Both the position numbers and the translations under genes were made by a program. 64,000 nt of DNA from Actinomycetes bacterium. GTDB lineage: Bacteria > Actinomycetota > Acidimicrobiia > Acidimicrobiales > Microtrichaceae. The stretch's first letter is position 1, and the number at the start of each line of letters is the position of its first letter. Location of the stretch: positions 95,691-159,690 of the forward strand of contig JAAEPF010000033.1 of assembly GCA_024222295.1 (NCBI GenBank), given 5' to 3'. Below are positions 1 to 64,000 of the stretch, in pieces. Below the pieces are notes generated by a model. The model saw only the letters and a list, made by a program, of their open reading frames with translations, did no database searches and had not been told where the DNA came from.

Positions 1-1199
1 CGGTCGCGCTTGACGGTGTCGCCACCACAGAACACGCCGAGGTGCACGTTGCCGTCGCCTGCGTGCCCGCAGCCGGCTATCCAGGCCTCGTACTCGCTGG
101 CCACGGCCGCCACGCGGTTCATGAACTGCGGAACCTGGGCCCGGGGAACGACGATGTCCACTATGTCGTCGGCGTTGTTGGCCTTGGACATCCAGAACGC
201 CTTTTCCCTGGCGTCGATCACCGACCCGGCTGCGGCAGGCGGCAGCACGTAGATGTCCATCGCACCCAGCTCGCCGAGCTGGGTCCCGAGCGCCTCCACG
301 TCGGCTTCCAGGCGGTCCTCGTGGGAGTTCTCGAGCATCACCACCAGGTAGGCGAGTGCGGTCTCCTTGATGCCGGAGGGAATCCCCAGCTCGAGGCCGA
401 CGTAGGACTCGGCGGCGGCCATCGTCATCATGTCGATGTACTCGAGAATCAGCGGAGCCACGCCCGAGTCGACGATGCGCGGAACGGCGGCGGTCACCTC
501 GTCGAGGGTCGCGAAGGGGGCCATGATGGTCGCCTGGTGGGGGAGTCGGGGATGCAGCTTGAGCGTGACCTCGGTGACCAGCCCGAGGGTGCCCTCGCTT
601 CCGACAACCAGTTGGGTGAGGTCATAGCCCGAAGTCGCCTTCACGAACTTGCCACCGGTGCGGATGACCTCGCCGCCCGCCAGCACGACCTCCAGGCCCA
701 GGACGTGGTGGCGCGTCACGCCGTACTTGATGGCCCGCATGCCGCCCGCGTTGGTGTTGACGTTGCCGCCGAGGCTGGCGGAGTACTCACCGGGATAGAC
801 GGGGTAGACGAGGCCATGCTCGGCAAGGGCCTCGTCGAGTTCATTGAGCCGGATTCCGGGCTGTACGACCGCCACGTGATTCTCGGTGTCGATCTCCAGG
901 ATGGAGTTCATGGATTCGAATGACACCACCACCGAGTCGGCCTTGGGGACGGCGGCGCCCGACAGGCCGGTGCCAGCGCCGCGGCCCACGACGGCGATGC
1001 CCTCGGCGTCGGCGACCCGGAGGATCTCGCTCACCTCTGCGGTGCTGGTCGGCCTGACCACGCTGGCCGGTACCACCGCCTCGACGGTGAGGCATTCATC
1101 GGCGGTGTAGTCCTCGCCGGCGGAGTCCCCCGACAGGAGGCGGCCGTCGGCTGCGAGGTCGGTCAGCGAGGCGGTCAGGATGTCGTGTGTCGTGCTCAA
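1..1199 (-). CDS. FAD-linked oxidase, GlcD type (C-terminus beyond window)
   Basis: Member of the FAD-binding PCMH/GlcD oxidase family, which oxidises 2-hydroxy acids such as glycolate or D-lactate. About 399 residues are visible against roughly 460 for the family, so only the extreme C-terminus is missing. The N-terminal half carries the FAD-binding segment (VGRGAGTGLSGAAV), then the YPGEYSASLGGNVNTNAGG and GSEGTLGLVTEVTLKLHPR stretches. The C-terminal cap ends with the typical GHAGDGNVHLGVF motif. I chose a TTG start at 1199 because GGGGAA lies about 6 nt before it and the family N-terminus follows directly. It is divergent from the small gene at 1282. The substrate cannot be told from sequence. 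Confidence 0.9.
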   Translation of the reverse strand, partial: MSTTHDILTASLTDLAADGRLLSGDSAGEDYTADECLTVEAVVPASVVRPTSTAEVSEILRVADAEGIAVVGRGAGTGLSGAAVPKADSVVVSFESMNSILEIDTENHVAVVQPGIRLNELDEALAEHGLVYPVYPGEYSASLGGNVNTNAGGMRAIKYGVTRHHVLGLEVVLAGGEVIRTGGKFVKATSGYDLTQLVVGSEGTLGLVTEVTLKLHPRLPHQATIMAPFATLDEVTAAVPRIVDSGVAPLILEYIDMMTMAAAESYVGLELGIPSGIKETALAYLVVMLENSHEDRLEADVEALGTQLGELGAMDIYVLPPAAAGSVIDAREKAFWMSKANNADDIVDIVVPRAQVPQFMNRVAAVASEYEAWIAGCGHAGDGNVHLGVFCGGDTVKRD

Positions 1200-1281
1200 T
1201 GTTCCCCACTCGGGTACCGGAAGCGCCACAGTCTGCCAAACCGTGGGAAGCATCGGGGCCGCGATCGGGTTGAATGGGTCT

Positions 1282-1656
1282 GTGAAGGTCAACAAGCTCG
1301 TGATGGTCTACGACGCGGATGCGGGGATACGCGGCGAGGTCTCGTACCTGTTGGGAATGATGCGGGGCCGGCACTGCGCCCTGTGTGACATCACCCACTC
1401 CGGAATCCGCCGCAAGGGAGCCTTCAGCGACCTCACCTGCTCACTTGGAGTCGAGGTGGACGTGCTGCACCGAAACCAGCAGCCCGCGGGCCTCGCCGAG
1501 TTCACCGCAGGGATGGGAGCGGTGGTCGTGGCCGAGACCGATGCTGGCCCAATGGTGCTGCTCGACGACGCCGAGCTCGCCGCGTGTGACGGCGATGTGG
1601 GCCGGTTCGCGGAGGCGCTCACCGCCAGCCTGGCGACGGTCGACACCGCCGGCTGA
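1282..1656 (+). CDS. Small uncharacterised protein with a CxxC motif
   Basis: About 124 residues, function not recognised. The N-terminus (VNKLVMVYDADAGIRGEV) resembles a soluble beta-strand and turn, followed by HCALCDITHS, a CxxC pair that could form a redox or metal site. There is no signal peptide or membrane segment. The GTG start at 1282 is the best guess; a TTG at 1270 is possible. Its stop codon touches the operator of the next gene, a CsoR/CstR-type repressor, so the two are probably co-transcribed and related in function, perhaps sulfur or thiol chemistry. That link is inferred from context only. Confidence 0.6.
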   Translation: MKVNKLVMVYDADAGIRGEVSYLLGMMRGRHCALCDITHSGIRRKGAFSDLTCSLGVEVDVLHRNQQPAGLAEFTAGMGAVVVAETDAGPMVLLDDAELAACDGDVGRFAEALTASLATVDTAG

Positions 1657-1671
1657 TACCCTACGGGGTAT
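1656..1671. promoter_or_regulatory. CsoR/CstR-type operator over -10 box and start codon
   Basis: Perfect inverted repeat ATACCC-TACG-GGGTAT. Its last two bases are the A and T of the repressor's ATG. A -10 box TACCCT (1657-1662) lies inside it, 7 nt before the ATG, so the mRNA is probably leaderless and a bound repressor would cover promoter and start together. ATACC...GGTAT palindromes are known for this repressor family; self-regulation here is inferred. Confidence 0.7.
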
Positions 1672-1939
1672 GGATATCCCGGAGGAAACAAGGGACGACC
1701 TGATCCGGCGGCTACGCCGCGCAGAAGGTCAGGTGCGCGCCGTGCAGCGAATGCTCGGCGAGGACGCCGAATGCCGCGACTTGGTCACCCAGATCTCGGC
1801 TGCATCGAGGGCCATCGACCAGGTCGGCTTCAGGCTGCTCGCAACGGGAATGCTCCAGTGCGCCGAGGACCCCGACAAGGCCGAGGCCGACGGATACTCG
1901 GTGTCCGAAATCGAGCGCCTCTTCACCAAGCTCGCCTGA
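1670..1939 (+). CDS. CsoR/CstR/FrmR-family repressor (DUF156)
   Basis: An 89-residue all-helical DUF156 protein, the usual length. These tetrameric repressors sense copper (CsoR), persulfide or sulfite (CstR), formaldehyde (FrmR) or nickel. The sensing positions here read Cys35 and Cys64, but the position four before the second cysteine, a copper-binding His in CsoR, is Gly60 (context ATGMLQC). The pair of cysteines without the histidine resembles CstR, so a reactive-sulfur sensor is more likely than a copper sensor. No sulfurtransferase or copper exporter is adjacent. The ATG lies inside its own operator, and the preceding small CxxC gene ends 13 nt upstream. Family is certain; the inducer is inferred. 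Confidence 0.9.
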   Translation: MDIPEETRDDLIRRLRRAEGQVRAVQRMLGEDAECRDLVTQISAASRAIDQVGFRLLATGMLQCAEDPDKAEADGYSVSEIERLFTKLA

Positions 1940-1947
1940 CCCGCCCT

Positions 1948-1953
1948 TAGGCT
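1948..1953 (+). promoter_or_regulatory. -10 box TAGGCT, leaderless
   Basis: TAGGCT sits 6 nt before the GTG at 1960, placing transcription start at or next to the start codon. No Shine-Dalgarno sequence lies between. Confidence 0.6.
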
Positions 1954-1959
1954 GGTCGC

Positions 1960-3240
1960 GTGCCGGCACCCACGGGACCATCACCACCCGAAGCGGTTCT
2001 CGACCATGTGGCGGCCGGAATCGACGTGGTCGTGCCGCTCGCCAACGGCGAGCCGGTGGCACTGATCGACGAGCTCGAGGCCCACGCCGGGTCACTCGAG
2101 GGCGTCCGGGTCCACCAGATGCACGCGCTCGTGGACCGCGACTACATGGATGGCCGCCATGGCGACCACCTCCGCCACGTGTCGTACTTCCTGTCTCACA
2201 TCACGAGGCCCCACCTGCACGAAGGCGGACTCGACCTGGTACCCGCACACTTCTCCGAGATGCCGGCACTGCTCGACCGCACGCTTCGCAAGCCCCTCAT
2301 CCTCGCGGCGTCATCGCTGCCCGACCGGCACGGGTTCTTCTCGCTCGGGACCAACGCCGACTACGCCGCGCGCTTCGTGGGTCGTTGGCCGATCTTCCTG
2401 GAGGCCAACAGACAGATGCCACGCACGTTCGGGCACAACATGGTGCACGTCTCCCAGCTGCTCGGGTGGGCCGAGGTCGATCGTCCGCTGATACAAGTGC
2501 CGGCGATCGAACCCAACCGCACCGACCGGGCGATCGCCGACCTCATCGCCGAGCGGATACCCGACAGGGCGACCATCCAGGCCGGTCTCGGCTCCATCCC
2601 GAACGCGGTGATGGAAGCCCTGGGCGACCACCATGACATCGGTGTGCACACCGAACTGATTTCGGACGGGATCATGGACCTGGTCGAGGCCGGGGTCGTG
2701 ACGGGTCTCTACAAGAAACGCCGGCCCAACCAGATGGTCACGACCTTCGCACTCGGGTCGGCGCGGCTCTATGACTGGTTGCACGACAATGTCGGGGTCG
2801 AGTTCCTCCCGGTCGACCACGTGAACGACCCGCGGGTCATCGCCGAGGAGCCGGACTTCGCCTCGATCAACGCCACCACCGAGGTCGACTTCCTCGGGCA
2901 GGCGGCATCGGAGACGATCGGTGGCCGCTACTGGTCGGGATCGGGTGGCCAGGCAGACTTCGCGAAGGGAGCCATGCTCGCGGAGCGTGGCCAGGGCTTC
3001 ATCGTGTTGCGCTCGACCACCTCCGATGGGGCGACAACGCGCATCGTGCCCCGGCTGGCGCGGGGCTCGGTGGTCACCACGCTCAAGAACACCGTCGACA
3101 AGGTCGTGACCGAATGGGGAGTGGCCGAGTTGCGCGGGCGCTCGCTGTCCGGGCGCGCCGAGGCGCTGATCGAGATCGCACATCCCGACTTCCGCGACCA
3201 GCTGCGCCGCGAGGCGGTTCATCTCGGCTACCTGCGGTAG
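1960..3240 (+). CDS. Acetyl-CoA hydrolase / 4-hydroxybutyrate CoA-transferase family
   Basis: A 426-residue cytoplasmic enzyme of the AcetylCoA_hydro family, which moves CoA between acetyl-CoA and short-chain acids. The C-terminal domain shows EVDFLGQAASETIGG followed by SGSGGQADFAKGA, matching the family signature. A Glu at residue 232 (GVHTELISDG) lies where 4-hydroxybutyrate CoA-transferase has its catalytic glutamate. The GTG start at 1960 is supported by the leaderless -10 box at 1948. It ends 13 bp from the converging Rrf2 gene. The substrate may be 4-hydroxybutyrate, butyrate or propionate; sequence alone does not decide. Confidence 0.88.
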   Translation: MPAPTGPSPPEAVLDHVAAGIDVVVPLANGEPVALIDELEAHAGSLEGVRVHQMHALVDRDYMDGRHGDHLRHVSYFLSHITRPHLHEGGLDLVPAHFSEMPALLDRTLRKPLILAASSLPDRHGFFSLGTNADYAARFVGRWPIFLEANRQMPRTFGHNMVHVSQLLGWAEVDRPLIQVPAIEPNRTDRAIADLIAERIPDRATIQAGLGSIPNAVMEALGDHHDIGVHTELISDGIMDLVEAGVVTGLYKKRRPNQMVTTFALGSARLYDWLHDNVGVEFLPVDHVNDPRVIAEEPDFASINATTEVDFLGQAASETIGGRYWSGSGGQADFAKGAMLAERGQGFIVLRSTTSDGATTRIVPRLARGSVVTTLKNTVDKVVTEWGVAELRGRSLSGRAEALIEIAHPDFRDQLRREAVHLGYLR

Positions 3241-3253
3241 CTGAGCAGCCGCC

Positions 3254-3721
3254 TCAGCGGCGGGCCAGGGCGTCCGGGTCTGCCAACAGCTCAAGCAACC
3301 CGCCAGGGAGCTCGTCGGCCTCGATGTGCGCCAAGGTCGCTGCCTCCAACACCCTGCGCAAGGCCACGCGCGTCGCTAGCCAGACCTTCTCCAGGGGTTC
3401 GGCGGCTCCCTCGTAGTCGAGCACCTCGGGTGCCTGCCCCCGCACGTCGGCAAGCGGGCCCTCGACCGCGCGGATGATGTCGGCGACGCTGACATCATCC
3501 GCGCGGCGGGCAAGCCAGTAGCCACCTTCGGACCCGCGCCGGCTGCCGACGATCCCGGCACGGCGCAGCTCCGACAGGATGCTCTCGAGGTACTTGGTGG
3601 GAATCTGCTGGGCATCGCCGAGCTCTTCACCCTTGGTCGGAGTCGACTCGCGGTCCGGGGAGCGTCGTGCGAGCTCCGCGGCCGCCCGAACTGCGTAGTC
3701 GACCTTGGCGGAGATGCGCAC
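3254..3721 (-). CDS. Rrf2-family transcriptional regulator without cluster cysteines
   Basis: A 155-residue winged-helix regulator beginning VRISAKVDYAVRA, the standard Rrf2 N-terminus, with a recognition helix near LSELRRAGIVGSRRG and the usual EGGYWLAR wing. There is no cysteine in the protein, so it cannot bind the Fe-S cluster used by IscR or NsrR; it is more like the CymR class that senses through protein or metabolite contacts. The longer reading frame upstream is spurious: the family N-terminus begins at the GTG at 3721, with CATCAT 6 nt before it. It is divergent from the MoxR operon and may control it, by position only. Confidence 0.87.
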   Translation of the reverse strand: MRISAKVDYAVRAAAELARRSPDRESTPTKGEELGDAQQIPTKYLESILSELRRAGIVGSRRGSEGGYWLARRADDVSVADIIRAVEGPLADVRGQAPEVLDYEGAAEPLEKVWLATRVALRRVLEAATLAHIEADELPGGLLELLADPDALARR

Positions 3722-3727
3722 GGCCCG

Positions 3728-3733
3728 ATGATG
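3728..3733 (-). promoter_or_regulatory. -10-like box CATCAT for the Rrf2 gene
   Basis: On the minus strand CATCAT lies 6 nt before the GTG start, the spacing seen at other leaderless genes here. It falls within 3 nt of the MoxR ATG on the other strand, so the divergent promoters overlap. Confidence 0.4.
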
Positions 3734-3735
3734 CC

Positions 3736-4674
3736 ATGTACCGTCCCAAGGTGGCCGACACCGACCTGCGAGAGGCACGCACACCCGCGCAAGTGGCCCT
3801 GGCGCTCGAGACGGGCGGCTACCTGCCCGACGAAGGCCTGGCCACCGCGGTACTGCTCGCCCTGCGGATGCAGCGGCCCCTGTTCCTGGAAGGCGAACCC
3901 GGTGTGGGCAAGACCGAGGTGGCCCGCACCATCGCGAAGGCAATGGGGGCCGAGCTCCTGCGACTCCAGTGCCACGAGGGCATCGACGCAGCACAGGCCG
4001 TCTACGAGTGGGATTACAGCCGCCAGATCCTGCACCTGCGGGCCGCCGAGGCCGCGGGTGGATCGCTGGATGCCCGCGAGCTCGAGGACGACCTGTTCAC
4101 AGAGCGGTACCTGGTCCGCAGGCCATTGCTGGCTGCGCTCGACAACGACCTCGATGTGCCGCCCGTGTTGTTGATCGACGAGATCGACCGTTCGGACGAC
4201 GAGTTCGAGGCCTTCCTGCTGGAGGCGCTGGCCGACTACTCCGTCACTGTGCCCGAGGTCGGCACCTTCACCGCCCGTCGGCCGCCGGTGGTGGTGCTCA
4301 CCTCCAACCGCACCCGCGACGTCCATGACGCGCTCAAGCGCCGGTGCCTCTACCACTGGGTCGAGCATCCCGACCTCGAGCGGGAGGTGCGCATCATCTC
4401 GATGCGTGCACCCCGGGTCCCGGCCGAACTCGCGCGGCAGGTCGCGTCGCTGACGCAGCGGTTCAGGCAACTCGGCCTCTACAAGCCACCCGGCGTGGCG
4501 GAGAGCATCGATTGGGCTGTGGCGCTGGACGCGCTCGACACAGCTGCGGTGACCGCCGACGCGGTCGGGTCCACCCTGGGCGCCGTGCTCAAGTACCGCG
4601 AAGACCAGCAACGGGTGCAGGAGGCTGGCCTCGACGGCATCGTCGCGGAGGCCCTGGCGGGTGCGGGAACCTGA
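3736..4674 (+). CDS. MoxR-type AAA+ ATPase, CoxD-like
   Basis: A 312-residue AAA+ ATPase of the MoxR group. Walker A is GEPGVGKTE with Lys59; Walker B is LLIDEID with Asp148-Glu149; sensor-1 is LTSNRTRDVHDALKRR. MoxR ATPases work with VWA-domain partners as chaperones that insert metals or mature enzymes. The next gene is such a VWA protein and XdhC-type genes follow, matching the CoxD-CoxE-CoxF/I maturation sets of molybdenum hydroxylases such as CO dehydrogenase. No hydroxylase structural genes are in the window. I use ATG 3736; the upstream extension overlaps the divergent Rrf2 gene. It overlaps the next gene by 14 bp. Confidence 0.88.
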   Translation: MYRPKVADTDLREARTPAQVALALETGGYLPDEGLATAVLLALRMQRPLFLEGEPGVGKTEVARTIAKAMGAELLRLQCHEGIDAAQAVYEWDYSRQILHLRAAEAAGGSLDARELEDDLFTERYLVRRPLLAALDNDLDVPPVLLIDEIDRSDDEFEAFLLEALADYSVTVPEVGTFTARRPPVVVLTSNRTRDVHDALKRRCLYHWVEHPDLEREVRIISMRAPRVPAELARQVASLTQRFRQLGLYKPPGVAESIDWAVALDALDTAAVTADAVGSTLGAVLKYREDQQRVQEAGLDGIVAEALAGAGT

Positions 4675-5776
4675 TCACCTCGGCTTCGTCGCGCTGTTGC
4701 GCGAGCGGGGGCTGCGCGTGCCGGTGACGGCCTCGCTCGCATGGACCGAGGCGCTGGGCATCCTCGGCACCGATCCCACCGACGTCTACTGGGCGGGCCG
4801 GGCAACGCTGGTGCGTTCACCGGAGGAACAGGCGCCCTACGACGCCGCGTTCGCCGAGTTCTTCCTCGGCGCGGTCCCTGCCGGCCGCGAGGGCGAGCCA
4901 GGGCAATCCACTCGGAGCGAGCCGGCTCCGGCAGGCCCACAGGATCCCGGGCTCTCCGCCGATGAGGCGCCGGAGGCGGTGGCGCTCTCCTGGAGCAGGG
5001 TGGAGCAGCTCTCCGGGCGGGATTTCGCGGAGTGTTCCGACGAAGAGCTGGGCGAGTTGTACGACGCCATTTCGCGAATCCGGCTGTGCACCCCGGCCAG
5101 GCGGTCACGCCGGCGGCGGCCGGCGCACCGGGGCGAGTCCGACATGCGTGGGTCGATGCGGCGAGCGCTGCGCACGGGCGGCGAGATGCTCGATCCTGCA
5201 CGACGGGACCGCGCCGGCACGCCGCGGAAGGTGGTACTGGTCGTCGATGTGTCCGGGTCGATGGAGCCATACGCAAGGGCCCTCCTCCGATTCGCACACG
5301 CCGCGGTCCAGTCATCGGCGCGGGTGGAGGTGTTCGCCTTTGCCACGCGGCTCACGAGGCTCACCCGTGAGCTCGCGAGCCGCGAACCCGACGAGGCCCT
5401 GCACCTTGGCTCGGAGGCCGTGGCGGACATGTCGGGAGGAACCCGGCTGGGAGAGGTCCTGAGCGCATTCAACGACCGCTGGGGGATGAGGGGTGCAGCG
5501 CGTGGAGCCGTCGTGGTGGTCCTGAGCGACGGATGGGACCGGGGCGAGCCCGGGCGGGTATCGGAGGAGATGCAGCGGCTGCAGCGGGTGGCGCACCGTG
5601 TCGTCTGGGTGAATCCGTTGCGTGCGTCACCTGGCTACCAACCCCTGGCCGCCGGCATGGCGGAAGCCCTGCCGTTCGTGGACGACTTCGTCGACGGTCA
5701 CAGTCTGGCAAGCCTGTCCGCGCTCGCCGACCTGCTCTCGGATCCGGCCCCCGGCGCTAGGTTTGGCAGCCGATGA
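4661..5776 (+). CDS. VWA-domain protein, CoxE-like
   Basis: A 371-residue protein with a C-terminal von Willebrand A domain. The MIDAS motif DVSGS (Asp196, Ser198, Ser200) is intact, and SGGTRLGEVL and VVLSDGWDRGEP complete the metal site. The N-terminal half is the CoxE-type region and is charged and less ordered around residues 80-110. It is the expected partner of the MoxR ATPase immediately upstream; the GTG start lies inside that gene's 3' end, so they are translationally coupled. The probable role is maturation of a molybdenum-containing hydroxylase. Not secreted. Confidence 0.85.
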   Translation: MREPDHLGFVALLRERGLRVPVTASLAWTEALGILGTDPTDVYWAGRATLVRSPEEQAPYDAAFAEFFLGAVPAGREGEPGQSTRSEPAPAGPQDPGLSADEAPEAVALSWSRVEQLSGRDFAECSDEELGELYDAISRIRLCTPARRSRRRRPAHRGESDMRGSMRRALRTGGEMLDPARRDRAGTPRKVVLVVDVSGSMEPYARALLRFAHAAVQSSARVEVFAFATRLTRLTRELASREPDEALHLGSEAVADMSGGTRLGEVLSAFNDRWGMRGAARGAVVVVLSDGWDRGEPGRVSEEMQRLQRVAHRVVWVNPLRASPGYQPLAAGMAEALPFVDDFVDGHSLASLSALADLLSDPAPGARFGSR

Positions 5777-6087
5777 AGGAGATCCTCGACGACATCGACC
5801 GCTTCAGGGTCGCCGGCCAGCGAGTGGCGATCGCCCGCGTGGTGGACACCCAGGGGTCAGGTCCGCGCGAGCCGGGCGCAGCGATGGCGGTCAGCGAGCG
5901 CGGCGAAGTCGCCGGCTCCGTGTCGGGAGGCTGCGTGGAGGCCGCAGTGGTTTCAGCGGCGCTGGAGGTGCTCGGCGGGGCGGGCGCCCGACTGGTCAGC
6001 TTCGGCTACTCCGACGACGAGGCCTTCGCGGTCGGCCTCACTTGCGGGGGCACCGTGCAGCTGTTCATAGAGCCCCTGGACTGGTGA
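5773..6087 (+). CDS. XdhC/CoxI N-terminal domain protein (stand-alone)
   Basis: A 104-residue protein that is just the XdhC_CoxI domain: VDTQGSGPREPGAAMAV, then GSVSGGCVEAAVV and GLTCGGTVQLFIEPL, with the conserved cysteines of both turns. XdhC proteins bind molybdopterin cofactor and help its sulfuration and insertion into xanthine dehydrogenase-type enzymes. Full-length relatives carry a Rossmann domain on the same chain; here that domain is supplied by the next gene. The start overlaps the previous stop (ATGA), so it is coupled to the VWA gene. Confidence 0.85.
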   Translation: MKEILDDIDRFRVAGQRVAIARVVDTQGSGPREPGAAMAVSERGEVAGSVSGGCVEAAVVSAALEVLGGAGARLVSFGYSDDEAFAVGLTCGGTVQLFIEPLDW

Positions 6088-6088
6088 C

Positions 6089-6871
6089 GTGAGCGGCATC
6101 TACGAGGCCCTGGCCGCATCGCTGCGCGCCGAACGTCCGGTCGCCCTCGCGTCGGTCGTGTCGGGCCCACAGCTCGGTGCCGTGCTCCTGGTCGAGCCCG
6201 ACGGCACGACCCTCGGACGGATTCCCGACGAGGACCTGCACCGCGTGGTGGTTCGCGACGCAGTCGGCGAGCTCGCCGCAGGGCGAACCGGGGTGCGGCA
6301 CTATGGAGAACACGGTCAGACCGGCGAAGAGGTCGTCACGGTCTTCGTGGAGTCCTTCGGGGCGCCGCCACGGATGCTCGTGTTCGGCGCGATGGACTTC
6401 ACCGGCGCCCTGGTGCGGGTCGCCAAGCTTCTCGGGTACACGGTGACCGTGTGCGATGCCAGGGAGGTGTTCGCAACCGCGCAAAGGTTCCCCCAGGCGG
6501 ACCAGGTGGTCGTCGACTGGCCGCATCGACTGCTGGAGGAGGTGGGCGCTGGTCTTGGCGCACGCGACGCCGTCTGTGTGCTCACACACGACGCCAGGTT
6601 CGATGTTCCGGCCCTGATGGCCGCAGTGGCCACCGATGCCGGCTACATCGGTGCGATGGGCTCGCGGCGCACCCATGCCGACCGGGTGGCGCGGCTGGAA
6701 TCTGCGGGGGCGACGCGCGCCGACCTCGAGCGCATCCACGCCCCGATCGGCCTGGACCTCGGAGCGCGCACACCTGAGGAGACGGCCATCTCGATCTGTG
6801 CGGAGATCATCTCGGCGCGAACCGGTCGCGATGCCGGGCCTCTGGACATGGCGCAAGGACCGATCCACTGA
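6089..6871 (+). CDS. XdhC-family protein with Rossmann domain
   Basis: A 260-residue partner of the preceding XdhC domain. The N-terminal third is a degenerate XdhC_CoxI region; the C-terminal part is the XdhC Rossmann domain, with FGAMDFTGALVRVAKLLGY as nucleotide-binding strand and turn, VLTHDARFDVPAL, and the signature GYIGAMGSRRTHADR, then IHAPIGLDLGARTPEE. Start GTG 6089 is 1 nt after the previous stop. With the MoxR, VWA and XdhC genes it forms a four-gene maturation operon for a molybdenum hydroxylase encoded elsewhere. Confidence 0.87.
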   Translation: MSGIYEALAASLRAERPVALASVVSGPQLGAVLLVEPDGTTLGRIPDEDLHRVVVRDAVGELAAGRTGVRHYGEHGQTGEEVVTVFVESFGAPPRMLVFGAMDFTGALVRVAKLLGYTVTVCDAREVFATAQRFPQADQVVVDWPHRLLEEVGAGLGARDAVCVLTHDARFDVPALMAAVATDAGYIGAMGSRRTHADRVARLESAGATRADLERIHAPIGLDLGARTPEETAISICAEIISARTGRDAGPLDMAQGPIH

Positions 6872-6888
6872 GCGAGTGGGCCAGCTTC

Positions 6889-7458
6889 GTGGTCTACCCG
6901 TCGGTGTTCAGCCCGACCGAGTGCGACCTGTTAGTGGAGGCAGGTGAAGCCTGCGTCAGCCGCGACGGCGCGGAACAGGGTGGGATCGAGGGTCTGGCCT
7001 CCGCAGAGGAGCTGCGCGACAGCTCCGTGGGCTGGATCGCTCGGACCACGTCGCTGGACTGGGCGTTCGAACGGTTGGAAGCGGTGGGTGATCGCGCCAA
7101 CGAGCGTTGGCTCCTCGAGGTCGACGGGATACTCGAGGACCTGCAGTACACGCTCTATGACAGACCGGGTGCCCACTACACGTGGCACCACGACGGGCTC
7201 GACGAGGGCGTGGAGGACCGCAAGCTCTCGCTCGTGCTGCAGCTGAGCGATCCCGCCGACTACAGCGGGGCCGACCTGGAGTTCCTCGAGGTGGCCGTCG
7301 ACTACGACGACCGGGAGCTGGCGGAGTTCAGGGCCAGCTCCAGGGCGCGGGGCGCGGTCGTGGCGTTCTGCGGGTTCGAGTACCACAGAGTCACCCCGGT
7401 GGAGTCGGGCGTTCGTCGTTCCCTGGTCGCCTGGGTGTCCGGCCCGCGACTGCGCTGA
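6889..7458 (+). CDS. 2-oxoglutarate/Fe(II) oxygenase, prolyl-hydroxylase-like
   Basis: About 189 residues with the double-stranded beta-helix signature of 2OG-Fe(II) oxygenases: His100-x-Asp102 (TWHHDGLDEG), distal His166 (FEYHRVTPVESG), and a following Arg for 2-oxoglutarate. It resembles PKHD/prolyl 4-hydroxylase proteins; the substrate is unknown. The GTG at 6889 is the first orthodox start, but the frame is open back to a CTG at 6868 whose extra residues (SEWASF) look plausible, so the true start may be up to 7 codons earlier. It follows the XdhC gene by 17 bp and is probably read from the same mRNA, though no functional link is known. Confidence 0.82.
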   Translation: MVYPSVFSPTECDLLVEAGEACVSRDGAEQGGIEGLASAEELRDSSVGWIARTTSLDWAFERLEAVGDRANERWLLEVDGILEDLQYTLYDRPGAHYTWHHDGLDEGVEDRKLSLVLQLSDPADYSGADLEFLEVAVDYDDRELAEFRASSRARGAVVAFCGFEYHRVTPVESGVRRSLVAWVSGPRLR

Positions 7459-7467
7459 AGGAGCCGG

Positions 7468-8904
7468 TCAGCTGAGCATCCGGGCGGTGCCGGCCACGAA
7501 GTCCACGACGTCGCCGGTGTCGAGCGAGTTCCAACCGTGGCCACCCTCGGTGCGTGAAATGGTCATCACGGTGACGCCACCCGGGCCCTCATAGGTGCGC
7601 ACGAGGGTGCGCTCGTCGGGAGCATCGACTACTTCGTCGTCGGCGTCGAGCACTGCCGCCCACGCAGCTGCGATCCCGGACAGTGCTTCGCCCGGGTCGA
7701 CCGTGGGGTCGTCGTCGCGGCTGGAGACCATGATCGCCACGGCGGGGTCGAGCACGCAGCTGTCGGGTGTGGGGGCACTCGCGACGGCAGCCGCCCCCAC
7801 GATGAGCTCGGGGGCGGAGCATGCAGCCTCGGCGGCCACGGCGCCACCCACGCCGTGGCCGACGACGAAGGTTCGCGCGAGGTCCACGCAGTGCTCCGAG
7901 ACCAGCTTGTCCAGCAGTGCCGGGACGGCCTCGGAGCCAACTGGACGACCCTCGGGGATGAGGGGAGGGATCGTGACGTGGATGGATCCGGGAAGGGCTT
8001 CCTCGAGCCGGGTCTGGGCCGCGAAGGCCGCCGGGTCGGTGGCATCGTCGGCAACGGCGATCACCAGGGGGGCTGGCTCCGCCGCCGCAGGGAAGAGCAG
8101 CCGGTAGGGGAGGGGCCGACCCTGCACGTCGAACTCGAGCGCCACAGGTGTGCCCGGCTGCACGCCCTGAGGCGGTGGGACTCCACAGCCTGCGCTGGGG
8201 AGCGGATCCAGGGTCGGCTCGAACGCAGCACCGGTCGCCCCCGCGCCTGCAGCCCCGGAACCGCCACCCTCGGAGGACGCGCTCGCGCCCTGGGCAGCTC
8301 CGCCGCCCTCGCCGACCGATGGGCGTTCGCCGATCGACGTACCGGCCCATATCGCCAGGGCCACGACGGCCAGCACTGCAACGATGGCAAACACGGGAAC
8401 GCGCCTGGGGGTCCGCTGAGCGCGCTTGATTCCACCTGCAGCCCGGTTGACCGGGTCGCCCAGCTCCGCCCAACTGCTGCCGGGCGGCGCAGCGTACGGC
8501 CCACACATCGATGCCACCTCGTCGGCGTCGAATGACATGAGTCCCGCGGTCACATCCACTGGATACCCGGCGAGCTCGTGCAGTCCTACCGCTACGCGGG
8601 TTGCGTCGTCGGCTCCGCCGAGTCGGCGCCTCAGCGCCTCTCGCATCGAGGCGGAATCGGCCGCCGCGAGCTCACGTGCCAGCTCGCCCTCGAGCGCCAG
8701 CGATGCTGCTACGGCATCGTGGACCACGTCCGGCAGCCAGCGGTCTGCGGGTTCGGACTCACTCGGGCCATACCGCTCGGCGATCGAGGTGGACAGCTCG
8801 GTGGCGATGCCGCGGTCACCGAGGAGGCGGTAGGTCACGGCGTAGGCGTTCGCGAACGATGCCGACTGCGCGGGTTGTGGGGTCCCGTCCGTCTCCATTG
8901 CCAC
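7468..8904 (-). CDS. Membrane protein: sigma-like N-terminus plus hydrolase-like domain lacking the nucleophile
   Basis: A 478-residue protein in three parts. Residues 1-130 are helical and recall an ECF sigma factor: a region-2-like AYAVTYRLLGDRGIATELS and a region-4-like VGLHELAGYPVDVTAGLMS. One membrane segment follows (about 168-190), then a Gly/Ala/Ser-rich linker, then an alpha/beta-hydrolase domain similar to LpqC or polyhydroxybutyrate depolymerase. The nucleophile elbow reads GHGVGG, so the expected Ser is Gly351; a C-terminal GGHGWN histidine and an Asp-rich loop remain. It is therefore probably not a classical serine esterase. Outside placement of the C-terminal domain is inferred. 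The GTG start follows a -10 box by 6 nt. Confidence 0.75.
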   Translation of the reverse strand: MAMETDGTPQPAQSASFANAYAVTYRLLGDRGIATELSTSIAERYGPSESEPADRWLPDVVHDAVAASLALEGELARELAAADSASMREALRRRLGGADDATRVAVGLHELAGYPVDVTAGLMSFDADEVASMCGPYAAPPGSSWAELGDPVNRAAGGIKRAQRTPRRVPVFAIVAVLAVVALAIWAGTSIGERPSVGEGGGAAQGASASSEGGGSGAAGAGATGAAFEPTLDPLPSAGCGVPPPQGVQPGTPVALEFDVQGRPLPYRLLFPAAAEPAPLVIAVADDATDPAAFAAQTRLEEALPGSIHVTIPPLIPEGRPVGSEAVPALLDKLVSEHCVDLARTFVVGHGVGGAVAAEAACSAPELIVGAAAVASAPTPDSCVLDPAVAIMVSSRDDDPTVDPGEALSGIAAAWAAVLDADDEVVDAPDERTLVRTYEGPGGVTVMTISRTEGGHGWNSLDTGDVVDFVAGTARMLS

Positions 8905-8910
8905 GCCTGG

Positions 8911-8916
8911 AGGTTA
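8911..8916 (-). promoter_or_regulatory. -10 box TAACCT, leaderless
   Basis: On the minus strand TAACCT is 6 nt before the GTG at 8904. Only 33 bp separate this gene from the divergent LCP gene, whose own weak box (AACACT, 8925-8930) is 7 nt before its GTG. Confidence 0.6.
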
Positions 8917-8937
8917 GGTGCTGCAACACTGGGTTTC

Positions 8938-10092
8938 GTGCCCGCAGATCCCCCAAGTGGCCCAGACCGCCAATGGCACGTCCCCGACCCCGCGGGCGGC
9001 GCGGCGGTGCCACCAGCCACGCCGGATCCGGCAACGCCGCAGCGCCCAGCGGCACAGCCACAGCCACAGCCCGCACGGGCACAGCCACAGCCTGCTCCAG
9101 CCCAGCCACAGCCTGCTCCGGACCAGCCACGGCCTGGTAGCCCGTACCCCGTGCCGACGCCGGGGCGGAAGCGGCGGTGGGTGCGATGGGTACTGCTGGC
9201 GGTTGCACTGCTTGGCGTGCTGTTCATCATCTGGCTCGGCTGGCTGTGGAAGTCCTACAGCGGAATCGACCGCGTGGACCTCGACGGTGTTCTCGACCCG
9301 CCTGCGGGCGACACGGTCAACTACCTGCTCGTTGGCTCGGATTCGCGCGAGAACCTTGACCCCGAGGCTCCCGACGCGGCGGAACCGACGGTGACCGGGC
9401 GGCGCGCCGACACGATCATCCTGTTGCAGGTGGGCCCGGCGGGCACGCTGATGATGTCGATTCCCCGCGACCTGTGGGTGACCAACCCCGCGACCGGCAA
9501 CGAGGGGCGCATCAACGGCACCTACAACGACGGTCCGGCCAATCTCGTGCGCGCAGTGCAGACCAACCTGCAGGTGCCCGTCAACCACTACGCGGAAGTC
9601 GACTTCGCGTCGTTCGCCGGCCTCATCGACGCGGTCGGGGGAGTGACGATCGACTTCCCCAACCCGGCTTTTGACACCGAGTCAGGGCTCAACGTCATCG
9701 CAAGCGGTCCCGTCACGCTCGATGGGACCGCCGCTCTGGCCTACGTGCGCTCACGCCAGTACACCGAGGTCATCAACGGCGAGGAGGTCAAGGACCCAAC
9801 GGCTGACCTTGGCCGCCAGGATCGTCAACGCCAGTTCCTCGTGACCGCCCTCGGCGAGGTGGGCAACGAGCGCAACCCGTTGTCACTGGGCCGCGCAGCG
9901 GCTGCGCTCTCGGGGGGCCTTACAGTCGATTCGTCGCTCGGCTTCGTCGATGCCCTGTCGCTCGCACGGCGACTGGGCGGGGTCGAACCCGAGACCATCG
10001 TGCTGCCCACCCGTGGTGCACGCATCGGGGGAGCCTCCGTGTTGTTGATGAACGAGGCCGAGGCCCAGCCGGTCCTGGGCCGCTTCAGGTAG
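8938..10092 (+). CDS. LytR-CpsA-Psr (LCP) family cell-wall glycopolymer ligase
   Basis: A 384-residue type II membrane protein. The N-terminus (to about residue 75) is Pro/Gln-rich with 7-residue repeats; one membrane helix follows (WVLLAVALLGVLFIIWLGWL), then the LCP domain outside. Family motifs are DTVNYLLVGSDSR, RRADTIILLQV, MSIPRDLWV, GGVTIDFP and LAYVRSRQY. LCP enzymes transfer wall polymers from polyprenyl phosphate carriers to peptidoglycan. The frame is open far upstream, but the antisense hydrolase-like gene occupies that DNA; GTG 8938 is the sensible start. Confidence 0.9.
   Translation: MPADPPSGPDRQWHVPDPAGGAAVPPATPDPATPQRPAAQPQPQPARAQPQPAPAQPQPAPDQPRPGSPYPVPTPGRKRRWVRWVLLAVALLGVLFIIWLGWLWKSYSGIDRVDLDGVLDPPAGDTVNYLLVGSDSRENLDPEAPDAAEPTVTGRRADTIILLQVGPAGTLMMSIPRDLWVTNPATGNEGRINGTYNDGPANLVRAVQTNLQVPVNHYAEVDFASFAGLIDAVGGVTIDFPNPAFDTESGLNVIASGPVTLDGTAALAYVRSRQYTEVINGEEVKDPTADLGRQDRQRQFLVTALGEVGNERNPLSLGRAAAALSGGLTVDSSLGFVDALSLARRLGGVEPETIVLPTRGARIGGASVLLMNEAEAQPVLGRFR
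9061..9123 (+). repeat. 21-bp in-frame tandem repeat (AQPQPAP)
   Basis: Two identical 17-bp cores (9082-9098 and 9103-9119) recur at 21-bp spacing, with degenerate copies on both sides. They encode 7-residue AQPQPAP units in the cytoplasmic tail of the LCP protein, a region that could vary in length between strains. Confidence 0.7.
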
Positions 10093-10108
10093 CAGGCGCC
10101 GTCAGGGC

Positions 10109-10114
10109 TAGCCT
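10109..10114 (+). promoter_or_regulatory. -10 box TAGCCT with short leader and SD
   Basis: TAGCCT gives a leader of about 22 nt before the cyclophilin ATG at 10143, with a Shine-Dalgarno AAAGGA at 10130-10135. It contrasts with the leaderless genes. Confidence 0.5.
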
Positions 10115-10142
10115 GCGCTTCACCAACCGAAAGGACCCCTCC

Positions 10143-10697
10143 ATGGCCCCCGATTGCCCGCCCACTGATGGCAGCGCCACCCAGCAGAGAAGCTTCGACG
10201 GCGAAATGCCAATGTGCATCGACGTGTCGAAGCAGTACGAGGCGACGATCGAGACCAACCACGGCACCATGGTCGCCTTCCTCTACCCGGAGCAGTCTCC
10301 CAAGACGGTCAACAACTTCGTGTGCCTCGCCCGGTACAAGTACTACGACGGCCTCACGTTCCACCGGATCATCACGGACTTCGTGATCCAGGGTGGGTGC
10401 CCGGAGGGCAGTGGCCGGGGCGGGCCGGGTTACCGCTTCGAGGACGAGCTTCCCGAGCCCGGCAAGTACGAGGTCGGATCACTCGCGATGGCCAATGCCG
10501 CCCCCAACACCAACGGCAGTCAGTTCTTCGTGATCTCCGGCGGTCACGGCATGCAGCTTCCCCCGCAGTACGCCCTGTTCGGCAAGCTCATCTCGGGGCT
10601 CGACGTGCTCGACGAGATCCAGAAGGTCCCCACCGGCCAGGCCGACCGCCCCGTCGACGCGGTGACCATCGAGAAGGTGACCATCTCGGAGTCATGA
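10143..10697 (+). CDS. Peptidyl-prolyl cis-trans isomerase, cyclophilin type
   Basis: A 184-residue single-domain cyclophilin. Catalytic and substrate motifs are present: LTFHRIITDFVIQGG (catalytic Arg in FHR), GSLAMANAAPNTNGSQFF, and YALFGKLISGLDVLDEI. It has a hydrophilic 30-residue N-terminal extension and no signal peptide, so it acts in the cytoplasm. The ATG follows AAAGGA by 7 nt. It stands between the LCP and UbiB genes on the same strand, with its own promoter. Confidence 0.92.
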   Translation: MAPDCPPTDGSATQQRSFDGEMPMCIDVSKQYEATIETNHGTMVAFLYPEQSPKTVNNFVCLARYKYYDGLTFHRIITDFVIQGGCPEGSGRGGPGYRFEDELPEPGKYEVGSLAMANAAPNTNGSQFFVISGGHGMQLPPQYALFGKLISGLDVLDEIQKVPTGQADRPVDAVTIEKVTISES

Positions 10698-10712
10698 CTC
10701 TGGGATCCTGAG

Positions 10713-12179
10713 ATGCGGGTGAAGAAGCCGGCAGCCCTCGCCATCCTCGCGGGCGGGGTCGTCGTGGCGATCCTGGCGCGGTTGCGTCGAGGCGACACGG
10801 CGGGCCCCGAGATCCCGACCCGCAGGATGGCGCGCAATGTGCACCTCGCCCGCACCGGGGCTCGCTCTGGTCGCGACTATGCGTCGATGAGGGTGCGGTC
10901 CGCGCTGGCCGATGACGAGCGAAAGGCAGAGCTGGCCGCTGAGTTCGAGTTGCGCACCGCCGAGCAGGTTGCCGAGTCCCTCGGCCACATGAAGGGCGCA
11001 ATGATGAAGCTCGGCCAGATGGCCAGCTACCTCGACCAGGGGCTGCCGGAGCCGGTACGCGAGGCGCTCGCTCAACTCCAGTCGGACGCGCCACCGATGG
11101 CCTCGGAGCTGGTGGAGGAGGTGCTCACCGGGGAGCTGGGGTCACCTCCCTCGGAGCTCTTCGCCGAGTTCGACCGCGAGCCCCTCGCGTCGGCCTCGAT
11201 CGGCCAGGTCCACCGGGCGGTCACAAGCGGCGGAACGCCGGTGGCGGTCAAGGTGCAGTACCCGGGAGTCGACGAGGCGATCGAGGCCGACCTGGAGAAC
11301 ACCGACATGCTGTTCGCGATGCTCGGGACGCTGTTCCCCGGCATGGACCCGGAACCGATCGTGGCGGAGTTGCGCGAGCGCCTCACCGAGGAGCTCGACT
11401 ACCGTGTCGAGGCGGCCAACCAGCTGCTCTTCGCTCAGGCCTACCGGGGCCACCCGTATATCCACATCCCCGAAGTGGTGCCAGAGTTGAGCGCCAAGCG
11501 CGTGCTCACCACCGAGCTGGCCGAGGGGGCGCGGTTCTCCGAGGTCATCGACTGGCCGGATACGGAGCGCCAGTTGGCAGCCGAGACCCTGTACCGGTTC
11601 GCGTTCGGCTCGATCTACCGCCTGGCGGCGTTCAACGGCGACCCGCATCCGGGCAACTACCTGTTCCGCGAGGGCGGACGCGTGACGTTCCTCGACTTCG
11701 GCCTGTGCAGGCACTTCGACGCCACCGAGGTGGACGTGTTCGAACAGATGACCGAGGCCATGGCAGTCGAGCACGACATCGTCCGGTTCCGCACCGTGCT
11801 GGAGTCGATCGGCATCCTGCCATCGGACGCCGGGTTCGACGACGAGGCACTTCGCGACTACTTCGGGCACTTCTACGAGTTCGTCCTGCGCGACGAGGTG
11901 CGCGAGATGACCCCGGAGTACTCATCGGAGTCGGTGCGGCGCTTCTTCGACATCTCGGGCCCGCACGCCGAGATCATGAAGCAGGCCAATCTTCCGCCAT
12001 CGATGGTGATCATCCAGCGCATCAACCTGGGCCTGTTCGCCCTGTTCGGTGACCTTCGGGCACGGAACAACTGGCGCGCCATCGCCGAGGAGCTGTGGCC
12101 GTTCGTCCAGGCGCCGCCGGCCACGCCCATGGGGGAGCGGGTCGCGGCGTGGGATGCAGAGGTGTCGACTACTCGATGA
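10713..12179 (+). CDS. ABC1/UbiB/ADCK-family atypical kinase
   Basis: A 488-residue UbiB-family protein. After a short hydrophobic N-terminus (ALAILAGGVVVAILARL) come the KxGQ motif (MMKLGQMAS), the Ala-rich loop (LASASIGQVHRA), the VAIKxQ-type lysine (PVAVKVQYPG), the ExD motif (EELDYRVEAAN), and catalytic loop and metal motifs FNGDPHPGNYLF and VTFLDFGLC. UbiB proteins support isoprenoid quinone synthesis as ATPases or kinases at the membrane; in an actinobacterium the quinone is probably menaquinone. Its last 11 bp overlap the convergent TadG-like gene. Confidence 0.9.
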   Translation: MRVKKPAALAILAGGVVVAILARLRRGDTAGPEIPTRRMARNVHLARTGARSGRDYASMRVRSALADDERKAELAAEFELRTAEQVAESLGHMKGAMMKLGQMASYLDQGLPEPVREALAQLQSDAPPMASELVEEVLTGELGSPPSELFAEFDREPLASASIGQVHRAVTSGGTPVAVKVQYPGVDEAIEADLENTDMLFAMLGTLFPGMDPEPIVAELRERLTEELDYRVEAANQLLFAQAYRGHPYIHIPEVVPELSAKRVLTTELAEGARFSEVIDWPDTERQLAAETLYRFAFGSIYRLAAFNGDPHPGNYLFREGGRVTFLDFGLCRHFDATEVDVFEQMTEAMAVEHDIVRFRTVLESIGILPSDAGFDDEALRDYFGHFYEFVLRDEVREMTPEYSSESVRRFFDISGPHAEIMKQANLPPSMVIIQRINLGLFALFGDLRARNNWRAIAEELWPFVQAPPATPMGERVAAWDAEVSTTR

Positions 12180-13971
12180 GGCGCACCGGGCTGCCGAGGA
12201 TGGCGGCCGACCAGGTGGTGGTGTCCTGCACCGAACCGGGGAACGCCGCCAGGATGCGTACCCAACATCCGTTGGGGTCAGCCTCGTCGCAGGTGTAGTC
12301 GTCCGGTATCGGGATGTCGGCAGCGATCAACCGCTCGTTCAGTGCTCCGTTGATGACGGTGAGGGTGCAGGTCCCCGAATCGAAGGCCGGGTTGGTACCG
12401 CTGTCGACGGCGAAATTGCAGCCCGTGAAGTTGCTGCCGGTCTCGGTCGGCTTGAGCACCTGCATGGTGCCCGACTTGCCCACATCCGAGATGTCATAGA
12501 GGTAGATGCGCAGCGTGCGTCCGGCGTCGCCGGGAAGAACCCGAGCCAGGTCGAAGTTCGTGCTGGCCGCCGTTGCGTTGGCGTAGATCGGCATCTTGCC
12601 GAGGGCGAAGATGGACAAGTTGGAGCCGTCTTCCGCGTCGACGCCCGCCTGGCCGAACCCGGCACGAATCGACATGCGGTTGTGTCCGCCGCCCGTCTCA
12701 GTCGGGTCGTAGTTCTCCGGATTCGCCGGATCGGCGTTGCTGCGGACCTGCAGCAGGTATTGCCCGGTCTCGACCTGGGCGTTGGGTATCTCGCACAACG
12801 TCGCCCAACGGTGGAACATCTCCGCGAAGGTGAGGTTGCCGTCGTCTGCCACCACGGCCTCGGCATCCGCGATTCCATCGGCGGGATGCAGGTACTCGTA
12901 GATGCTCGGGTTGGCCGCGGGCCGGTTGTCGTAGGCGTCCAGGGTGAGCGTCGAGCAGGTGGCGGTGTCGATCACCGGGTTGTCGGTGTCCGACCATGGC
13001 GTGTCATCTGGCTCGCGGAAGATGAAGGTCGTCTGCACGTTGGCGTTGCCCTGTAGTCGCTGGTCACCGGTGCACCACTCGTTGAGGCTCCGGTCGTAGC
13101 GATCGACCGCATCCGGGTACCACGCGGACAGCGTGAGGTTCTCGGCGTCACTCGGCAGCAGCTTGTCGCCGGCGCTGTCGTTCGATGTGCACTTGTCGCC
13201 CTGGTAGGCCATCAGGGCGTCGTAGATGTCGATGCGGAGCGGCTCTCCGTTGGCCGGCACCGACTTCACGTCGAGGGCGTAGATGTAGCCGTTGAAGTTG
13301 TAGTCGTCGTTGTCGATCCCGGCGTTGGCAGTCCCGTCGCAGTTGGCAACGCTGCTCGAACAGTTCTTGGCCTGGAACCGGTCACCGTTGCCCTTCTTGG
13401 TGTTCGGTCCCGCGAGGTTTACCCAGAACTGAGGGGAGTCGTAGCCGGTCTCGGGGTCGTTGCCCATCTTGTTGAGCGGGGAACCCATGGGCACAGGCAC
13501 CTCGAACTCCGCCGTCGCGTCGCGGATAAGGGTCTGGGTGTCCATGCCCAGGAGCCGCAGGAAGTAGTTGTCGATCGTGATCGTGCCCTCCACCCGCAGC
13601 TGGTACGGGTTGGCCAGCTGTTCGACGAACACGGCGGTGTTGACCTCACCGCTGAGGACGCCGTCATTGAAGCCGTTGCGGGCCGTCTCGGTACGGGCCT
13701 TCACCTTCGCCTCGGTGACGTCGCCGGGCAGGAACACCACTCCCGCGTGAGCGCCGGCATCCACCGAGCGCTGGAGCCGCTCCGCCTGCAGCCACCAGTT
13801 GCCGAGGTCGACCGAGAACCCGGCCACAGCGAGCAGCATGAACAGCATCAGGCTCATCCACACGAGCACGAACCCGCGCTCGCCGGGCTCCCCGGATTCA
13901 CCCGGGTCCGCAGGGGCAACGGCGCGCTGCGCAGTGTCGAGGCACACGGGGGAGCGCCAACGCAGGACCAT
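12169..13971 (-). CDS. TadG-like pilus-assembly / surface protein (pair 1)
   Basis: About 600 residues. The N-terminus has GERGFVLVWMSLMLF and a single membrane segment (to about residue 50), then VDLGNWWLQAERLQRSVDAG, the TadE/TadG pattern in which a type III leader-like helix anchors an extracellular domain. The rest is Asp/Asn/Thr-rich with several cysteines (for example FTGCNFAVDSG and DEADPNGCW), suggesting a disulfide-bonded beta-rich surface domain. The ATG at 13971 overlaps the stop of the upstream TadE gene (TGATG), so I prefer it to the GTG at 13992, which lacks a ribosome site. It converges on and overlaps the UbiB gene by 11 bp. Confidence 0.78.
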   Translation of the reverse strand: MVLRWRSPVCLDTAQRAVAPADPGESGEPGERGFVLVWMSLMLFMLLAVAGFSVDLGNWWLQAERLQRSVDAGAHAGVVFLPGDVTEAKVKARTETARNGFNDGVLSGEVNTAVFVEQLANPYQLRVEGTITIDNYFLRLLGMDTQTLIRDATAEFEVPVPMGSPLNKMGNDPETGYDSPQFWVNLAGPNTKKGNGDRFQAKNCSSSVANCDGTANAGIDNDDYNFNGYIYALDVKSVPANGEPLRIDIYDALMAYQGDKCTSNDSAGDKLLPSDAENLTLSAWYPDAVDRYDRSLNEWCTGDQRLQGNANVQTTFIFREPDDTPWSDTDNPVIDTATCSTLTLDAYDNRPAANPSIYEYLHPADGIADAEAVVADDGNLTFAEMFHRWATLCEIPNAQVETGQYLLQVRSNADPANPENYDPTETGGGHNRMSIRAGFGQAGVDAEDGSNLSIFALGKMPIYANATAASTNFDLARVLPGDAGRTLRIYLYDISDVGKSGTMQVLKPTETGSNFTGCNFAVDSGTNPAFDSGTCTLTVINGALNERLIAADIPIPDDYTCDEADPNGCWVRILAAFPGSVQDTTTWSAAILGSPVRLIE

Positions 13972-14597
13972 CAGCTCGAGGAACCGGAACACTGGTCAGA
14001 GGGGAGTGGCTCCAGGCGCATCACCGTGTGGCCATCGACGTACACGTGGTCGCCGATGATGCCGGTGATGTAGAAGTGCTTGGCCTGCACGTATACGCCG
14101 ATCGAGTCGAGGTCGAGCCCACAGGCGTCGGGGTCCGGCCAGGAGCCCGACACGTAGGACATGGCGCTGCCGTCCCACGCGTAGCGGAAGCAGTTGGCCG
14201 TGCAGCCACCCACCATGTCATCGGCGGGGAAGCCGCCCACGGGCTCCCCGGAGGTCGAGTTGGGGTCCGCTCGGTAGATCACGAGTCCGACCGGGTCGGC
14301 CGAGGTGAGTCCGACCAGGTCAGCGCTCACGGTGGATGCGATCTGGTCCGCAGCAGCCCGCTGGTTGGCGGAGATGGTGCCGGAGGTCGCGTAGGCGGCA
14401 GCGGCAAGGCGGGACCCCGAGCGGCTCGCACCGTTGGCGGTGGAGGCCGACCCGAAGGCGAAACCGAACTCGATAATGCCCATCACCACCAGCACCATCA
14501 CCGGCAGCACGATGGCGGCCTCGACCATCACCGCGCCGCGCTGGCTCCGTCGCCGGCGAAGCCGCCTCGAGTACGCATGCATGCGTCTTGTCACCAT
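13971..14597 (-). CDS. TadE-like pseudopilin (pair 1)
   Basis: A 208-residue TadE-type protein: an Arg-rich cytoplasmic N-terminus (SRRLRRRRSQRGA), then VMVEAAIVLPVMVLVVMGI, the hallmark Glu five residues after the Gly of the prepilin-like site, followed by an extracellular domain with several cysteines (GGCTANCFR). TadE proteins are minor pseudopilins of Tad/Flp secretion pili. No TadA ATPase, TadB/C platform, Flp pilin or prepilin peptidase lies in this window. The stop overlaps the ATG of the TadG-like gene. ATG 14597 has GGAG about 12 nt upstream; an inner ATG at 14582 is possible. Confidence 0.8.
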   Translation of the reverse strand: MVTRRMHAYSRRLRRRRSQRGAVMVEAAIVLPVMVLVVMGIIEFGFAFGSASTANGASRSGSRLAAAAYATSGTISANQRAAADQIASTVSADLVGLTSADPVGLVIYRADPNSTSGEPVGGFPADDMVGGCTANCFRYAWDGSAMSYVSGSWPDPDACGLDLDSIGVYVQAKHFYITGIIGDHVYVDGHTVMRLEPLPSDQCSGSSS

Positions 14598-14724
14598 CCC
14601 ATACCCCGCTCCGTCAGCTAGGGCGCAGCTGAACGATCATTCGACGTTGGTAACGGCAGAAAGTCGCGGTGACCTGAAGGAATTTGCCCGAAACATCCGA
14701 GACATCTCATCCTGGTCCGGGTTG

Positions 14725-14730
14725 TATCGT
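14725..14730 (+). promoter_or_regulatory. -10 box TATCGT, leaderless
   Basis: TATCGT is 6 nt before the ATG at 14737. The 139-bp region up to the divergent TadE gene also contains AACG-N9-CGTT; nothing else is recognisable in it. Confidence 0.6.
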
Positions 14731-14736
14731 GCCCAC

Positions 14737-16278
14737 ATGCACACCCAGACGCCGCCCACCGACGTGCCCGCCCGTCCGGTGATAGAGACCCGGGACCCCC
14801 GAGAGAACACGCTTCTGGCGGTTGTGCCCGACCAGAACGCCGACGACGTGAGGGGCGAGATCGCCCGTGCCAGGGCCATCCAGCCGGCCTGGGCTGCGCT
14901 GTCGTTCAAGGAGCGCACCGGACACATCGTGGCTGTTCGGGACAGGCTGCTGGACCGCGCAGAAGAGCTCGTCGATGTCATCTGTTCCGAGACCGGCAAG
15001 CAGCGCTCGGAGGCGGTGACAACCGAGCTGATGGCTGTGTGCGAGACCATCGACTGGTACGTCAAGCATGGTGCGCGGGCGCTGCGGCCGGTGCCGGTCT
15101 CACCCGGCGTGCTGGCCCACAAGAAAGCCTGGAAGCGCTACGAGCCGATGGGGGTGGTTGGCGTGATATCGCCTTGGAACTACCCGTTCACCCTGTCGAT
15201 GACCCCGGTCGTCACGGCCCTGTTCGCCGGCAACTCCGTCGTGATGAAGCCATCGGAGGTCACTCCCACCGTCGGCCTCGCGATCGGCGAGCTCTTCGAG
15301 CACGACCGGTGGGGCGACATCGTGAGGGTCGTCACGGGTGGTGGAGGAACCGGCGAGGCACTCGTGCGAGGTGGGGTCGACAAGGTGGCCTTCACGGGTT
15401 CCGCGGCCACAGGCCGCAAGGTGATGGCAGCAGCGGCCGACACCCTCACACCGGTATTGCTGGAGTTGGGCGGCAAGGACCCGATGATCGTTGCTGAAGA
15501 CGCCGATGTGGGCCGTGCTGTGCAGGGCGCGGTGTGGGGCTCATTCCAGAACGCCGGCCAGACCTGCATGTCGGTGGAACGCGTCTACGTTGCCGAGAAC
15601 CTCTATGAGCAGTTCGTTGACGGCGTGGTCGAACAGACGGGCCGCATCCGCCAGGACGCGTCGGGCCAGGGCGACATCGGGTCGATGACCTTCCCCCCGC
15701 AGCTGGACATCGTGCAACGCCACATCGAGGACGCGAAGGCCAAGGGTGCGAAGGTGCTCACCGGGGGCACGCGCCGAGATGAACCAGGGCTCTGGTTCGA
15801 GCCGACCGTGCTGGTCGACGTCGACCACTCCATGGACATCATGCGAGAGGAGACCTTCGGTCCTGTCATGCCCATCATGGCGGTGGCCGACGCGGCCGAG
15901 GCCGTACGCCTCGCGAATGACTCCGAATACGGTCTCAACAGCTCCGTGTGGACCGGCGACCGCGAGCGCGGCGAGGCGATCGCTGCACGCCTGCAGGCGG
16001 GCAACGTGTGCATAAACGACTGCATCGTGAACTACGCCGTCACCGGCCTGCCCTTTGGTGGCGTCAAGGACTCGGGAATCGGCCGGGTCCACGGTGCAGA
16101 GGGGTTGCGAGAGTTCTCCAACGTCAAGGCGATTCTTGGCCAGAAGGCTGTGCCGAGCATCCGCGAGCCGTGGTGGTTCCCGATTCCCAAGGGCATGGAT
16201 CGTATGGGGATCGCCACCCTTCGTCTGCGCTTCGGATCGACGGTCCGCAAGCGGCTGGGTGGGGCGAAGCGCCGCTGA
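14737..16278 (+). CDS. NAD(P)-dependent aldehyde dehydrogenase (succinate-semialdehyde type)
   Basis: A 513-residue aldehyde dehydrogenase. SPWNYPFTLSMTPV holds the catalytic Asn, LELGGKDPMIV the general base Glu243, and NAGQTCMSVERV the nucleophile Cys277; EETFGPVMPIM and PFGGVKDSGIGR complete the family set. It oxidises aldehydes to acids with NAD(P)+ in the cytoplasm. The C-terminal tail of about 50 residues (basic, ending KRLGGAKRR) is longer than usual. The leaderless -10 box fixes ATG 14737 although the frame is open 300 nt further upstream. It is flanked by two unrelated TadE/TadG pairs. Confidence 0.92.
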   Translation: MHTQTPPTDVPARPVIETRDPRENTLLAVVPDQNADDVRGEIARARAIQPAWAALSFKERTGHIVAVRDRLLDRAEELVDVICSETGKQRSEAVTTELMAVCETIDWYVKHGARALRPVPVSPGVLAHKKAWKRYEPMGVVGVISPWNYPFTLSMTPVVTALFAGNSVVMKPSEVTPTVGLAIGELFEHDRWGDIVRVVTGGGGTGEALVRGGVDKVAFTGSAATGRKVMAAAADTLTPVLLELGGKDPMIVAEDADVGRAVQGAVWGSFQNAGQTCMSVERVYVAENLYEQFVDGVVEQTGRIRQDASGQGDIGSMTFPPQLDIVQRHIEDAKAKGAKVLTGGTRRDEPGLWFEPTVLVDVDHSMDIMREETFGPVMPIMAVADAAEAVRLANDSEYGLNSSVWTGDRERGEAIAARLQAGNVCINDCIVNYAVTGLPFGGVKDSGIGRVHGAEGLREFSNVKAILGQKAVPSIREPWWFPIPKGMDRMGIATLRLRFGSTVRKRLGGAKRR

Positions 16279-16373
16279 CGAGCTACGGCGCGCCGGTACT
16301 TCTCACACGTATTCCTACAGCTGGATGGTCGACCCTCAGATAACAGGGCTGACATCGACCGAAAGACACGTCC

Positions 16374-16862
16374 ATGGGCAAACAGCCGCGTCCCTGCGAA
16401 CGTGGGGCCCAGCTCGTCGAGTTCGCCCTCGTGGTGCCCATATTCCTGCTGCTCGTGCTCGGGATCATCGACTTCTCGGTGGCCTTCAACGACTACAACT
16501 CCGTACGCGCCGGCGTGTCGGAGGGAGCGCGCCAGGGAGTGGTTGCCAACTTCGCCGACGGTGGATGTGTGGGCACCTCCTCGCAGCAGCTTGCCTGCCT
16601 CACCAGGAACCGCATCGGCCTCGACGCCGCTGACACCAAGGTGAAGGTCGTGATCCCCGAAACCTATGCAGTGGGGGACTCGCTGCGCGTATGTGCCATG
16701 TACGACGTGGACAGCATTACCGGCATGTTCGACCTGATCCTCGATGAACGGGTGGCCACCGCCCAGATCGACATGCGAATCGAGAAACTGGACGACGATG
16801 CGCCGCTCGAGAACTACGAGGAGACTGCCCTCACCGGTGAGAACTGGACATGGTGCTCATGA
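16374..16862 (+). CDS. TadE-like pseudopilin (pair 2)
   Basis: A 162-residue TadE-family protein: CERGAQLVEFALVVPIFLL, with the conserved Glu after the processing-type site, one membrane helix to about residue 36, then an extracellular domain with four or five cysteines (GGCVGTSS, QLACLTR, VCAMYDV, terminal TWCS). A GAAAG sequence precedes the ATG by about 9 nt. The 95 bp between the dehydrogenase and this gene must hold its promoter, but no clear -10 box is visible. Its stop overlaps the next ATG. Confidence 0.82.
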   Translation: MGKQPRPCERGAQLVEFALVVPIFLLLVLGIIDFSVAFNDYNSVRAGVSEGARQGVVANFADGGCVGTSSQQLACLTRNRIGLDAADTKVKVVIPETYAVGDSLRVCAMYDVDSITGMFDLILDERVATAQIDMRIEKLDDDAPLENYEETALTGENWTWCS

Positions 16863-18445
16863 GGAAGCGAACCGAGCGCGGCTCAATCATCGTCATCACG
16901 GGTCTGATCATGCTCGTGCTGCTTGCGTTTGCCGCGCTCGCTGTGGACATGACCAACGCGCGGCAGGTGCGCAGGCTCGCTCAGGGGTCGGCCGACGCCG
17001 CCGCTCTGGCCGCAGCCCAGGACCTGCCCGATCCCAATGCGGTCGTGGCAACGGTCAAGGCGTATGCGGAGCAGAACTACGACACGCCGGCCGCCGACTG
17101 GGTGGGGTGCAGCGATCCTGACGCGCTCGCCGAGTTGCCGAACTCACTCAACTCGAACGCGTGCATCTCGGTGGATGAGCCCCTGGCAAGGGTCCGCGTG
17201 AAGCTCCCTGCGAAGAAGGTAGCTACGGCCTTCGGGGGCGTGCTGGGATACGACACCATCGACGTAGGAGCCAGCGCCGTGGCCGAAGCCGATCTGAAGC
17301 GTGATGACCGCATCATTCCCGCCACGGTGGCGGCAGCGGCGGGCTCGGGCAACATCTGCATCGAGAACGGCGGAAACGACTCGGATTGTGCCAGTCGTTC
17401 GTCGGGCAACTTCGGCTCGTTCGACAGTCGGCGAACCAACATCTACTTCCCGACTTCCAGTGAGCAGGCGAATTCGCTGCGCATCAACTACTCGATGGGT
17501 GTGGACCATGTGCTGTCGATCTACGGCACGGGCGACACGAAGGTGTGCGATGTGGACACCAAGAGCCCGTGCTCCACGAACAACCTCTCCTCGAGCGACG
17601 ACGCGAACCACCTGATCCCCTACACGGGCAACGTGGTTCCCCCGCTGACCGACGGCGTGCTCAAAAACGAGGAGATCTCCACCGACCAGGGCACCCTTCT
17701 CTTCTGCGGGCGGCTGCGCCGGCCCGACCTGACCGACGCGAACCTGGCCCTCACCGACCCTGAAAACTGTGACCACTGGGAGGACAACCCCGGGCCGGGC
17801 CCGGGGATATCAGTGATCGGCGAGTCCCTGAACGGCCGGCACGTGTCCTACTGGCTCAACGACGAGTTCGACGGCCTCTTCTTCCCCGGCACCGATCCCG
17901 ACACGGTGTCGACCGAGCCCAGCAACTCCAGCTACTGGGAGGCCGGTGACAACCGCCTCGAGTGTTTCGTGAAGAGCTACCGGTTCGACTACACCGGCGA
18001 CCTGGGTCACCCGGCCCAGACGGAGTTCTTCATCGACCCGACGCAGCCGATCGACACGGCCAGCACCGGCACGGAGTTCACCCTTGCGGAGGCGACCGAC
18101 TACCTGAAGAACACATGTGAGCTCGACCCCACGACCGTCGACACGAAGATGGCGAGCCTCTCCGACAGCGCCGACTTCTGGCCGATGTTCGAGAACGCAA
18201 TGGTGACCGATCCGCGGTTCGGCATGATCCCGGTGGTGGGCAACTGGTCCGATGGCGGCAGCCAGGGCATGCCGATCGTGCGCTTCTGGGGCACCTACAT
18301 GTACCGCCTCTACTACTCGAACACGAAGGTCAAGGCGATCGACGCCTGGGTGTTCGAGCCTGCTCTCATCGAGACCGACTCTGGTGTGGCCGACCTGCAG
18401 TTCGGCTACCAGACGGACCAGCCGGTCATCCACCTCGACGAGTGA
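16859..18445 (+). CDS. TadG-like pilus-assembly / surface protein (pair 2)
   Basis: About 528 residues: ERGSIIVITGLIMLVLLAF, then VDMTNARQVRRLAQGSADA, the typical TadG N-terminus with one membrane segment, followed by a long acidic Asn/Ser/Asp-rich extracellular part with paired cysteines (NICIENGGNDSDCAS, TKVCDVDTKSPCS). It lacks an obvious VWA MIDAS motif. The ATG at 16859 overlaps the upstream stop (ATGA); an ATG at 16850 is the alternative. It shares architecture but little recognisable sequence with the TadG-like protein at 12169. The final 20 bp overlap the convergent J-domain gene. Confidence 0.78.
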   Translation: MRKRTERGSIIVITGLIMLVLLAFAALAVDMTNARQVRRLAQGSADAAALAAAQDLPDPNAVVATVKAYAEQNYDTPAADWVGCSDPDALAELPNSLNSNACISVDEPLARVRVKLPAKKVATAFGGVLGYDTIDVGASAVAEADLKRDDRIIPATVAAAAGSGNICIENGGNDSDCASRSSGNFGSFDSRRTNIYFPTSSEQANSLRINYSMGVDHVLSIYGTGDTKVCDVDTKSPCSTNNLSSSDDANHLIPYTGNVVPPLTDGVLKNEEISTDQGTLLFCGRLRRPDLTDANLALTDPENCDHWEDNPGPGPGISVIGESLNGRHVSYWLNDEFDGLFFPGTDPDTVSTEPSNSSYWEAGDNRLECFVKSYRFDYTGDLGHPAQTEFFIDPTQPIDTASTGTEFTLAEATDYLKNTCELDPTTVDTKMASLSDSADFWPMFENAMVTDPRFGMIPVVGNWSDGGSQGMPIVRFWGTYMYRLYYSNTKVKAIDAWVFEPALIETDSGVADLQFGYQTDQPVIHLDE

Positions 18446-18977
18446 GGCCGCTGAGCGTTCGAGCCACAAGCTGTGTGACGGCCCCCAGGGGCGGCGACTC
18501 ACCTCCTGAGAGCGGTTCCACCGAGCAGAACAGGTCCACGCCGTCGATGCGTCCCTGCAAGGTGATCAGGACCGACGACGTGGGCGCTTCGACGAACTCG
18601 ACAACCACCTCCACCAGTCCGGCCTGGGCATCGAGATAGCCGATCTCACCGAGGCGGTGCGCAGCCTCGACCACCGCGGCGAGAGCCTCATCGCGGCCTG
18701 CGTCGAGTCTCACGGTGGAGTCGTCCACCAGCGCGACCGTCAGCACTTCGACGTGTGGTGTCACCGTCTCAGGCCTCGGGCCTGGCGCCCGTGGGGACCC
18801 CAGGAGTACCTCGTACGCGGCCGACAGCCGCATCGTGGCGGCGGTGGCCCCGGAGCCGGGGTTGAGGTCGGGGTGGACCGTCATCATCCGCGCCCGAAAG
18901 GCGCGCCTCAGGATGCCGGGATCCGACGCCTCCGCATCGGAGACACCCAGTACGCCGAGGGCTTCGGGGCGGTCCAT
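18426..18977 (-). CDS. J-domain (DnaJ-like) protein
   Basis: 183 residues. An N-terminal J domain (EALGVLGVSDAEASDPGIL, then RMMTVHPDLNPG with the HPD tripeptide, then RLSAAYEVLLGSP) would stimulate an Hsp70. There is no Gly/Phe or zinc-finger region, so it is a type III J protein. The remaining 110 residues form an acidic alpha/beta domain of unknown role (VEVLTVALVDDSTVRLDAG). It is the last gene of a five-gene minus-strand run and starts 14 bp after the alpha/beta hydrolase. Confidence 0.82.
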   Translation of the reverse strand: MDRPEALGVLGVSDAEASDPGILRRAFRARMMTVHPDLNPGSGATAATMRLSAAYEVLLGSPRAPGPRPETVTPHVEVLTVALVDDSTVRLDAGRDEALAAVVEAAHRLGEIGYLDAQAGLVEVVVEFVEAPTSSVLITLQGRIDGVDLFCSVEPLSGGESPPLGAVTQLVARTLSGLTRRGG

Positions 18978-18991
18978 GGTGCGCCCGGCAG

Positions 18992-19891
18992 TCAGTGCAG
19001 CCTGGACAGGAAGCCGGCCACGGCTTCGGTAAACACGTCGTTTCGGTCGCCCGCAACCATGTGGCCTGCCTCGCTCACGTCGACGAAGTCCGCGTCGGGG
19101 CAGAGCTGGAGGAACTCCTTGGCGGTTTCCTCCGACACGAGGTCGGACAGCCGTCCGCGCACGAGCATCGTGGGCACGTCGAGGGCCTTCGCGGCCGCCT
19201 CGAAGCGGGGATAGGACTGGCCGGAACCGATCGGGTACGGGCCCAGGAAGAAATCGGGGTCCCAGTGCCAGCGCCAGCGGCCGTCGGGGTCGCGTCGCAG
19301 GTTCTTCGACAGGCCCCGCAGGTCACTCGGCGGTGATCGGTGTGGCTGGTACTCCGCTATTGCCGCGGCGGCCTCCTCCAGGGAACCGAAGCCCTCATGC
19401 ACGTTGTCGAGCATGAACCCGACGATCCGGCGCACGCCGTCCGGCTCCATGCGTGGGGTCACGTCCACCAGCACCAGGGCCGTGCAGACACCGGGGGAGA
19501 GGTCGCCCTCGGCCAACAGCGATGCCAGCCCGCCGAGCGAGGCGCCCACCAACACCGGCGGGATGCCTGACTCGGCTTGCACGGCGTTGGCGACGTCGAC
19601 GGCGTCCTCGGCGAATCGCTGGTTGCCGTAGTCGCGATCGGGTGCGCGGTCGGTGCGCCCGTGGCCCCGCTGGTCATAGGCCACGGCGTGCCAGCCGTCG
19701 CGCGACAGGGCTTCGGCGGTGCCACCCCAGGAATGACGGGTCTGGCCCCCGCCGTGGATGAGGATCACGCCGGGATGCGTCGGGTCGCCCCATGTGTCGG
19801 CGGCCAACCGCATCCCGACGCGGTTCACGTACCAGCTGTCGGGCTTGTCCTCGGGATGCTCATCCTGCTGCCCGGTTGTCTGTTCTGTCAT
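18992..19891 (-). CDS. Alpha/beta-hydrolase
   Basis: A 299-residue alpha/beta-hydrolase with oxyanion segment LIHGGGQTRHSWGG, nucleophile elbow LVGASLGGLASL (Ser118), Asp region MLVRGRLSDLVS, and catalytic His in SEAGHMVAGDRND. Close in style to epoxide hydrolase or peroxidase-type members, but the substrate cannot be assigned. There is no signal peptide. It lies between an enoyl-CoA hydratase gene (14 bp) and the J-protein gene and is probably co-transcribed with both. Confidence 0.88.
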   Translation of the reverse strand: MTEQTTGQQDEHPEDKPDSWYVNRVGMRLAADTWGDPTHPGVILIHGGGQTRHSWGGTAEALSRDGWHAVAYDQRGHGRTDRAPDRDYGNQRFAEDAVDVANAVQAESGIPPVLVGASLGGLASLLAEGDLSPGVCTALVLVDVTPRMEPDGVRRIVGFMLDNVHEGFGSLEEAAAAIAEYQPHRSPPSDLRGLSKNLRRDPDGRWRWHWDPDFFLGPYPIGSGQSYPRFEAAAKALDVPTMLVRGRLSDLVSEETAKEFLQLCPDADFVDVSEAGHMVAGDRNDVFTEAVAGFLSRLH

Positions 19892-19905
19892 CTGCCCGCC
19901 CGTGC

Positions 19906-20718
19906 TCAGAAGTTGGGGCGGCGCTTCTCGAGCAGCGCCGCCACACCCTCGCTGTAGTCCGCCTCGCCCATCATCTCATCCAGCAGCGGTGCCGCCGCCT
20001 CGACGGCGCTTCGCACGTCGCGGTGCTGGTCGAGCCATACCTGTCTGCGCGTCTCCGCGAGGCTGCGCCGTGAGACCGTGGCGGCCAGCTCCTTCGCGTA
20101 GTCGATCGTCTCGGGCACCAACCGGTCAGCCGGAAGCACCCTGTTGACAAGCCCCCACTCGAGTGCCTCCTCGGCCAGGATCACCCGGCTGGAGAGCAGG
20201 AGGTCCATGGCACGGCCCACGCCCACGATCCGGGGCAACAGCCAGGAAAGGCCGTACTCGGCCGGCAGGTTGAGCCTTCCATGTGCGGTGGTGAGCTTGG
20301 CTCCCTCGACGGCGAATCGCATGTCGCAGTAGCAGGCGAGCACCAGCCCCACACCTGCGGCCGGCCCGTTGAGCGCCGCCATGACCGGAGTGGACAGCCC
20401 GAAGTGGTAGGCGAAGTCGGCTTCGAACCGCTCGTCGAAGCCGCTGCCCGGCATGGGCACCTTCTCGGGGAGGCCCGGGTCGTAGCCGCCGCGTTCGGAG
20501 TGCTTCTCGAGTGCTGCGGAGTCGGCTCCGGCACAGAAGCCGCGGCCCGCTCCGGTGACCACGACAACCCGCACGCCGGCATCCGCGTCGGCCCGCTCCA
20601 GGCACCAGCGGTACTCGTGGTGCATCCGGCCGGTCCAGGCGTTGAGTCGGTCGGGCCGGTCGAGGGTTATCACGGCCACCCGATCGGTGACCTCGTAGCG
20701 AACCGACTTGAGCTCCAT
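19906..20718 (-). CDS. Enoyl-CoA hydratase/isomerase family protein
   Basis: A 270-residue crotonase. VAVITLDRPDRLNAW, the oxyanion segment GAGRGFCAGADSAALE and AALNGPAAGVGLVLACYCD are present, followed by LPAEYGLSWLLPRIVG, which carries the Glu expected of hydratases (PAEYG). The likely role is hydration of trans-2-enoyl-CoA in fatty-acid oxidation, though crotonases are catalytically diverse. ATG 20718 is 9 bp after the M18 peptidase stop; part of the same operon. Confidence 0.9.
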   Translation of the reverse strand: MELKSVRYEVTDRVAVITLDRPDRLNAWTGRMHHEYRWCLERADADAGVRVVVVTGAGRGFCAGADSAALEKHSERGGYDPGLPEKVPMPGSGFDERFEADFAYHFGLSTPVMAALNGPAAGVGLVLACYCDMRFAVEGAKLTTAHGRLNLPAEYGLSWLLPRIVGVGRAMDLLLSSRVILAEEALEWGLVNRVLPADRLVPETIDYAKELAATVSRRSLAETRRQVWLDQHRDVRSAVEAAAPLLDEMMGEADYSEGVAALLEKRRPNF

Positions 20719-20727
20719 GCGCGGACC

Positions 20728-22002
20728 CTACCGGCCGTGCGAGGAGAGCCAGGAAGTGAACACGTCCACCATGGGCGCCACGTCTGCGCACGCCATGAGC
20801 TCGCGGATCGAATGCATGGACAGCATCGCCATGCCCACGTCGACGGTCTCGAGTGCAAGCCCCGCTGCCGCTAGCGGGCCAATGGTGGAGCCACAGGGGA
20901 TGTCACCCCGATGGGAGTAGTCCTGGGCCGGGGCTCCAGCGGCCGCGGCGGCGCGCCGGAATGCTGCGGCGCCGCGCGAGTCGGTTGCGTAGCGCACGTT
21001 CGCGTTGTGCTTGATGACCGGGCCGGCCCCCAACTCGACCCAGTGCCCGGGCTCGTGGCGCTCCGCATAGTTGGGGTGGGTGGCGTGAGCCATGTCGGCG
21101 GACAGCAGCATGGAAGCAGGCAAGGACTCCAGCAGGCCAGTGCGGCTCCCGCCGGAGCCGACAGCGCAGCGTTCGAGCACCTGCGCAAGCCAGTTGCCGA
21201 CGGCCCCGGTGGCGCTGGTGGAGCCGATCTCCTCGTGGTCGAACAGCACGATGACCGCCGGCCCGTCGACCGGTGCGGTTCGTGCCAGCGCCTCGACGGC
21301 GCCGAAGCAGGAAGCCAGGTTGTCGAGCCTCGGTGCAGCCAGAAGCTCGTTCTCGCGGCCCAGGACGGCGGGCTCCACCGCGTCGGCACATGCGACGTCC
21401 CATCCCAGCAGGTGCTCGGCCGCCACCCCGACCGCGTCGGCCACGAACTGCGAGAAGCCGCCCACGTCCGGCTTGCCGAGACCCCACACCGGTGTGAGGT
21501 GCTGCTGCTTGTTGAGCTTGAGTCCCTCGTTGACCTCGCGGTCGAGGTGGATCGCGAGCTGGGGCACCCGCAACAGGGGTTCGTGGTGGTGGAACAGGCG
21601 ATGGCCGATGCCCCCCGGCGCCCTGGGATCCTCCACGGCAGCGCGGCCCGCCAGGACCAGGTCACGGTCGAGCCACGAGTTGACCAGCGCCCCGCCGTAC
21701 ACTTCGACCGCCAACTGGCGGAAACCGGCGCTACCCGTGTCGGGCACGGGACGGATGCGCAGGTTGGGCGAATCGGTGTGTGCACCGAGCAGGCGCATCG
21801 GAGCGTTGCCGGGTGCTCCTGACCAGGCCACGAGCGAGCCGTCACGGACGACGAAGCCACGCTCGGGTACCGATTCCCAGGTCGCCGCCGCGTCGAGCGC
21901 GGAGAACCCGGCGCCGGCGAGCCGGTCCGCGGCGTTCTCCGCTGCATGCCAGGGCGTGGGGGAGCGCTGGATGAAGTCGGCCAGTGCATCGACCGGATTC
22001 AT
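20728..22002 (-). CDS. apeB: M18-family aminopeptidase
   Basis: A 424-residue M18 metallopeptidase (aspartyl-aminopeptidase family). Zinc ligands and catalytic residues lie in LLGAHTDSPNLRI, VIVLFDHEEIGS, SADMAHATHPNY and the C-terminal SMHSIRELM. It releases N-terminal residues from peptides in the cytoplasm. The ATG at 22002 begins MNPVDALADFIQRSPTPWHA, the family N-terminus, and overlaps the upstream CapA stop (ATGA). A much longer frame runs further upstream, but it is antisense-like DNA shared with capA. Gene symbol by family. Confidence 0.9.
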   Translation of the reverse strand: MNPVDALADFIQRSPTPWHAAENAADRLAGAGFSALDAAATWESVPERGFVVRDGSLVAWSGAPGNAPMRLLGAHTDSPNLRIRPVPDTGSAGFRQLAVEVYGGALVNSWLDRDLVLAGRAAVEDPRAPGGIGHRLFHHHEPLLRVPQLAIHLDREVNEGLKLNKQQHLTPVWGLGKPDVGGFSQFVADAVGVAAEHLLGWDVACADAVEPAVLGRENELLAAPRLDNLASCFGAVEALARTAPVDGPAVIVLFDHEEIGSTSATGAVGNWLAQVLERCAVGSGGSRTGLLESLPASMLLSADMAHATHPNYAERHEPGHWVELGAGPVIKHNANVRYATDSRGAAAFRRAAAAAGAPAQDYSHRGDIPCGSTIGPLAAAGLALETVDVGMAMLSMHSIRELMACADVAPMVDVFTSWLSSHGR

Positions 22003-23147
22003 GCCGCCTCCGGGGGCGTGACCGTGAGGCCGGCGCAGTCGGCCAACGCGGCAAAGGACGCCGCCTCGAGGTCCGCACCCCGCCCCTCGAGCGGGATCGG
22101 CACAGAATTGGTGATCCTGGCGGGTTCCCAGCGCCAGTCGTCGATGCGTTGTCCGGTGACGTCCACGAGAAGTGTGCCCGACTGCCGTCCCGCGGCCGAC
22201 GAGGTGCCGAAGATGTAGTTGCCGAGGCCGTATGCGGCGAAGTCGCCGGCCTCGGTGTAGCCAGCGCCCTGGAGTCGGTGGGCATGGGTTCCCACCACGA
22301 TGTCGGCCCCCGCTGCGTGCAGCGCCCTGGTGAGTTCCACCTGGCGGGCGTTGGGGCACGTCTCTGTCTCGCGTCCCATGTGCAGGTACACAACCAGCGT
22401 GTCCACCTCGGGCCGGGTTCTGGTGACCTCGTCGATCAGGCGCTGCTCGCGGTCACCCTTTGAGCTGGCCAGGCCGGGCTTGTCGGGCCCCGCGGTCCAA
22501 GCCGCCATCAGGGAGCCGTCGAGGACGTCGGTGGCGGCAATGACGCCGAGGCGCTGGCCCGACACGTCGGCGATCAGCGGCGAGTAGGCATCGTCTTGCT
22601 CCGCGCCGGCGCCCAACACGGTCACGCCGTACGTGTCTGCGCTGGTGGCGCGCACGGCGATCGTGTCCTCGAAACCCGCGGGCCCGTAGTCCATGCCGTG
22701 GTTGTTCGCCACGGACACGGCATCGACACCGGCAGCCGCCAGCGACTCGAGTGCCTGGGGTGGCACCCGGAAGTTGAATTGCTTGGCGGATGGTGTGCCG
22801 CCCTCGGTGAGCGCTGCTTCGAGATTGACCATGGCCCGGTCGGCCCCGGAGAGCGTCGTCGCGATCGGGGCCAGCAGTCTCGCCGGGTCCGATCGCAGGG
22901 CCGCGTCGAGCCCTGTGAAGCTCGAATCACCGCCGAACGCGAGCGTGATGGTCTCACCGTTGCCCAGTTCGCCCCGCTGCTGCACCGACGTGGTGCTCGT
23001 TGTCGAAGCCGTGGTCGTCGTGGGCTGTGGTGCCGTGGTCGTCGTGTCGCTCGACGCGGGCGAACCCGCGCTTTCGGTGGCGGACTCGCCGCTGCAAGCG
23101 GCCAGGACGGCAGCGGCGAGGAACAGGCCGATCAGGCGTTGGGGCAC
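21999..23147 (-). CDS. CapA-family lipoprotein (poly-gamma-glutamate synthesis type)
   Basis: A 382-residue exported lipoprotein: signal peptide MPQRLIGLFLAAAVLAAC with the lipobox Cys18, then a Thr/Ser-rich linker (about residues 20-55), then the CapA metallophosphatase-like domain: LAFGGDSSFTG, VNLEAALTEGG, VSVANNHGMDYG, VVYLHMGRE, VVGTHAHRLQG and YGLGNYIFG. CapA proteins take part in capsular polyglutamate export or, more broadly, cell-surface hydrolysis; no capB/capC partners are near. The GTG start follows a -10 box by 6 nt. First gene of the five-gene minus-strand operon. Confidence 0.87.
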   Translation of the reverse strand: MPQRLIGLFLAAAVLAACSGESATESAGSPASSDTTTTAPQPTTTTASTTSTTSVQQRGELGNGETITLAFGGDSSFTGLDAALRSDPARLLAPIATTLSGADRAMVNLEAALTEGGTPSAKQFNFRVPPQALESLAAAGVDAVSVANNHGMDYGPAGFEDTIAVRATSADTYGVTVLGAGAEQDDAYSPLIADVSGQRLGVIAATDVLDGSLMAAWTAGPDKPGLASSKGDREQRLIDEVTRTRPEVDTLVVYLHMGRETETCPNARQVELTRALHAAGADIVVGTHAHRLQGAGYTEAGDFAAYGLGNYIFGTSSAAGRQSGTLLVDVTGQRIDDWRWEPARITNSVPIPLEGRGADLEAASFAALADCAGLTVTPPEAA

Positions 23148-23153
23148 CGGGCG

Positions 23154-23159
23154 ATGTTA
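23154..23159 (-). promoter_or_regulatory. -10 box TAACAT, leaderless (capA operon)
   Basis: On the minus strand TAACAT is 6 nt before the GTG at 23147, so the operon mRNA should begin at the start codon. Confidence 0.65.
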
Positions 23160-23172
23160 GCCAGACAAGCGG

Positions 23173-23202
23173 TTAGGGCGGTGCTGGGCCCTCCGCTACA
23201 TT
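23173..23202 (+). promoter_or_regulatory. Candidate gltB promoter
   Basis: TTAGGG (23173-23178), an 18-bp spacer and TACATT (23197-23202) form a weak -35/-10 pair. It would give a leader of about 160 nt. The -35 is poor, so the start site is uncertain. Confidence 0.35.
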
Positions 23203-23207
23203 GGTCG

Positions 23208-23367
23208 GACTGCTGCAACGGCCGCGGTGCTGCGGCCCGGGCCCCAACGACGGGGTGACCATGCAAACGGCAGCGCTCCAACGACGGAGCATCCCCCGCG
23301 CAACAACGCGGACGGCAACGACGCCGAAAAGTGCATCGACGCGCCCGAGCGGGCAGAGGAAACCCAG
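23208..23367 (+). ncRNA. Structured gltB 5' leader with repeated AACGAC hexaloop hairpins
   Basis: Five short hairpins can be read in this 160-nt leader: GGCCGC-GGTGCT-GCGGCC (23220-23237); GCCCC-AACGAC-GGGGT (23241-23256); GCTCC-AACGAC-GGAGC (23275-23290); CCGCG-CAACAA-CGCGG (23296-23311); CGGC-AACGAC-GCCG (23313-23326). Three share the same six-base loop while their stems differ but still pair. Two hairpins with six-base loops having A at position 1 and G at position 4 are the known target of ANTAR antiterminator proteins, which often control nitrogen genes; AACGAC fits that rule. CGGGG (23251-23255) could also pair with CCCCG (23294-23298), an alternative fold. No U-tract terminator is visible. 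Regulatory role inferred. Confidence 0.5.
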
Positions 23368-23371
23368 ATGA
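23261..23371 (+). CDS. Possible leader peptide uORF before gltB
   Basis: An ATG at 23261 with GGGGTG just upstream opens a 36-codon frame whose TGA overlaps the gltB ATG (ATGA at 23368). The peptide is Arg/Thr-rich and basic and matches nothing I recognise. The hairpins that it would span may instead explain the conserved sequence, so translation is uncertain. Confidence 0.25.
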
Positions 23372-26300
23372 ACGCAATGACCCCCGGAGCCACCGGGCTC
23401 TACAGGCCAGACCAGGAGCACGACGCATGTGGCGTCTCCTTCGTGGTCGACATGCACGGCCGCCGAAGCCACGACCTGGTCGACAAGGCCCTCACCTCCC
23501 TGTGCAACCTCGACCACCGTGGAGCCACCGGCGCCGAGCGCAACACCGGTGACGGGGCGGGTGTCCTCGTGCAGGTTCCCGACGAATTCCTGCGCGCCGA
23601 GGTCCCATTCGACCTCCCGGCGCCAGGCCATTACGCGGTCGGCATCGGCTTCATGCCCGCTGGCGACTCCGAGCGAATTGCGGCCGGCGACTCGATCGAG
23701 AAGATCTGTGCCGAAGAGGGCCTCCGCGTCCTGGGCTGGCGCGAGGTTCCCGTCGACCCATCGTCGATCGGATCCTCCGCACGGAAGTCCATGCCGTCGT
23801 TCCACCAGCTCTTCGTGGCCGACGCCACTTCCGAGCGCGCCGGTATCGACCTGGACCGACTCGCCTATGTGGTGCGCAAGCGCGTCGAGCACGAGGTGCT
23901 CCGCTCCAATGGCGAGTCCGCCACCTACTTCCCATCCCTGTCTGCCCGCACGATCGTCTACAAGGGGATGCTCACCACTCCCCAGCTCGGTGAGTTCTTC
24001 CCGGATCTGCGTGACGAGAGGTTCACCTCCGCTCTGGGCCTGGTCCACTCGCGGTTCTCGACCAACACCTTCCCTTCCTGGCCGCTCGCGCACCCCTACC
24101 GGTACGTGGCCCACAACGGTGAGATCAACACCGTGCAGGGCAACCAGAACTGGATGCGTGCACGCGAGGCACTGCTCAGCTCCCCGTTGCTGCCCGGCGG
24201 CGCGACCCCCGAGGAGCTGGAGCGGATCTTCCCGATCTGCACGCCCGGCGCGTCCGACACCGCACGCCTCGATGAGGCGTTGGAGCTGTTGCACATGGGC
24301 GGCTACTCGCTACCCCACGCAATGCTGATGATGATCCCGGAGGCCTGGGAGAACCACAAGGACATGACCGAGGAGGTGCGGGACTTCTACCGCTTCCACG
24401 CCGGGATCATGGAACCGTGGGACGGCCCGGCATCGGTGACGTTCACCGACGGCACCGTGGTCGGCGCGGTGCTCGACCGCAACGGACTGCGCCCGTCGCG
24501 CTACTGGGTCTGCGACGACGGCCTCGTCGTCATGGCATCGGAGGTCGGCACGCTCGACATCGACCCGTCGACCGTGGTGAAGAAGGGACGGCTCCAGCCC
24601 GGACGCATGTTCCTGATTGACACATCCGAGGGCCGCATCATCGATGACGAGGAGATCAAGTCCGAGCTCGCCGCTGCGCATCCGTACGGAGAATGGCTCG
24701 AACAGGGCGTGAAGCGCCTCGCGGACCTGCCTTACATCGCACACATCACCGAGTCGCGCCGCGACGTGCTGCGCGAACAGCGCACGTTCGGCTACACGAT
24801 CGAGGAACTGAAGGTCCTCATCGAGCCCATGGCCCGCAACGGGATGGAGGCGCTCGGGTCGATGGGCACCGACACGCCCCTCGCGGTGCTCTCGGAGCGT
24901 CCCAAGCTGCTCTACGACTACTTCAAGCAGCTGTTCGCACAGGTCACGAATCCGCCTCTGGACGCCATCCGCGAGGAGCTGGTCACGAGCCTCGACCGTT
25001 ACGTCGGACCGGAGGCCAACATCCTGGAGCCGGGCCCCGAGAGCTGCCAGCTGATCGAGCTGCCATACCCGATCATCGACAACGACTCCCTTGAGCGGAT
25101 CCTGCACATCGAGGAGGTCGATGCCCGGTTCCGCTCCCGCAAGATCCGCTGCCTCTTCCCGGCATTCTCCGGCGGGCCCGGCCTGCGCCGCGCACTCGAG
25201 CGGATCCGCGCGGAGGTCTCGGAGGCGATCGCGGAGGGTGTGAGCATCATCGTGCTCTCCGACGAGATGTCCAATGAGGATCTCGCCCCGATCCCGATGC
25301 TGCTGGCCACCTCTGCGGTGCACCACCACATGATCCGCGAGAAGACCCGCACAAGGGTGGGTCTGATCGTGGAGACCGGCGAGGCACGCACCGTGCACCA
25401 CCACTGCCTGCTGCTCGGATACGGCGCCGCGGCCATCAACCCGTACCTCGCGTTCGACTCGATCGAGCAACTCATCGAGGATGGCCCGACCACGATGACC
25501 GACTTCGATGAGGCTGTGCGCAACTACGTGAAGGCCTCCGGCAAGGGGATCCTCAAGGTGATGTCCAAGATGGGCATCTCCACCGCGGCCTCCTACACCG
25601 GTGCGCAGATCTTCGAGGCGATCGGTCTCGGCGAGGAGCTTGTCGAGGAGTACTTCACCGGCACGGTAAGCCGTCTCGGTGGCGTCAGCCTGGACGAGGT
25701 CGCCGAGGAGGTGCGGCGCCGCCATGCGCAGGCCTACCCGCTGCGCCCCACCGGTCGGTCCCACCGTGGGCTGGAGTCCGGCGGCGAGTACCAGTGGCGT
25801 CGCGAGGGTGAATACCACCTCTTCAACCCGAAGACGGTCTTCAAGCTCCAGCACTCCACGCGCAGCGGGCGCTACGACGTCTTCAAGGAGTACACGTCCG
25901 CGGTCGACGACCAGTCGCGCAACCTCGCAACGCTGCGTGGTCTGTTCAAGCTGCGCACCGGTGAGCGGCCCGCAGTCCCTGTCGAAGAGGTCGAGTCCGC
26001 GTCCGAGATCGTGAAGCGTTTCTCCACCGGCGCCATGTCCTACGGCTCGATCTCCGCCGAGGCCCACGAGACGCTCGCGGTCGCCATGAACCGGCTGGGC
26101 GCCAAGTCCAACACCGGTGAGGGTGGCGAGGATCCCGATCGCTTCACGCCGGACGACAACGGCGACCTGCGCAGGTCCGCGATCAAGCAGGTGGCGTCCG
26201 GTCGGTTCGGGGTCACGGCCAACTACCTGACCAACGCGGATGACATCCAGATCAAGATGGCCCAGGGGGCCAAGCCGGGCGAGGGCGGCCAGTTGCCCGG

Positions 26301-27942
26301 TCACAAGGTGTACCCGTGGGTTGCAGAGGTGCGTCACTCCACGCCCGGCGTGGGACTCATCTCCCCGCCACCACACCACGACATCTATTCGATCGAGGAC
26401 CTGGCCCAGCTGATCCACGACCTCAAGAACTCCAACCCGTCGGCGCGCATCCATGTGAAGCTCGTCGCCGAGGTGGGCGTCGGAACGGTCGCGGCCGGGG
26501 TGGCGAAGGCCAAGTCCGACGTGGTGCTGATCTCGGGTCATGACGGTGGCACTGGTGCCAGCCCGCTGACATCCATCAAGCACGCAGGTGCACCGTGGGA
26601 ACTCGGCCTCGCAGAGACCCAGCAGACGCTGCTTCTCAACGGCCTGCGCGACCGCATCGTTGTGCAGGTCGACGGCCAGATGAAGACCGGCCGAGACGTC
26701 GTCATCGGTGCGCTGCTGGGAGCCGAGGAGTTCGGGTTCGCCACAGCACCGCTGGTGGTGTCGGGCTGCATCATGATGCGCGTCTGCCACCTCGACACCT
26801 GCCCGGTCGGCATAGCCACCCAGAACCCCGAGCTGCGCGAGCGGTACTCGGGCAAGGCCGAGTTCGTCGAGAACTTCATGACCTACATCGCCGAGGAGGC
26901 CCGCGAGCTGCTGGCCGAGCTCGGCTTCCGCAGCATCGCCGAGGCCGTCGGCCACGTGGAGATGATCGACACCAGCGACGCCGTCGACCACTGGAAGGCC
27001 AGCGGGCTCGACCTGAGCCCGATCCTCGAGGCGGTCGAGCCCTGGGACGAGGACGACTACCTCAACGTCCGCGAGCAGGACCATGGCCTGGCCAAGGCTC
27101 TCGACATCAGTCTGATCGAGGAGTGTCTCGAAGCCATCGACGACGGCACGCCGATCCACCTCAAGGTGCCGATCCGCAACGTCAACCGCACCGTGGGCAC
27201 GATGCTCGGCCACGAACTCACAAAGGTGCACGGTGCCGCCGGGCTCGCCGACGACTCGATCGTCATCGACCTCGAGGGCTCCGCCGGCAACAGCTTCGGC
27301 GCGTTCGTGCCCCGCGGCATCACGCTGCGCCTGCACGGCGACGCCAACGACTACGTCGGCAAGGGCCTTTCGGGTGGGCGCATCGTGGTGGCTCCGCCGG
27401 CCGACTCGCACAAGGACCTGGTGCCGGAGGACAACATCATCGCCGGAAACGTGATCTGCTACGGCGCCACCGGCGGCGAGGTGTACCTGCGTGGTGTGGT
27501 CGGTGAGCGATTCTGCGTGCGCAACTCCGGAGTCACTGCGGTGGTCGAGGGCGTGGGCGACCACGGGTGCGAGTACATGACAGGTGGCCGGGTGGTCGTG
27601 CTCGGAGAGACGGGCCGCAACTTCGGCGCGGGCATGTCCGGCGGGATCGCGTACGTGCACGACGCGACCGGCGATTTCGCCTCGAGGGTCAATTTCGAGA
27701 TGGTCGAGATCGAGGAGATGGACGCCGCCGACGTGGACTTCCTGCGCAGCACCATCGAGGCACATCGCAGCGAGACCGGATCGACGGTGGCCCAGGGCGT
27801 GCTCGACGACTTCGAGACGGAGCTGCGCCGCTTCGTGAAGGTGATGCCCAGGGACTATCGCCGGGTGCTGGAAGCAACGGCGAGGGCTGAACGAGAAGGG
27901 TTGGACGTGGTCGAGACCGTGATGGCCGCGGCCCAGCAGTAG
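23368..27942 (+). CDS. gltB: Glutamate synthase, large (alpha) subunit
   Basis: A 1524-residue NADPH-type glutamate synthase large subunit. It makes two glutamates from glutamine and 2-oxoglutarate. Cys21 (EHDACGVSF) is the N-terminal nucleophile of the glutaminase domain after removal of a 20-residue propeptide. The central domain, FMN-binding synthase domain ([43 protein letters not shown]) and GXGXG domain follow. Cys1134, Cys1140 and Cys1145 ([16 protein letters not shown]) bind the 3Fe-4S cluster. ATG 23368 follows AGAGGA; the frame is open upstream through the leader, but that part is not GltB-like. Forms the enzyme with GltD next door. Confidence 0.96.
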
Positions 27943-27950
27943 GAGGATCG

Positions 27951-29420
27951 ATGGGTGACATTAAGGGCTTCCTGAAGCACGAGCGCAGCACGCCCGAGCA
28001 CCGGCCGGTGCCCGTACGACTGCAGGACTGGGACGAGGTCTACGAGGACTTCCCGAGCGAGGAACTGCGTCTGCAGGCAAGCCGCTGCATGGACTGCGGC
28101 ATCCCCTTCTGCAACAGCGGGTGTCCGCTCGGCAACATCATCCCGGACTGGAACGACCTCGTGTACCGCGGCTACTGGGACACGGCCATGGACCGCCTGC
28201 ACGCCACCAACAACTTCCCCGAGTTCACCGGTCGCCTGTGCCCCGCACCGTGTGAGACGGCCTGCGTGGTGGGCATCAACCAGCCTCCGGTGGCCATCAA
28301 ACAGGTCGAGGTGACGATCGTCGACACCGCCTGGGACAACGGCACGGTGGCACCGCTGCGACCCACGCGTCACACCGGTCGCTCCGTGGCGGTCATCGGC
28401 AGCGGGCCGGCGGGCCTGGCAACGGCACAGCAGCTGACGCGAGCCGGGCACCGCGTGGTGGTCTACGAGCGGGCGGACCGAATCGGCGGCCTGCTGCGCT
28501 ACGGGATCCCTGAATTCAAGATGGAGAAGTCGGTGCTGGACCGCCGGCTCGCACAGATGCGCGCAGAGGGCACGGAGTTCCGCCGCAATGTCAACGTGGG
28601 CGTGGACATCACCGGCGAACAGTTGCGCTCCGGGTACGACGCGGTGGTCATCGCCACCGGGGCCACCCAGGCTCGCGACCTACCCGTTCCCGGCTGTGAG
28701 CTGGGTGGCATCCACCAGGCGATGGACTTCCTTCCTTGGGCCAACAAGGCCCAGGAGGGCGACCTGGCCGTCGACGAGGTGCCTATCTCGGCCGCCGGCA
28801 GGAAGGTGCTGATCATCGGCGGCGGCGACACCGGTGCGGACTGCCTCGGCACGTCGCACCGCCAGGGAGCGGAGTCCGTTCACCAGTTCGAGATCATGGA
28901 GCGTCCGCCCGACGAGCGTCCGCCCGCCAACCCATGGCCCACCTGGCCCTTCATCTACAAGGTCACATCTGCCCACGAGGAAGGCGGGGAGCGGGTGTAT
29001 GCGGTCAACACCAGCGAGTTCGTCGGCGACGAGGACGGCAACGTGCGTGCCGTCCGCTTCGTGGAGGTGAGCCAGGAGATGGTGGACGGCCGTCCCAACT
29101 TCGTGCCGATCGAGGGCACCGAGTCGGAACTCGAAGTCGATCTGGTGCTGCTGGCCATGGGCTTCACCGGTCCGGAGCGCACTGGTCTGCTCGACGAGTT
29201 CGGTGTCGAGCTCGACGAGCGCGGCAACGTGGTGCGCAACGACGACTGGGAGTCCACGGTCTCCGATGTGTTCGTGGCCGGCGATGCCGGCAGGGGGCAG
29301 AGCCTCATCGTGTGGGCGATCGCGGAAGGCCGCTCGTGTGCGGCGGCTGTCGACCGCCACCTCATGGGTGAGACGGACCTTCCTGCTCCTGTGCTTCCCA
29401 CCGACCGTCCGATGACCTGA
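27951..29420 (+). CDS. gltD: Glutamate synthase, small (beta) subunit
   Basis: A 489-residue flavoprotein that passes electrons from NADPH to GltB. The N-terminus has the 4Fe-4S cysteines (RCMDCGIPFCNSGCPLGN and GRLCPAPCETAC); then come the FAD motif VAVIGSGPAGLATAQQL, ERADRIGGLLRYGIPEFK, the NADPH motif VLIIGGGDTGADCLG and the C-terminal FAD contact FVAGDAGRGQSL. The Shine-Dalgarno AGGAGG (27941-27946) overlaps the gltB stop, so the pair is translated together. Confidence 0.96.
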   Translation: MGDIKGFLKHERSTPEHRPVPVRLQDWDEVYEDFPSEELRLQASRCMDCGIPFCNSGCPLGNIIPDWNDLVYRGYWDTAMDRLHATNNFPEFTGRLCPAPCETACVVGINQPPVAIKQVEVTIVDTAWDNGTVAPLRPTRHTGRSVAVIGSGPAGLATAQQLTRAGHRVVVYERADRIGGLLRYGIPEFKMEKSVLDRRLAQMRAEGTEFRRNVNVGVDITGEQLRSGYDAVVIATGATQARDLPVPGCELGGIHQAMDFLPWANKAQEGDLAVDEVPISAAGRKVLIIGGGDTGADCLGTSHRQGAESVHQFEIMERPPDERPPANPWPTWPFIYKVTSAHEEGGERVYAVNTSEFVGDEDGNVRAVRFVEVSQEMVDGRPNFVPIEGTESELEVDLVLLAMGFTGPERTGLLDEFGVELDERGNVVRNDDWESTVSDVFVAGDAGRGQSLIVWAIAEGRSCAAAVDRHLMGETDLPAPVLPTDRPMT

Positions 29421-29423
29421 GTC

Positions 29424-30299
29424 ATGTCACCTCAGCCACCGCTGCGGGTGGTGGTGGTCCACTGGAACAGCCCTGCTGACTGCGCGGCCACAGTCACGCG
29501 CCTGCTGGACAGCACTGTGGCCGTGCGCGTCACCATCGTCGACAACGGCTCGGGTGCCGAGGAGCGCGCCGAGCTGGAGAGCCGGCTGGCCGCGCTACCG
29601 GGCGCGGGGTCGGCGGAGATCGTCGATGCCGGCTCCAACCTCGGTTTCGGCCCCGGGGCCAACCTTGGCCTGCGACGCTTCCTGGAGCGTCCCGGTGACG
29701 GCGAATGGGTGGCCCTGGTTCCCCACGATGTCGAGGTCGGGCGCGAGACATTCGAGCTGATGCTTGACGCAGCTGGCGCCGTGCCGACCGCGGGGCTCTG
29801 TTGCGCCGACGTGGGTGACGCCATGGTGCCGGTGATCGACCCGTACTTCGGCGGCATGACGGTGCCCGGTGGCAACGAGCCCGGCTGGGAGCCGGTGGAC
29901 TATCCGCACGGAACCCTGATGATGCTGCGGCGCGGCTGCCTGGCCGAGGTGGGCCTGTTCGACGAGCGGTTCTTCTCCTACTGCGAAGAGGCCGACCTGG
30001 CCCTCCGGGCGCGCAAGGCGGGCTGGGAGGTGGGGCTGGTGCGCGGCGCAATGGTGCACAACGTCACCCTCGGGTCATCGGTGTGGATGGTGGACTACCT
30101 GCAGACCAGAAACACACTGCTGCTGGTGCAGGAGATGTCTGGTTGGTACCACGCCTTCATCCGCATCTGCTTCACGATGATCCAGATTGTCCGCGGGCTG
30201 CGTGACCGCTCGACGCAACCGCCGGTCTTCGACGCGTCAGCACGGGTGGCCGGCGTGCGCGACTTCATGCTGCGACGGTTCGGGCCCCCGCCGAGCTGA
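29424..30299 (+). CDS. Glycosyltransferase family 2 (rhamnosyltransferase-like)
   Basis: A 291-residue GT2 enzyme: VVVVHWNSPADCAATVTRLL, VTIVDNGSG, DAGSNLGFGPGANLGL, VPHDVEV as metal-binding region, and FDERFFSYCEEADLALRA acceptor-base region. This pattern is typical of dTDP-rhamnose or galactofuranose-type transferases. There is no transmembrane helix; one amphipathic stretch near residue 235 may bind membrane. ATG 29424 is 3 nt after the gltD stop, so it may be read from that mRNA, although the functions differ. Its last 35 bp overlap the convergent membrane protein gene. Confidence 0.85.
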   Translation: MSPQPPLRVVVVHWNSPADCAATVTRLLDSTVAVRVTIVDNGSGAEERAELESRLAALPGAGSAEIVDAGSNLGFGPGANLGLRRFLERPGDGEWVALVPHDVEVGRETFELMLDAAGAVPTAGLCCADVGDAMVPVIDPYFGGMTVPGGNEPGWEPVDYPHGTLMMLRRGCLAEVGLFDERFFSYCEEADLALRARKAGWEVGLVRGAMVHNVTLGSSVWMVDYLQTRNTLLLVQEMSGWYHAFIRICFTMIQIVRGLRDRSTQPPVFDASARVAGVRDFMLRRFGPPPS

Positions 30300-32757
30300 G
30301 TCGGAACAGCGTCGCCACAGCGATCACGTAGGTGCCGAGGGCGATGAGTTGCACGGTGCCGAATCCCCACGACATGGCGAGGATCGTGGTGAGTACCGAG
30401 CCGATCACGGAGAACACGCCGTTGATCGCCCAGCCCCAGGCCACGTATTCGTCGGCATGGTCGCTGAGCCCCGCCACGGTGCGCAGGCCGAACGGCATGA
30501 ACATGCCGAGGCACAGCCCGAGAGGTGCAAGCACCACGAACGCGATCAGCACCCGCACCAGGAACGGCGCGGTCAGCGTGGCATCGGTCAGGGGGCCCAG
30601 CCACAGGCGGTAGGCCACCGTGAGGAACGCGAGCACGCCGAGCAGCACCGGAAGGGCGCGGGTGGGCTCGGCGGAGAACCGGTTGGACCACAGCGCGCCG
30701 ATGCCGGTGAAGACCAGGATCGAGGCCAGCGTGACCGTCAACGAGTAGCTGGGGTAACCGAGGTACTCGGCGAGCTGCTGGATCATCGTGATCTCGAACA
30801 GCATGAACCCGAGTCCGAGCGCTGCGAAGTACACCGCGGATGTGCCCTTGGCAGGGAGCCTCTTCCACTGCCTGCGGATCACCACGAACGGCAGCAGCAG
30901 GAACACAACAGCGAAGAGAGCGGCCACTCCGAGCAAGAGGAGCAGGACGCGTTCGCCGATGGCCACCTCGCGGTCCTCGATCGTGGCACTGCTGAACATG
31001 TCTCCGGCTACTTCCGTGAAGGGCGTGAAGTGCCAGAAGAATGGTGCGTCGTCGCTGATGGAACGAACGTCAGCGGGGTAGGCGGCCACCAGCTCGTCGA
31101 GTGCCTCGGGTGATTCGGCGGCCGCCAGGTCGGCCACGGGGCTGTCGGACCGTGCACCACCGGGGGAGTAGACAACCTCGCCACCCGGGGTGAGCTGCAC
31201 CGCCTGCTCGAACGACTGCACCTCCTCGGCGGTGAAAGGAGTGCGCTTGACCATGATCGTGGAGAGCCCGCCGGAGAGCGGGTCCGTGCCCCGTCCCACG
31301 AGCAGGTGCTGGGAGGGGTCATCGACGCCGAACGCCTCGAGGGCGGTGCGGGCGGTAACCACGTAGCGGGCGGTGCGGTTCGGGCGCGCGTCGAAGTCGA
31401 CCTCGCCGAACTGGGCGACGGACATGCCCCGGTCGCTCAGGTGGGCGAGGGTCTCCTCGATCATGTCCTCGGTGTACAGGAAGCTCTCAGAGAGGACGAA
31501 GGCGCCGGAGGAAGCGGCGTTGTTGGCCGCATAGCTGTCGGGTGCCACGAACCACACCAGGTCGAAGTCGCCGTTGGATCGGGCAAGGTAGGAGCGACCA
31601 TCGCCCTGGGTGACAGTGACCTCGTCGAAGTCCTCGAGGTTGCCGTAGTAGTCGGCGTACTCACCGCGCAGCAGGTCGACCGTGACCGGGTTGAGCTCCA
31701 CGGCCTCGATGTCCTCCACGCCCCGGTACAGCGACGCCAGGATCTCGTTGCCGCCGGCGGAGCCGATGATCAGCTCGCGTTCCGGCGGATCACCCATCAC
31801 GTCGAACGGCCACGCACGTGGGTCTGTGTCGAACCGGGTGAGGCCGTCGACGTCGCCGTCGAAGCGGTGGATGGCCGATCCCCAGGTGCCGTCGTGGATC
31901 AGGAACAGGCTGTCGTCGGAGAACGGCACAGGACCCACATCGACGCGGAACACCGGCCCCCAGCCGCTCGCCTCGGCTCCCTCATTGGCGACCTTCGCGT
32001 CCTCGGTGCGGATCGTGGGGAGTGAGTCCTCGCCGAGCACTCCCAGAACCACCATCAGCGCCGTGACTCCCACGGCTCCCCAGCGCATCGCCATGGAGCG
32101 GTTCCAGCTGAGCGCCGCCCCGAGCGCCGCGAGCGTGGCCGCGGCAAACATGATCACGCTCGGCGGCCCGACCGTGGAGATGAGCGCCACCACCACGGCG
32201 CATCCGATGCCCGCCCCGATCAGGTCCGAGAAATACAGACGACCCACGTCGTCGCCCCCGCGGCCGAGCAGCGTCGCCACAATGATCCCGATGGCGATGA
32301 ACGTGGCGAACAATGCGATGCAGATCACACCCAGTGCGGCGAAGCTGCGCAGGGACCTACCGGTGCCGTAGTCCCACAGGGCGATCGTGTCGATGGGGAT
32401 CCACGCCACGACGCTGTAGCCGACGACCACACTGAGGGCGCCCAGCAGCGACGACCAGCGCAGGACTGCCGGCGTGTTCGCGCCGCGCAGGCGTTTGGAC
32501 AGCACCACGGCGGTCGCGCCACTGCCGAGCCCCAGCAACGCCAGCCCGATCACGAGGTAGGTGTAGTAGTACCAGAGCTTGAATGAGATGACGCGGGTGT
32601 AGGCGACCTCCAGCAGCAACCCGGCGAGGCTGACCACGAAGATCGCAGCCAGGGCCGCCGGGCGGCTCATACCCATCGGCTGCTGCGCCGGCTGGTCACC
32701 CCCAGCCTGATCGTCGTCGGTCGCCGGCTCCTTGGTCGACAGTTCCTCGGTCTGCAT
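30265..32757 (-). CDS. Spermidine-synthase-like multi-pass membrane protein
   Basis: About 830 residues: an N-terminal set of roughly seven membrane helices, a soluble aminopropyltransferase-like domain (about residues 255-560), then about seven more helices. The middle domain has ELIIGSAGGNEILASLY with EAVELNP and the QGDGRSYL loop of spermidine synthases, so SAM-type binding is plausible. The polyamine-site aspartates are altered: GGGDGG reads GSAGGNE, and the DxxD after strand 4 reads VAPDS. Substrate is therefore unknown. ATG 32757 lies 9 nt after a -10 box; a TTG at 32760 is equally placed. It overlaps the convergent GT2 gene by 35 bp. Confidence 0.8.
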   Translation of the reverse strand: MQTEELSTKEPATDDDQAGGDQPAQQPMGMSRPAALAAIFVVSLAGLLLEVAYTRVISFKLWYYYTYLVIGLALLGLGSGATAVVLSKRLRGANTPAVLRWSSLLGALSVVVGYSVVAWIPIDTIALWDYGTGRSLRSFAALGVICIALFATFIAIGIIVATLLGRGGDDVGRLYFSDLIGAGIGCAVVVALISTVGPPSVIMFAAATLAALGAALSWNRSMAMRWGAVGVTALMVVLGVLGEDSLPTIRTEDAKVANEGAEASGWGPVFRVDVGPVPFSDDSLFLIHDGTWGSAIHRFDGDVDGLTRFDTDPRAWPFDVMGDPPERELIIGSAGGNEILASLYRGVEDIEAVELNPVTVDLLRGEYADYYGNLEDFDEVTVTQGDGRSYLARSNGDFDLVWFVAPDSYAANNAASSGAFVLSESFLYTEDMIEETLAHLSDRGMSVAQFGEVDFDARPNRTARYVVTARTALEAFGVDDPSQHLLVGRGTDPLSGGLSTIMVKRTPFTAEEVQSFEQAVQLTPGGEVVYSPGGARSDSPVADLAAAESPEALDELVAAYPADVRSISDDAPFFWHFTPFTEVAGDMFSSATIEDREVAIGERVLLLLLGVAALFAVVFLLLPFVVIRRQWKRLPAKGTSAVYFAALGLGFMLFEITMIQQLAEYLGYPSYSLTVTLASILVFTGIGALWSNRFSAEPTRALPVLLGVLAFLTVAYRLWLGPLTDATLTAPFLVRVLIAFVVLAPLGLCLGMFMPFGLRTVAGLSDHADEYVAWGWAINGVFSVIGSVLTTILAMSWGFGTVQLIALGTYVIAVATLFRLSSAGARTVAA

Positions 32758-32766
32758 CAACCAGCG

Positions 32767-32772
32767 AACCTA
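32767..32772 (-). promoter_or_regulatory. -10 box TAGGTT, leaderless or near-leaderless
   Basis: On the minus strand TAGGTT is 6 nt before TTG 32760 and 9 nt before ATG 32757. The remaining sequence from here to 32956 holds nothing I can recognise. Confidence 0.55.
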
Positions 32773-32956
32773 ATGCGGCGTCCGCTGCACCATGCAGACC
32801 GTCCGACAAGGTGCTCGACGAGCAGAGCGGGTGTGGCACGCCTCGGAGGTGGCGGGGCATGCCGTCAGGTCGCCGGGTGGGCCCCGGGGATCTGCTGGCT
32901 TCGGGCACGGGGACATAGCCACCGGCGTGGGCACCCAGGGGCAACGGATTGCGGGC

Positions 32957-33238
32957 TCAGGGTTCTGAATCGCGTGTGGGTGGGAGTTCGCCGCGTTCCA
33001 CGGCTGCGACCACGGGGCGGACCCTGAGCAGGTACCAGCCGGAGATCGCCAGGCCCGCGCACACGAAGAGGATGCCCAGCAGGATCATGGTCATCCAGGC
33101 GAGCTGGTTGCGTTCGGCAAGGGCCCACGCCCACTGCGGTCGCCGTGCGGCGTCGAGCAGCGCCCAGACGCTCAGGGCGAGTGGCGCCCCGACCAGCATC
33201 GTCACGACGATGCCCCGCAGCAGTTCGGACCAGGGCAC
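32957..33238 (-). CDS. Small two-helix membrane protein, DUF2516-like
   Basis: A 93-residue protein with two membrane helices (about residues 8-27 and 46-70) separated by DAARRPQWAWALAERNQLAW. The arrangement and the D-A-x-R-R-P plus lysine/asparagine-L-x-W pattern resemble the actinobacterial DUF2516 family, whose function is unknown. The C-terminus is short and charged. The GTG start follows a -10 box by 6 nt; gene stands alone. Confidence 0.72.
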   Translation of the reverse strand: MPWSELLRGIVVTMLVGAPLALSVWALLDAARRPQWAWALAERNQLAWMTMILLGILFVCAGLAISGWYLLRVRPVVAAVERGELPPTRDSEP

Positions 33239-33244
33239 GTGGAC

Positions 33245-33250
33245 AGGCTA
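33245..33250 (-). promoter_or_regulatory. -10 box TAGCCT, leaderless
   Basis: On the minus strand TAGCCT is 6 nt before the GTG at 33238. The remaining 160 bp to the next -10 box (33411) show no gene. Confidence 0.6.
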
Positions 33251-33410
33251 CGCGAGTCTGCGACGACGTCCGTCCTCGCCCGCCGTGCTCCGCGGGGCCT
33301 CGCTGCGATCGCCCGGGCCGGGCCATGGCGGTATCAACACCACCGGTAGCTCGCGGCCGGCTATCCGGGCGAACTGGTGACGACCGGGATCCGAACCACC
33401 CGAGGCCCGC

Positions 33411-33416
33411 TAGTTT
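33411..33416 (+). promoter_or_regulatory. -10 box TAGTTT, leaderless
   Basis: TAGTTT is 7 nt before the ATG at 33424, with no Shine-Dalgarno between. Confidence 0.62.
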
Positions 33417-33423
33417 CGCCGCG

Positions 33424-34215
33424 ATGAACGGATCAACGGATGGTGACCCCAGGTCGATCGCGGGACGCGTGATGGTCGTGACCGGCGCGGCCAGCGGAAT
33501 GGGCCGGGCGACGGCCACCCTGCTCGCACGCCACGGCGCCCGCGTCAGCTGCTGGGACCTCAACGGCGAGGCCATCGAGGAGACCGCCCGGTTGGCCACC
33601 GATGCAGCGGGCGACGCAGGCGAAGCACTCGCCGTCGTCGCGGACGTCTCGGATTCCGACTCGGTTGCCGACGCCCACCTGCGCACCGTGGCCGACCTCG
33701 GCCGGGTGGACGGCCTTGTCAACAATGCCGGCATCAGCCTTCCGGCCGCCCTCGACTCGCCTGAGTGGACCGCGGCGTGGGATCGGACGATGGCGGTCAA
33801 CCTGACCGGACCCGCCAACGTGTTGCGCACCTGCATCGAGGACCTCTGCCGCAATGGCGACGGCCGCGTGGTCAACATCGCATCCACCGAAGGCCTGGGC
33901 GCCACGCGCTACCTGTCGGCATACACGACCGCGAAGCACGGCGTGATCGGCTTCACGCGTTCGGCGGCGATGGAGTTGGCCGGCAGGGGAGTCACGGTCA
34001 ACTGCATCTGCCCGGGACCGATCCACACCGGGATGACCGCGATCATCCCCGACGACGACAAGGAGCGCTTCGCCCGCCGCAGGGTTCCTATGCGCCGCTA
34101 CGGCGATCCGGCTGAAGTGGCCCAGATGACGATGTCGCTGCTGCTGCCTGCCAACACCTACACGACCGGCGCGGTGCTGGCCGTGGACGGTGGCCTGACC
34201 GTGCAGAACACCTGA
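33424..34215 (+). CDS. Short-chain dehydrogenase/reductase (SDR)
   Basis: A 263-residue classical SDR. TGAASGMGRA is the nucleotide-binding turn, LVNNAGISLP the NAG motif, and Ser-Tyr167-Lys171 (NIASTEG, SAYTTAKHG) the catalytic set; CPGPIHTGMT follows. Oxidises or reduces an alcohol or ketone with NAD(P)(H). An acidic residue after strand 2 (CWDLNGE) suggests NAD(H). The frame is open far upstream, but the leaderless -10 box and family N-terminus fix ATG 33424. It runs directly into a nitroreductase gene. Confidence 0.9.
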   Translation: MNGSTDGDPRSIAGRVMVVTGAASGMGRATATLLARHGARVSCWDLNGEAIEETARLATDAAGDAGEALAVVADVSDSDSVADAHLRTVADLGRVDGLVNNAGISLPAALDSPEWTAAWDRTMAVNLTGPANVLRTCIEDLCRNGDGRVVNIASTEGLGATRYLSAYTTAKHGVIGFTRSAAMELAGRGVTVNCICPGPIHTGMTAIIPDDDKERFARRRVPMRRYGDPAEVAQMTMSLLLPANTYTTGAVLAVDGGLTVQNT

Positions 34216-34216
34216 C

Positions 34217-34942
34217 ATGCCTGCCGCCGACGCCAACGAGCTTCCCAACCGGCATCCGTTCGCCGATGAGGTCCTGGATGCGATGTCCACCATGCGTGCG
34301 ATGCGGCGGTACAGGACCGATCCGGTGCCCGAAGAGGACCTGTCGCGCATCCTGTTCACCGCCAGCCGAGCACCGTCGGGATCCAACCGCCAGAACTTCC
34401 GGTTCATCGTGCTGCGCGACAGCGAGGAGTCGACCCGCGCCAAGGCGCTCATCGGGGGAGTTGCGCGGGACATCTGGACCGCCAAGCGCGAGGCCGACGG
34501 CTACGACGAGGGGACCGGGGTGGAGCCAGACTCTCCCAAGGGACGCATGGCGGCGACGATGGAGCACTTCGTCGACAACTTCGAACAGATCCCCGTTGTG
34601 GTCATCGTGGCGGCGCTGCGGCACCGGCCGGGGCCGGAGGAGACGATCGGGGCGTCGGTGTATCCGGCCTGCCAGAACATGCTGCTGGCTGCACGCGCCC
34701 TTGGCTACGGGGCCACGATCATGACCTGGCACCGCGCTGTGGAGGGCGAACTGCGCGACGTGCTCGGCATTCCCGACGACGTGTTCCTCGCCGCGACCAT
34801 CACGCTCGGGGTCCCAGCCGGTCGTCAGGGGCCGGTACGCCGCATGCCCGTCGAGGGGTTCGTGCACGATGGATGCTGGGGCGCGGAGGCCGACTGGCTG
34901 ACCGAACCCGAAGGCACCCGCCACACCCGCTGGCGTCGCTGA
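34217..34942 (+). CDS. Nitroreductase-family flavoprotein
   Basis: A 241-residue FMN enzyme of the nitroreductase fold. MRAMRRYRTDPVPEEDL is the FMN-phosphate-binding start, then ASRAPSGSNRQNFRFIVL; SVYPACQNMLLAARALGYGAT and the C-terminal VPAGRQGPVRR complete the family. Substrate unknown: members reduce nitro groups, quinones or enones, or act on F420/FMN-linked substrates. The ATG is 1 nt after the SDR stop, so the two are one operon. It ends 23 bp from a convergent gene. Confidence 0.87.
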   Translation: MPAADANELPNRHPFADEVLDAMSTMRAMRRYRTDPVPEEDLSRILFTASRAPSGSNRQNFRFIVLRDSEESTRAKALIGGVARDIWTAKREADGYDEGTGVEPDSPKGRMAATMEHFVDNFEQIPVVVIVAALRHRPGPEETIGASVYPACQNMLLAARALGYGATIMTWHRAVEGELRDVLGIPDDVFLAATITLGVPAGRQGPVRRMPVEGFVHDGCWGAEADWLTEPEGTRHTRWRR

Positions 34943-34965
34943 GCAGCAGGTGCACAGGTGCCCGG

Positions 34966-35613
34966 TCAGGACTCGTGATGGCGGTCGAGGCGGTCGGCCC
35001 CGGCGTCCATTCCGGGCAGCTGGCCGGGGAAGGCGCCCAGTCGCTCGGTGACCAGGTCTGACACGGTCGCCTCGACCTCGTCCCAGTGGCTGGCACGCGG
35101 CCCGTCCAGTCCCTGGTTGCAGGGCTGGTCGAAGACGATCACCGTGTTGCCCATGGCCCGCAGAGCCTCCACGTTGTGCGGCGCGTCGTCGATGTACGCG
35201 GCGGCCTCCACCTGGGGCTTGGCGCCGAGGAAGCAGAGGTCGCGGTAGGGGATCCGGTTGGCGTCGAGCCACGACACGGTGTCGGCCACCACCTTTGCGT
35301 GCGACCAGTTGCCGACCAGTCGGTGGGTGATTATGCGGATCCAAACGCCGGCGTCCGACAGTCGCCAGAGTGCCTCGGCACACCCCTCGATGGCTTCCAT
35401 GGTCAGGAACATGTCCTCCTCGAGCACGGCGCGCCGGTGGTGATCGAGGAAGCCGTCTCGGTCGAGGCCCCATTCGGAGTAGTCCCAGGTGACCTCGGTG
35501 GTCAGCTCCGACTCGTCGATGCCCCGGTGGCGGGCCACAGCGGCACGGAACGCACCCGTGTAGTCAGCGCACACGCCGTCGAGGTCGACGCCGAACACGA
35601 AGTCGTCGCTCAT
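34966..35613 (-). CDS. HAD-family 5'(3')-deoxyribonucleotidase-like protein
   Basis: 215 residues. FGVDLDGVCADY holds nucleophile Asp10 and acid/base Asp12 of HAD phosphatases; RIITHRL and AYIDDAPHNVEAL are motifs II and IV. The order and spacing resemble NT5C-type nucleotidases, which dephosphorylate nucleoside monophosphates. The frame continues upstream, but the ATG at 35613 begins just before the HAD motif. It follows the glycosyltransferase gene by 25 bp and is probably co-transcribed. Confidence 0.8.
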   Translation of the reverse strand: MSDDFVFGVDLDGVCADYTGAFRAAVARHRGIDESELTTEVTWDYSEWGLDRDGFLDHHRRAVLEEDMFLTMEAIEGCAEALWRLSDAGVWIRIITHRLVGNWSHAKVVADTVSWLDANRIPYRDLCFLGAKPQVEAAAYIDDAPHNVEALRAMGNTVIVFDQPCNQGLDGPRASHWDEVEATVSDLVTERLGAFPGQLPGMDAGADRLDRHHES

Positions 35614-35638
35614 CTGGCGCCTGCCCGTACCAGTTCGC

Positions 35639-36829
35639 TCATCGGCTGTTGCGCATCGCCCAGTTGCGACGCCGGGCGTCGGCTGCGAGCACTTCGAAGT
35701 TGGCCAACGCAGCGTGCTGCCACGTGAGCTCGGATGCTCGCTGCACAGCGCCTTCCGAGAGCTGGGCGCGCAGTTCGGAGTCGGTGAGTACCTGGGTGAG
35801 TGCCGCCGCGATGTCGTCGTCGGTGTCGGCGAGGATGCCCGAGCTGCCGGGTGCAACAGCGTCGGCGTGACCTGCGATGTCGGTGGCAACGGTGGGGGTG
35901 CCGCACGCCGCTGCCTCGGTGAGCGTCATGCCCCAGCCCTCCCTGACCGACGCCGAGGCCACCGCCCAGCTACGGCGGTAGAGGTCGAGCAGTTCGGCGT
36001 CGCTCACCCGGCCGGGCAGCCTCACGGAGTCCCTGAGCCCGAGCCGTGCGATCTCGGCTTCGATGTCAGGGCGTTCGTAGCCTTCACCCACGATCACGAG
36101 TTCGGCATCGGGTACCTTTTCGACCACCTTCGACCAGATGCCCACCAAGCGGCCGAAGTTCTTCACCGGCACCAGGCGCCCGACTGCCATCACCAGTGGG
36201 GTGGGGTTCTTGGGGCCCTTCGGCGTGTAACCGGGGTCCACGCCCGGGGTTATGACGGTGATGTTCTGTGCCGGGAACCCCAGCTCGAGCATCTCCTCCT
36301 CGGAGGACCGCGACAGGGTGACGATCGGTTGGTTGCGGTACAGCTTCGGACCTATGCGCTCCTCGAGGAACACCCCCGCGGCGGCGATCGGCTTCGGCAG
36401 CGACATCCCCCACATAGGACCGTGGATGTGGTGCAGCCAGATCATTCGGGGGCCGCGACGCCAGATCGGCGAGGCGAACGGCATTCCGTTCCAGATCTCC
36501 ACGAGACCGTCACACGGGCCGTAGCGGTGCACGGCCTCAGCGACTCCGGCACGGGGAAACACGGAGTAGCGGCTGCCCCGTCGCACCACCCGGTAGCCCT
36601 CCCGGTCGGCTTCGGGTGGCCGGCCGCCCGAAGCCGAGGTGCGATGGGTCACCTCGATGCCGGACTGCACCCAGATCGAGGCGATGTTGTGGGCGTGGAT
36701 CTCGGATCCACCTGCCTCGTCGTCGTCGAGGTCACGCCACGCGAGCATGTGTACCGTGCGGATGCCTGCTTCCTCGGCGAGGTCCGCAATGCGGCGGCGC
36801 ACTTCGTCGCTGGCTTCGGGTGTGTTCAC
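35639..36829 (-). CDS. Glycosyltransferase family 4
   Basis: A 396-residue GT-B glycosyltransferase. The N-domain has DEAGGSEIHAHNIASIW and WLHHIHGPMWGMS; the C-domain has LVMAVGRLVPVKNFGRLVG, AELVIVGEGYERP, and SVREGWGMTLTEAAACGTP, the E-x7-E donor motif of GT4. Soluble or peripheral; probably builds a surface polysaccharide. GTG 36829 is preceded by AGGAG 4 nt upstream. The 113 bp to the divergent methyltransferase contain only promoter-type sequence. Confidence 0.88.
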   Translation of the reverse strand: MNTPEASDEVRRRIADLAEEAGIRTVHMLAWRDLDDDEAGGSEIHAHNIASIWVQSGIEVTHRTSASGGRPPEADREGYRVVRRGSRYSVFPRAGVAEAVHRYGPCDGLVEIWNGMPFASPIWRRGPRMIWLHHIHGPMWGMSLPKPIAAAGVFLEERIGPKLYRNQPIVTLSRSSEEEMLELGFPAQNITVITPGVDPGYTPKGPKNPTPLVMAVGRLVPVKNFGRLVGIWSKVVEKVPDAELVIVGEGYERPDIEAEIARLGLRDSVRLPGRVSDAELLDLYRRSWAVASASVREGWGMTLTEAAACGTPTVATDIAGHADAVAPGSSGILADTDDDIAAALTQVLTDSELRAQLSEGAVQRASELTWQHAALANFEVLAADARRRNWAMRNSR

Positions 36830-36942
36830 TCAACTCCTATGCTTCAGAACGCCCCCCCAGGCTGTGGGGTAGCCACGGACCGCAGGGCGGATCCCATGCT
36901 ACGCAGCGGCCGAAGCGATCCCGAGCACCCGGAGGCCAGCAA

Positions 36943-37725
36943 GTGAAACTGACCGGCGAACGCCCCATGCAGGGCGAGACACCCGACAGCCTCCTGGCGC
37001 TACACGCCGCCGGCTACCGCGAGGTGCGCGACCGCATGGGTACCGGCAGGTTCCTGGATGTCGGTTGCGGGCTGGGCGACGAGAGCGTCGGGTTCACCGG
37101 CGAGGGTCGATTCGTGGTGGGTGTCGACTATGACGCCGAGACCGCGGCCAGCGCCGTTCGCGCCCACGGCAACGCCGGGTTGCTCACCGAGTGTGCCGAC
37201 GGCTCGATGCTCGGCCTGCGGACCGGCGCGTTCCAGGACGTTTGCTCCAGCCACCTGATCGAGCACTTCACCGACCCCGAACACCACGTACGCGAGGTGT
37301 CGCGGGTGTTGTCCGGGGACGGAACTGCGTTCTTCCTGACACCGAACGAGCCGGCGGACTTCGAGAACCCGTACCACGTGTACCTGTTCACTCCCGACAC
37401 GCTCAGCGAGATGCTGGGACGTCACTTCGAGTCGGTGGAGCTCTACGGCCTCGATGGGGACGCCGAGGTCAAGGAGGATTTCGCGACCCGGCGCGCAATG
37501 GCGGACAAGCTGTTGCGCTTCGACCCGCTGGGGCTGCGCCACAAGCTGCCACGCAGGGCATTCGTGTGGCTGCACGCCACAGGACGCCGCGTTGCCTATC
37601 GCTACACCAACACCGACCAGACCGGCGGTTCGTCGGGTATCACCGAGGATCAGTTCGCGCTCACCGACGACATCGACGACACCACACTGGTGCTATTCGC
37701 TGTCTGCCGCAGCCCGATCCGCTGA
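36943..37725 (+). CDS. SAM-dependent class I methyltransferase
   Basis: 260 residues. FLDVGCGLGDESVGF is motif I, GVDYDAE motif II, and DVCSSHLIEHFTDPEHHVREVSRVL motif IV and post-IV (shown here as type 11 methyltransferase pattern). The substrate is unknown; its position at the edge of the glycan island suggests a sugar or lipid precursor. GTG 36943 has a strong Shine-Dalgarno GGAGG 7 nt upstream, so the longer frame is not used. The last 33 bp overlap the convergent AftD-like gene. Confidence 0.85.
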   Translation: MKLTGERPMQGETPDSLLALHAAGYREVRDRMGTGRFLDVGCGLGDESVGFTGEGRFVVGVDYDAETAASAVRAHGNAGLLTECADGSMLGLRTGAFQDVCSSHLIEHFTDPEHHVREVSRVLSGDGTAFFLTPNEPADFENPYHVYLFTPDTLSEMLGRHFESVELYGLDGDAEVKEDFATRRAMADKLLRFDPLGLRHKLPRRAFVWLHATGRRVAYRYTNTDQTGGSSGITEDQFALTDDIDDTTLVLFAVCRSPIR

Positions 37726-40700
37726 GTCGGCCTCGGTCGCCCCGGCGGCTGCGGCGTTGCGGCGCAGCCACGACACCAAGGGGTCCACGGTGAGCAGAGC
37801 CACAGCAGCGAGGGTCCAGGCATGGGTGACCTCGAACTGGTTCATCCAGTTGAAGTCGACCAGGTAGCCATTGCGCCACTGCTTGGCGACCACGTATCCG
37901 GCGGCCGCGCCGTAGAGCACGATACCGGCGATGCGAACCAGGGGCTGGGCCCGCGGGAGCGCGAGCGCCGCCGCTGAGAGGAGGCCCACGGCGACCCCGA
38001 CGGGCCACCCGACCAGCAGCCAGGTCACGACGCCGGTCGCGAGGGCCGCCGCTGCGGCCGCTCCGGCTGACATCGCCGCCCCCTCACTTCCGAGCGGGTC
38101 CACGAGCGCCGGCGACATCGACCTCGGTGCGGCCCGCAGTGCGTCGCCTCCCCAGCGGCGGAGCGGACGGATCACCATGGCAATGCACACGAGCACGCCG
38201 ATCGCGGAGGCCACCAGGGCGATCCAGACGAGGCGCTGCGGGGTCCACTGCACGCTGATCGTCGCATCGGAGCCCACTTCATCGGGAGCGACCCGCCAGC
38301 CGTTGGCGTAGCCGTTGATGAGGGTCGGTTCACCAAGGTCGACCGCGGAGTTGGCCTCGGCCTCGAAACCCGGGCTGTATGACTGTCCGAGTACCACCCA
38401 GTAGGGCTCGGTGGCCCCTTCGACGTCGTACTCCCAGCGCAGGCGGGAGGGGGTGCCGGCGCGCGTGGCGGGTGGCGGATCCACCGGCGCAGGCCCCTCG
38501 ACGAGTGTGTCGGGGCCGGCCGAGCCACCCGCTGCGGACGCTAGTACCACCTGGTCGAGGTCGAATCCGCTGGTCGATCCAGGCTCGGTGCGCAGCAGGG
38601 TTGAGCCGGCCGGTATCGCCACGTCGGTGCATGCCGCCCATGGCATGAGGCTGAGTTCCAGGGCCTCGCCGACGGTGCCGTCGATGCTCACGGGCACGTC
38701 CAGTCCATCGATCTCGAGCATGCCGGTTCGACACGTTGGGTCCAGCGGTGTGTCTGCCGGTGGTACGTCGAGCTGAACCGGCAGACCCAGCTCGGCGATG
38801 CCGACGGGAAGCACAGTGGGGAATCCCGAGAACCAGTCGGAGGAGTTGGCCTCCTGGATCTCCTCGATGGTGATCCTGATGCTGGTGGCCTCGGTGGACG
38901 TGAACGGCACCCGGACCGTCTCGGTGGCCAGCTCCGCGCCCTCCGTCACGCCGATGCGAGGTACGTCCACGGAGGTCGGTTCGGCACCATCCACAGAGAC
39001 CGCCAGCCGGGCGGGTAGGGAGTGCAGGGGGTCGTTGCGCACCGTGAGGTCGAACCCGTCGAATGCGAATGGCTCCGGCGCAACGACCTCTAGCGTGGCT
39101 CCGACGACGTCGTTCACGGGGGTCTGCCATGCAGTGCCGGGATCGCCGTCGAGGGCCGACGCGCCGCGGGAGCGCAGGTCGCCCGCCAGGCGCGTGGAGC
39201 TGGTCACCTGCACGCCACCCTCATCGGGGGGCGTCATGCCGATCAGGGCATCGATGGTGGCCTCGTCGGCGGTGGTCGACATGCGTGCGCTGCCGAACGC
39301 CGTGTAGCTGCGTCCCAGCGGGCCATCCACCCAGCGCAGCATCGCCGGCTCTTCGTCGCTGACGACCACCTCTGACGGGTTGGCGGATCGCCGTGTGAAG
39401 ACGTAGGTGAGTGGGTGGTCGATCGAGTCCTCGCCTGCGGCGTCGAGCAGGTCGGTGGGCGGGCGGATCACCTCGACAACGGGCTCCACCCCTTCGATCT
39501 CGATCTCCGCGAATCCGGCATCGGCCATGCCGAGGTAGCGATCGAGTCGCGGCACGTTGAGGTCGCTGATGGTGATCCGCAGGGTCGAGAAGGTGCGCTC
39601 GCCGAACTCGACGAGTTCGCCCGGTGGCGCCCAGGACGCCTCCCCCAGGGGCACCGTCACGGTGTCACCGTCGTCGAAGGCCAACTCGACCTCGGTGATC
39701 CGGCGTTGTGGCACGGGCTGGCGCTGCAGGAGCCGCACCGACGATGCGGTCACCGGCTCGTCCAGGTCGATCTCGATGAACTCACCCCGGGGTTCGTCGA
39801 AGGCCGCCACCTTCCAGGCTGTCGACGGATCCCCGTCGAGGGCCGCCGCAGCGCGGTCAGAGGGCGTGTACGAGACAGGGTTCCCGTAGCCGGAGGCGGA
39901 GACGGTCGCACCCCCGAGCTGCTCGGAGACCGTGTATGACTCGTTGCCGGCACCAGGGAACTTGTCGAGCCTGTTGTCACCCGGATCGGGGTCGAGTGGC
40001 TCCTCGTCGGAGCGTTCGGTGTAGCCGTCGTTCTCGCGCACGGAACCCCAGCGGCGGCCCTGGCGCCGGTTGGTGTCGGTCACCACGAGCTGTGCTCCGT
40101 CGGTGGCGATCAGCGCCTCGAGCTCCTCGGGATCCTCTGCGAACGATGCGGGGTAGAAGATCGCACGGTCGGGGTCCAGCGCACCGGTGCGTGCCCAGGC
40201 GACGATGCCTGCACCGTCGCCGGCCAGGAGGGTGGGCGTTGCCGCCGACACGGTCCGTGCGATGGGGCGCGGGTCGCCGACGTCGAACAGCGAGACCGCC
40301 GGAGCGTCCGGCAAGCCGATCTCGTGGCCGAAGTACAGCTCGTCGTCGAGGCGCAGGGCATCGGAAGCCTGGTTGGCGGTGGCGGTTCCGAACTCGCCGG
40401 CCTCCTCAAGGCCGGCGGCTGCCAGCAGATCCGCGTAGACGATGTCGGGACGGGGGCTGCGGAAGCGCTCGTACTGCAGGTCCCCGCGGTGTGCGATCGT
40501 GCCGATTCCGAGCAACTGAGCGATCGGTTGCAGAGTCGCGGGGTCGAAGCTCCCCTCCTGCAGCGGCACGTCCCATGCGTTGAGCAGGTCCGCGGAGTTG
40601 GCCGTGCCGTAAGGGATGAGCTCGCGGGCGACGAATGGTCGGTCGATCAGCCCCGGCGTGATCGGGTCGACGGTGTTGCCCCAGCGGTACGAGGCGAAGT

Positions 40701-42117
40701 CGGTGCCGGGCATCTCATAGACGCGGTTCTGTTGTCCATCGGGGGTGTAGCCGCCGGCGTCCATCGCGGCGGCTGCATCGAGCCAGTATTGCGGGAGGTG
40801 CTCATCGCGCTTGAGGTTGCGGTCGACCATCTGGCCCGCGAACAACGCCCACTGATTGAGGCATACCAACAGCAGCAGCGCACCGGACAGCGGCAGTCGC
40901 CAACCCGGCCAACGCCGGGCCACCGCAGCGAGGCCTGCTGCCAGCAGCACCGCGAGCCCGAGGGCGATGAGCGGTAGGGCACGCGGCGTCGAGCGGAATG
41001 CGAGGCCGGAATCCGTGGTGGTCCAAGCCTTGAACACCGCGCCGGCCGGCGTTGACCGCTCCCACGGATGCGCCCCGACGCCGAGTACGAGTCCGACGGC
41101 GACCAGCGCCGCGAAGTACCCGCGGTTGGCGAAACGGGTCACGAATCCCGACACGACGGCGAGGCCCGGAACAGTGAAGCTGAGGGCGAGCGCCCACGGG
41201 TTCTCGACCATTCTCTCCGCGGGGGCGATCCAGGCTCCGAGCGCGTCGCGGCCGTAGAAGAACCAGTACCCGAGGCCGCGTAGCAACTCGGTGCTGAGGG
41301 CGGCGTTTGCGACCGTGTAGTAGGTCTCGGTGTAGCGCAGGATCGGTATGCCGAAGGCGCCCTGCACGGCCAGCCCTGCGACCCACCACAGCGATGTGAT
41401 CCCGGTCAGCAACGTTATGCGTAGTCCGGCGGCGAGGGCGGTGCGGAACGCGACCTCGCGGCTCACCCACACGGCGTGGGCCATCCAGAGGATCGGGCCC
41501 GCCATCACGAGGATCAGGGAGGTGGCGTTGACACCGCCCACTGTGAGGGTCACCAGGGCGAACACCGCCGGCCACCGCCAGCCGCCCCGTCGCATGCACC
41601 GCGATGCGAGTCCGATCAGCCATGGCAGGCCGGCGAAGGGGAGCAGGATCACCGAGATGCGTGCGCCATAGTGCAGCAGGTAGGGCGACAGCGCGTAGGC
41701 GAACGCGGCAACGGTGAGGCCCGGGCCCTGCCAGCGCAGTTCGCGCATCATGAACCGCACACCCATGCCGGCTGCGAAGATGATCGTGCCGAGCCAGAGA
41801 CGCTGGGCCACCCAGTCGGGCACCCCGAGGGTGTCCCAGAACCAGTACCAGGGGCCCATCGGCCACAGGTACCCGATGTTCTGGTGGGTCACGGTGCCAA
41901 GGCCGATGTTCGTGTCCCACATGGACGCGGCCCGGCTCAGCAGCCGGGCAGGATCCAGGTACAGATAGGTCTTCGTGTCGGCACCGATCTCGCCCGGTGC
42001 TGTGACCAGCAGGGGCAGGTACGCGACCAACGCCATGAGGACGCTGCCGATGGCGGGGCGGCGGATGAAGCCGAGGGGCCGCTTGGGGGTCGCCTCGGCG
42101 GGCGCATCGGTGCTCAT
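37693..42117 (-). CDS. AftD-like alpha-(1->3)-arabinofuranosyltransferase family protein
   Basis: A 1474-residue GT-C membrane protein, matching mycobacterial AftD in length and layout. The N-terminal 430 residues are about 11 helices, with APGEIGADTKTYLYLDPARL in the first outer loop as the likely donor site, then GYLWPMGPWYW. A long extracellular part contains two discoidin-like carbohydrate-binding modules (about 735-850 and 965-1100; each has ALDGDPSTAW or ALDGDPGTAW), and helices return at about 1296-1455. AftD adds arabinofuranose from polyprenyl-phosphate donors in mycobacteria; here the sugar is unproven. A -10 box lies 12 nt before ATG. Confidence 0.85.
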   Translation of the reverse strand: MSTDAPAEATPKRPLGFIRRPAIGSVLMALVAYLPLLVTAPGEIGADTKTYLYLDPARLLSRAASMWDTNIGLGTVTHQNIGYLWPMGPWYWFWDTLGVPDWVAQRLWLGTIIFAAGMGVRFMMRELRWQGPGLTVAAFAYALSPYLLHYGARISVILLPFAGLPWLIGLASRCMRRGGWRWPAVFALVTLTVGGVNATSLILVMAGPILWMAHAVWVSREVAFRTALAAGLRITLLTGITSLWWVAGLAVQGAFGIPILRYTETYYTVANAALSTELLRGLGYWFFYGRDALGAWIAPAERMVENPWALALSFTVPGLAVVSGFVTRFANRGYFAALVAVGLVLGVGAHPWERSTPAGAVFKAWTTTDSGLAFRSTPRALPLIALGLAVLLAAGLAAVARRWPGWRLPLSGALLLLVCLNQWALFAGQMVDRNLKRDEHLPQYWLDAAAAMDAGGYTPDGQQNRVYEMPGTDFASYRWGNTVDPITPGLIDRPFVARELIPYGTANSADLLNAWDVPLQEGSFDPATLQPIAQLLGIGTIAHRGDLQYERFRSPRPDIVYADLLAAAGLEEAGEFGTATANQASDALRLDDELYFGHEIGLPDAPAVSLFDVGDPRPIARTVSAATPTLLAGDGAGIVAWARTGALDPDRAIFYPASFAEDPEELEALIATDGAQLVVTDTNRRQGRRWGSVRENDGYTERSDEEPLDPDPGDNRLDKFPGAGNESYTVSEQLGGATVSASGYGNPVSYTPSDRAAAALDGDPSTAWKVAAFDEPRGEFIEIDLDEPVTASSVRLLQRQPVPQRRITEVELAFDDGDTVTVPLGEASWAPPGELVEFGERTFSTLRITISDLNVPRLDRYLGMADAGFAEIEIEGVEPVVEVIRPPTDLLDAAGEDSIDHPLTYVFTRRSANPSEVVVSDEEPAMLRWVDGPLGRSYTAFGSARMSTTADEATIDALIGMTPPDEGGVQVTSSTRLAGDLRSRGASALDGDPGTAWQTPVNDVVGATLEVVAPEPFAFDGFDLTVRNDPLHSLPARLAVSVDGAEPTSVDVPRIGVTEGAELATETVRVPFTSTEATSIRITIEEIQEANSSDWFSGFPTVLPVGIAELGLPVQLDVPPADTPLDPTCRTGMLEIDGLDVPVSIDGTVGEALELSLMPWAACTDVAIPAGSTLLRTEPGSTSGFDLDQVVLASAAGGSAGPDTLVEGPAPVDPPPATRAGTPSRLRWEYDVEGATEPYWVVLGQSYSPGFEAEANSAVDLGEPTLINGYANGWRVAPDEVGSDATISVQWTPQRLVWIALVASAIGVLVCIAMVIRPLRRWGGDALRAAPRSMSPALVDPLGSEGAAMSAGAAAAAALATGVVTWLLVGWPVGVAVGLLSAAALALPRAQPLVRIAGIVLYGAAAGYVVAKQWRNGYLVDFNWMNQFEVTHAWTLAAVALLTVDPLVSWLRRNAAAAGATEADSADRAAADSE

Positions 42118-42120
42118 GGA

Positions 42121-42205
42121 CTGGCCGCGAATCTAGTTGTCCCGGGGCTCGTGCCGGATCCACCAGACGGTGCCCGGCCCCAGGGTCCCTGGCATCCGCG
42201 GCCAG
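42121..42205. repeat. Inverted-repeat-rich element
   Basis: CTGGCCGCG (42121-42129) and CGCGGCCAG (42197-42205) are perfect 9-bp complements. Inside are GGGGC/GCCCC (42144-42148 and 42177-42181) and a CCAGGG-T-CCCTGG palindrome (42180-42192). The -10 box for the AftD-like gene (42130-42135, TAGATT on the minus strand) lies in it. It could act as a terminator for the gene at 42218 or as an operator. Confidence 0.4.
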
Positions 42206-42217
42206 CCGCCACAGCGC

Positions 42218-43468
42218 TCAGTCGGGGGGTTCGGGGATCACGAAGTCGAAAGGCGACAACAGCCATGCAGTGAGTTCTGACTGCTGGGCCCCGGAGCCTT
42301 CGGGAACCGTGCCGTGCACGAGGAACGCCGCCATGTCGGCCGTGTCGAGCTGGGGCCGCCACGACGTGACCCCGGTCGCGAACCCGCCGGGCAGGATCGC
42401 CGTCAGAACCAACAACCCGACCGAAGCCCGCCTGAGCATGGCTCCGGGCCACATCGCAGCGATCCACACGGCGCCACCAGCAAGCAGCGGAGCGGTGATC
42501 ACGGCGTAGACGCGGGTCTCATCCAGCGTTATCGCAACGGGAACCATGGCAGCAACGGCCATCGCCGCCATGACGAGCCACGCCCGGCCGCCACGGTTCG
42601 GTTGCGCCGGCCCGCGCCGGCCGATGAACCAGAGTGTTGCCACGGCAACGATCACCAGCCAAAGGGGACCCCACAGTGTCCAGGTCAGCCCCAGCAGGTG
42701 TTGTGTGTGGTGCTCGGCGAAACCTGACAGGCCGTAGTCGAGGAAGTCGGTGCGCGGGGTGAGGATCTCGATGTCGTTGAGTCGGAACCAGGCCTGGCCG
42801 AGCCCCCAGCCGATCGCAACGCCTCCCGCAGCGCTGCCCACGTCGATGGCTGCCGCCCCGGGGCTGCCCTCGGAGTCCGGGAGTGCCCAGCGGACCATGC
42901 CGGCGACCCCCGCCATGAAAAGAGCCTGTTCGGGATGCGTCAACCCAGCCAGCAGGCCCAGGGCGATGACTGCCCAGCGCCGACGCACCAGCACCATGGC
43001 GATGCCACACAGGCCGGTGACCGGATCCGGCTGGCCCAGCCACTGCATCGACACGGTCACGAGCGGCGACGCGGCCAGCAGCACGGTCAGGTTCCGCGCA
43101 CTTGCATGCCCGAACCGCAGCCGGGCGAGCGCTGTCACGGCGGCCCAGCCGAGCACCAACACCACCAGGTGCAGTCGCGCAACCTCATGGGGGTCGGCCT
43201 GGCCGAGCACGCGTGCCGCCGTGGTCATGGAGAGGTCGGACAGCAGGTAGTCACCGGCGATGGTCTCCGAGAACGGGTTCTCGCCCGGCCGCTGCGCGAT
43301 CAGCGACACGAAGGCCAGGTTGGGCGTTGCCCACAGCCCGTTGTGCAGCAGTGCCACCACGAGCGACCCGAGCCACCACAGGCCCAGCTGCCACCACGGT
43401 GCTGCTGTGCCCGAGTGGTCGGTGGATTCCGTGCCAGGGGACTGCTGCTGGGATGCGGCCCCGCTCAT
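42218..43468 (-). CDS. Multi-pass membrane protein, GT-C-like (function unknown)
   Basis: 416 residues with about nine to ten membrane helices. The first outer loop (LIAQRPGENPFSETIAGDYLL) contains acidic residues as in GT-C glycosyltransferases, but no diagnostic signature is clear, so the assignment rests on topology and neighbourhood. VLVRRRWAVIALGLLAGLTHPEQALF recalls glycosyltransferase helices with a conserved HPE-type turn. It lies between the AftD-like gene and the acyltransferase genes on its own leaderless promoter. Confidence 0.7.
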   Translation of the reverse strand: MSGAASQQQSPGTESTDHSGTAAPWWQLGLWWLGSLVVALLHNGLWATPNLAFVSLIAQRPGENPFSETIAGDYLLSDLSMTTAARVLGQADPHEVARLHLVVLVLGWAAVTALARLRFGHASARNLTVLLAASPLVTVSMQWLGQPDPVTGLCGIAMVLVRRRWAVIALGLLAGLTHPEQALFMAGVAGMVRWALPDSEGSPGAAAIDVGSAAGGVAIGWGLGQAWFRLNDIEILTPRTDFLDYGLSGFAEHHTQHLLGLTWTLWGPLWLVIVAVATLWFIGRRGPAQPNRGGRAWLVMAAMAVAAMVPVAITLDETRVYAVITAPLLAGGAVWIAAMWPGAMLRRASVGLLVLTAILPGGFATGVTSWRPQLDTADMAAFLVHGTVPEGSGAQQSELTAWLLSPFDFVIPEPPD

Positions 43469-43475
43469 TGGGGCG

Positions 43476-43481
43476 AAGCTA
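43476..43481 (-). promoter_or_regulatory. -10 box TAGCTT, leaderless
   Basis: On the minus strand TAGCTT is 7 nt before the ATG at 43468. Confidence 0.6.
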
Positions 43482-43535
43482 GCCGAGTGTCCGGCTGCGG
43501 GTTTCGATGGTCACGGACCCGCCGAAGCCCACAAG

Positions 43536-43541
43536 TAGCAT
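43536..43541 (+). promoter_or_regulatory. -10 box TAGCAT, leaderless
   Basis: TAGCAT is 7 nt before the GTG at 43549. This decides the start of the acyltransferase over an ATG 14 codons upstream. Confidence 0.6.
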
Positions 43542-43548
43542 CGGCGGC

Positions 43549-44730
43549 GTGGTGCAGACCGCCGCGGTACGGCGGCCGACGAAGTTCTCCTACGTGCCCG
43601 CCCTCGACGGGTTGCGTGGCCTGCTGGTGTTCCCGGTCGCCCTGTTCCACTTCTCCATCACCGCGGGGTGGGACCCGACCCGGGTCTATGCGCCCGGTTC
43701 GTTCTTCGCCCCGTCCACGTTCTTCGCGCTGTCCGGCTACCTGATCACGTCGCTGCTGCTCGCCGAACGCGAACGCTCCGGCGGGATCGACGGACGGGGA
43801 TTCTGGTCACGCAGGTTCCGCCGCCTGTTGCCATCGTCGGTGGCCGTGATACTCGCAGCGTCGGTGCTCACGGCGCTCTTTGCCGACCTCTGGGGGCCCC
43901 TGCCCGGCAGCGACGTGGCCGCCGGCTTGTTCAGCCTGTCGAACTGGCAGGCGATCCAGCTGGCGGACGCGGGGGAGACCTGGCGCCTCCTCGGCCCCCT
44001 CGGTGTGTTCTGGTCGCTCGGCCTCGAGGAGCAGTTCTACCTGGGCCTCTTCACGGTCGTGATAATCGCAAGCGCGCGGGCCAAGGCGATGACGGGCTGG
44101 CTCGTCGGCTTGCTCGTGGCCGTCGGCGTGTGGTCGATAGCGTCTCTCGTTCTCATCGACTCCACCCCGCAACGCGAGTACTTCGGCACGGACACCCGCG
44201 CCTCGGAGCTGGTGGCCGGCTGCCTGCTGGCGGTGTGGGTGCACCACAAGGGCCTGCCGAAGGGTTGGGCGTGGAAGTGGGTGGGGGTCGCGTCGGTGGT
44301 CGCGGCCGTACTCGCGTGGACGTTCGTGCACGAAGATGACGCCTGGGTGCTCGGTGGTGGGCTCGCACTGTTCTCGATCGTGAACATCGGGCTGATCATC
44401 GGCGCCAGCGTCGCCGGCCCCATGGTCAGCGCGCTGTCCTTGGGTCCGCTGGTGTGGCTGGGGCGCCTCAGCTATCCCGTGTACCTGGTGCACTGGCCGA
44501 TGGCGCTGATCATGCAGCCCGAGCGGATGGGGATGGTGGGCTGGCCGCTGATCGTCGTGCGCTTCGCTGCCTCGCTCCTTGTCGCATGGGGCCTGTACCG
44601 ATTCTTGGAACGGCCCCTGCGCACCTCCCCGCTGGCGCAATGGCCCAAGGGCTTCGTGGTGTGGGCGGTGCCGGCCGCCACGGCACTCGTGCTGGCCATC
44701 TGGGTCTCCGGTTGGGGTTGGCCGGGATGA
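43549..44730 (+). CDS. Acyltransferase-3 (AT3/OafA-type) membrane protein
   Basis: A 393-residue integral membrane acyltransferase with about ten helices. VPALDGLRGLLVFPVALFHF carries the R-x10-H motif needed in AT3 enzymes; FFALSGYLITSLLL and FWSLGLEEQFYL follow. AT3 proteins move acetyl or other acyl groups across the membrane onto sugars. No SGNH domain is attached, so transfer would be direct or need a partner. Its stop overlaps the start of the next, double-AT3 gene (ATGA), so the two are translationally coupled. Confidence 0.88.
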   Translation: MVQTAAVRRPTKFSYVPALDGLRGLLVFPVALFHFSITAGWDPTRVYAPGSFFAPSTFFALSGYLITSLLLAERERSGGIDGRGFWSRRFRRLLPSSVAVILAASVLTALFADLWGPLPGSDVAAGLFSLSNWQAIQLADAGETWRLLGPLGVFWSLGLEEQFYLGLFTVVIIASARAKAMTGWLVGLLVAVGVWSIASLVLIDSTPQREYFGTDTRASELVAGCLLAVWVHHKGLPKGWAWKWVGVASVVAAVLAWTFVHEDDAWVLGGGLALFSIVNIGLIIGASVAGPMVSALSLGPLVWLGRLSYPVYLVHWPMALIMQPERMGMVGWPLIVVRFAASLLVAWGLYRFLERPLRTSPLAQWPKGFVVWAVPAATALVLAIWVSGWGWPG

Positions 44731-47048
44731 CCGCTGCGACAGCCCCTCTGACCGCACCGCTGCGCCGGCCCCGCGAGCGCGCCTTCGGGCTCGACGTCAC
44801 CCGCTCCATCGCAGCGGTCGGAGTGCTCATCACCCACGTTGCGTTCGCCACGGGCGTCGTCAACCCGCAGCGGTGGTCGTCTCCGCTGCGTGACATTCTC
44901 CCCCGGCTCGATGTCGGCGTGACCATCTTCTTCGTTCTGTCCGGTCTTCTGGTGAGCCGTCCGTTCGTGCGCAAGGTGCTGGCATCCTCGCCCCCTCCCG
45001 ACACCCGTACCTACGCAGTACGCCGCCTGTCGCGGGTGTACCCCGTGTACTGGGTGGTCCTCGCGGTCACCCTCATCACGGTCGGTCGCGGCTCGTGGGG
45101 AGAGGTGCTGGCCGATGTGCTGCTGGTGCACATCTACGTGCCGGGATGGGCGATCGGCCCGATCACGCAGAGCTGGACGCTCGCGACCGAGATCGCCTTC
45201 TATGCGTTCATGCCCGCCTGGTTCGCCCTCCAGTCGTGGTGGCTGGACCGACGAGGCACCACGGAGCGGGCTGCGAGGGCCCGCTGGGTGGCCTGGGGGC
45301 TCGTCGGGTGGTTCTTCGTTGCGCTCGCCTGGCGAGCGGGGGTCGTGATCGGCACCGATCAGTTCGACTTCACCGCTCCGGAAGCGGTCGACACGCGTGG
45401 GGCTTTGCTGACCTGGCTTCCGGGGCACCTGGACGCCTTTGCCGTCGGCGTCGGACTCGCACTGTGGCACGAGACCGGACGTGCCGAGCCACTGAGTCGC
45501 ACCTGGCGCCTCGTCAGCTACGGGATCGCAGCGGCGGCACTGTGGGTCGTGTCCACGGGGATCGACCTGCCACCTGTGTTCACCGGTTTCGATGGTCGAC
45601 AGACACACCTTCGCCACTTGCTGTTCCTGGTCGTGGCGGCCGGCGTGGTGGTCCCTTCTGCGCTGGCCATGGATTCCGGCCCGCTGGACAGCCGCGGCGT
45701 CAAGGTACGCCCCGCATGGCGGCCCCAGCCGTGGGTGTCGAGGCTCGCTGCCGGAGCGGCTCTGGCTTCCTACGGCGTGTACCTGTGGCACCAGTGGGTG
45801 ACCCACGAGCTGTTCCTCGAGCGCGGCCTGATCGAGTTCCAGGCGCCGTTCCCGAGCGTGCTCGCCGCAGTTCTGGTCGGCTCAACCGCCCTTGCGGCCC
45901 TGACCTACTGGTTCGTCGAGCGGCCGGCCACAACGATCGCCACCGGCAGGGGCGGGGGCACTCCGGCAGCCCAACCCCGCCAGCTCGGCCCGCAGCCCCG
46001 CCTCGACGGGTGGCGCGGCCTTGCCATCCTCGCCGTGCTCGGCACACACGTCGTGTTCCTCGACTCCGGCTCTGACCGGTTCGCATTGCGCGGCGGCTTT
46101 CTCGGCGTCGACGTGTTCCTCGGACTGTCCGCATTCCTGATCGCAGCGGTGCTGTTGCGAGAGTTGGACCTGAGCGAGGCTCGAACGGGTGAACCGGGCA
46201 TCGACGGCCACGACTTCGCCCGGCGCCGAGCACGCCGACTGTACCCACCGCTCGTGGTGTTCCTCGTCGTTGAGGGCATTGTCGCGGTGGTGCTCGGCAC
46301 CCGTCTGGGCGAGCAGCTGTTCCAGAGCCTCTTGGCGCTCACCTTCACCGCCAACTGGCAGCTCAGCTGGGGGTCACAGCCGCCGTTCGAGCTCGTGCAC
46401 CTCTGGTCGCTGTCGCTCGAGGCCCAGTTCTACCTGCTCATGGCGGTGGGTCTCTGGGCGGCCCGGCGTCGCTTGACGCGGGCCGATCGCATCGTGGCGT
46501 TGCTCACGATCGGCGCGGTCCTGGTGTGCCTGTGGCGGCTGTGGCTGTACCGCCACGGCGTGGAGCTCGAGGCGCTCTATGAGCGCACCGACGCCCGCGC
46601 GGACTCGATGATGCTCGGTGTGGCCGCGGCGCTGGTTTGGCGCAGTCGGCTCGCGAGCGACCGCGCCATCCGCCTCGTCGGGGCCGCCGGAGCGGTCGTG
46701 CTGGGCATCGCTGTCGTGCTGGCCACACCGACATCACCCTGGCTGTTCGAGGGTGGTTTCACCGTGATCGCCGCTTGTGCCGCCGCCGTGGTGGCCGCGG
46801 CCGCCACCGGGTCAGGAGTCGTGGCCGCGATCGGAGGTTGGAGCCTGTTCAGGCACCTGGGAGCGATCTCGTACTCGCTGTACCTCTGGCACCTGCCCAT
46901 CTACCTGTGGACGGTGCGGGCCATTCCCGACAGCCCACTGGGCGTGAAGATCGCGGTGGCGGTTCCCGCGTCGCTCCTGGTGGGCTGGCTGTCGTACCGA
47001 CTGGTGGAGGTCAGGGTCCTGGCGGCCTGGCGTCGACGCACACCCTGA
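44727..47048 (+). CDS. Tandem AT3-AT3 double acyltransferase
   Basis: 773 residues holding two complete AT3 units. The first (about residues 15-395) has DVTRSIAAVGVLITH and SWTLATEIAFYAF; the second (about 425-770) has LDGWRGLAILAVLGTH and LWSLSLEAQFYLL. Each keeps the R-x10-H motif and about ten helices, so both may be active. The link is Thr/Gly/Pro-rich (ATGRGGGTPAAQPRQLGPQP). A single AT3 is normally 350-400 residues, so this is a genuine fusion in one frame. ATG 44727 overlaps the upstream stop. The last 38 bp overlap a convergent gene. Confidence 0.85.
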   Translation: MTAATAPLTAPLRRPRERAFGLDVTRSIAAVGVLITHVAFATGVVNPQRWSSPLRDILPRLDVGVTIFFVLSGLLVSRPFVRKVLASSPPPDTRTYAVRRLSRVYPVYWVVLAVTLITVGRGSWGEVLADVLLVHIYVPGWAIGPITQSWTLATEIAFYAFMPAWFALQSWWLDRRGTTERAARARWVAWGLVGWFFVALAWRAGVVIGTDQFDFTAPEAVDTRGALLTWLPGHLDAFAVGVGLALWHETGRAEPLSRTWRLVSYGIAAAALWVVSTGIDLPPVFTGFDGRQTHLRHLLFLVVAAGVVVPSALAMDSGPLDSRGVKVRPAWRPQPWVSRLAAGAALASYGVYLWHQWVTHELFLERGLIEFQAPFPSVLAAVLVGSTALAALTYWFVERPATTIATGRGGGTPAAQPRQLGPQPRLDGWRGLAILAVLGTHVVFLDSGSDRFALRGGFLGVDVFLGLSAFLIAAVLLRELDLSEARTGEPGIDGHDFARRRARRLYPPLVVFLVVEGIVAVVLGTRLGEQLFQSLLALTFTANWQLSWGSQPPFELVHLWSLSLEAQFYLLMAVGLWAARRRLTRADRIVALLTIGAVLVCLWRLWLYRHGVELEALYERTDARADSMMLGVAAALVWRSRLASDRAIRLVGAAGAVVLGIAVVLATPTSPWLFEGGFTVIAACAAAVVAAAATGSGVVAAIGGWSLFRHLGAISYSLYLWHLPIYLWTVRAIPDSPLGVKIAVAVPASLLVGWLSYRLVEVRVLAAWRRRTP

Positions 47049-48723
47049 CTCCGTCGGAGCCCTTGAGCCTGTAGGGCACGACGACCTCGGTGCCCACCGG
47101 AGCATCTTCGGGCAGCACGAGCGTGTGTGCCACGACCTGGGCGCCAACCACGAGTTCCACAACTGGTTCCTCGCCGAAGCGTGACAGCGCCACGACCTGG
47201 TCCTCGATGGCCCGGCCACCGGTTGCCGGCGCGGCCTCCACCAACACTGTGGAGCCCGGTAGGGCTGTCATCTCGGCTCCACAGTCGCGCTCAGCCGCCA
47301 CAACCGTGTCCACCACGGCCAGGTCGAGTTCCACAGCGCCGAAGAACAGTTCGTCAGCAGCGGTTCGCTGGTCGGTGCGGCCACCGATGTCGCTGTCGGT
47401 CGCGCCCGCCAGGGGCGACCCGACCGAAGCCACCGCATCGAGGTATGCGCCGGCGGTCACGGGCACGAACGAGAGCGGCCGGATGACCGTGCCGGGGTCG
47501 AGTCGATCCGCGCCGGCGGCCTCCGCGGCATAGATGTTGGAGCGCAGGCCCGGTGCGGCCACCTCGACGGTGTCGGACCAGTCACCCATGTCGTCCACGA
47601 GCACGGCCGCGCCGATGACCAGCACCACCGTCGCGACCGTGGCTCCCCCCAGGGTTGCGCCAGTGCGCACCTGCAGCCCCGGCTGGTCGTCCTCGGTCCG
47701 TAGGAGCGCACAACCGGCGGCCAGGGCGGCGAACACGAAGAAGGCGCCGATGGTCCAGCCGTAGCGCAGTTCGTCGGGCGGGATCGGGGGAATCGTGTCC
47801 TGCCGCGTGAGGGCGGTGAGGGCGGCGAAGGCGAACGCCGCGGTGAGCGCGGAGCCAACGCGCGCGTCGAGGCGCCGTCGATGAACCGTGGCCGCCACGA
47901 CGACTGCGACCAGCAGTCCGGCCAGCAACAGCCCACCGGGCTTCCAGCCAGCGGCGACTGCGGTGGTGCCGGCCCAGAGCATTCGCAGCAGGTAGGGCAC
48001 TACCTGGCCGATGTCGGTCGAGATCTCATTGGCCTCGCGGTGGCCGAGCCACCACGCGAACCAGGCGAGGGAGGGCAGCGCCAGTGCCAGCCACGTGGCG
48101 GGGCGCGCCCGCCTGAGCAGCAGTTCCACGATCACCGCGCCGACCAGCACCACCCCGAGCCCCGACGTCGCCAACGCCAGTGCCGTCCACAGGCCGATGG
48201 CAACTAGCGAGGCGCGGTGGCCGGGTTGCTGCTCGAGGGCATCGAGGTGCCACCAGATCGCGAGCAGGGCGGCTATCGGCAGCGAGAAGTTCATCAGGAA
48301 GGGGAACATCACGTTGGTGACACCAGCGCTGTTCCACAGCACCGCTGCGACTGCGACAACCGCGACCCAGGGCCCCATCTGGCGCCCCGCGAAGCGCCAC
48401 GCCTGGAAGGCGAGCACACCCAGCGCAACCAGCCCGAGGATCCGATATGGCACGTAGGAGTCGACCCCCACGGTGTGGAAGGCCATCTGGTACAGCCCCG
48501 CGGGGACCAGCGAGAGGTGGCCGTTGAACGGCTCGAGCAGGTTGCCCGAGTGATAGTCGGCGTAGATGTTCCAGTCGTCGCTGAAGAACCACAGGTTCCG
48601 GCCGATCCACGCCGCACACAGGATCAGGGCGGCCGACACGCCGACTGCTGCCAGCACCGGTGCCGGGATGGCAGGTCCAGGGGCGGGGGAAGGGTGCGGC
48701 TGCTCGCCGGCCGGTTCGTCCAC
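47011..48723 (-). CDS. Multi-pass membrane protein, GT-C-like glycosyltransferase
   Basis: 570 residues: about eleven membrane helices then an extracellular C-terminal domain (from about residue 380). The first outer loop, FFSDDWNIYADYHSGNLLEP, has the DDW motif typical of GT-C enzymes that use polyprenyl-phosphate sugars, followed by a helix and GHLSLVP. Acceptor and sugar unknown. GTG 48723 has TAACCT 10 nt upstream on the minus strand (48734-48739), giving a very short leader. It converges on the double-AT3 gene and overlaps it by 38 bp. Confidence 0.75.
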   Translation of the reverse strand: MDEPAGEQPHPSPAPGPAIPAPVLAAVGVSAALILCAAWIGRNLWFFSDDWNIYADYHSGNLLEPFNGHLSLVPAGLYQMAFHTVGVDSYVPYRILGLVALGVLAFQAWRFAGRQMGPWVAVVAVAAVLWNSAGVTNVMFPFLMNFSLPIAALLAIWWHLDALEQQPGHRASLVAIGLWTALALATSGLGVVLVGAVIVELLLRRARPATWLALALPSLAWFAWWLGHREANEISTDIGQVVPYLLRMLWAGTTAVAAGWKPGGLLLAGLLVAVVVAATVHRRRLDARVGSALTAAFAFAALTALTRQDTIPPIPPDELRYGWTIGAFFVFAALAAGCALLRTEDDQPGLQVRTGATLGGATVATVVLVIGAAVLVDDMGDWSDTVEVAAPGLRSNIYAAEAAGADRLDPGTVIRPLSFVPVTAGAYLDAVASVGSPLAGATDSDIGGRTDQRTAADELFFGAVELDLAVVDTVVAAERDCGAEMTALPGSTVLVEAAPATGGRAIEDQVVALSRFGEEPVVELVVGAQVVAHTLVLPEDAPVGTEVVVPYRLKGSDGVRVCVDARPPGP

Positions 48724-48763
48724 GACGGGAGCGAGGTTACCGGAGGCCTCTGGGCGGGCCGTC

Positions 48764-48769
48764 TATGGT
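48764..48769 (+). promoter_or_regulatory. -10 box TATGGT, leaderless
   Basis: TATGGT is 6 nt before the GTG at 48776 and defines this start against the long open frame upstream. Confidence 0.62.
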
Positions 48770-48775
48770 CGGCGC

Positions 48776-50182
48776 GTGCCACAGGTGCCGGACACAGAGG
48801 GCCACAGCGCGGACGCGCCGCAGGTCGCGCCCGTTCGCCGCCGGCGTCGCGCCGAGGACGCGCCGACCCTGCGCTTCGACACCGCCGTGTGGTTGGTGGG
48901 CGGCGTGGCCTTCGGCCTGCGGGCCGTCTGGGTGGCGGCCTTCGTGCGCCTGCCGAGCGGCCTGTCCGACCCGTTCCTCTACCACGGCTACGCGATCCGG
49001 ATATCCAACGGTCGCGGCTACCAGTCCCTTGTTGACGAACCGACCGCCTACTACCCGCCGGGCTACCCGTTCTTCCTGGGAGCGATCTACAAGGTGGCCG
49101 ACGTGCTGGGCCTCGACGGGCACGTCGACCTGCTCGTAGGCCTCGCGCAGTCGCTGCTGTGGGCAGTCGCTGCGATGGCGGTGGTGTTCACCGCCCGTTG
49201 GGCCTTCGGCGGGGCCACGGGGCGCCTCGCCGGCCTGGTGGGCGGCCTGGTGCTGGCCTGCTGGCCCAACCTGGTCACCTACGCGGCGGCCTGGTTGTCC
49301 GAGTCGTTGTTCGTGGCCCTGTTCGCGGTGGCGGTGGCGGCCCTGACGCGCGTCGCAGTCGAACCGGAAGCGGGACGAGCCCGCTCGGTGGCCCTCGTCG
49401 TGGCGGCGCTGGCCACAGGAGCCGCCACGATGGTGCGGCCACAGGTGCTCCTGGGTCTGCCGCTGGTGGCCCTTGCGTGGCTTCTGGCAGGCCTCGGATG
49501 GCGGCGCATCGTCGGCCTGGCAGCAGCAGTGGCGGTGGCTGTCGGCGTGTTCGTGGTGCCGTGGACGATCCGCAACGCATCCGTGTTGGGAGAGGCGGTG
49601 CCGATCTCCACCAACGGGGGCGACAACCTGTGCATCGGCTTCCACCCGGGAGCGCGCGGCAGCTTCGAGTTCCCGATCGAGTACTGCGACACCGGCGAGT
49701 TCTGGAACGACGGCAAGGAGGCCGAGCTGCGCCGTAACTCCGAGACACGCCGGCTCGCCACCGACCACATCCTCGACGAGCCGCTCTCGTTGCCCTGGCT
49801 GAGCGCCCGCAAGCTCTTCTACACCTTCCGCAGTGATGACGACGGCCTCGTGGCAGGAGGGTCCTACGGTGCCGACGTGGTGCTCGACAGCCCCTGGCGC
49901 GGCGCCTGGCTGACGTTCGCCCACGTTGGGTACGCCTTGATCATGGTGGCGGCAGCTGTCGGGCTGGTGATGGGGGTCCGTCGATGGTGGCGGCACCGCG
50001 GCGACGCTGCGACGTTGGCGCTCGTCGGACTCACCATCGCCGGCATCGTCGTGCCCGTGCTGTTCTTCGGTGATCCGCGGTTCAAGGTCCCGACCACGCC
50101 GCTGTTCGCGGTATTCGCAGGGCTTGCCGTCGCAGTTGCGTTCAGACGAAGGCGTGGCGATTGGGAAAGCGCGCCCAGCTGA
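48776..50182 (+). CDS. GT-C glycosyltransferase, ArnT/PMT-like
   Basis: 468 residues with about ten helices. The first outer loop contains YHGYAIRISNGRGYQSLVDE, then YYPPGYPFFLGAIY, the pattern of ArnT/PMT-type GT-C enzymes, with an Asp/Glu before it as donor base. A re-entrant extracellular region (about 290-360) includes PISTNGGDNLCIGFHPG. It would transfer a sugar from a polyprenyl-phosphate donor such as that made by the mannose synthase 7 kb downstream. It overlaps the next gene by 22 bp. Confidence 0.82.
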   Translation: MPQVPDTEGHSADAPQVAPVRRRRRAEDAPTLRFDTAVWLVGGVAFGLRAVWVAAFVRLPSGLSDPFLYHGYAIRISNGRGYQSLVDEPTAYYPPGYPFFLGAIYKVADVLGLDGHVDLLVGLAQSLLWAVAAMAVVFTARWAFGGATGRLAGLVGGLVLACWPNLVTYAAAWLSESLFVALFAVAVAALTRVAVEPEAGRARSVALVVAALATGAATMVRPQVLLGLPLVALAWLLAGLGWRRIVGLAAAVAVAVGVFVVPWTIRNASVLGEAVPISTNGGDNLCIGFHPGARGSFEFPIEYCDTGEFWNDGKEAELRRNSETRRLATDHILDEPLSLPWLSARKLFYTFRSDDDGLVAGGSYGADVVLDSPWRGAWLTFAHVGYALIMVAAAVGLVMGVRRWWRHRGDAATLALVGLTIAGIVVPVLFFGDPRFKVPTTPLFAVFAGLAVAVAFRRRRGDWESAPS

Positions 50183-50871
50183 GCAATCCTCTGGTCGTGG
50201 GGAAACTGCAGAAGCTCGTTGAGCTGGTCAAGTCTTACAAGCCGAAGGTCGGTTCGGGCTACGTGACCTACATCGACCTGCCGCTGACCACACCCGACAA
50301 GGTGGAGCTCGGCGAGGAGTACAGCCACGTTGTGGTGGAGTCGGGCGACCACCCGCTGGTGCCGAAGATCACGCCGCGCTGGCAGCGACGGATGGCCATC
50401 GAGAAACTCGACCGCGGTGACTGGTACGCGCTCGTGCTGCTGTACAACGACGACGTGATCGGCCACTTCTGGCTGGCGTCGGCGTCGACGAAGGGCCTCT
50501 TCAACGGGGTGATGAACCTCACCGTGATTCCGGGCGAAGAGGTCTACGGGTTCGACCTGTTCCTGCACCCCGACCACCGCCGGGGCAAGATCGGCAACTT
50601 CGTCGCGTGGCACACGATCACGCTCCTGCAGGACCGCGGCTACCGCTACGGCTACACGCACGTTCTCTCCGACAACGTGCCGTCGATCTTCTGGCACCAC
50701 GGCGTGGGCTTCAACATCTACCAGTCGTTCAACTACATCAACATCGGGCCGCGGATCTGGTGGAAGCTGCCCTTCTCCGAGACCCCGATGTATGGGCCGC
50801 TGTCACGCAAGGGGCGCTTCAATGACCCCGACCCGCCCGACGCGTTCGGCGGCTCGTTCTTCCCGTCCTGA
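50161..50871 (+). CDS. GNAT-family acetyltransferase-like protein
   Basis: About 236 residues. A central GNAT fold is suggested by YALVLLYNDDVIGHFWLA, then YGFDLFLHPDHRRGKIGN, where HRRGKIG matches the acetyl-CoA pyrophosphate loop, and GYRYGYTHVLSDNVPSIFWH. The C-terminus is long and aromatic (NYINIGPRIWWKLPF). Acceptor unknown; as part of the island it may modify an amino sugar. TTG 50161 is used here, overlapping the preceding gene by 22 bp; a GTG at 50197 is an alternative that leaves the GNAT domain intact. Confidence 0.72.
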   Translation: MGKRAQLSNPLVVGKLQKLVELVKSYKPKVGSGYVTYIDLPLTTPDKVELGEEYSHVVVESGDHPLVPKITPRWQRRMAIEKLDRGDWYALVLLYNDDVIGHFWLASASTKGLFNGVMNLTVIPGEEVYGFDLFLHPDHRRGKIGNFVAWHTITLLQDRGYRYGYTHVLSDNVPSIFWHHGVGFNIYQSFNYINIGPRIWWKLPFSETPMYGPLSRKGRFNDPDPPDAFGGSFFPS

Positions 50872-50898
50872 TCCCGTGGATCGCGGGAGTGCCCGTGG

Positions 50899-53013
50899 TC
50901 AGGACCTGTAGCGCTCGAGCAGGGCCGGGCCCAGCCACGCGGCGACGACGTCTGTGCTCGCCTCGCTGAAGTGCACCCCGTCGGGTCGCAGCGCGGGGTC
51001 GAACTCACCGCCGGGCTGGGAGTTCATCCATGCGGCGATGTCGAGCACCTCGACCTCGGGGCGGGCCGTGTCGAGCGCGGCCAGCATGTCGTTGTAGGCA
51101 TCCGCGCGGGCGGGGTCGGCCTCGCTGTAGGGCGGATGCCCCATGAAGATCACCGAACCCGGCACCGGGTCCCAGTGCGGTGAGTTGGCCCACAGAACGG
51201 GTTGACCGCCGGCCGCGAGCACATCCACGAGGTGGCTGAGCTCGCCGAAGAGGTACTCGTCGTAGGCCTGGTTGCCGATCCTGGTCCAGCGGCGGAACCC
51301 GGAGGGCTTGCGGTCGGTGACGTCCCACATGCCGCCGGCCACCAGCACCAGTTCGGGGTCGAACGACGTGAGCGCCTCGGTGAGCATGGCGTCGCGGTTG
51401 CGGCACTCCTGGGACTCCGTGCGACGTATGCCCACACCCTTGTTGGAGCCGCCACGCCCGAACGCGCAGGCAGGAATGGTCGCGTCCATCACTGCGGCTC
51501 CGCCGTCGGTCAGCGCCCAACGCTGCAGCCCGATGAGGATCGACTCCGCGAACGAGTCGCCCACGACCATGATCCGCATCGGAGGGGGTGGGGGTGCAGC
51601 GGTGGTGGCGACTGCCGTGTCCGGCTCCGAAGGGGTGGCCGGAGCGACCGTGGTCGTGGGGATCGCCACGTCGACGCCACTGCCGAGGGCGATCACCTCG
51701 GAGCGCTCTGGTTCGGGCAAGGTCGCGACGAGTCCGATCACGATGGCGAAGGCGGCGAACATCGCTGCCCAACCGCGGTAGCCAAGCAGCACGCGTCGGC
51801 TCCGGATCGGACGCTCCAGCAGCCATAGCGAGATGGCCGCGAGGACCAGCGTGAGACAGACCTGCACGGCGAACGCGGCCGTGGGGCCGATGCCGAGTCG
51901 GTCCGGGCCCAGCCACCAGATGATCGGCCAGTGGAAGAGGTAGACCGCATATGAGACCCGGCCGAGGGCGGCCAGTGGTCTCCTGGACAGCAGCCAGCGG
52001 GCCGCACCACGGGGCTGAACGACGGCCACGAGCAACGCCGCCACCACCACGGCGTGCAGGGTGAGGCCTCCGCGGTACAGCCATGAGGCCGTTATGGGGG
52101 TGAACGCCCACGCTACGAGGAGCGCGACGAGGGCCAACGGCGCCAGGTGCCGCATCCGGCGCTGGCCTCGGGGTGCCATGGCGAAGCGGCGCCCCAGCAG
52201 CGTGGCGGCGACCGCTCCGACGGTCATCTCGGCGAGGCGGGTGTCGGTGCCCATGTAGGCCCTGTTGTCCCAGCTGCCGGCGGAAACGAGCACCATCCAG
52301 GCTGTCGCCCCCACGGTCACAGCCGTGAGCAACAGCGTCAGGTCGCGCCGTCGGCGACCGGGCCTGCCCCAGCCGGTACGGGCCACGAGCAGTGCGGCCA
52401 GCGGCACCAGGACGTACCACTGCTCCTCGACCGCGAGGCTCCACACGTGACGCAGCGGCGATGGGTCGCCGGCGAACATCGCGCTGTAGTCGGACCCGTC
52501 GAACACGAACCGCCAGTTGGCCACGTAGAACAGAGAGGCAAGGGCATCGCCGGGCAGGCTGGCGAGCTGTGAGGCGGTGCCGATGATGGGCGTGAGCAGG
52601 AGTACGGCCGCGATGGTCACGAGGACCGCCGGCAGCAGGCGACGGGCCCGGCGCTCCCAGAAGCCGGCCAGCGACACGCCGTCGGTGCTGCGTCGTTCTT
52701 CGAGCAGCAGGGAAGCGATCAGGAAGCCCGACAGGGTGAAGAACGCCGATACACCCAGGTAGCCACCCTTGGTGACGGGCTCCAGCCAGCCGATGCCGTT
52801 GGCGGCAGCCCCGTGGTAGAGCACCACCGCCGCGACTGCGATGCCGCGCAGTCCGTCGAGTGCCGGCTGGTGCGGAAGCGATGTGTGCGCCGGCGCGGGC
52901 GACACCGCTGCCGGCTCGTCGCCGGGCGCGTCCTTACCGTGCTGCGGATGCGCTTTCCCGACATCGTCATCGACCAGTGGGTCGACGTCGGTGCGCTCGT
53001 CGGTGGTGCTCAC
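50899..53013 (-). CDS. AT3-SGNH fusion O-acyltransferase (OafA-like)
   Basis: 704 residues: an AT3 domain with about ten helices (residues 45-390), one further helix, a Thr/Pro/Ala linker (about 440-478), then an extracellular SGNH domain. The AT3 part has LDGLRGIAVAAVVLYH (R-x10-H) and the SGNH part has Ser487 (VVGDSFAES) and Asp678-x-x-His681 (DGVHFSEA), so both look active. In OafA-type enzymes acyl groups pass from the AT3 domain to SGNH and then to the glycan. GTG 53013 was chosen because the sequence further upstream is antisense to the next gene. Confidence 0.88.
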   Translation of the reverse strand: MSTTDERTDVDPLVDDDVGKAHPQHGKDAPGDEPAAVSPAPAHTSLPHQPALDGLRGIAVAAVVLYHGAAANGIGWLEPVTKGGYLGVSAFFTLSGFLIASLLLEERRSTDGVSLAGFWERRARRLLPAVLVTIAAVLLLTPIIGTASQLASLPGDALASLFYVANWRFVFDGSDYSAMFAGDPSPLRHVWSLAVEEQWYVLVPLAALLVARTGWGRPGRRRRDLTLLLTAVTVGATAWMVLVSAGSWDNRAYMGTDTRLAEMTVGAVAATLLGRRFAMAPRGQRRMRHLAPLALVALLVAWAFTPITASWLYRGGLTLHAVVVAALLVAVVQPRGAARWLLSRRPLAALGRVSYAVYLFHWPIIWWLGPDRLGIGPTAAFAVQVCLTLVLAAISLWLLERPIRSRRVLLGYRGWAAMFAAFAIVIGLVATLPEPERSEVIALGSGVDVAIPTTTVAPATPSEPDTAVATTAAPPPPPMRIMVVGDSFAESILIGLQRWALTDGGAAVMDATIPACAFGRGGSNKGVGIRRTESQECRNRDAMLTEALTSFDPELVLVAGGMWDVTDRKPSGFRRWTRIGNQAYDEYLFGELSHLVDVLAAGGQPVLWANSPHWDPVPGSVIFMGHPPYSEADPARADAYNDMLAALDTARPEVEVLDIAAWMNSQPGGEFDPALRPDGVHFSEASTDVVAAWLGPALLERYRS

Positions 53014-53045
53014 AGCACACCCTCCACCATGGCCCTTGCACGGTA

Positions 53046-54920
53046 CTAGGGCGCGGGCCGGGCCTGCCCAGTCGGGGCGAGGAAGACGGCCGTCGGAAGG
53101 CCGATGGCCGTGTATTCGTCGATGAGCTCGTCGATCGCCGGGCCGACCCGCGGATCCGAGCGGACTGCCCACTGGTTGAGTGGGAGCTCTGCCACCAGCT
53201 CGGCTGCGTCCGCCTGCTCCAATGCGGCCTCGATCTCGGTGGCGAGCGCTTCCTGGCGTTGGATGTCGGCGTCGCTTCGTGGGTCCCGATAGGCGATCTC
53301 CTCGGCATCCGGGAGCGCCTTCCAGAGGCGGATGGCGTCGCCGGTCACCACCCAGATCGCCGCATCGGCGGTGCCATCCGCGATCACACGGTGCGGGCGC
53401 ATCTCGGCGGACAGACGGCGGTCGACCCCGACGTGCACGCCACGCCGCTCGAGTTCGGACAGGACTGCAGTGCCGATGCCACCGAAGGCGAGGGGGTCCT
53501 CCCAGCGCAAGACGAACGTGTCGCCACCGGGCAACGCCTCGAACGCAGCGCCGACCAGGTGATCTGCCACATCGGACAGCTGTGCAGCAGGCACATCGGG
53601 GTCGGAGAACGCAGCCGCAGTCGCGAGTGACCCGACTCCCAGCACCGTCACCGCTGCGAGACGCGCTCCGTGGGGCCATCCGGCGGGCCGGTCGCCGCTC
53701 AGGTTCAGCCACGCAGTCCAGGCGATCGCCACCATGGTGGCGGTCACGAGGACCGCGAGCCAGATAACCAGGTAGCCGAACACCTCGCCCGGGATGCGCG
53801 ACGACGCGACCAGGGCGGCGAGCCATCCGGCAGCACAGACCAGTTGCAGTTGTGCTGCCGCCCGCAGTCTGCGGGTGGCCCTGCCCTGCCAGGCAACCCA
53901 TGCTGCGCCCGCCCAGACACCCAGGAACAGCAGCGTGCCGAGACCGACGCCCCGGTCGGTGGGGCGGGGGTCGTCGAGCAGCAGCCAGGGGGTGCGCGGG
54001 TCGGACCATGCGGCGACGAGCTTGATGGCACCTGCGACTCCGAGTTCCGGCTCCGCGTCGGTCTGCTGGCTGTACGCCGAGACCATGATCCCGATGTTCC
54101 CGGGGTCCCCGGTGAGCTGTTCGTACAGTGGCGGCAGCCACATCACGGCGGTGAGGCCCGCTGCCACAGCCACCGGCCAGAGAACCGCGCGCCACCGGCC
54201 CGCCTCGGCGCCCCGAGCCCGCGGTCCGCTCCACCACAGGCCCACCAGGGCCGTCGCGCCCAGAGTTGCCACGAGTGGGGTGTATCCGAAGTGTGCGTGC
54301 ACGCAGTAGGTACCTGCGGCGGCCACGAGCACGATCGCCCAGCGACTGCCGTCGATCACCGCCCACACCGCCATGACCATGCAGAGGAAGGGCATCACCG
54401 TGAACCACGGATTCCACGGCTCGACGAACGCCGACGGTCCGAGGCCGGCGATCAATCCGAGGGCTCCGAGGGCCAGCAACACGGTGAGGGTGTCACCAGC
54501 GCGCCGCCACACGACTGCGAGAGACCCAACCAACCAGGCTGCGGCTGTTGCTGCAACGGCGGCCGAGAGGCCCGCCGCTGAGCGGCCGAGCAGGGCATAG
54601 ACGGGGTACATCGCCCACCATGCCGAGGGGCCGGGGTGGGAGCTCACGTCGGTTTCGGTGCGCAGCCTTCCCACGGCTCCGAGTGATGGCGGATGTGCCC
54701 AGAAGTCGCGGACACGCAATTCGGCCTGCGCGAACTCGCCGACCGGAGTCCAACCCCGCGCGCCGAGGGCGATAGCTGCAACCAGCAGCGGAAGTGTGCA
54801 GGCGGCGCAGCAGAGCGCCAGTACCCACCACCGGCGGCTGACCGCTCGACGACGCACCGCCGCATCGCGCACGACGGCACCTGCACCTCGGTCGGTGGAG
54901 GATTCGGTGCCGGAGGTCAT
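53046..54920 (-). CDS. Multi-pass membrane protein, GT-C-like glycosyltransferase
   Basis: 624 residues with about eleven membrane helices, then an extracellular alpha/beta C-terminal domain of about 170 residues. The first outer loop has LRVRDFWAHPPSLGAVGR and SSHPGPSAWWAMYPVYA; the D-F and HPGP features are typical of GT-C enzymes of the actinobacterial DUF-type. Exact specificity is unknown. ATG 54920 (TSGTESS start) is preceded by TAGATT 10 nt upstream on the minus strand. It lies next to the AT3-SGNH gene, 32 bp before its GTG, and both probably share a transcript. Confidence 0.72.
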   Translation of the reverse strand: MTSGTESSTDRGAGAVVRDAAVRRRAVSRRWWVLALCCAACTLPLLVAAIALGARGWTPVGEFAQAELRVRDFWAHPPSLGAVGRLRTETDVSSHPGPSAWWAMYPVYALLGRSAAGLSAAVAATAAAWLVGSLAVVWRRAGDTLTVLLALGALGLIAGLGPSAFVEPWNPWFTVMPFLCMVMAVWAVIDGSRWAIVLVAAAGTYCVHAHFGYTPLVATLGATALVGLWWSGPRARGAEAGRWRAVLWPVAVAAGLTAVMWLPPLYEQLTGDPGNIGIMVSAYSQQTDAEPELGVAGAIKLVAAWSDPRTPWLLLDDPRPTDRGVGLGTLLFLGVWAGAAWVAWQGRATRRLRAAAQLQLVCAAGWLAALVASSRIPGEVFGYLVIWLAVLVTATMVAIAWTAWLNLSGDRPAGWPHGARLAAVTVLGVGSLATAAAFSDPDVPAAQLSDVADHLVGAAFEALPGGDTFVLRWEDPLAFGGIGTAVLSELERRGVHVGVDRRLSAEMRPHRVIADGTADAAIWVVTGDAIRLWKALPDAEEIAYRDPRSDADIQRQEALATEIEAALEQADAAELVAELPLNQWAVRSDPRVGPAIDELIDEYTAIGLPTAVFLAPTGQARPAP

Positions 54921-54985
54921 CGCGATGGCGAATCTACGTGCTCCGGGCCTGGTTCCGGGACACCGGCGGGGGTCGGCGGCTGTGC

Positions 54986-54991
54986 GATGCT
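54986..54991 (+). promoter_or_regulatory. -10-like box GATGCT, leaderless
   Basis: GATGCT lies 8 nt before the GTG at 55000. The first base departs from the TAnnnT pattern. Confidence 0.42.
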
Positions 54992-54999
54992 TGTGCGCC

Positions 55000-56658
55000 G
55001 TGGCAGACGAGAGCATCCCCGGGCCCATGGACCGCCGAGACGCGGTCGGCCTCGGCATCGTCGCTGTCGCGCTCCTGCTTCCCGTCTGGGGCCTGATGCG
55101 CTACCAGGGGCCTCCCATGGAGGAGGGATTCATGCTCGTGTTCCCCGAGCAGATCCTGCAGGGACAGGTGCCGCACCGCGACTTCCTTCACCTCTACGGT
55201 CCGGGCGCCATCTACGCGCTGTCGGCCATCTACGAGGTCTTCGGCACGCACCTGTACGTGGAACGCCTGGTCGGCCTCCTGCAGCACGCGGCGATCGCGT
55301 ACTCACTGTGGTTCCTGCTGCGGCCCTTCGGCCGCACGATCGCGACCGCCGGTGCGGTCACGTCGGTGGTGATCCTGATCGGCCCACTCGGGCTGTCCGC
55401 CATGGCATGGAACGGCGCACTGGCACTCGGGCTGGCGGCCCTGGCCGTCGCGTCCGGCGCCTCGAGGCGTGAAGAGGGCTCGCCGGCGCGCAGGAACCTG
55501 CTCGCCCTGGCCGGTGTGCTGGGTGCCCTCGCGCTGCTCTACCGGCCGGACCTCGTGCTGGCAGTACTGCTCGGTCTGGGTGCATGGTGGCTCCAGTTGC
55601 CCAAGGGGCAGCGGTCACCTCTCGTGTGGGGCTTCCTGGGCGCATCCCTGCTGTGGATCGCGCACCTGCTGCGGTCAGGCATCGGGGAGTCGATCGAGGG
55701 CATGTTCCTCGAACCGGTCTTCGAACTACGGGGCGGCCGGTCGCTGCCGATCCCACCCAGCTGGTCAGAGGTCGACGGATTCCTGCAGCGCGCCGGCACG
55801 CTGCGAACCAGCGGCTGGCCCTTGCCCATGCCGGGCATCTCCCAGCAGATCACAATCTGGTTCTGGCTCGTTCCCCTGTCGATCGCGCTGGTGCTGTTCG
55901 CCGCCTGGAAGCTGCGCAAGCGGCAGCCCGCGTCAGTGAGCGCCGGTTCCTACTGGCCCGCCGCGCTGTTCGGCGCGGCCCTGCTGCAACAGGCGATCCA
56001 GCGCCCCGACACCGCGCACCTGTCGTGGGTCACCGGTGTGACGTTCCCGCTAGCGATCGCTGCGATCGCGATAGTGATTGCCGAGTACCGCCCGGCGACA
56101 TCGGCAGCTGTTCGGGTTGCGTGGGGGATCGGTGCGGTCGCTGCAGTGCTCGTGCTCGTGATCCCGTTCTACCCGGTTCGCACGTACACGGATCTTGTCG
56201 GCCAGAGCTTCGGCGTCAACAGGTTCGGGTTCCCGATCGAGCGCGAAGGTCGCACATTCCCCTTCGGCGACGCGGACGGTGCGGCCGATGCACAGACCGT
56301 GGTGGATGAACTGGACGCGCTGGCGGAGCCGGGTGATTCACTGGTCGTGGGACCGCTCGACCTGTCGAGGGCCAACTACAGCGACGCGTTCTTCTACCAC
56401 TTGTTCCCCGAACTCGAGGTGGGTACAAGGTTTATCGAGATGGACCCGGGCATAGCGGACGCCGAAGGCAGCGGCCTCGCTGAGGAGGTGGCCGGCGCCG
56501 ACTGGCTGATCCTGTCGGATGCGTGGTCGGGTTGGGACGAGCCCAACGACTCGAGGATGGGGCGATCGCAGGCCGCCAACGACGTCGTGCGCGAGGAGTT
56601 CTGCGTGGTGCTCGATGCCGGAACCTTCCTGCTCTACCGAAGGTGCACCCCCACCTGA
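55000..56658 (+). CDS. Multi-pass membrane protein, GT-C-like glycosyltransferase
   Basis: 552 residues with about ten helices. The first outer loop MEEGFMLVFPEQILQGQVPH continues into RDFLHLYGPGAIY; the E-G-F, H-R-D-F and Y-G-P-G elements mark a GT-C-type active site. A C-terminal extracellular domain (about 390-552) contains DSLVVGPLDLSRANYSDAFF and ADWLILSDAW. The GTG start is supported by the -10-like box; the frame is open upstream only because of the divergent gene. It stands 66 bp before the mannose synthase gene. Confidence 0.75.
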   Translation: MADESIPGPMDRRDAVGLGIVAVALLLPVWGLMRYQGPPMEEGFMLVFPEQILQGQVPHRDFLHLYGPGAIYALSAIYEVFGTHLYVERLVGLLQHAAIAYSLWFLLRPFGRTIATAGAVTSVVILIGPLGLSAMAWNGALALGLAALAVASGASRREEGSPARRNLLALAGVLGALALLYRPDLVLAVLLGLGAWWLQLPKGQRSPLVWGFLGASLLWIAHLLRSGIGESIEGMFLEPVFELRGGRSLPIPPSWSEVDGFLQRAGTLRTSGWPLPMPGISQQITIWFWLVPLSIALVLFAAWKLRKRQPASVSAGSYWPAALFGAALLQQAIQRPDTAHLSWVTGVTFPLAIAAIAIVIAEYRPATSAAVRVAWGIGAVAAVLVLVIPFYPVRTYTDLVGQSFGVNRFGFPIEREGRTFPFGDADGAADAQTVVDELDALAEPGDSLVVGPLDLSRANYSDAFFYHLFPELEVGTRFIEMDPGIADAEGSGLAEEVAGADWLILSDAWSGWDEPNDSRMGRSQAANDVVREEFCVVLDAGTFLLYRRCTPT

Positions 56659-56712
56659 GCGCCCACACCAGCGACGCAACCACCGTGCTTCTGACTGGTG
56701 GGCGTCGGCCGG

Positions 56713-56718
56713 TACTGT
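56713..56718 (+). promoter_or_regulatory. -10 box TACTGT, leaderless
   Basis: TACTGT is 6 nt before the GTG at 56725 and fixes the start against a GTG-type frame 9 codons longer. Confidence 0.6.
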
Positions 56719-56724
56719 TGGGCG

Positions 56725-57540
56725 GTGTCCACGGTCATCGTCGTACCGACCTACCAGGAGGCGGGAAATGTCGAGAAGCTCCTGCGCGAGGTGCGCGCGG
56801 TCGAGCCCGACGTGTCGATCCTGATCGTTGACGACAACAGCCCCGACGGCACCGGTGAGATCGCCGAGAAGGTCGGTGCCGAGATCGGCGGGGTCGAGGT
56901 CCTGCACCGTGCACGCAAGGCAGGACTGGGAGCCGCCTACCGCCACGGGTTCCGCCATGCCCTCGACGCGGGCCACGACGTGATCGCCCAGATGGATGCG
57001 GACCTCTCACACGACCCCGAGGTCCTGCCGGACCTGCTCGGTGGACTCCGCGACGGCATCGAAGTGGTTGTGGGGTCGCGCTACGTGCCCGGCGGCTCGG
57101 TGCCCAACTGGACGTGGTTCCGGCGCACGCTGTCGCGGCTGGGCAACACCTATGCACGGCGCATGCTGCGGCTGTCATTCAATGACGCAACCACCGCGTT
57201 TCGTGCCTATTCCGCCGAGGTGCTGGAGCGCATCGACATCGACGGCACCCGGGCCAACGGGTACCTGTTCCAGATCGAAACGGCATTCCGGCTGTCCGCG
57301 GCGGGCGTACGGGTCGCAGAGATCCCGATCACGTTCCTCGACCGCGTCGAGGGGGCCTCGAAGATGGCCGTGGTGCGCACGATGGTCGAGACCGAGCTGC
57401 GCGTCACCTGGTGGGGCCTGTCGCTGAGGGCGCCGGTCATAACTGGACGATTCAGGGAGACGTCGGCGGGACGTTACCTTCACTCGAGGGTGCGACCGAC
57501 AGGTACCCCGGTCGCGGGCCCGCCACCAGGCGATGGCTGA
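56725..57540 (+). CDS. Polyprenol-phosphate mannose synthase (Ppm1/DPM1-like GT2)
   Basis: 271 residues. STVIVVPTYQEAGNVEKLL, LIVDDNSPDGTG, GLGAAYRHGF, and the metal motif MDADLSHDPEVL are those of dolichol- or polyprenol-phosphate mannose synthases; TTAFRAYSAEVL and GYLFQIETAFR follow. It makes polyprenyl-phosphate-mannose on the cytoplasmic face, the donor for GT-C mannosyltransferases. There are no membrane helices, as in the soluble catalytic domain of actinobacterial Ppm1. It overlaps the next gene by 8 bp, so the AT3-SGNH-SGNH protein is made alongside it. Confidence 0.88.
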   Translation: MSTVIVVPTYQEAGNVEKLLREVRAVEPDVSILIVDDNSPDGTGEIAEKVGAEIGGVEVLHRARKAGLGAAYRHGFRHALDAGHDVIAQMDADLSHDPEVLPDLLGGLRDGIEVVVGSRYVPGGSVPNWTWFRRTLSRLGNTYARRMLRLSFNDATTAFRAYSAEVLERIDIDGTRANGYLFQIETAFRLSAAGVRVAEIPITFLDRVEGASKMAVVRTMVETELRVTWWGLSLRAPVITGRFRETSAGRYLHSRVRPTGTPVAGPPPGDG

Positions 57541-60430
57541 CGAGTTCCCGGGTCCAGAGTCGCAGCCAGCCAGCAGCGACCGCGAGCCCGTCGTACGCCG
57601 CAGGAACCGCGACAGACAGCCGGGTGGCCACGTGCCACTTGGCTACGAGCCGGCGCTGGATGGCCTCAGGGCCGTGGCGGTGCTCGCGGTGCTCTTCTTC
57701 CACGCCCGTTTCGACTGGGCCAAGGGCGGCTTCCTCGGCGTCTCGGCCTTCTTCACCCTGTCCGGGTTCCTGATCACTTCGCTGATGCTGCAGGAGTGGC
57801 GACGATCGGGGGCCATCAGCGTACGCGGGTTCTTCTCACGGCGCTTCCGCAGGCTCCTGCCGGCTTCCTGGTTCACCCTCATGCTCGTCGTCACGATGGG
57901 GTGGCTCGGGATCTGGAACACCTCGCAGCTGCGCGACCTGCGCGGTGACGTCCCCTGGGCGATCGCAGAGCTGGCCAACTGGCACTTCATCTTCCAGGAC
58001 CGCACATACGGCGCTCAGTTCGAAGCTCCATCGCCTATCGAGCATTTCTGGAGCCTGGCGGTCGAGCAGCAGTTCTACCTGATCCTCCCGGTTGTCGTGT
58101 TGTGGGCGCTCGGCGCATCTCGACAGCGCTCCGTGGCCCGGGGCTCGCGCACCCGTGAAGGCCCCTCGGCCACCCCGCTACGCCTCCTTGTGACCGTGCT
58201 GGTGATCGCCGGCGCGGCGTCAGCGGTGCTCAACGGCGTCCTGGCCCGGGAGTCGGTGGCGCGGGCCTACTTCGGCACCGATACCCGCCTCGCGGAACTC
58301 GTGGCGGGAGCGCTGCTGGCGTGTGTCGGCCTGCGCCTCATCCGCGGCTCCACAACCCGGCGGCGGCGGATCTTCGACGCGCTGGGATTCATTGGCCTCG
58401 CCGCATCGGCCGTGCTGTGGTTCACAGCCACGGTGGAGTCGGGGTGGCTGTACCCGTGGGGCCTGCTCCTGACGGCCGGGGCGAGCGTTGCACTGATCGT
58501 GGGGGCACTGCAGGGCGGCTTGCTCGCACAGGCACTTGCGCTGAGGCCGATCGTGGCGCTCGGGCGTATCAGCTACGGCGTCTACCTGTTGCACTGGCCC
58601 GTGTTCCTCTGGCTGACTCCCACGAGGGTGGGCTGGGGCCAGTGGCCGCTGTTCGCGCTTCGCATGGCCGTCACGCTGGCCGGCTCGGTGGTGATGTTCA
58701 AGCTGCTGGAAATGCCGATCCGCAGCGGTCCCAAGGTGGTCGGCCGCTTCGCAGCCCGAGCGGCGCTTCCCGCGGTCGCACTGATCCTGCTCTCGACGTT
58801 CCTGGTCACCTCCGACCTGCCGGAACCCTCACGCCTCGAAGCCGCCGCCGCGGCCCCGTCCACCACGACGACACTGCCTCCCGCTCCGACGAGGGTGGTG
58901 GTGCTGGGAGACGAGCTGGCCGCGTCCTGGGACCTGCTGGACGGCGAGGGGGGCACCGACGCCCACCCCCTCGAGGTGAAGGTCGCATCGGCTCCCGGTT
59001 GCGGGCTCGCGCTCGGCGGCTACGTGCAGTTGAGCAGCGGGGCCGTGGAAGGCGACACCGACCGGTGCGGAGAGGTCAAGGAGCAGTGGTTGGCCTTCGT
59101 CGCCCAGGAGCAGCCCGACGTCGTGATCGTCGACTCGGCACTGCGGGACGTGTCGGATCGTCGTCTCGCGCCCGAGGCGCCATGGGAGTCGATCGGGATG
59201 CCCGGGCTCGACGACTTCCTGCTCACCGAAGTGACGGGGTTCGTGGAGCAGTTGTCCTCGGGCGGTGCTGCGGTGCTGCTGGCGACTGCCCCCCACATGA
59301 ACGACACGCGGCCGGCGCCACCGGCCGTCGCGCCCGTCCTGCCCGCCGATCCCGAACGCGCGGGCCTTGCTGTGCGGGCTTCCGAGGCAGCGGCGCAGGG
59401 TGCTCCGGGCAACGGGTACACGGCCAATGACCCAGCGCGGATCGACCGCTGGAACGAGATCATTCGTGTGGCAGCAGAGGCCACGGGTGCAGGAATCCTC
59501 GAGGCAGCCGACGCCATCGCGGCATGGCCCGGCGGCGAATTCGACCCCCAGCGCCGTGCTGCCGACGGAGTCGGCCTCACCGAGGTCGGCATGTCGCAGT
59601 TGGCGGCAACGACTGCGTCGGACGTGGCCGGGGCCCGCCCACCGCTGGAGAGGCCTGATCCGGCCTCTCAGGTAGCAGCAGAGACACCTCTGCCCCCGGC
59701 GCCCCCGGTCACTGCGCGCAGGACCGCCCCACCGGGCCGCACGGCGGATGTTCTCGTGGTCGGCGACTCGGTTGCCTTCAACATCGGCTACGGGCTCACC
59801 GAGTGGTCGCGTGGCAACAGCGGCGTGCGGGTGCAGTCCGCGGGTCAGCTCGGTTGCCCGATCGCGCGTGGCGGCCAGTACCGGTTCCTGCGCGATCTGG
59901 AGTCATTCGGTCCCGAGTGCGACTGGGCCACCCAGTACCCCGAGTGGGTGGCCTCGAGCGACCCGGAGGTGGTCGTTCTGACCTCCGGCATCTGGGAGGT
60001 CGTCGACCGTCGCCTGCCCGGTGACGACCGGTTCCGCAACATCGGCGACACGGTGGTCGACCGCTACCTGCTGGCGGAGATGCTGTCGGCGATCGACACT
60101 CTCTCCGCACGCGGCGCCACAGTGGTCCTTCTCACCTACCCGCACTTCGAGGCCGGCAGGGACCAGGGCTACACCGGCCTCCCGGAGTCGGATCCTGCAC
60201 GCGTGGACCGCCTCAACGAGATCATGGCCGAGGCCGTGGCGCTGCGACCGGGAGTGGCGACGCTCGTCGACTTCCAGGCCTGGCTCGCGGCGCAGCCTGG
60301 AGGTGAACTCGACCCCGCCAAGCGCGACGACGGCTTGCACTTCCGTGACGACTACTCGCTGCTGATCGCCGACTGGCTCGGCCCGCAGGTAGCCGAGGTC
60401 GCGCGCACCGGCGCACCGTCGCCGGGCTGA
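57533..60430 (+). CDS. AT3 fused to a degenerate and an intact SGNH domain
   Basis: 965 residues. An AT3 domain (about residues 40-390) has LDGLRAVAVLAVLFFH with R-x10-H. After a Thr/Pro linker a first SGNH-like domain follows, with VVLGDELAAS, where the nucleophile Ser is Glu461, and ADGVGLTEVG, where the catalytic His is Gly681; Asp678 remains. After another Pro-rich linker (about 705-735) an intact SGNH domain follows, with Ser746 (VVGDSVAFN) and Asp933-x-x-His936 (DDGLHFRDD). So the middle unit is a predicted pseudoenzyme. The second SGNH resembles the one in the protein at 50899. ATG 57533 overlaps the mannose synthase. Confidence 0.88.
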   Translation: MADEFPGPESQPASSDREPVVRRRNRDRQPGGHVPLGYEPALDGLRAVAVLAVLFFHARFDWAKGGFLGVSAFFTLSGFLITSLMLQEWRRSGAISVRGFFSRRFRRLLPASWFTLMLVVTMGWLGIWNTSQLRDLRGDVPWAIAELANWHFIFQDRTYGAQFEAPSPIEHFWSLAVEQQFYLILPVVVLWALGASRQRSVARGSRTREGPSATPLRLLVTVLVIAGAASAVLNGVLARESVARAYFGTDTRLAELVAGALLACVGLRLIRGSTTRRRRIFDALGFIGLAASAVLWFTATVESGWLYPWGLLLTAGASVALIVGALQGGLLAQALALRPIVALGRISYGVYLLHWPVFLWLTPTRVGWGQWPLFALRMAVTLAGSVVMFKLLEMPIRSGPKVVGRFAARAALPAVALILLSTFLVTSDLPEPSRLEAAAAAPSTTTTLPPAPTRVVVLGDELAASWDLLDGEGGTDAHPLEVKVASAPGCGLALGGYVQLSSGAVEGDTDRCGEVKEQWLAFVAQEQPDVVIVDSALRDVSDRRLAPEAPWESIGMPGLDDFLLTEVTGFVEQLSSGGAAVLLATAPHMNDTRPAPPAVAPVLPADPERAGLAVRASEAAAQGAPGNGYTANDPARIDRWNEIIRVAAEATGAGILEAADAIAAWPGGEFDPQRRAADGVGLTEVGMSQLAATTASDVAGARPPLERPDPASQVAAETPLPPAPPVTARRTAPPGRTADVLVVGDSVAFNIGYGLTEWSRGNSGVRVQSAGQLGCPIARGGQYRFLRDLESFGPECDWATQYPEWVASSDPEVVVLTSGIWEVVDRRLPGDDRFRNIGDTVVDRYLLAEMLSAIDTLSARGATVVLLTYPHFEAGRDQGYTGLPESDPARVDRLNEIMAEAVALRPGVATLVDFQAWLAAQPGGELDPAKRDDGLHFRDDYSLLIADWLGPQVAEVARTGAPSPG

Positions 60431-60431
60431 C

Positions 60432-61946
60432 TCAGCGCCTGGGAGTCACCGGCGCGTCGCGGCCGCTGGAACCGTTGTCGGCGGTGCCGACCCAGTCCGC
60501 CGGATCGCTGTCCTGTTCGTGGTAGTCGGCCTCGACGTTGACCGACCAGATGTCGTGGTCGGTGCCCTCGGTGATGTTGCTGACAGTGAGCATCGCCGTG
60601 AGCATCGAGTGGTCCTGGTTGTTGTACTTGTGCATCCCGTTGCGCCCGATCGGGTGGACGTTGGGTACCTCGGTGGTCAGCCATTCACGCAGTACCTTCA
60701 CCTTGGCCTGGTAGCCCTCGTCGTACACGGGGTACGCCTTGGGCATGCGCACCACGTACCCGGCCTCGACCGTGGCCGGGTCCGTCAGGCCGAGCAGGCC
60801 CAGTTCCTTCTTGGCGAGCTCGATCAGGTCGGTATCGTCCTTGGTCCACATGCCGTCGCCCTCGAACACGAAGTACTCGAGTCCGAGGCAGGCGCGGCCG
60901 TCCTTGACCATGTAGGGAGACCACTGGCCGAAGTTCTGGATGCGGCCGACTTCGACGTCGGGGGAGTGGATGTAGATCCAGTTGTCCGGGAAGCCGTCCT
61001 TTTCGGGGACCACGAGGGCAACCGTGAGGAAGTCCCGGAAGCCCAGGCCCTCTGCGGCCTCGATCACCTCGGCCGGTGGCGGGGGATCGAGCACCTTGAC
61101 CAGCGTGGCGAACGGCATCGAGGAGATCACCTCGGCCGCAGGGTGCACCGTCTCGTTGCCGTCGGGGTCGACTGCGACCACCGCGGTGGCACCGCTGTCG
61201 TCGCGGCGCACGGACGTGACCTGCTGGTTGAAGTGGACCGGTGAACCCTTCTCGTCCACGATCTCCGCGCAGCGCTCCCACATCATCCCGGGGCCGTACT
61301 TGGGGTACTGGAACTCCTCGATGAGGCTGGTGACCTGCTTGGAGCCGTCGCGTCGGCCGAACAACTTGGAGCGGATCGGCTCCCAGACGGCCTGGAACAG
61401 TGACATGCCCTTGATCCGCTGCGCCCCGAAGTCTGCTGACAGCTCCGATGGGGACACGCCCCAGACCTTCTCGTTGTAGGTCTTGAAGAAGTGGTCATAG
61501 AGGCGGCGGCCGTAGTCGGCCACCACATATCCCTCGAGGGTGCTCTGGTCCTTCGGCGGACGGACCTTCGCCCACAGGTACGACACGACGCAGCGGACCG
61601 CCTCGATGAAGCCCAGGTTGCGCAGTGCGTTCATGGGGCGGATCGGATAGTCGTAGTACTTGCCCTGGTAGTAGATGCGGCTCATGCGGGGTCGCGTGAG
61701 GAACTCGTCGTCTTCGAGGATCTCGTGCCACAGGGCTTCGACCGGCTTGACCTTCGTGAAGAAGCGATGGCCGCCGATGTCGAAGCGCCACCCCTCGCGG
61801 GTGGCGGTCTGCGAGATGCCGCCGACGACGTCAGTGGCTTCCACGATGTCGCAGGTGCGTCCGGCCTTGGCCAGCTCGTACGCGGCGGTCAGCCCGGCAG
61901 GTCCGGCGCCGATCACGACGATGTTGTCGTTGGGGTCTTTCGTCAT
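60432..61946 (-). CDS. FAD-dependent oxidoreductase, UDP-galactopyranose-mutase-like or protoporphyrinogen-oxidase-like
   Basis: About 504 residues. NIVVIGAGPAGLTAAYELAK is the FAD Rossmann motif, followed by EATDVVGGISQTATREGWRF and DIGGHRFFTKVKPVEALWHE, then YYDYPIRPMNALRNLGF. The family is often found in surface-polysaccharide clusters and includes flavoenzymes that alter sugars or oxidise intermediates. The exact reaction is unknown. ATG 61946 is preferred; a GTG at 62009 would add 21 residues. It converges on the AT3-SGNH-SGNH gene with a 1-bp gap. Confidence 0.83.
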   Translation of the reverse strand: MTKDPNDNIVVIGAGPAGLTAAYELAKAGRTCDIVEATDVVGGISQTATREGWRFDIGGHRFFTKVKPVEALWHEILEDDEFLTRPRMSRIYYQGKYYDYPIRPMNALRNLGFIEAVRCVVSYLWAKVRPPKDQSTLEGYVVADYGRRLYDHFFKTYNEKVWGVSPSELSADFGAQRIKGMSLFQAVWEPIRSKLFGRRDGSKQVTSLIEEFQYPKYGPGMMWERCAEIVDEKGSPVHFNQQVTSVRRDDSGATAVVAVDPDGNETVHPAAEVISSMPFATLVKVLDPPPPAEVIEAAEGLGFRDFLTVALVVPEKDGFPDNWIYIHSPDVEVGRIQNFGQWSPYMVKDGRACLGLEYFVFEGDGMWTKDDTDLIELAKKELGLLGLTDPATVEAGYVVRMPKAYPVYDEGYQAKVKVLREWLTTEVPNVHPIGRNGMHKYNNQDHSMLTAMLTVSNITEGTDHDIWSVNVEADYHEQDSDPADWVGTADNGSSGRDAPVTPRR

Positions 61947-62030
61947 CTGGGGCAGCCTGCGGCCGGGATCGGGGAGAGGGCCGGGCACCGAACGATACTT
62001 CTTCGGCACCCCTGTTTCGTAACCATCCCG

Positions 62031-62342
62031 TCACACTTGCTCAGGAACCGACTCCTGCTGGGCAGCGCCGAGGGCAGCTTCCTCGCGGCGCACCGCCAGG
62101 ATGTTGTCGGTGCGGAAGCTGGCCATCCGTACCGCCCAGCAGTCGACGGTCCGGCGCCCTTCGGTGCGGAAGAACGTGGTCATCGACTGCTCCTGTTGGT
62201 AGGCATCGGCGCCCACGACCCGTTCCTCGACGCCGTCTCGCAGGGTGACGGTGTAGGAGATCGGCTTGTGGGTGGGGCATGTTTCGCTCATCGGGACTGT
62301 GTCGCTCATCGGGGTCTCGCTCATCGCGGAGGTGCTCTGCAT
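62031..62342 (-). CDS. Small hypothetical protein
   Basis: About 103 residues, family not recognised. A low-complexity Met/Ser/Thr/Glu start (STSAMSETPMSDTVPMSE) is followed by an ordered part, YTVTLRDGVEERVVGADAY and MTTFFRTEGRRTVDCWAVRM, which looks like a small alpha/beta or SH3-like barrel. Codon use and conservation-like pattern make it a likely gene. Start may be ATG 62342 or ATG 62321. A good -35 TTGACT is present on the minus strand (62380-62385), but its -10 (CACCGT) is weak. Confidence 0.6.
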   Translation of the reverse strand: MQSTSAMSETPMSDTVPMSETCPTHKPISYTVTLRDGVEERVVGADAYQQEQSMTTFFRTEGRRTVDCWAVRMASFRTDNILAVRREEAALGAAQQESVPEQV

Positions 62343-62418
62343 GCCCTGACCGTCGCACGGTGCGCCTGTGGGAAACCAGAGTCAAAACCCTGTCCGCGAC
62401 CGGTGCACGAATTGGGGG

Positions 62419-62424
62419 CATGAT
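62419..62424 (+). promoter_or_regulatory. -10-like box CATGAT, leaderless
   Basis: CATGAT is 6 nt before the ATG at 62431, the same spacing as other leaderless genes here. Confidence 0.45.
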
Positions 62425-62430
62425 GTGCAG

Positions 62431-62655
62431 ATGAGCCCCGAATCTGTGGAGACGGTCGGTACGGAAGGCGAAGAGCCGCTTGGCTTCGCATGCCCGCGCT
62501 GTGGACAGGGCGTCGAGCAGCACTTCTACGGTCCCTGTGGAACCTGCCGTGACGTGCTGCGGGCGACGGTCGGTGCGGATGCCCGTGAAGTGGCCGCGGC
62601 GGAGTACGAGCCGAAGATGAACGTGACGCCCAACGCCGTAGCCACCAAGGACTGA
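62431..62655 (+). CDS. Small zinc-ribbon protein
   Basis: 74 residues with two CxxC pairs, FACPRCGQGVE and YGPCGTCRDVLR, spaced 15 residues apart, the pattern of a treble-clef or zinc-ribbon knuckle. The rest is acidic and short. Role unknown: such small zinc proteins may bind RNA, DNA or a partner protein. The frame reaches 63 nt further upstream, but the -10-like box supports ATG 62431. It is divergent from the hypothetical gene at 62031 and converges on the glycosylase gene with a 21-bp gap. Confidence 0.72.
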   Translation: MSPESVETVGTEGEEPLGFACPRCGQGVEQHFYGPCGTCRDVLRATVGADAREVAAAEYEPKMNVTPNAVATKD

Positions 62656-62676
62656 CCTCGGGGGGCACCGGAGGCG

Positions 62677-63639
62677 TCACATCTCGGCTATGGGCAGCGG
62701 GTTGTACCTCGGTCCGCGTCTTGGCGCGGATGCCATGCCGGAGGTCTTGAGCAGCCGCGTGACGCGTCCGCGCTGCGGCCGGAAGGGCTCCAGCAGCTCG
62801 AGCATGCGTTCGTCGCTGCCGCGGTGTTCGCCGGCGAGGGCAAAGCAGATGCCGTTGGGTAGGTGAAGGTCGCCGAGCAACACCACGTCGGGATCACCGA
62901 GCACGGCAGCGGCGAGGGCTGTGGAGGTCCACTCACCGACTCCCGGGATTGTCTCGGCCACACGCCGGAATTCCGATGTCCGCGAGACATCCGGGGCCTG
63001 CGGCGGTCCTGCCACGCGCTCGAGGGTGTCCAGGCGCCGGATGATGCCACGCACGGCATCCGCACGGCGTCGTTCTACACCGAGGGTGTGCCAGTGGGCA
63101 TCGCCGAGGTCGAGCACGGTGCGAGGCGAAGGGGCCAGACGCACATCGTGTGGGCCCGGGGCCTGCGAGCCGTGGCCGGCCACCAGGCCTCGCCAGGATC
63201 GATGAGCCTCGGCCTTGGTGACGCGCTGGCCGAGCACGGTCGGGACCACGACGTCCCACAGGCTCAAGGACCGGGCCATCAGCACCCCGCTCTGCCCCCT
63301 GGCCGCGGAACGCACCACCGGATGCACGTCCGCTGCCGGAATGGCCGGGTCGTCGTGCAGGCCGGCCATCCAGTCGGCTCGCCCGGCCACCCAGTTCGCT
63401 CCCGGGCCGTAGGCAGTCGCCGTCAGCTCGGTGGTGGCTCCCCGCGGCCTGCGGCGGCTCCGGAACTCGACCGTTGTGGGTCCGTCTGCTGTCCACATGG
63501 CGCGCACGGCCAGGGTGGCGTCGCCGGCCTCATCCACGTGCCACGTAGGATCCGACGCACTGTCGGCCAGCGCGCGCATGGTTCCCACGAGGTCATATGG
63601 CTGCTCGAGCTCCCAGTCGCGCGAAGCGGTCTCAGTCAT
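62677..63639 (-). CDS. DNA-3-methyladenine glycosylase II, AlkA-like (HhH-GPD)
   Basis: 320 residues. The helix-hairpin-helix is TIPGVGEWTSTALAA, and catalytic Asp257 lies in VVLLGDLHLP, the position of Asp238 in AlkA. An N-terminal beta domain of about 100 residues precedes the GPD fold, as in AlkA. It excises alkylated bases from DNA. ATG 63639 overlaps the 3' end of the upstream acyl-CoA synthetase gene by 8 bp, so it is in that operon, an unusual partner for a repair gene. Confidence 0.87.
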   Translation of the reverse strand: MTETASRDWELEQPYDLVGTMRALADSASDPTWHVDEAGDATLAVRAMWTADGPTTVEFRSRRRPRGATTELTATAYGPGANWVAGRADWMAGLHDDPAIPAADVHPVVRSAARGQSGVLMARSLSLWDVVVPTVLGQRVTKAEAHRSWRGLVAGHGSQAPGPHDVRLAPSPRTVLDLGDAHWHTLGVERRRADAVRGIIRRLDTLERVAGPPQAPDVSRTSEFRRVAETIPGVGEWTSTALAAAVLGDPDVVLLGDLHLPNGICFALAGEHRGSDERMLELLEPFRPQRGRVTRLLKTSGMASAPRRGPRYNPLPIAEM

Positions 63640-64000
63640 CTGCAGCCATCGAGGCGGCCCACCTGTAGTCGGCCTTGCCGGAAGGGGAGCGAACCATCTC
63701 GCCCACCCTCAGGATCTGCTTGGGGAGCTTGTAGTGGGCGATGTGCTCGCCCGCGGCGTCCAACAGCGAGGCGTCGTCGAGCGACTCCCCGTCGCGCAGC
63801 TCCACGATCGCCACGACCTCCTGGCCCCAGCGTTCGCTCGCCCGGCCACAGACCACAGCGTCCCAGACCGCCGGGTGGGTCTTGAGGGCGGTCTCGACCT
63901 CTTCGGCGAACACCTTCTCGCCACCGGTGTTGATGCACACCGAGTCGCGGCCATGCAGCTCGATTGCGCCGGCGGGGGTCCAGCGCGCGCGGTCACCTGC
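63632..64000 (-). CDS. AMP-binding acyl-CoA synthetase, C-terminal part (start beyond window)
   Basis: The last 122 residues of an adenylate-forming enzyme. GRDSVCINTGGEKVFAEEVE carries the hinge and the A8 loop, PAVWDAVVCGRASERWGQEV the C-terminal subdomain, and SPSGKADYRW the conserved catalytic Lys of the A10 motif. Members activate fatty or aromatic acids as acyl-AMP then acyl-CoA; the sequence style fits long-chain FadD-type proteins of actinobacteria. The N-terminal 400 or so residues lie outside. It is co-transcribed with the AlkA-like gene. Confidence 0.88.
   Translation of the reverse strand, partial: AGDRARWTPAGAIELHGRDSVCINTGGEKVFAEEVETALKTHPAVWDAVVCGRASERWGQEVVAIVELRDGESLDDASLLDAAGEHIAHYKLPKQILRVGEMVRSPSGKADYRWAASMAADD

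Follow-up and report, generated by a model that had tools for sequence, protein, structure and literature searches.

The AT3 acyltransferase encoded in the window, the stretch of 64,000 nucleotides analyzed here, carries two SGNH domains in tandem. The first domain (D1) is catalytically dead and the second (D2) is intact. D1 is a pseudoenzyme: it has retained its fold and a large part of the conserved framework around the former pocket, but the nucleophile and the base are lost. The protein is a membrane enzyme that probably adds small groups to cell-surface sugars. The reading we favor, held at about even confidence, is an envelope-glycan O-acyltransferase in which AT3 would acylate D2, and D1 would serve as a non-catalytic module for acceptor binding or positioning.

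Domain Organization and Gene Neighborhood

The features are listed in Table 1. The coordinates and strand of the open reading frame agree with those of a first-pass annotation made from the sequence without database searches. The Pfam scan called AT3 (PF01757, E 1.2e-27, 97.3 bits against a cut-off of 31) and also the AT3-fused SGNH family PF19040, whose best stretch is in D2. D1 of this protein alone falls below the Pfam cut-offs; thus, a routine domain scan would give D1 little weight. D1 and D2 are homologous to each other, with 30% identity in BLASTP (E 2e-20) and a probability of 99.9% in the profile-profile comparison (E 3e-35).

Table 1. Positions in the window of the AT3 gene, its domains and catalytic sites, and the neighboring genes.
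Feature	Position	Strand	Basis or remark
Multi-pass membrane protein, start uncertain	54658..56658	+	Conserved neighbor; GT-C-like by our own reading only
GT2, polyprenyl/dolichyl-phosphate sugar synthase type	56698..57540	+	Pfam; conserved neighbor
AT3 acyltransferase with tandem SGNH domains, 965 aa	57533..60430	+	Open reading frame of the first-pass annotation
AT3 membrane domain, about residues 36-400	57638..58732	+	Pfam PF01757
Helix 401-426 of the model, presumed 11th transmembrane helix	58733..58810	+	Secondary structure of the model
D1, dead SGNH domain, residues 446-706	58868..59650	+	Sequence comparison and predicted fold
Glu461 codon, nucleophile position of D1	58913..58915	+	
Gly681 codon, catalytic His position of D1	59573..59575	+	
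D2, intact SGNH domain, residues 733-962	59729..60418	+	
Nucleophile Ser746 codon, D2	59768..59770	+	
Asp933 to His936 codons, D2	60329..60340	+	
FAD/NAD-binding protein (PRK07208 type)	60432..62009	-	Convergent neighbor

In the AT3 part, the motifs R46-X10-H57 and RXXR (R104-R107) are invariant in all 22 rows of the alignment. The secondary structure of the predicted model includes helices at residues 370-398 and 401-426. The end of the GT2 gene overlaps the start of the AT3 gene by 8 bases, and its product matches dolichol-phosphate mannose synthase (5mlz) at E 5e-32. The multi-pass membrane protein has no match in Pfam or NCBIfam. An AftD-like arabinofuranosyltransferase is also encoded in the window. 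The conserved glycosyltransferase neighbors, GT2 and GT-C-like, support the acylation of an envelope glycan.

Catalytic Residues of D1 and D2

D1 is SGNH-like in its predicted structure (pLDDT 95.8), and the PDB structure search with this model found 8gr2 with a Z score of 17.5 (191 aligned residues, rmsd 3.2). At the sequence level, D1 shows weak partial matches to solved structures, mostly GDSL proteins (best E 1.4e-4). For D2, the best E against solved structures is 0.024; the structure search with the full-length model found 8tlb (PatB) with Z 19.0, the match covering the D2 part only.

The catalytic positions proposed in the first-pass annotation are correct in both domains. In D1, Glu461 (VVLGDELAAS) stands in place of Ser and Gly681 (RAADGVGLTE) in place of His; in D2, Ser746 (VVGDSVAF) and Asp933 with His936 (RDDGLHF) are intact. 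The D2 Ser and His are both present in 23 of 23 orthologues, and D2 is the C-terminal SGNH domain with Ser-Asp-His that is typical of AT3-SGNH fused acyltransferases. The nucleophile Ser in block I of D1 is found in none of 24 orthologues, and the block V His in only one of 23 (L027), so that 22 of 23 are without it. D1 Asp678 is present here and retained in 18 of 22 rows. The block III Asn of D1 is replaced, by Arg in 20 of 23 rows; the aligned site in D2 is Trp in 23/23, so that the Asn is missing from the live copy too.

By conservation, there is no replacement Ser or His that could rescue D1. The best Ser column of the orthologue alignment holds Ser in 12 of 23 rows and the best His column holds His in 11 of 23, and displaced catalytic residues were therefore rejected as a rescue of D1. 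Of the two outcomes that the first-pass annotation named as refuting its reading, a D1 that is not SGNH-like and a triad restored by a displaced Ser/His, neither was observed, the second being judged by conservation. A special role for Glu461, to which the first-pass annotation drew attention, is not supported by the alignment. The position is occupied by E (10), Q (4), G (4), A (4), H (1) or R (1) among 24 orthologues, and a special nucleophile or acid at this site was rejected for its variability.

Constraint on D1

D1 is under purifying selection. Its dN/dS is 0.14-0.22 in the six closest orthologue pairs, similar to that of AT3; it reaches up to 0.88 in distant pairs (L019/L017), where dS is near saturation. 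D1 has changed more quickly than D2, by a median ratio of 1.41, and the mean pairwise identity is 40% in D1 and 56% in D2. Twelve columns of D1 are invariant in 23 rows. The catalytic blocks are better conserved than the remainder of D1 (p 0.0013), whereas in a ranking of 244 positions by conservation, position 461 comes only 113th and position 681 only 103rd. E506, W519, R538, D539, W551 and N632 are conserved specifically in D1 and are missing or different in D2. The conservation of the D1 blocks is partly structural and common to D2.

Distribution of Tandem SGNH Domains

Of 33 genomes that belong to the window's family, probably Microthrixaceae, 24 have the tandem with a dead first and a live second domain. 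The same polarity in so many genomes indicates that the tandem is beyond chance. A profile search of genome contigs with the D2 alignment found 21 loci, 20 of which have both domains in one open frame; L092 begins inside D1. These loci overlap the 33-genome set (for example, L093 and L012, both 3192 bases), and the two counts are not independent. Among the matches listed for 397 genomes of the order, D1-profile matches beyond E 1e-50 are found only in the window's family. Across the phylum, the D2 profile had matches at E 1e-15 in 24 of 396 genomes. Judged by frame length, with few of them opened, the D2-profile proteins outside the window's family look like mostly single-SGNH proteins.

Dead-live, live-dead and live-live tandems are all present among 93 classified proteins, and dead-dead tandems are absent from this sample, which is biased towards relatives. 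Trees, built with FastTree on all 125 domains and with bootstrap on 59 selected domains, indicate at least two independent silencings of an SGNH copy; these trees are weak at their deep branches, and the FastTree and bootstrap trees place the first domain of L070 differently. The domain order of the window protein, which the first-pass annotation did not know as described, does occur in other genomes, and such architectures are more common and more diverse than that annotation supposed.

Comparison with Known Systems

In published descriptions, OafA- and OafB-type proteins have one SGNH domain, as the first-pass annotation had stated. Like these proteins, and also OatA and PglI, the window protein has an N-terminal AT3 with R-X10-H and RXXR, described as motifs of AT3-SGNH acyltransferases in the form R/K-X10-H and RXXR (PMC7448272). 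It further shares a C-terminal SGNH domain with Ser-Asp-His, and its predicted helix 401-426 may correspond to their extra helix. It differs from OafA and OafB, as described, in the dead SGNH domain preceding the live one, which makes it a variant and does not exclude it from the type. Asp39, essential in OafA, corresponds to Ser71 here. The OafA triad mutants S412A and H590A are described as almost inactive, and acceptor specificity is reported to be conferred by the segment that links helix 11 to SGNH (PMC7448272).

NCBIfam gave a single match, to the SucT equivalog NF058601, and only the AT3 part contributes to it. Mycobacterial SucT is described as a succinyltransferase of arabinogalactan and lipoarabinomannan (PMC10503756). 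The AftD-like gene in the window is another likeness, but the score of 70.3 bits is far under the curated cut-off of 1275, and the identity as SucT was rejected. The peptidoglycan O-acetyltransferase PatB is among the closest solved folds for both domains (D1 Z 17.3 for 8tlb and 17.5 for 8gr2; D2 Z 19.0 for 8tlb), with an identity of 14-16%. PatB has an intact triad and is a separate protein working with the MBOAT protein PatA.

In the pairs AlgJ/AlgX and WssI/WssF, two SGNH proteins likewise belong to the same acetylation pathway, with a proposed acetyl relay (PMC10302187). Both members of these pairs are proposed to handle acetyl, unlike D1, which has no nucleophile. The OSK domain of Oskar is described as SGNH-like and without catalytic activity, serving instead to bind RNA (PMC12247748). 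It resembles D1 in being inactive; it is described as eukaryotic, without AT3 and without a live partner domain. Among the literature matches listed, which exclude subscription papers, no title or abstract describes an AT3 protein in which a dead SGNH domain is combined with a live one.

Possible Functions of D1

That AT3 and D2 transfer the acyl group is inferred from relatives that have been studied; glycan binding by D1 and the nature of the acyl group and the glycan are inferred as well. The acyl group would come from acyl-CoA in the cytoplasm; AT3 would bring it across the membrane and hand it to D2 (Ser746-Asp933-His936), which would pass it on to a glycan. D1, without nucleophile and base, is not expected to bear the acyl group. 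Its likeliest role is non-catalytic, to bind and position the acceptor beside the membrane part. This reading is favored by the losses in D1 with D2 intact, the selection and conserved blocks of D1, its specific residues, the occurrence of the dead copy in first or second place, the intact AT3 motifs, the conserved GT2 and GT-C-like neighbors, and the effects described for the OafA triad mutants and the OafA acceptor-specificity segment. It is weakened by the faster change of D1 than D2, the dN/dS of 0.88 in distant pairs, the partly structural nature of the block conservation, and the Ser71 in place of the essential Asp39.

It is also weakened by the linker lengths, which fit a structural platform at least as well. 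The gap between AT3 and the first domain has a median of 52.5 residues when that domain is dead (n = 30) and 77 when it is live (n = 60). D1, located between the last helix and D2, may dock on the AT3 surface or lift D2 to reach outer acceptors; in modelling of OafB, the SGNH domain is described as swinging between AT3 and distant acceptors (PMC9833829). We consider such a platform or spacer rather unlikely. The difference in tether length does not count as independent evidence because 22 of the 29 dead-live proteins in the classified set come from one family; moreover, the tether is long (81 and 103 residues) in two proteins whose first domain is dead. Spacer, glycan-binding and regulatory roles, all suggested in the first-pass annotation, are not separable by sequence, but a pure spacer is disfavored: the dead copy is distal in live-dead proteins of another lineage, where it cannot space, and D1 is better conserved around its former pocket, which a spacer does not need.

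Dead copies in pseudoenzyme pairs often shape or gate the live partner. Homologous copies in tandem, such as D1 and D2, often pack against each other, and the absence of dead-dead proteins among the 93 would fit a D1 that shapes or gates the active site of D2. However, the full-length model (pTM 0.53) supports no interface, and single-SGNH relatives in the same genomes retain the triad and need no partner; such a regulatory role is decidedly unlikely. Two further explanations are very improbable. A functionless relic would account for the lower identity of D1 than D2, but the low dN/dS, on which decay was rejected, the 12 invariant columns, and the retention of the tandem in 24/33 genomes argue against it. 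Activity through Glu461 or a displaced Ser/His might draw on Glu being the commonest state at 461 (10/24) and on the largely retained Asp678, but the site takes six residue types, Gly and Ala included, and the best Ser and His columns are filled in about half of the rows.

Implications

Standard domain scans under-call AT3 proteins with tandem SGNH domains. It is conceivable, at rather less than even confidence, that in Acidimicrobiales AT3 proteins the SGNH domain was duplicated and either the first or the second copy has repeatedly become a non-catalytic glycan-binding module, the other remaining catalytic, with the SGNH fold thus providing its own carbohydrate-binding module. How the acyl group passes from AT3 to SGNH and then to the acceptor is a question raised in a review of AT3 proteins (PMC9558356). 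Single-live, live-live, live-dead and dead-live proteins form a natural series in which catalysis is separated from binding or placement while the fold stays the same, and this series is open to tests with soluble domains.

Architecture of the Tandem Protein

The tandem gene encodes a protein of 965 aa, in which every residue named in the first-pass annotation was found at the position given there. The Pfam scan detected the AT3 domain and the second SGNH domain (D2); the first SGNH domain (D1), scanned on its own, was under the cut-offs. D1 and D2 are homologous, based on sequence comparison (identity 30%, E 2e-20) and hhalign (E 3e-35, probability 99.9%).

Coordinates of features in the window and of domains in the tandem protein
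Feature	Position	Strand	Evidence or remark
AftD-like arabinofuranosyltransferase, large, with carbohydrate-binding modules	37693-42117	-	PF11847, E 2.9e-88
Three further AT3 ORFs	43507-47048 (+) and 50902-53013 (-)		one with single SGNH, triad kept
Tandem gene	57533-60430	+	AT3 with two SGNH domains
AT3 domain	residues 41-388		Pfam
D1	residues 446-706		dead (catalytic Ser and His lost)
D2	residues 733-962		live (both kept); AT3-fused SGNH family best at 733-921

The AlphaFold2 model of D1, built with 23 orthologous rows, showed pTM 0.92 and pLDDT 95.8. Its best matches among solved structures were GDSL/SGNH hydrolases or transferases, together with some designed scaffolds (9hi4-9hi6). Foldseek returned 8gr2 (E 1e-6), and VIA-align gave Z of 17.5 (8gr2), 17.3 (8tlb, PatB), and 15.9 (6vjp, OatA). 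D1 thus has an SGNH fold, in agreement with the earlier reading of this unit as SGNH-like. D2 within the full-length model reached Z 19.0 to PatB 8tlb. Because the pTM of the full-length model is 0.53, no inference is drawn on the mutual placement of the domains.

Catalytic Residues and Constraint

The tandem is present in 24 of the 33 genomes of the window's family, 19 with a single match spanning nearly the whole protein and five in pieces; G014, with the D2 piece alone, was left out of this count. The nucleophile position of D1 is occupied by E (10), Q (4), G (4), A (4), H (1), or R (1) in the 24 sequences. The His position shows another residue in 22 of 23 orthologues. The exception, L027, keeps His with Ser replaced by Ala, and its reading frame is broken within the AT3 part. 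Block V of D1 is poorly alignable in L025 and L026. No well-conserved replacement Ser or His was found in D1 among the orthologues. Ser, Asp, and His of D2 are kept in 23/23.

When named genomes were scanned with an alignment of D2, 21 contigs came up, overlapping the 24-genome set; they are recorded as Microthrixaceae (six), Acidimicrobiaceae (one), Bifidobacterium breve (one), isolate IMCC26207, and, for the rest, Actinobacteria/Actinomycetota. Both domains lie within one frame in 20 of them; L092 begins inside D1. The contig titled Bifidobacterium breve (L100, CAMDLX010000014.1) has the tandem gene and the usual neighbours; it is probably a mislabelled record.

D1 is under constraint, as judged from its substitutions. 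In the six closest pairs (L011/L013, L020/L022, L024/L023, L016/L018, L016/L019, and L018/L019), dN/dS was, in this order, 0.22, 0.15, 0.18, 0.14, 0.16, and 0.15 for D1; 0.12, 0.07, 0.10, 0.17, 0.16, and 0.18 for AT3; and 0.08, 0.18, 0.07, 0.10, 0.10, and 0.07 for D2. D1 values rise up to 0.88 in farther pairs (L019/L017), where dS is near saturation. The median D1/D2 rate of change is 1.41 (253 pairs). Blocks I, II, III, and V are better conserved than the remaining D1 (p 0.0013), which is partly structural because GD, two Cys, R543, R636, and N641 are common to D2. In conservation within D1, the former Ser and His sites, 461 and 681, come 113th and 103rd among 244 positions. E506, W519, R538, D539, W551, and N632 are conserved in D1 and absent or different in D2.

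Gene Neighbourhood

The GT2 gene shares 8 bases with the AT3 start; it is assigned to the polyprenyl/dolichyl-phosphate sugar synthase type, with scores under NCBIfam cut-offs. A convergent FAD-binding gene lies downstream in 21/21 related loci, and upstream are GT2 (17/21) and a gene that we read as GT-C-like (16/21). Missing neighbours correspond to contig ends, save in L106, which is without GT2. In L100, L105, and L107, the tandem and FAD genes are separated by an extra AT3 gene. None of the three neighbours was seen at L146 and L147, tandems of another family (f53). The tandem protein has 18 matches in the whole genome. The host of the AftD-like protein is a non-mycobacterial actinobacterium. 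This gene setting points to acylation of an envelope polysaccharide.

Possible Role of the First Domain

According to PMC7448272, S412A and H590A almost abolish the activity of OafA, D587A reduces it, and acceptor specificity is reportedly conferred by the helix 11-SGNH linking segment. By analogy with OafA, the transferase role should fall to D2 and cannot belong to D1. D1 occupies the place equivalent to that linking segment.

The distance from the AT3 end to the first SGNH start is shorter when this domain is dead (median 52.5 residues, n=30) than when it is live (77, n=60); Mann-Whitney p is 3e-10, which overstates the difference as the proteins are non-independent. These classes were defined by Ser alone and differ slightly from those by Ser and His (the split L137 is live-dead here). 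Two dead first domains, with tethers of 81 and 103, show the opposite trend. That D1 is a platform or spacer is rather unlikely in our judgement, and a pairing or regulatory unit is more doubtful still. A pocket with its frame kept and its catalytic residues swapped could be the look expected of a binding site. The reading we prefer, with a chance judged to be about even, is that D1 binds or positions the acceptor.

Other Tandem Proteins and the Origin of Silencing

Among 149 sampled AT3 ORFs, 96 were non-redundant and 94 had at least 150 aa beyond AT3; 93 were classed by the Ser and His columns, with L004 left unclassed. In this sample, biased by the many loci picked for resemblance to D1, D2, or L067, there were 49 single live, 29 dead-live, seven live-dead, and four live-live proteins. 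The others are L027 (dead with His kept, then live), two dead-only (L073 and L028, the latter truncated at the contig end), and L137, whose live domain was divided by the search itself. No dead-dead tandem was observed among the 93. All seven live-dead and three of the four live-live proteins come from f53; the fourth, L078, belongs to another family. Seven of the 29 dead-live proteins are outside the window's family, two of these in f53.

Both SGNH copies of L109, L110, L123, and L078 retain Ser, Asp, and His; these are possibly ancestral or relay forms. Eight AT3 loci of other families (L074, L075, L077, L079, L081, L086, L036, and L133) have an SGNH-like stretch, highly degenerate and in some detected weakly or partly, followed by a live SGNH. 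In L036, L086, and L133, classed as single live, it is an added stretch ahead of the live domain, and its SGNH matches are weak and partial. In L145 (627-3500, minus strand), and the same gene in L073, the sole SGNH of the AT3 protein is dead (GDD replaces GDS; without His), and no second AT3 or SGNH ORF of at least 200 aa was found on the 7 kb contig of L145.

Trees were built with FastTree (125 domains, four catalytic columns taken out) and with bootstrap (59 domains); the deeper nodes of both are weak. D1 of the window's family forms a single clade (UFB 99), within which FastTree places the first domain of L070. D2 forms a separate clade (0.997; UFB 100) adjoining the f53 single live domains L121, L122, and L129. 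The dead second domain of L067 groups with the live second domains of L109, L110, L123, and L070 (0.984; UFB 97), and a third group (UFB 100) consists of the second domains of L069, L083, and L126, likewise dead. Such nesting indicates that silencing most likely occurred at least two times, in opposite copies.

No description of AT3 with a dead and a live SGNH was found in the open literature searched; "two SGNH" and "second SGNH" are absent from PMC9833829, and "two SGNH" from PMC9558356. The unexpected part of the finding is silencing in two opposite polarities.
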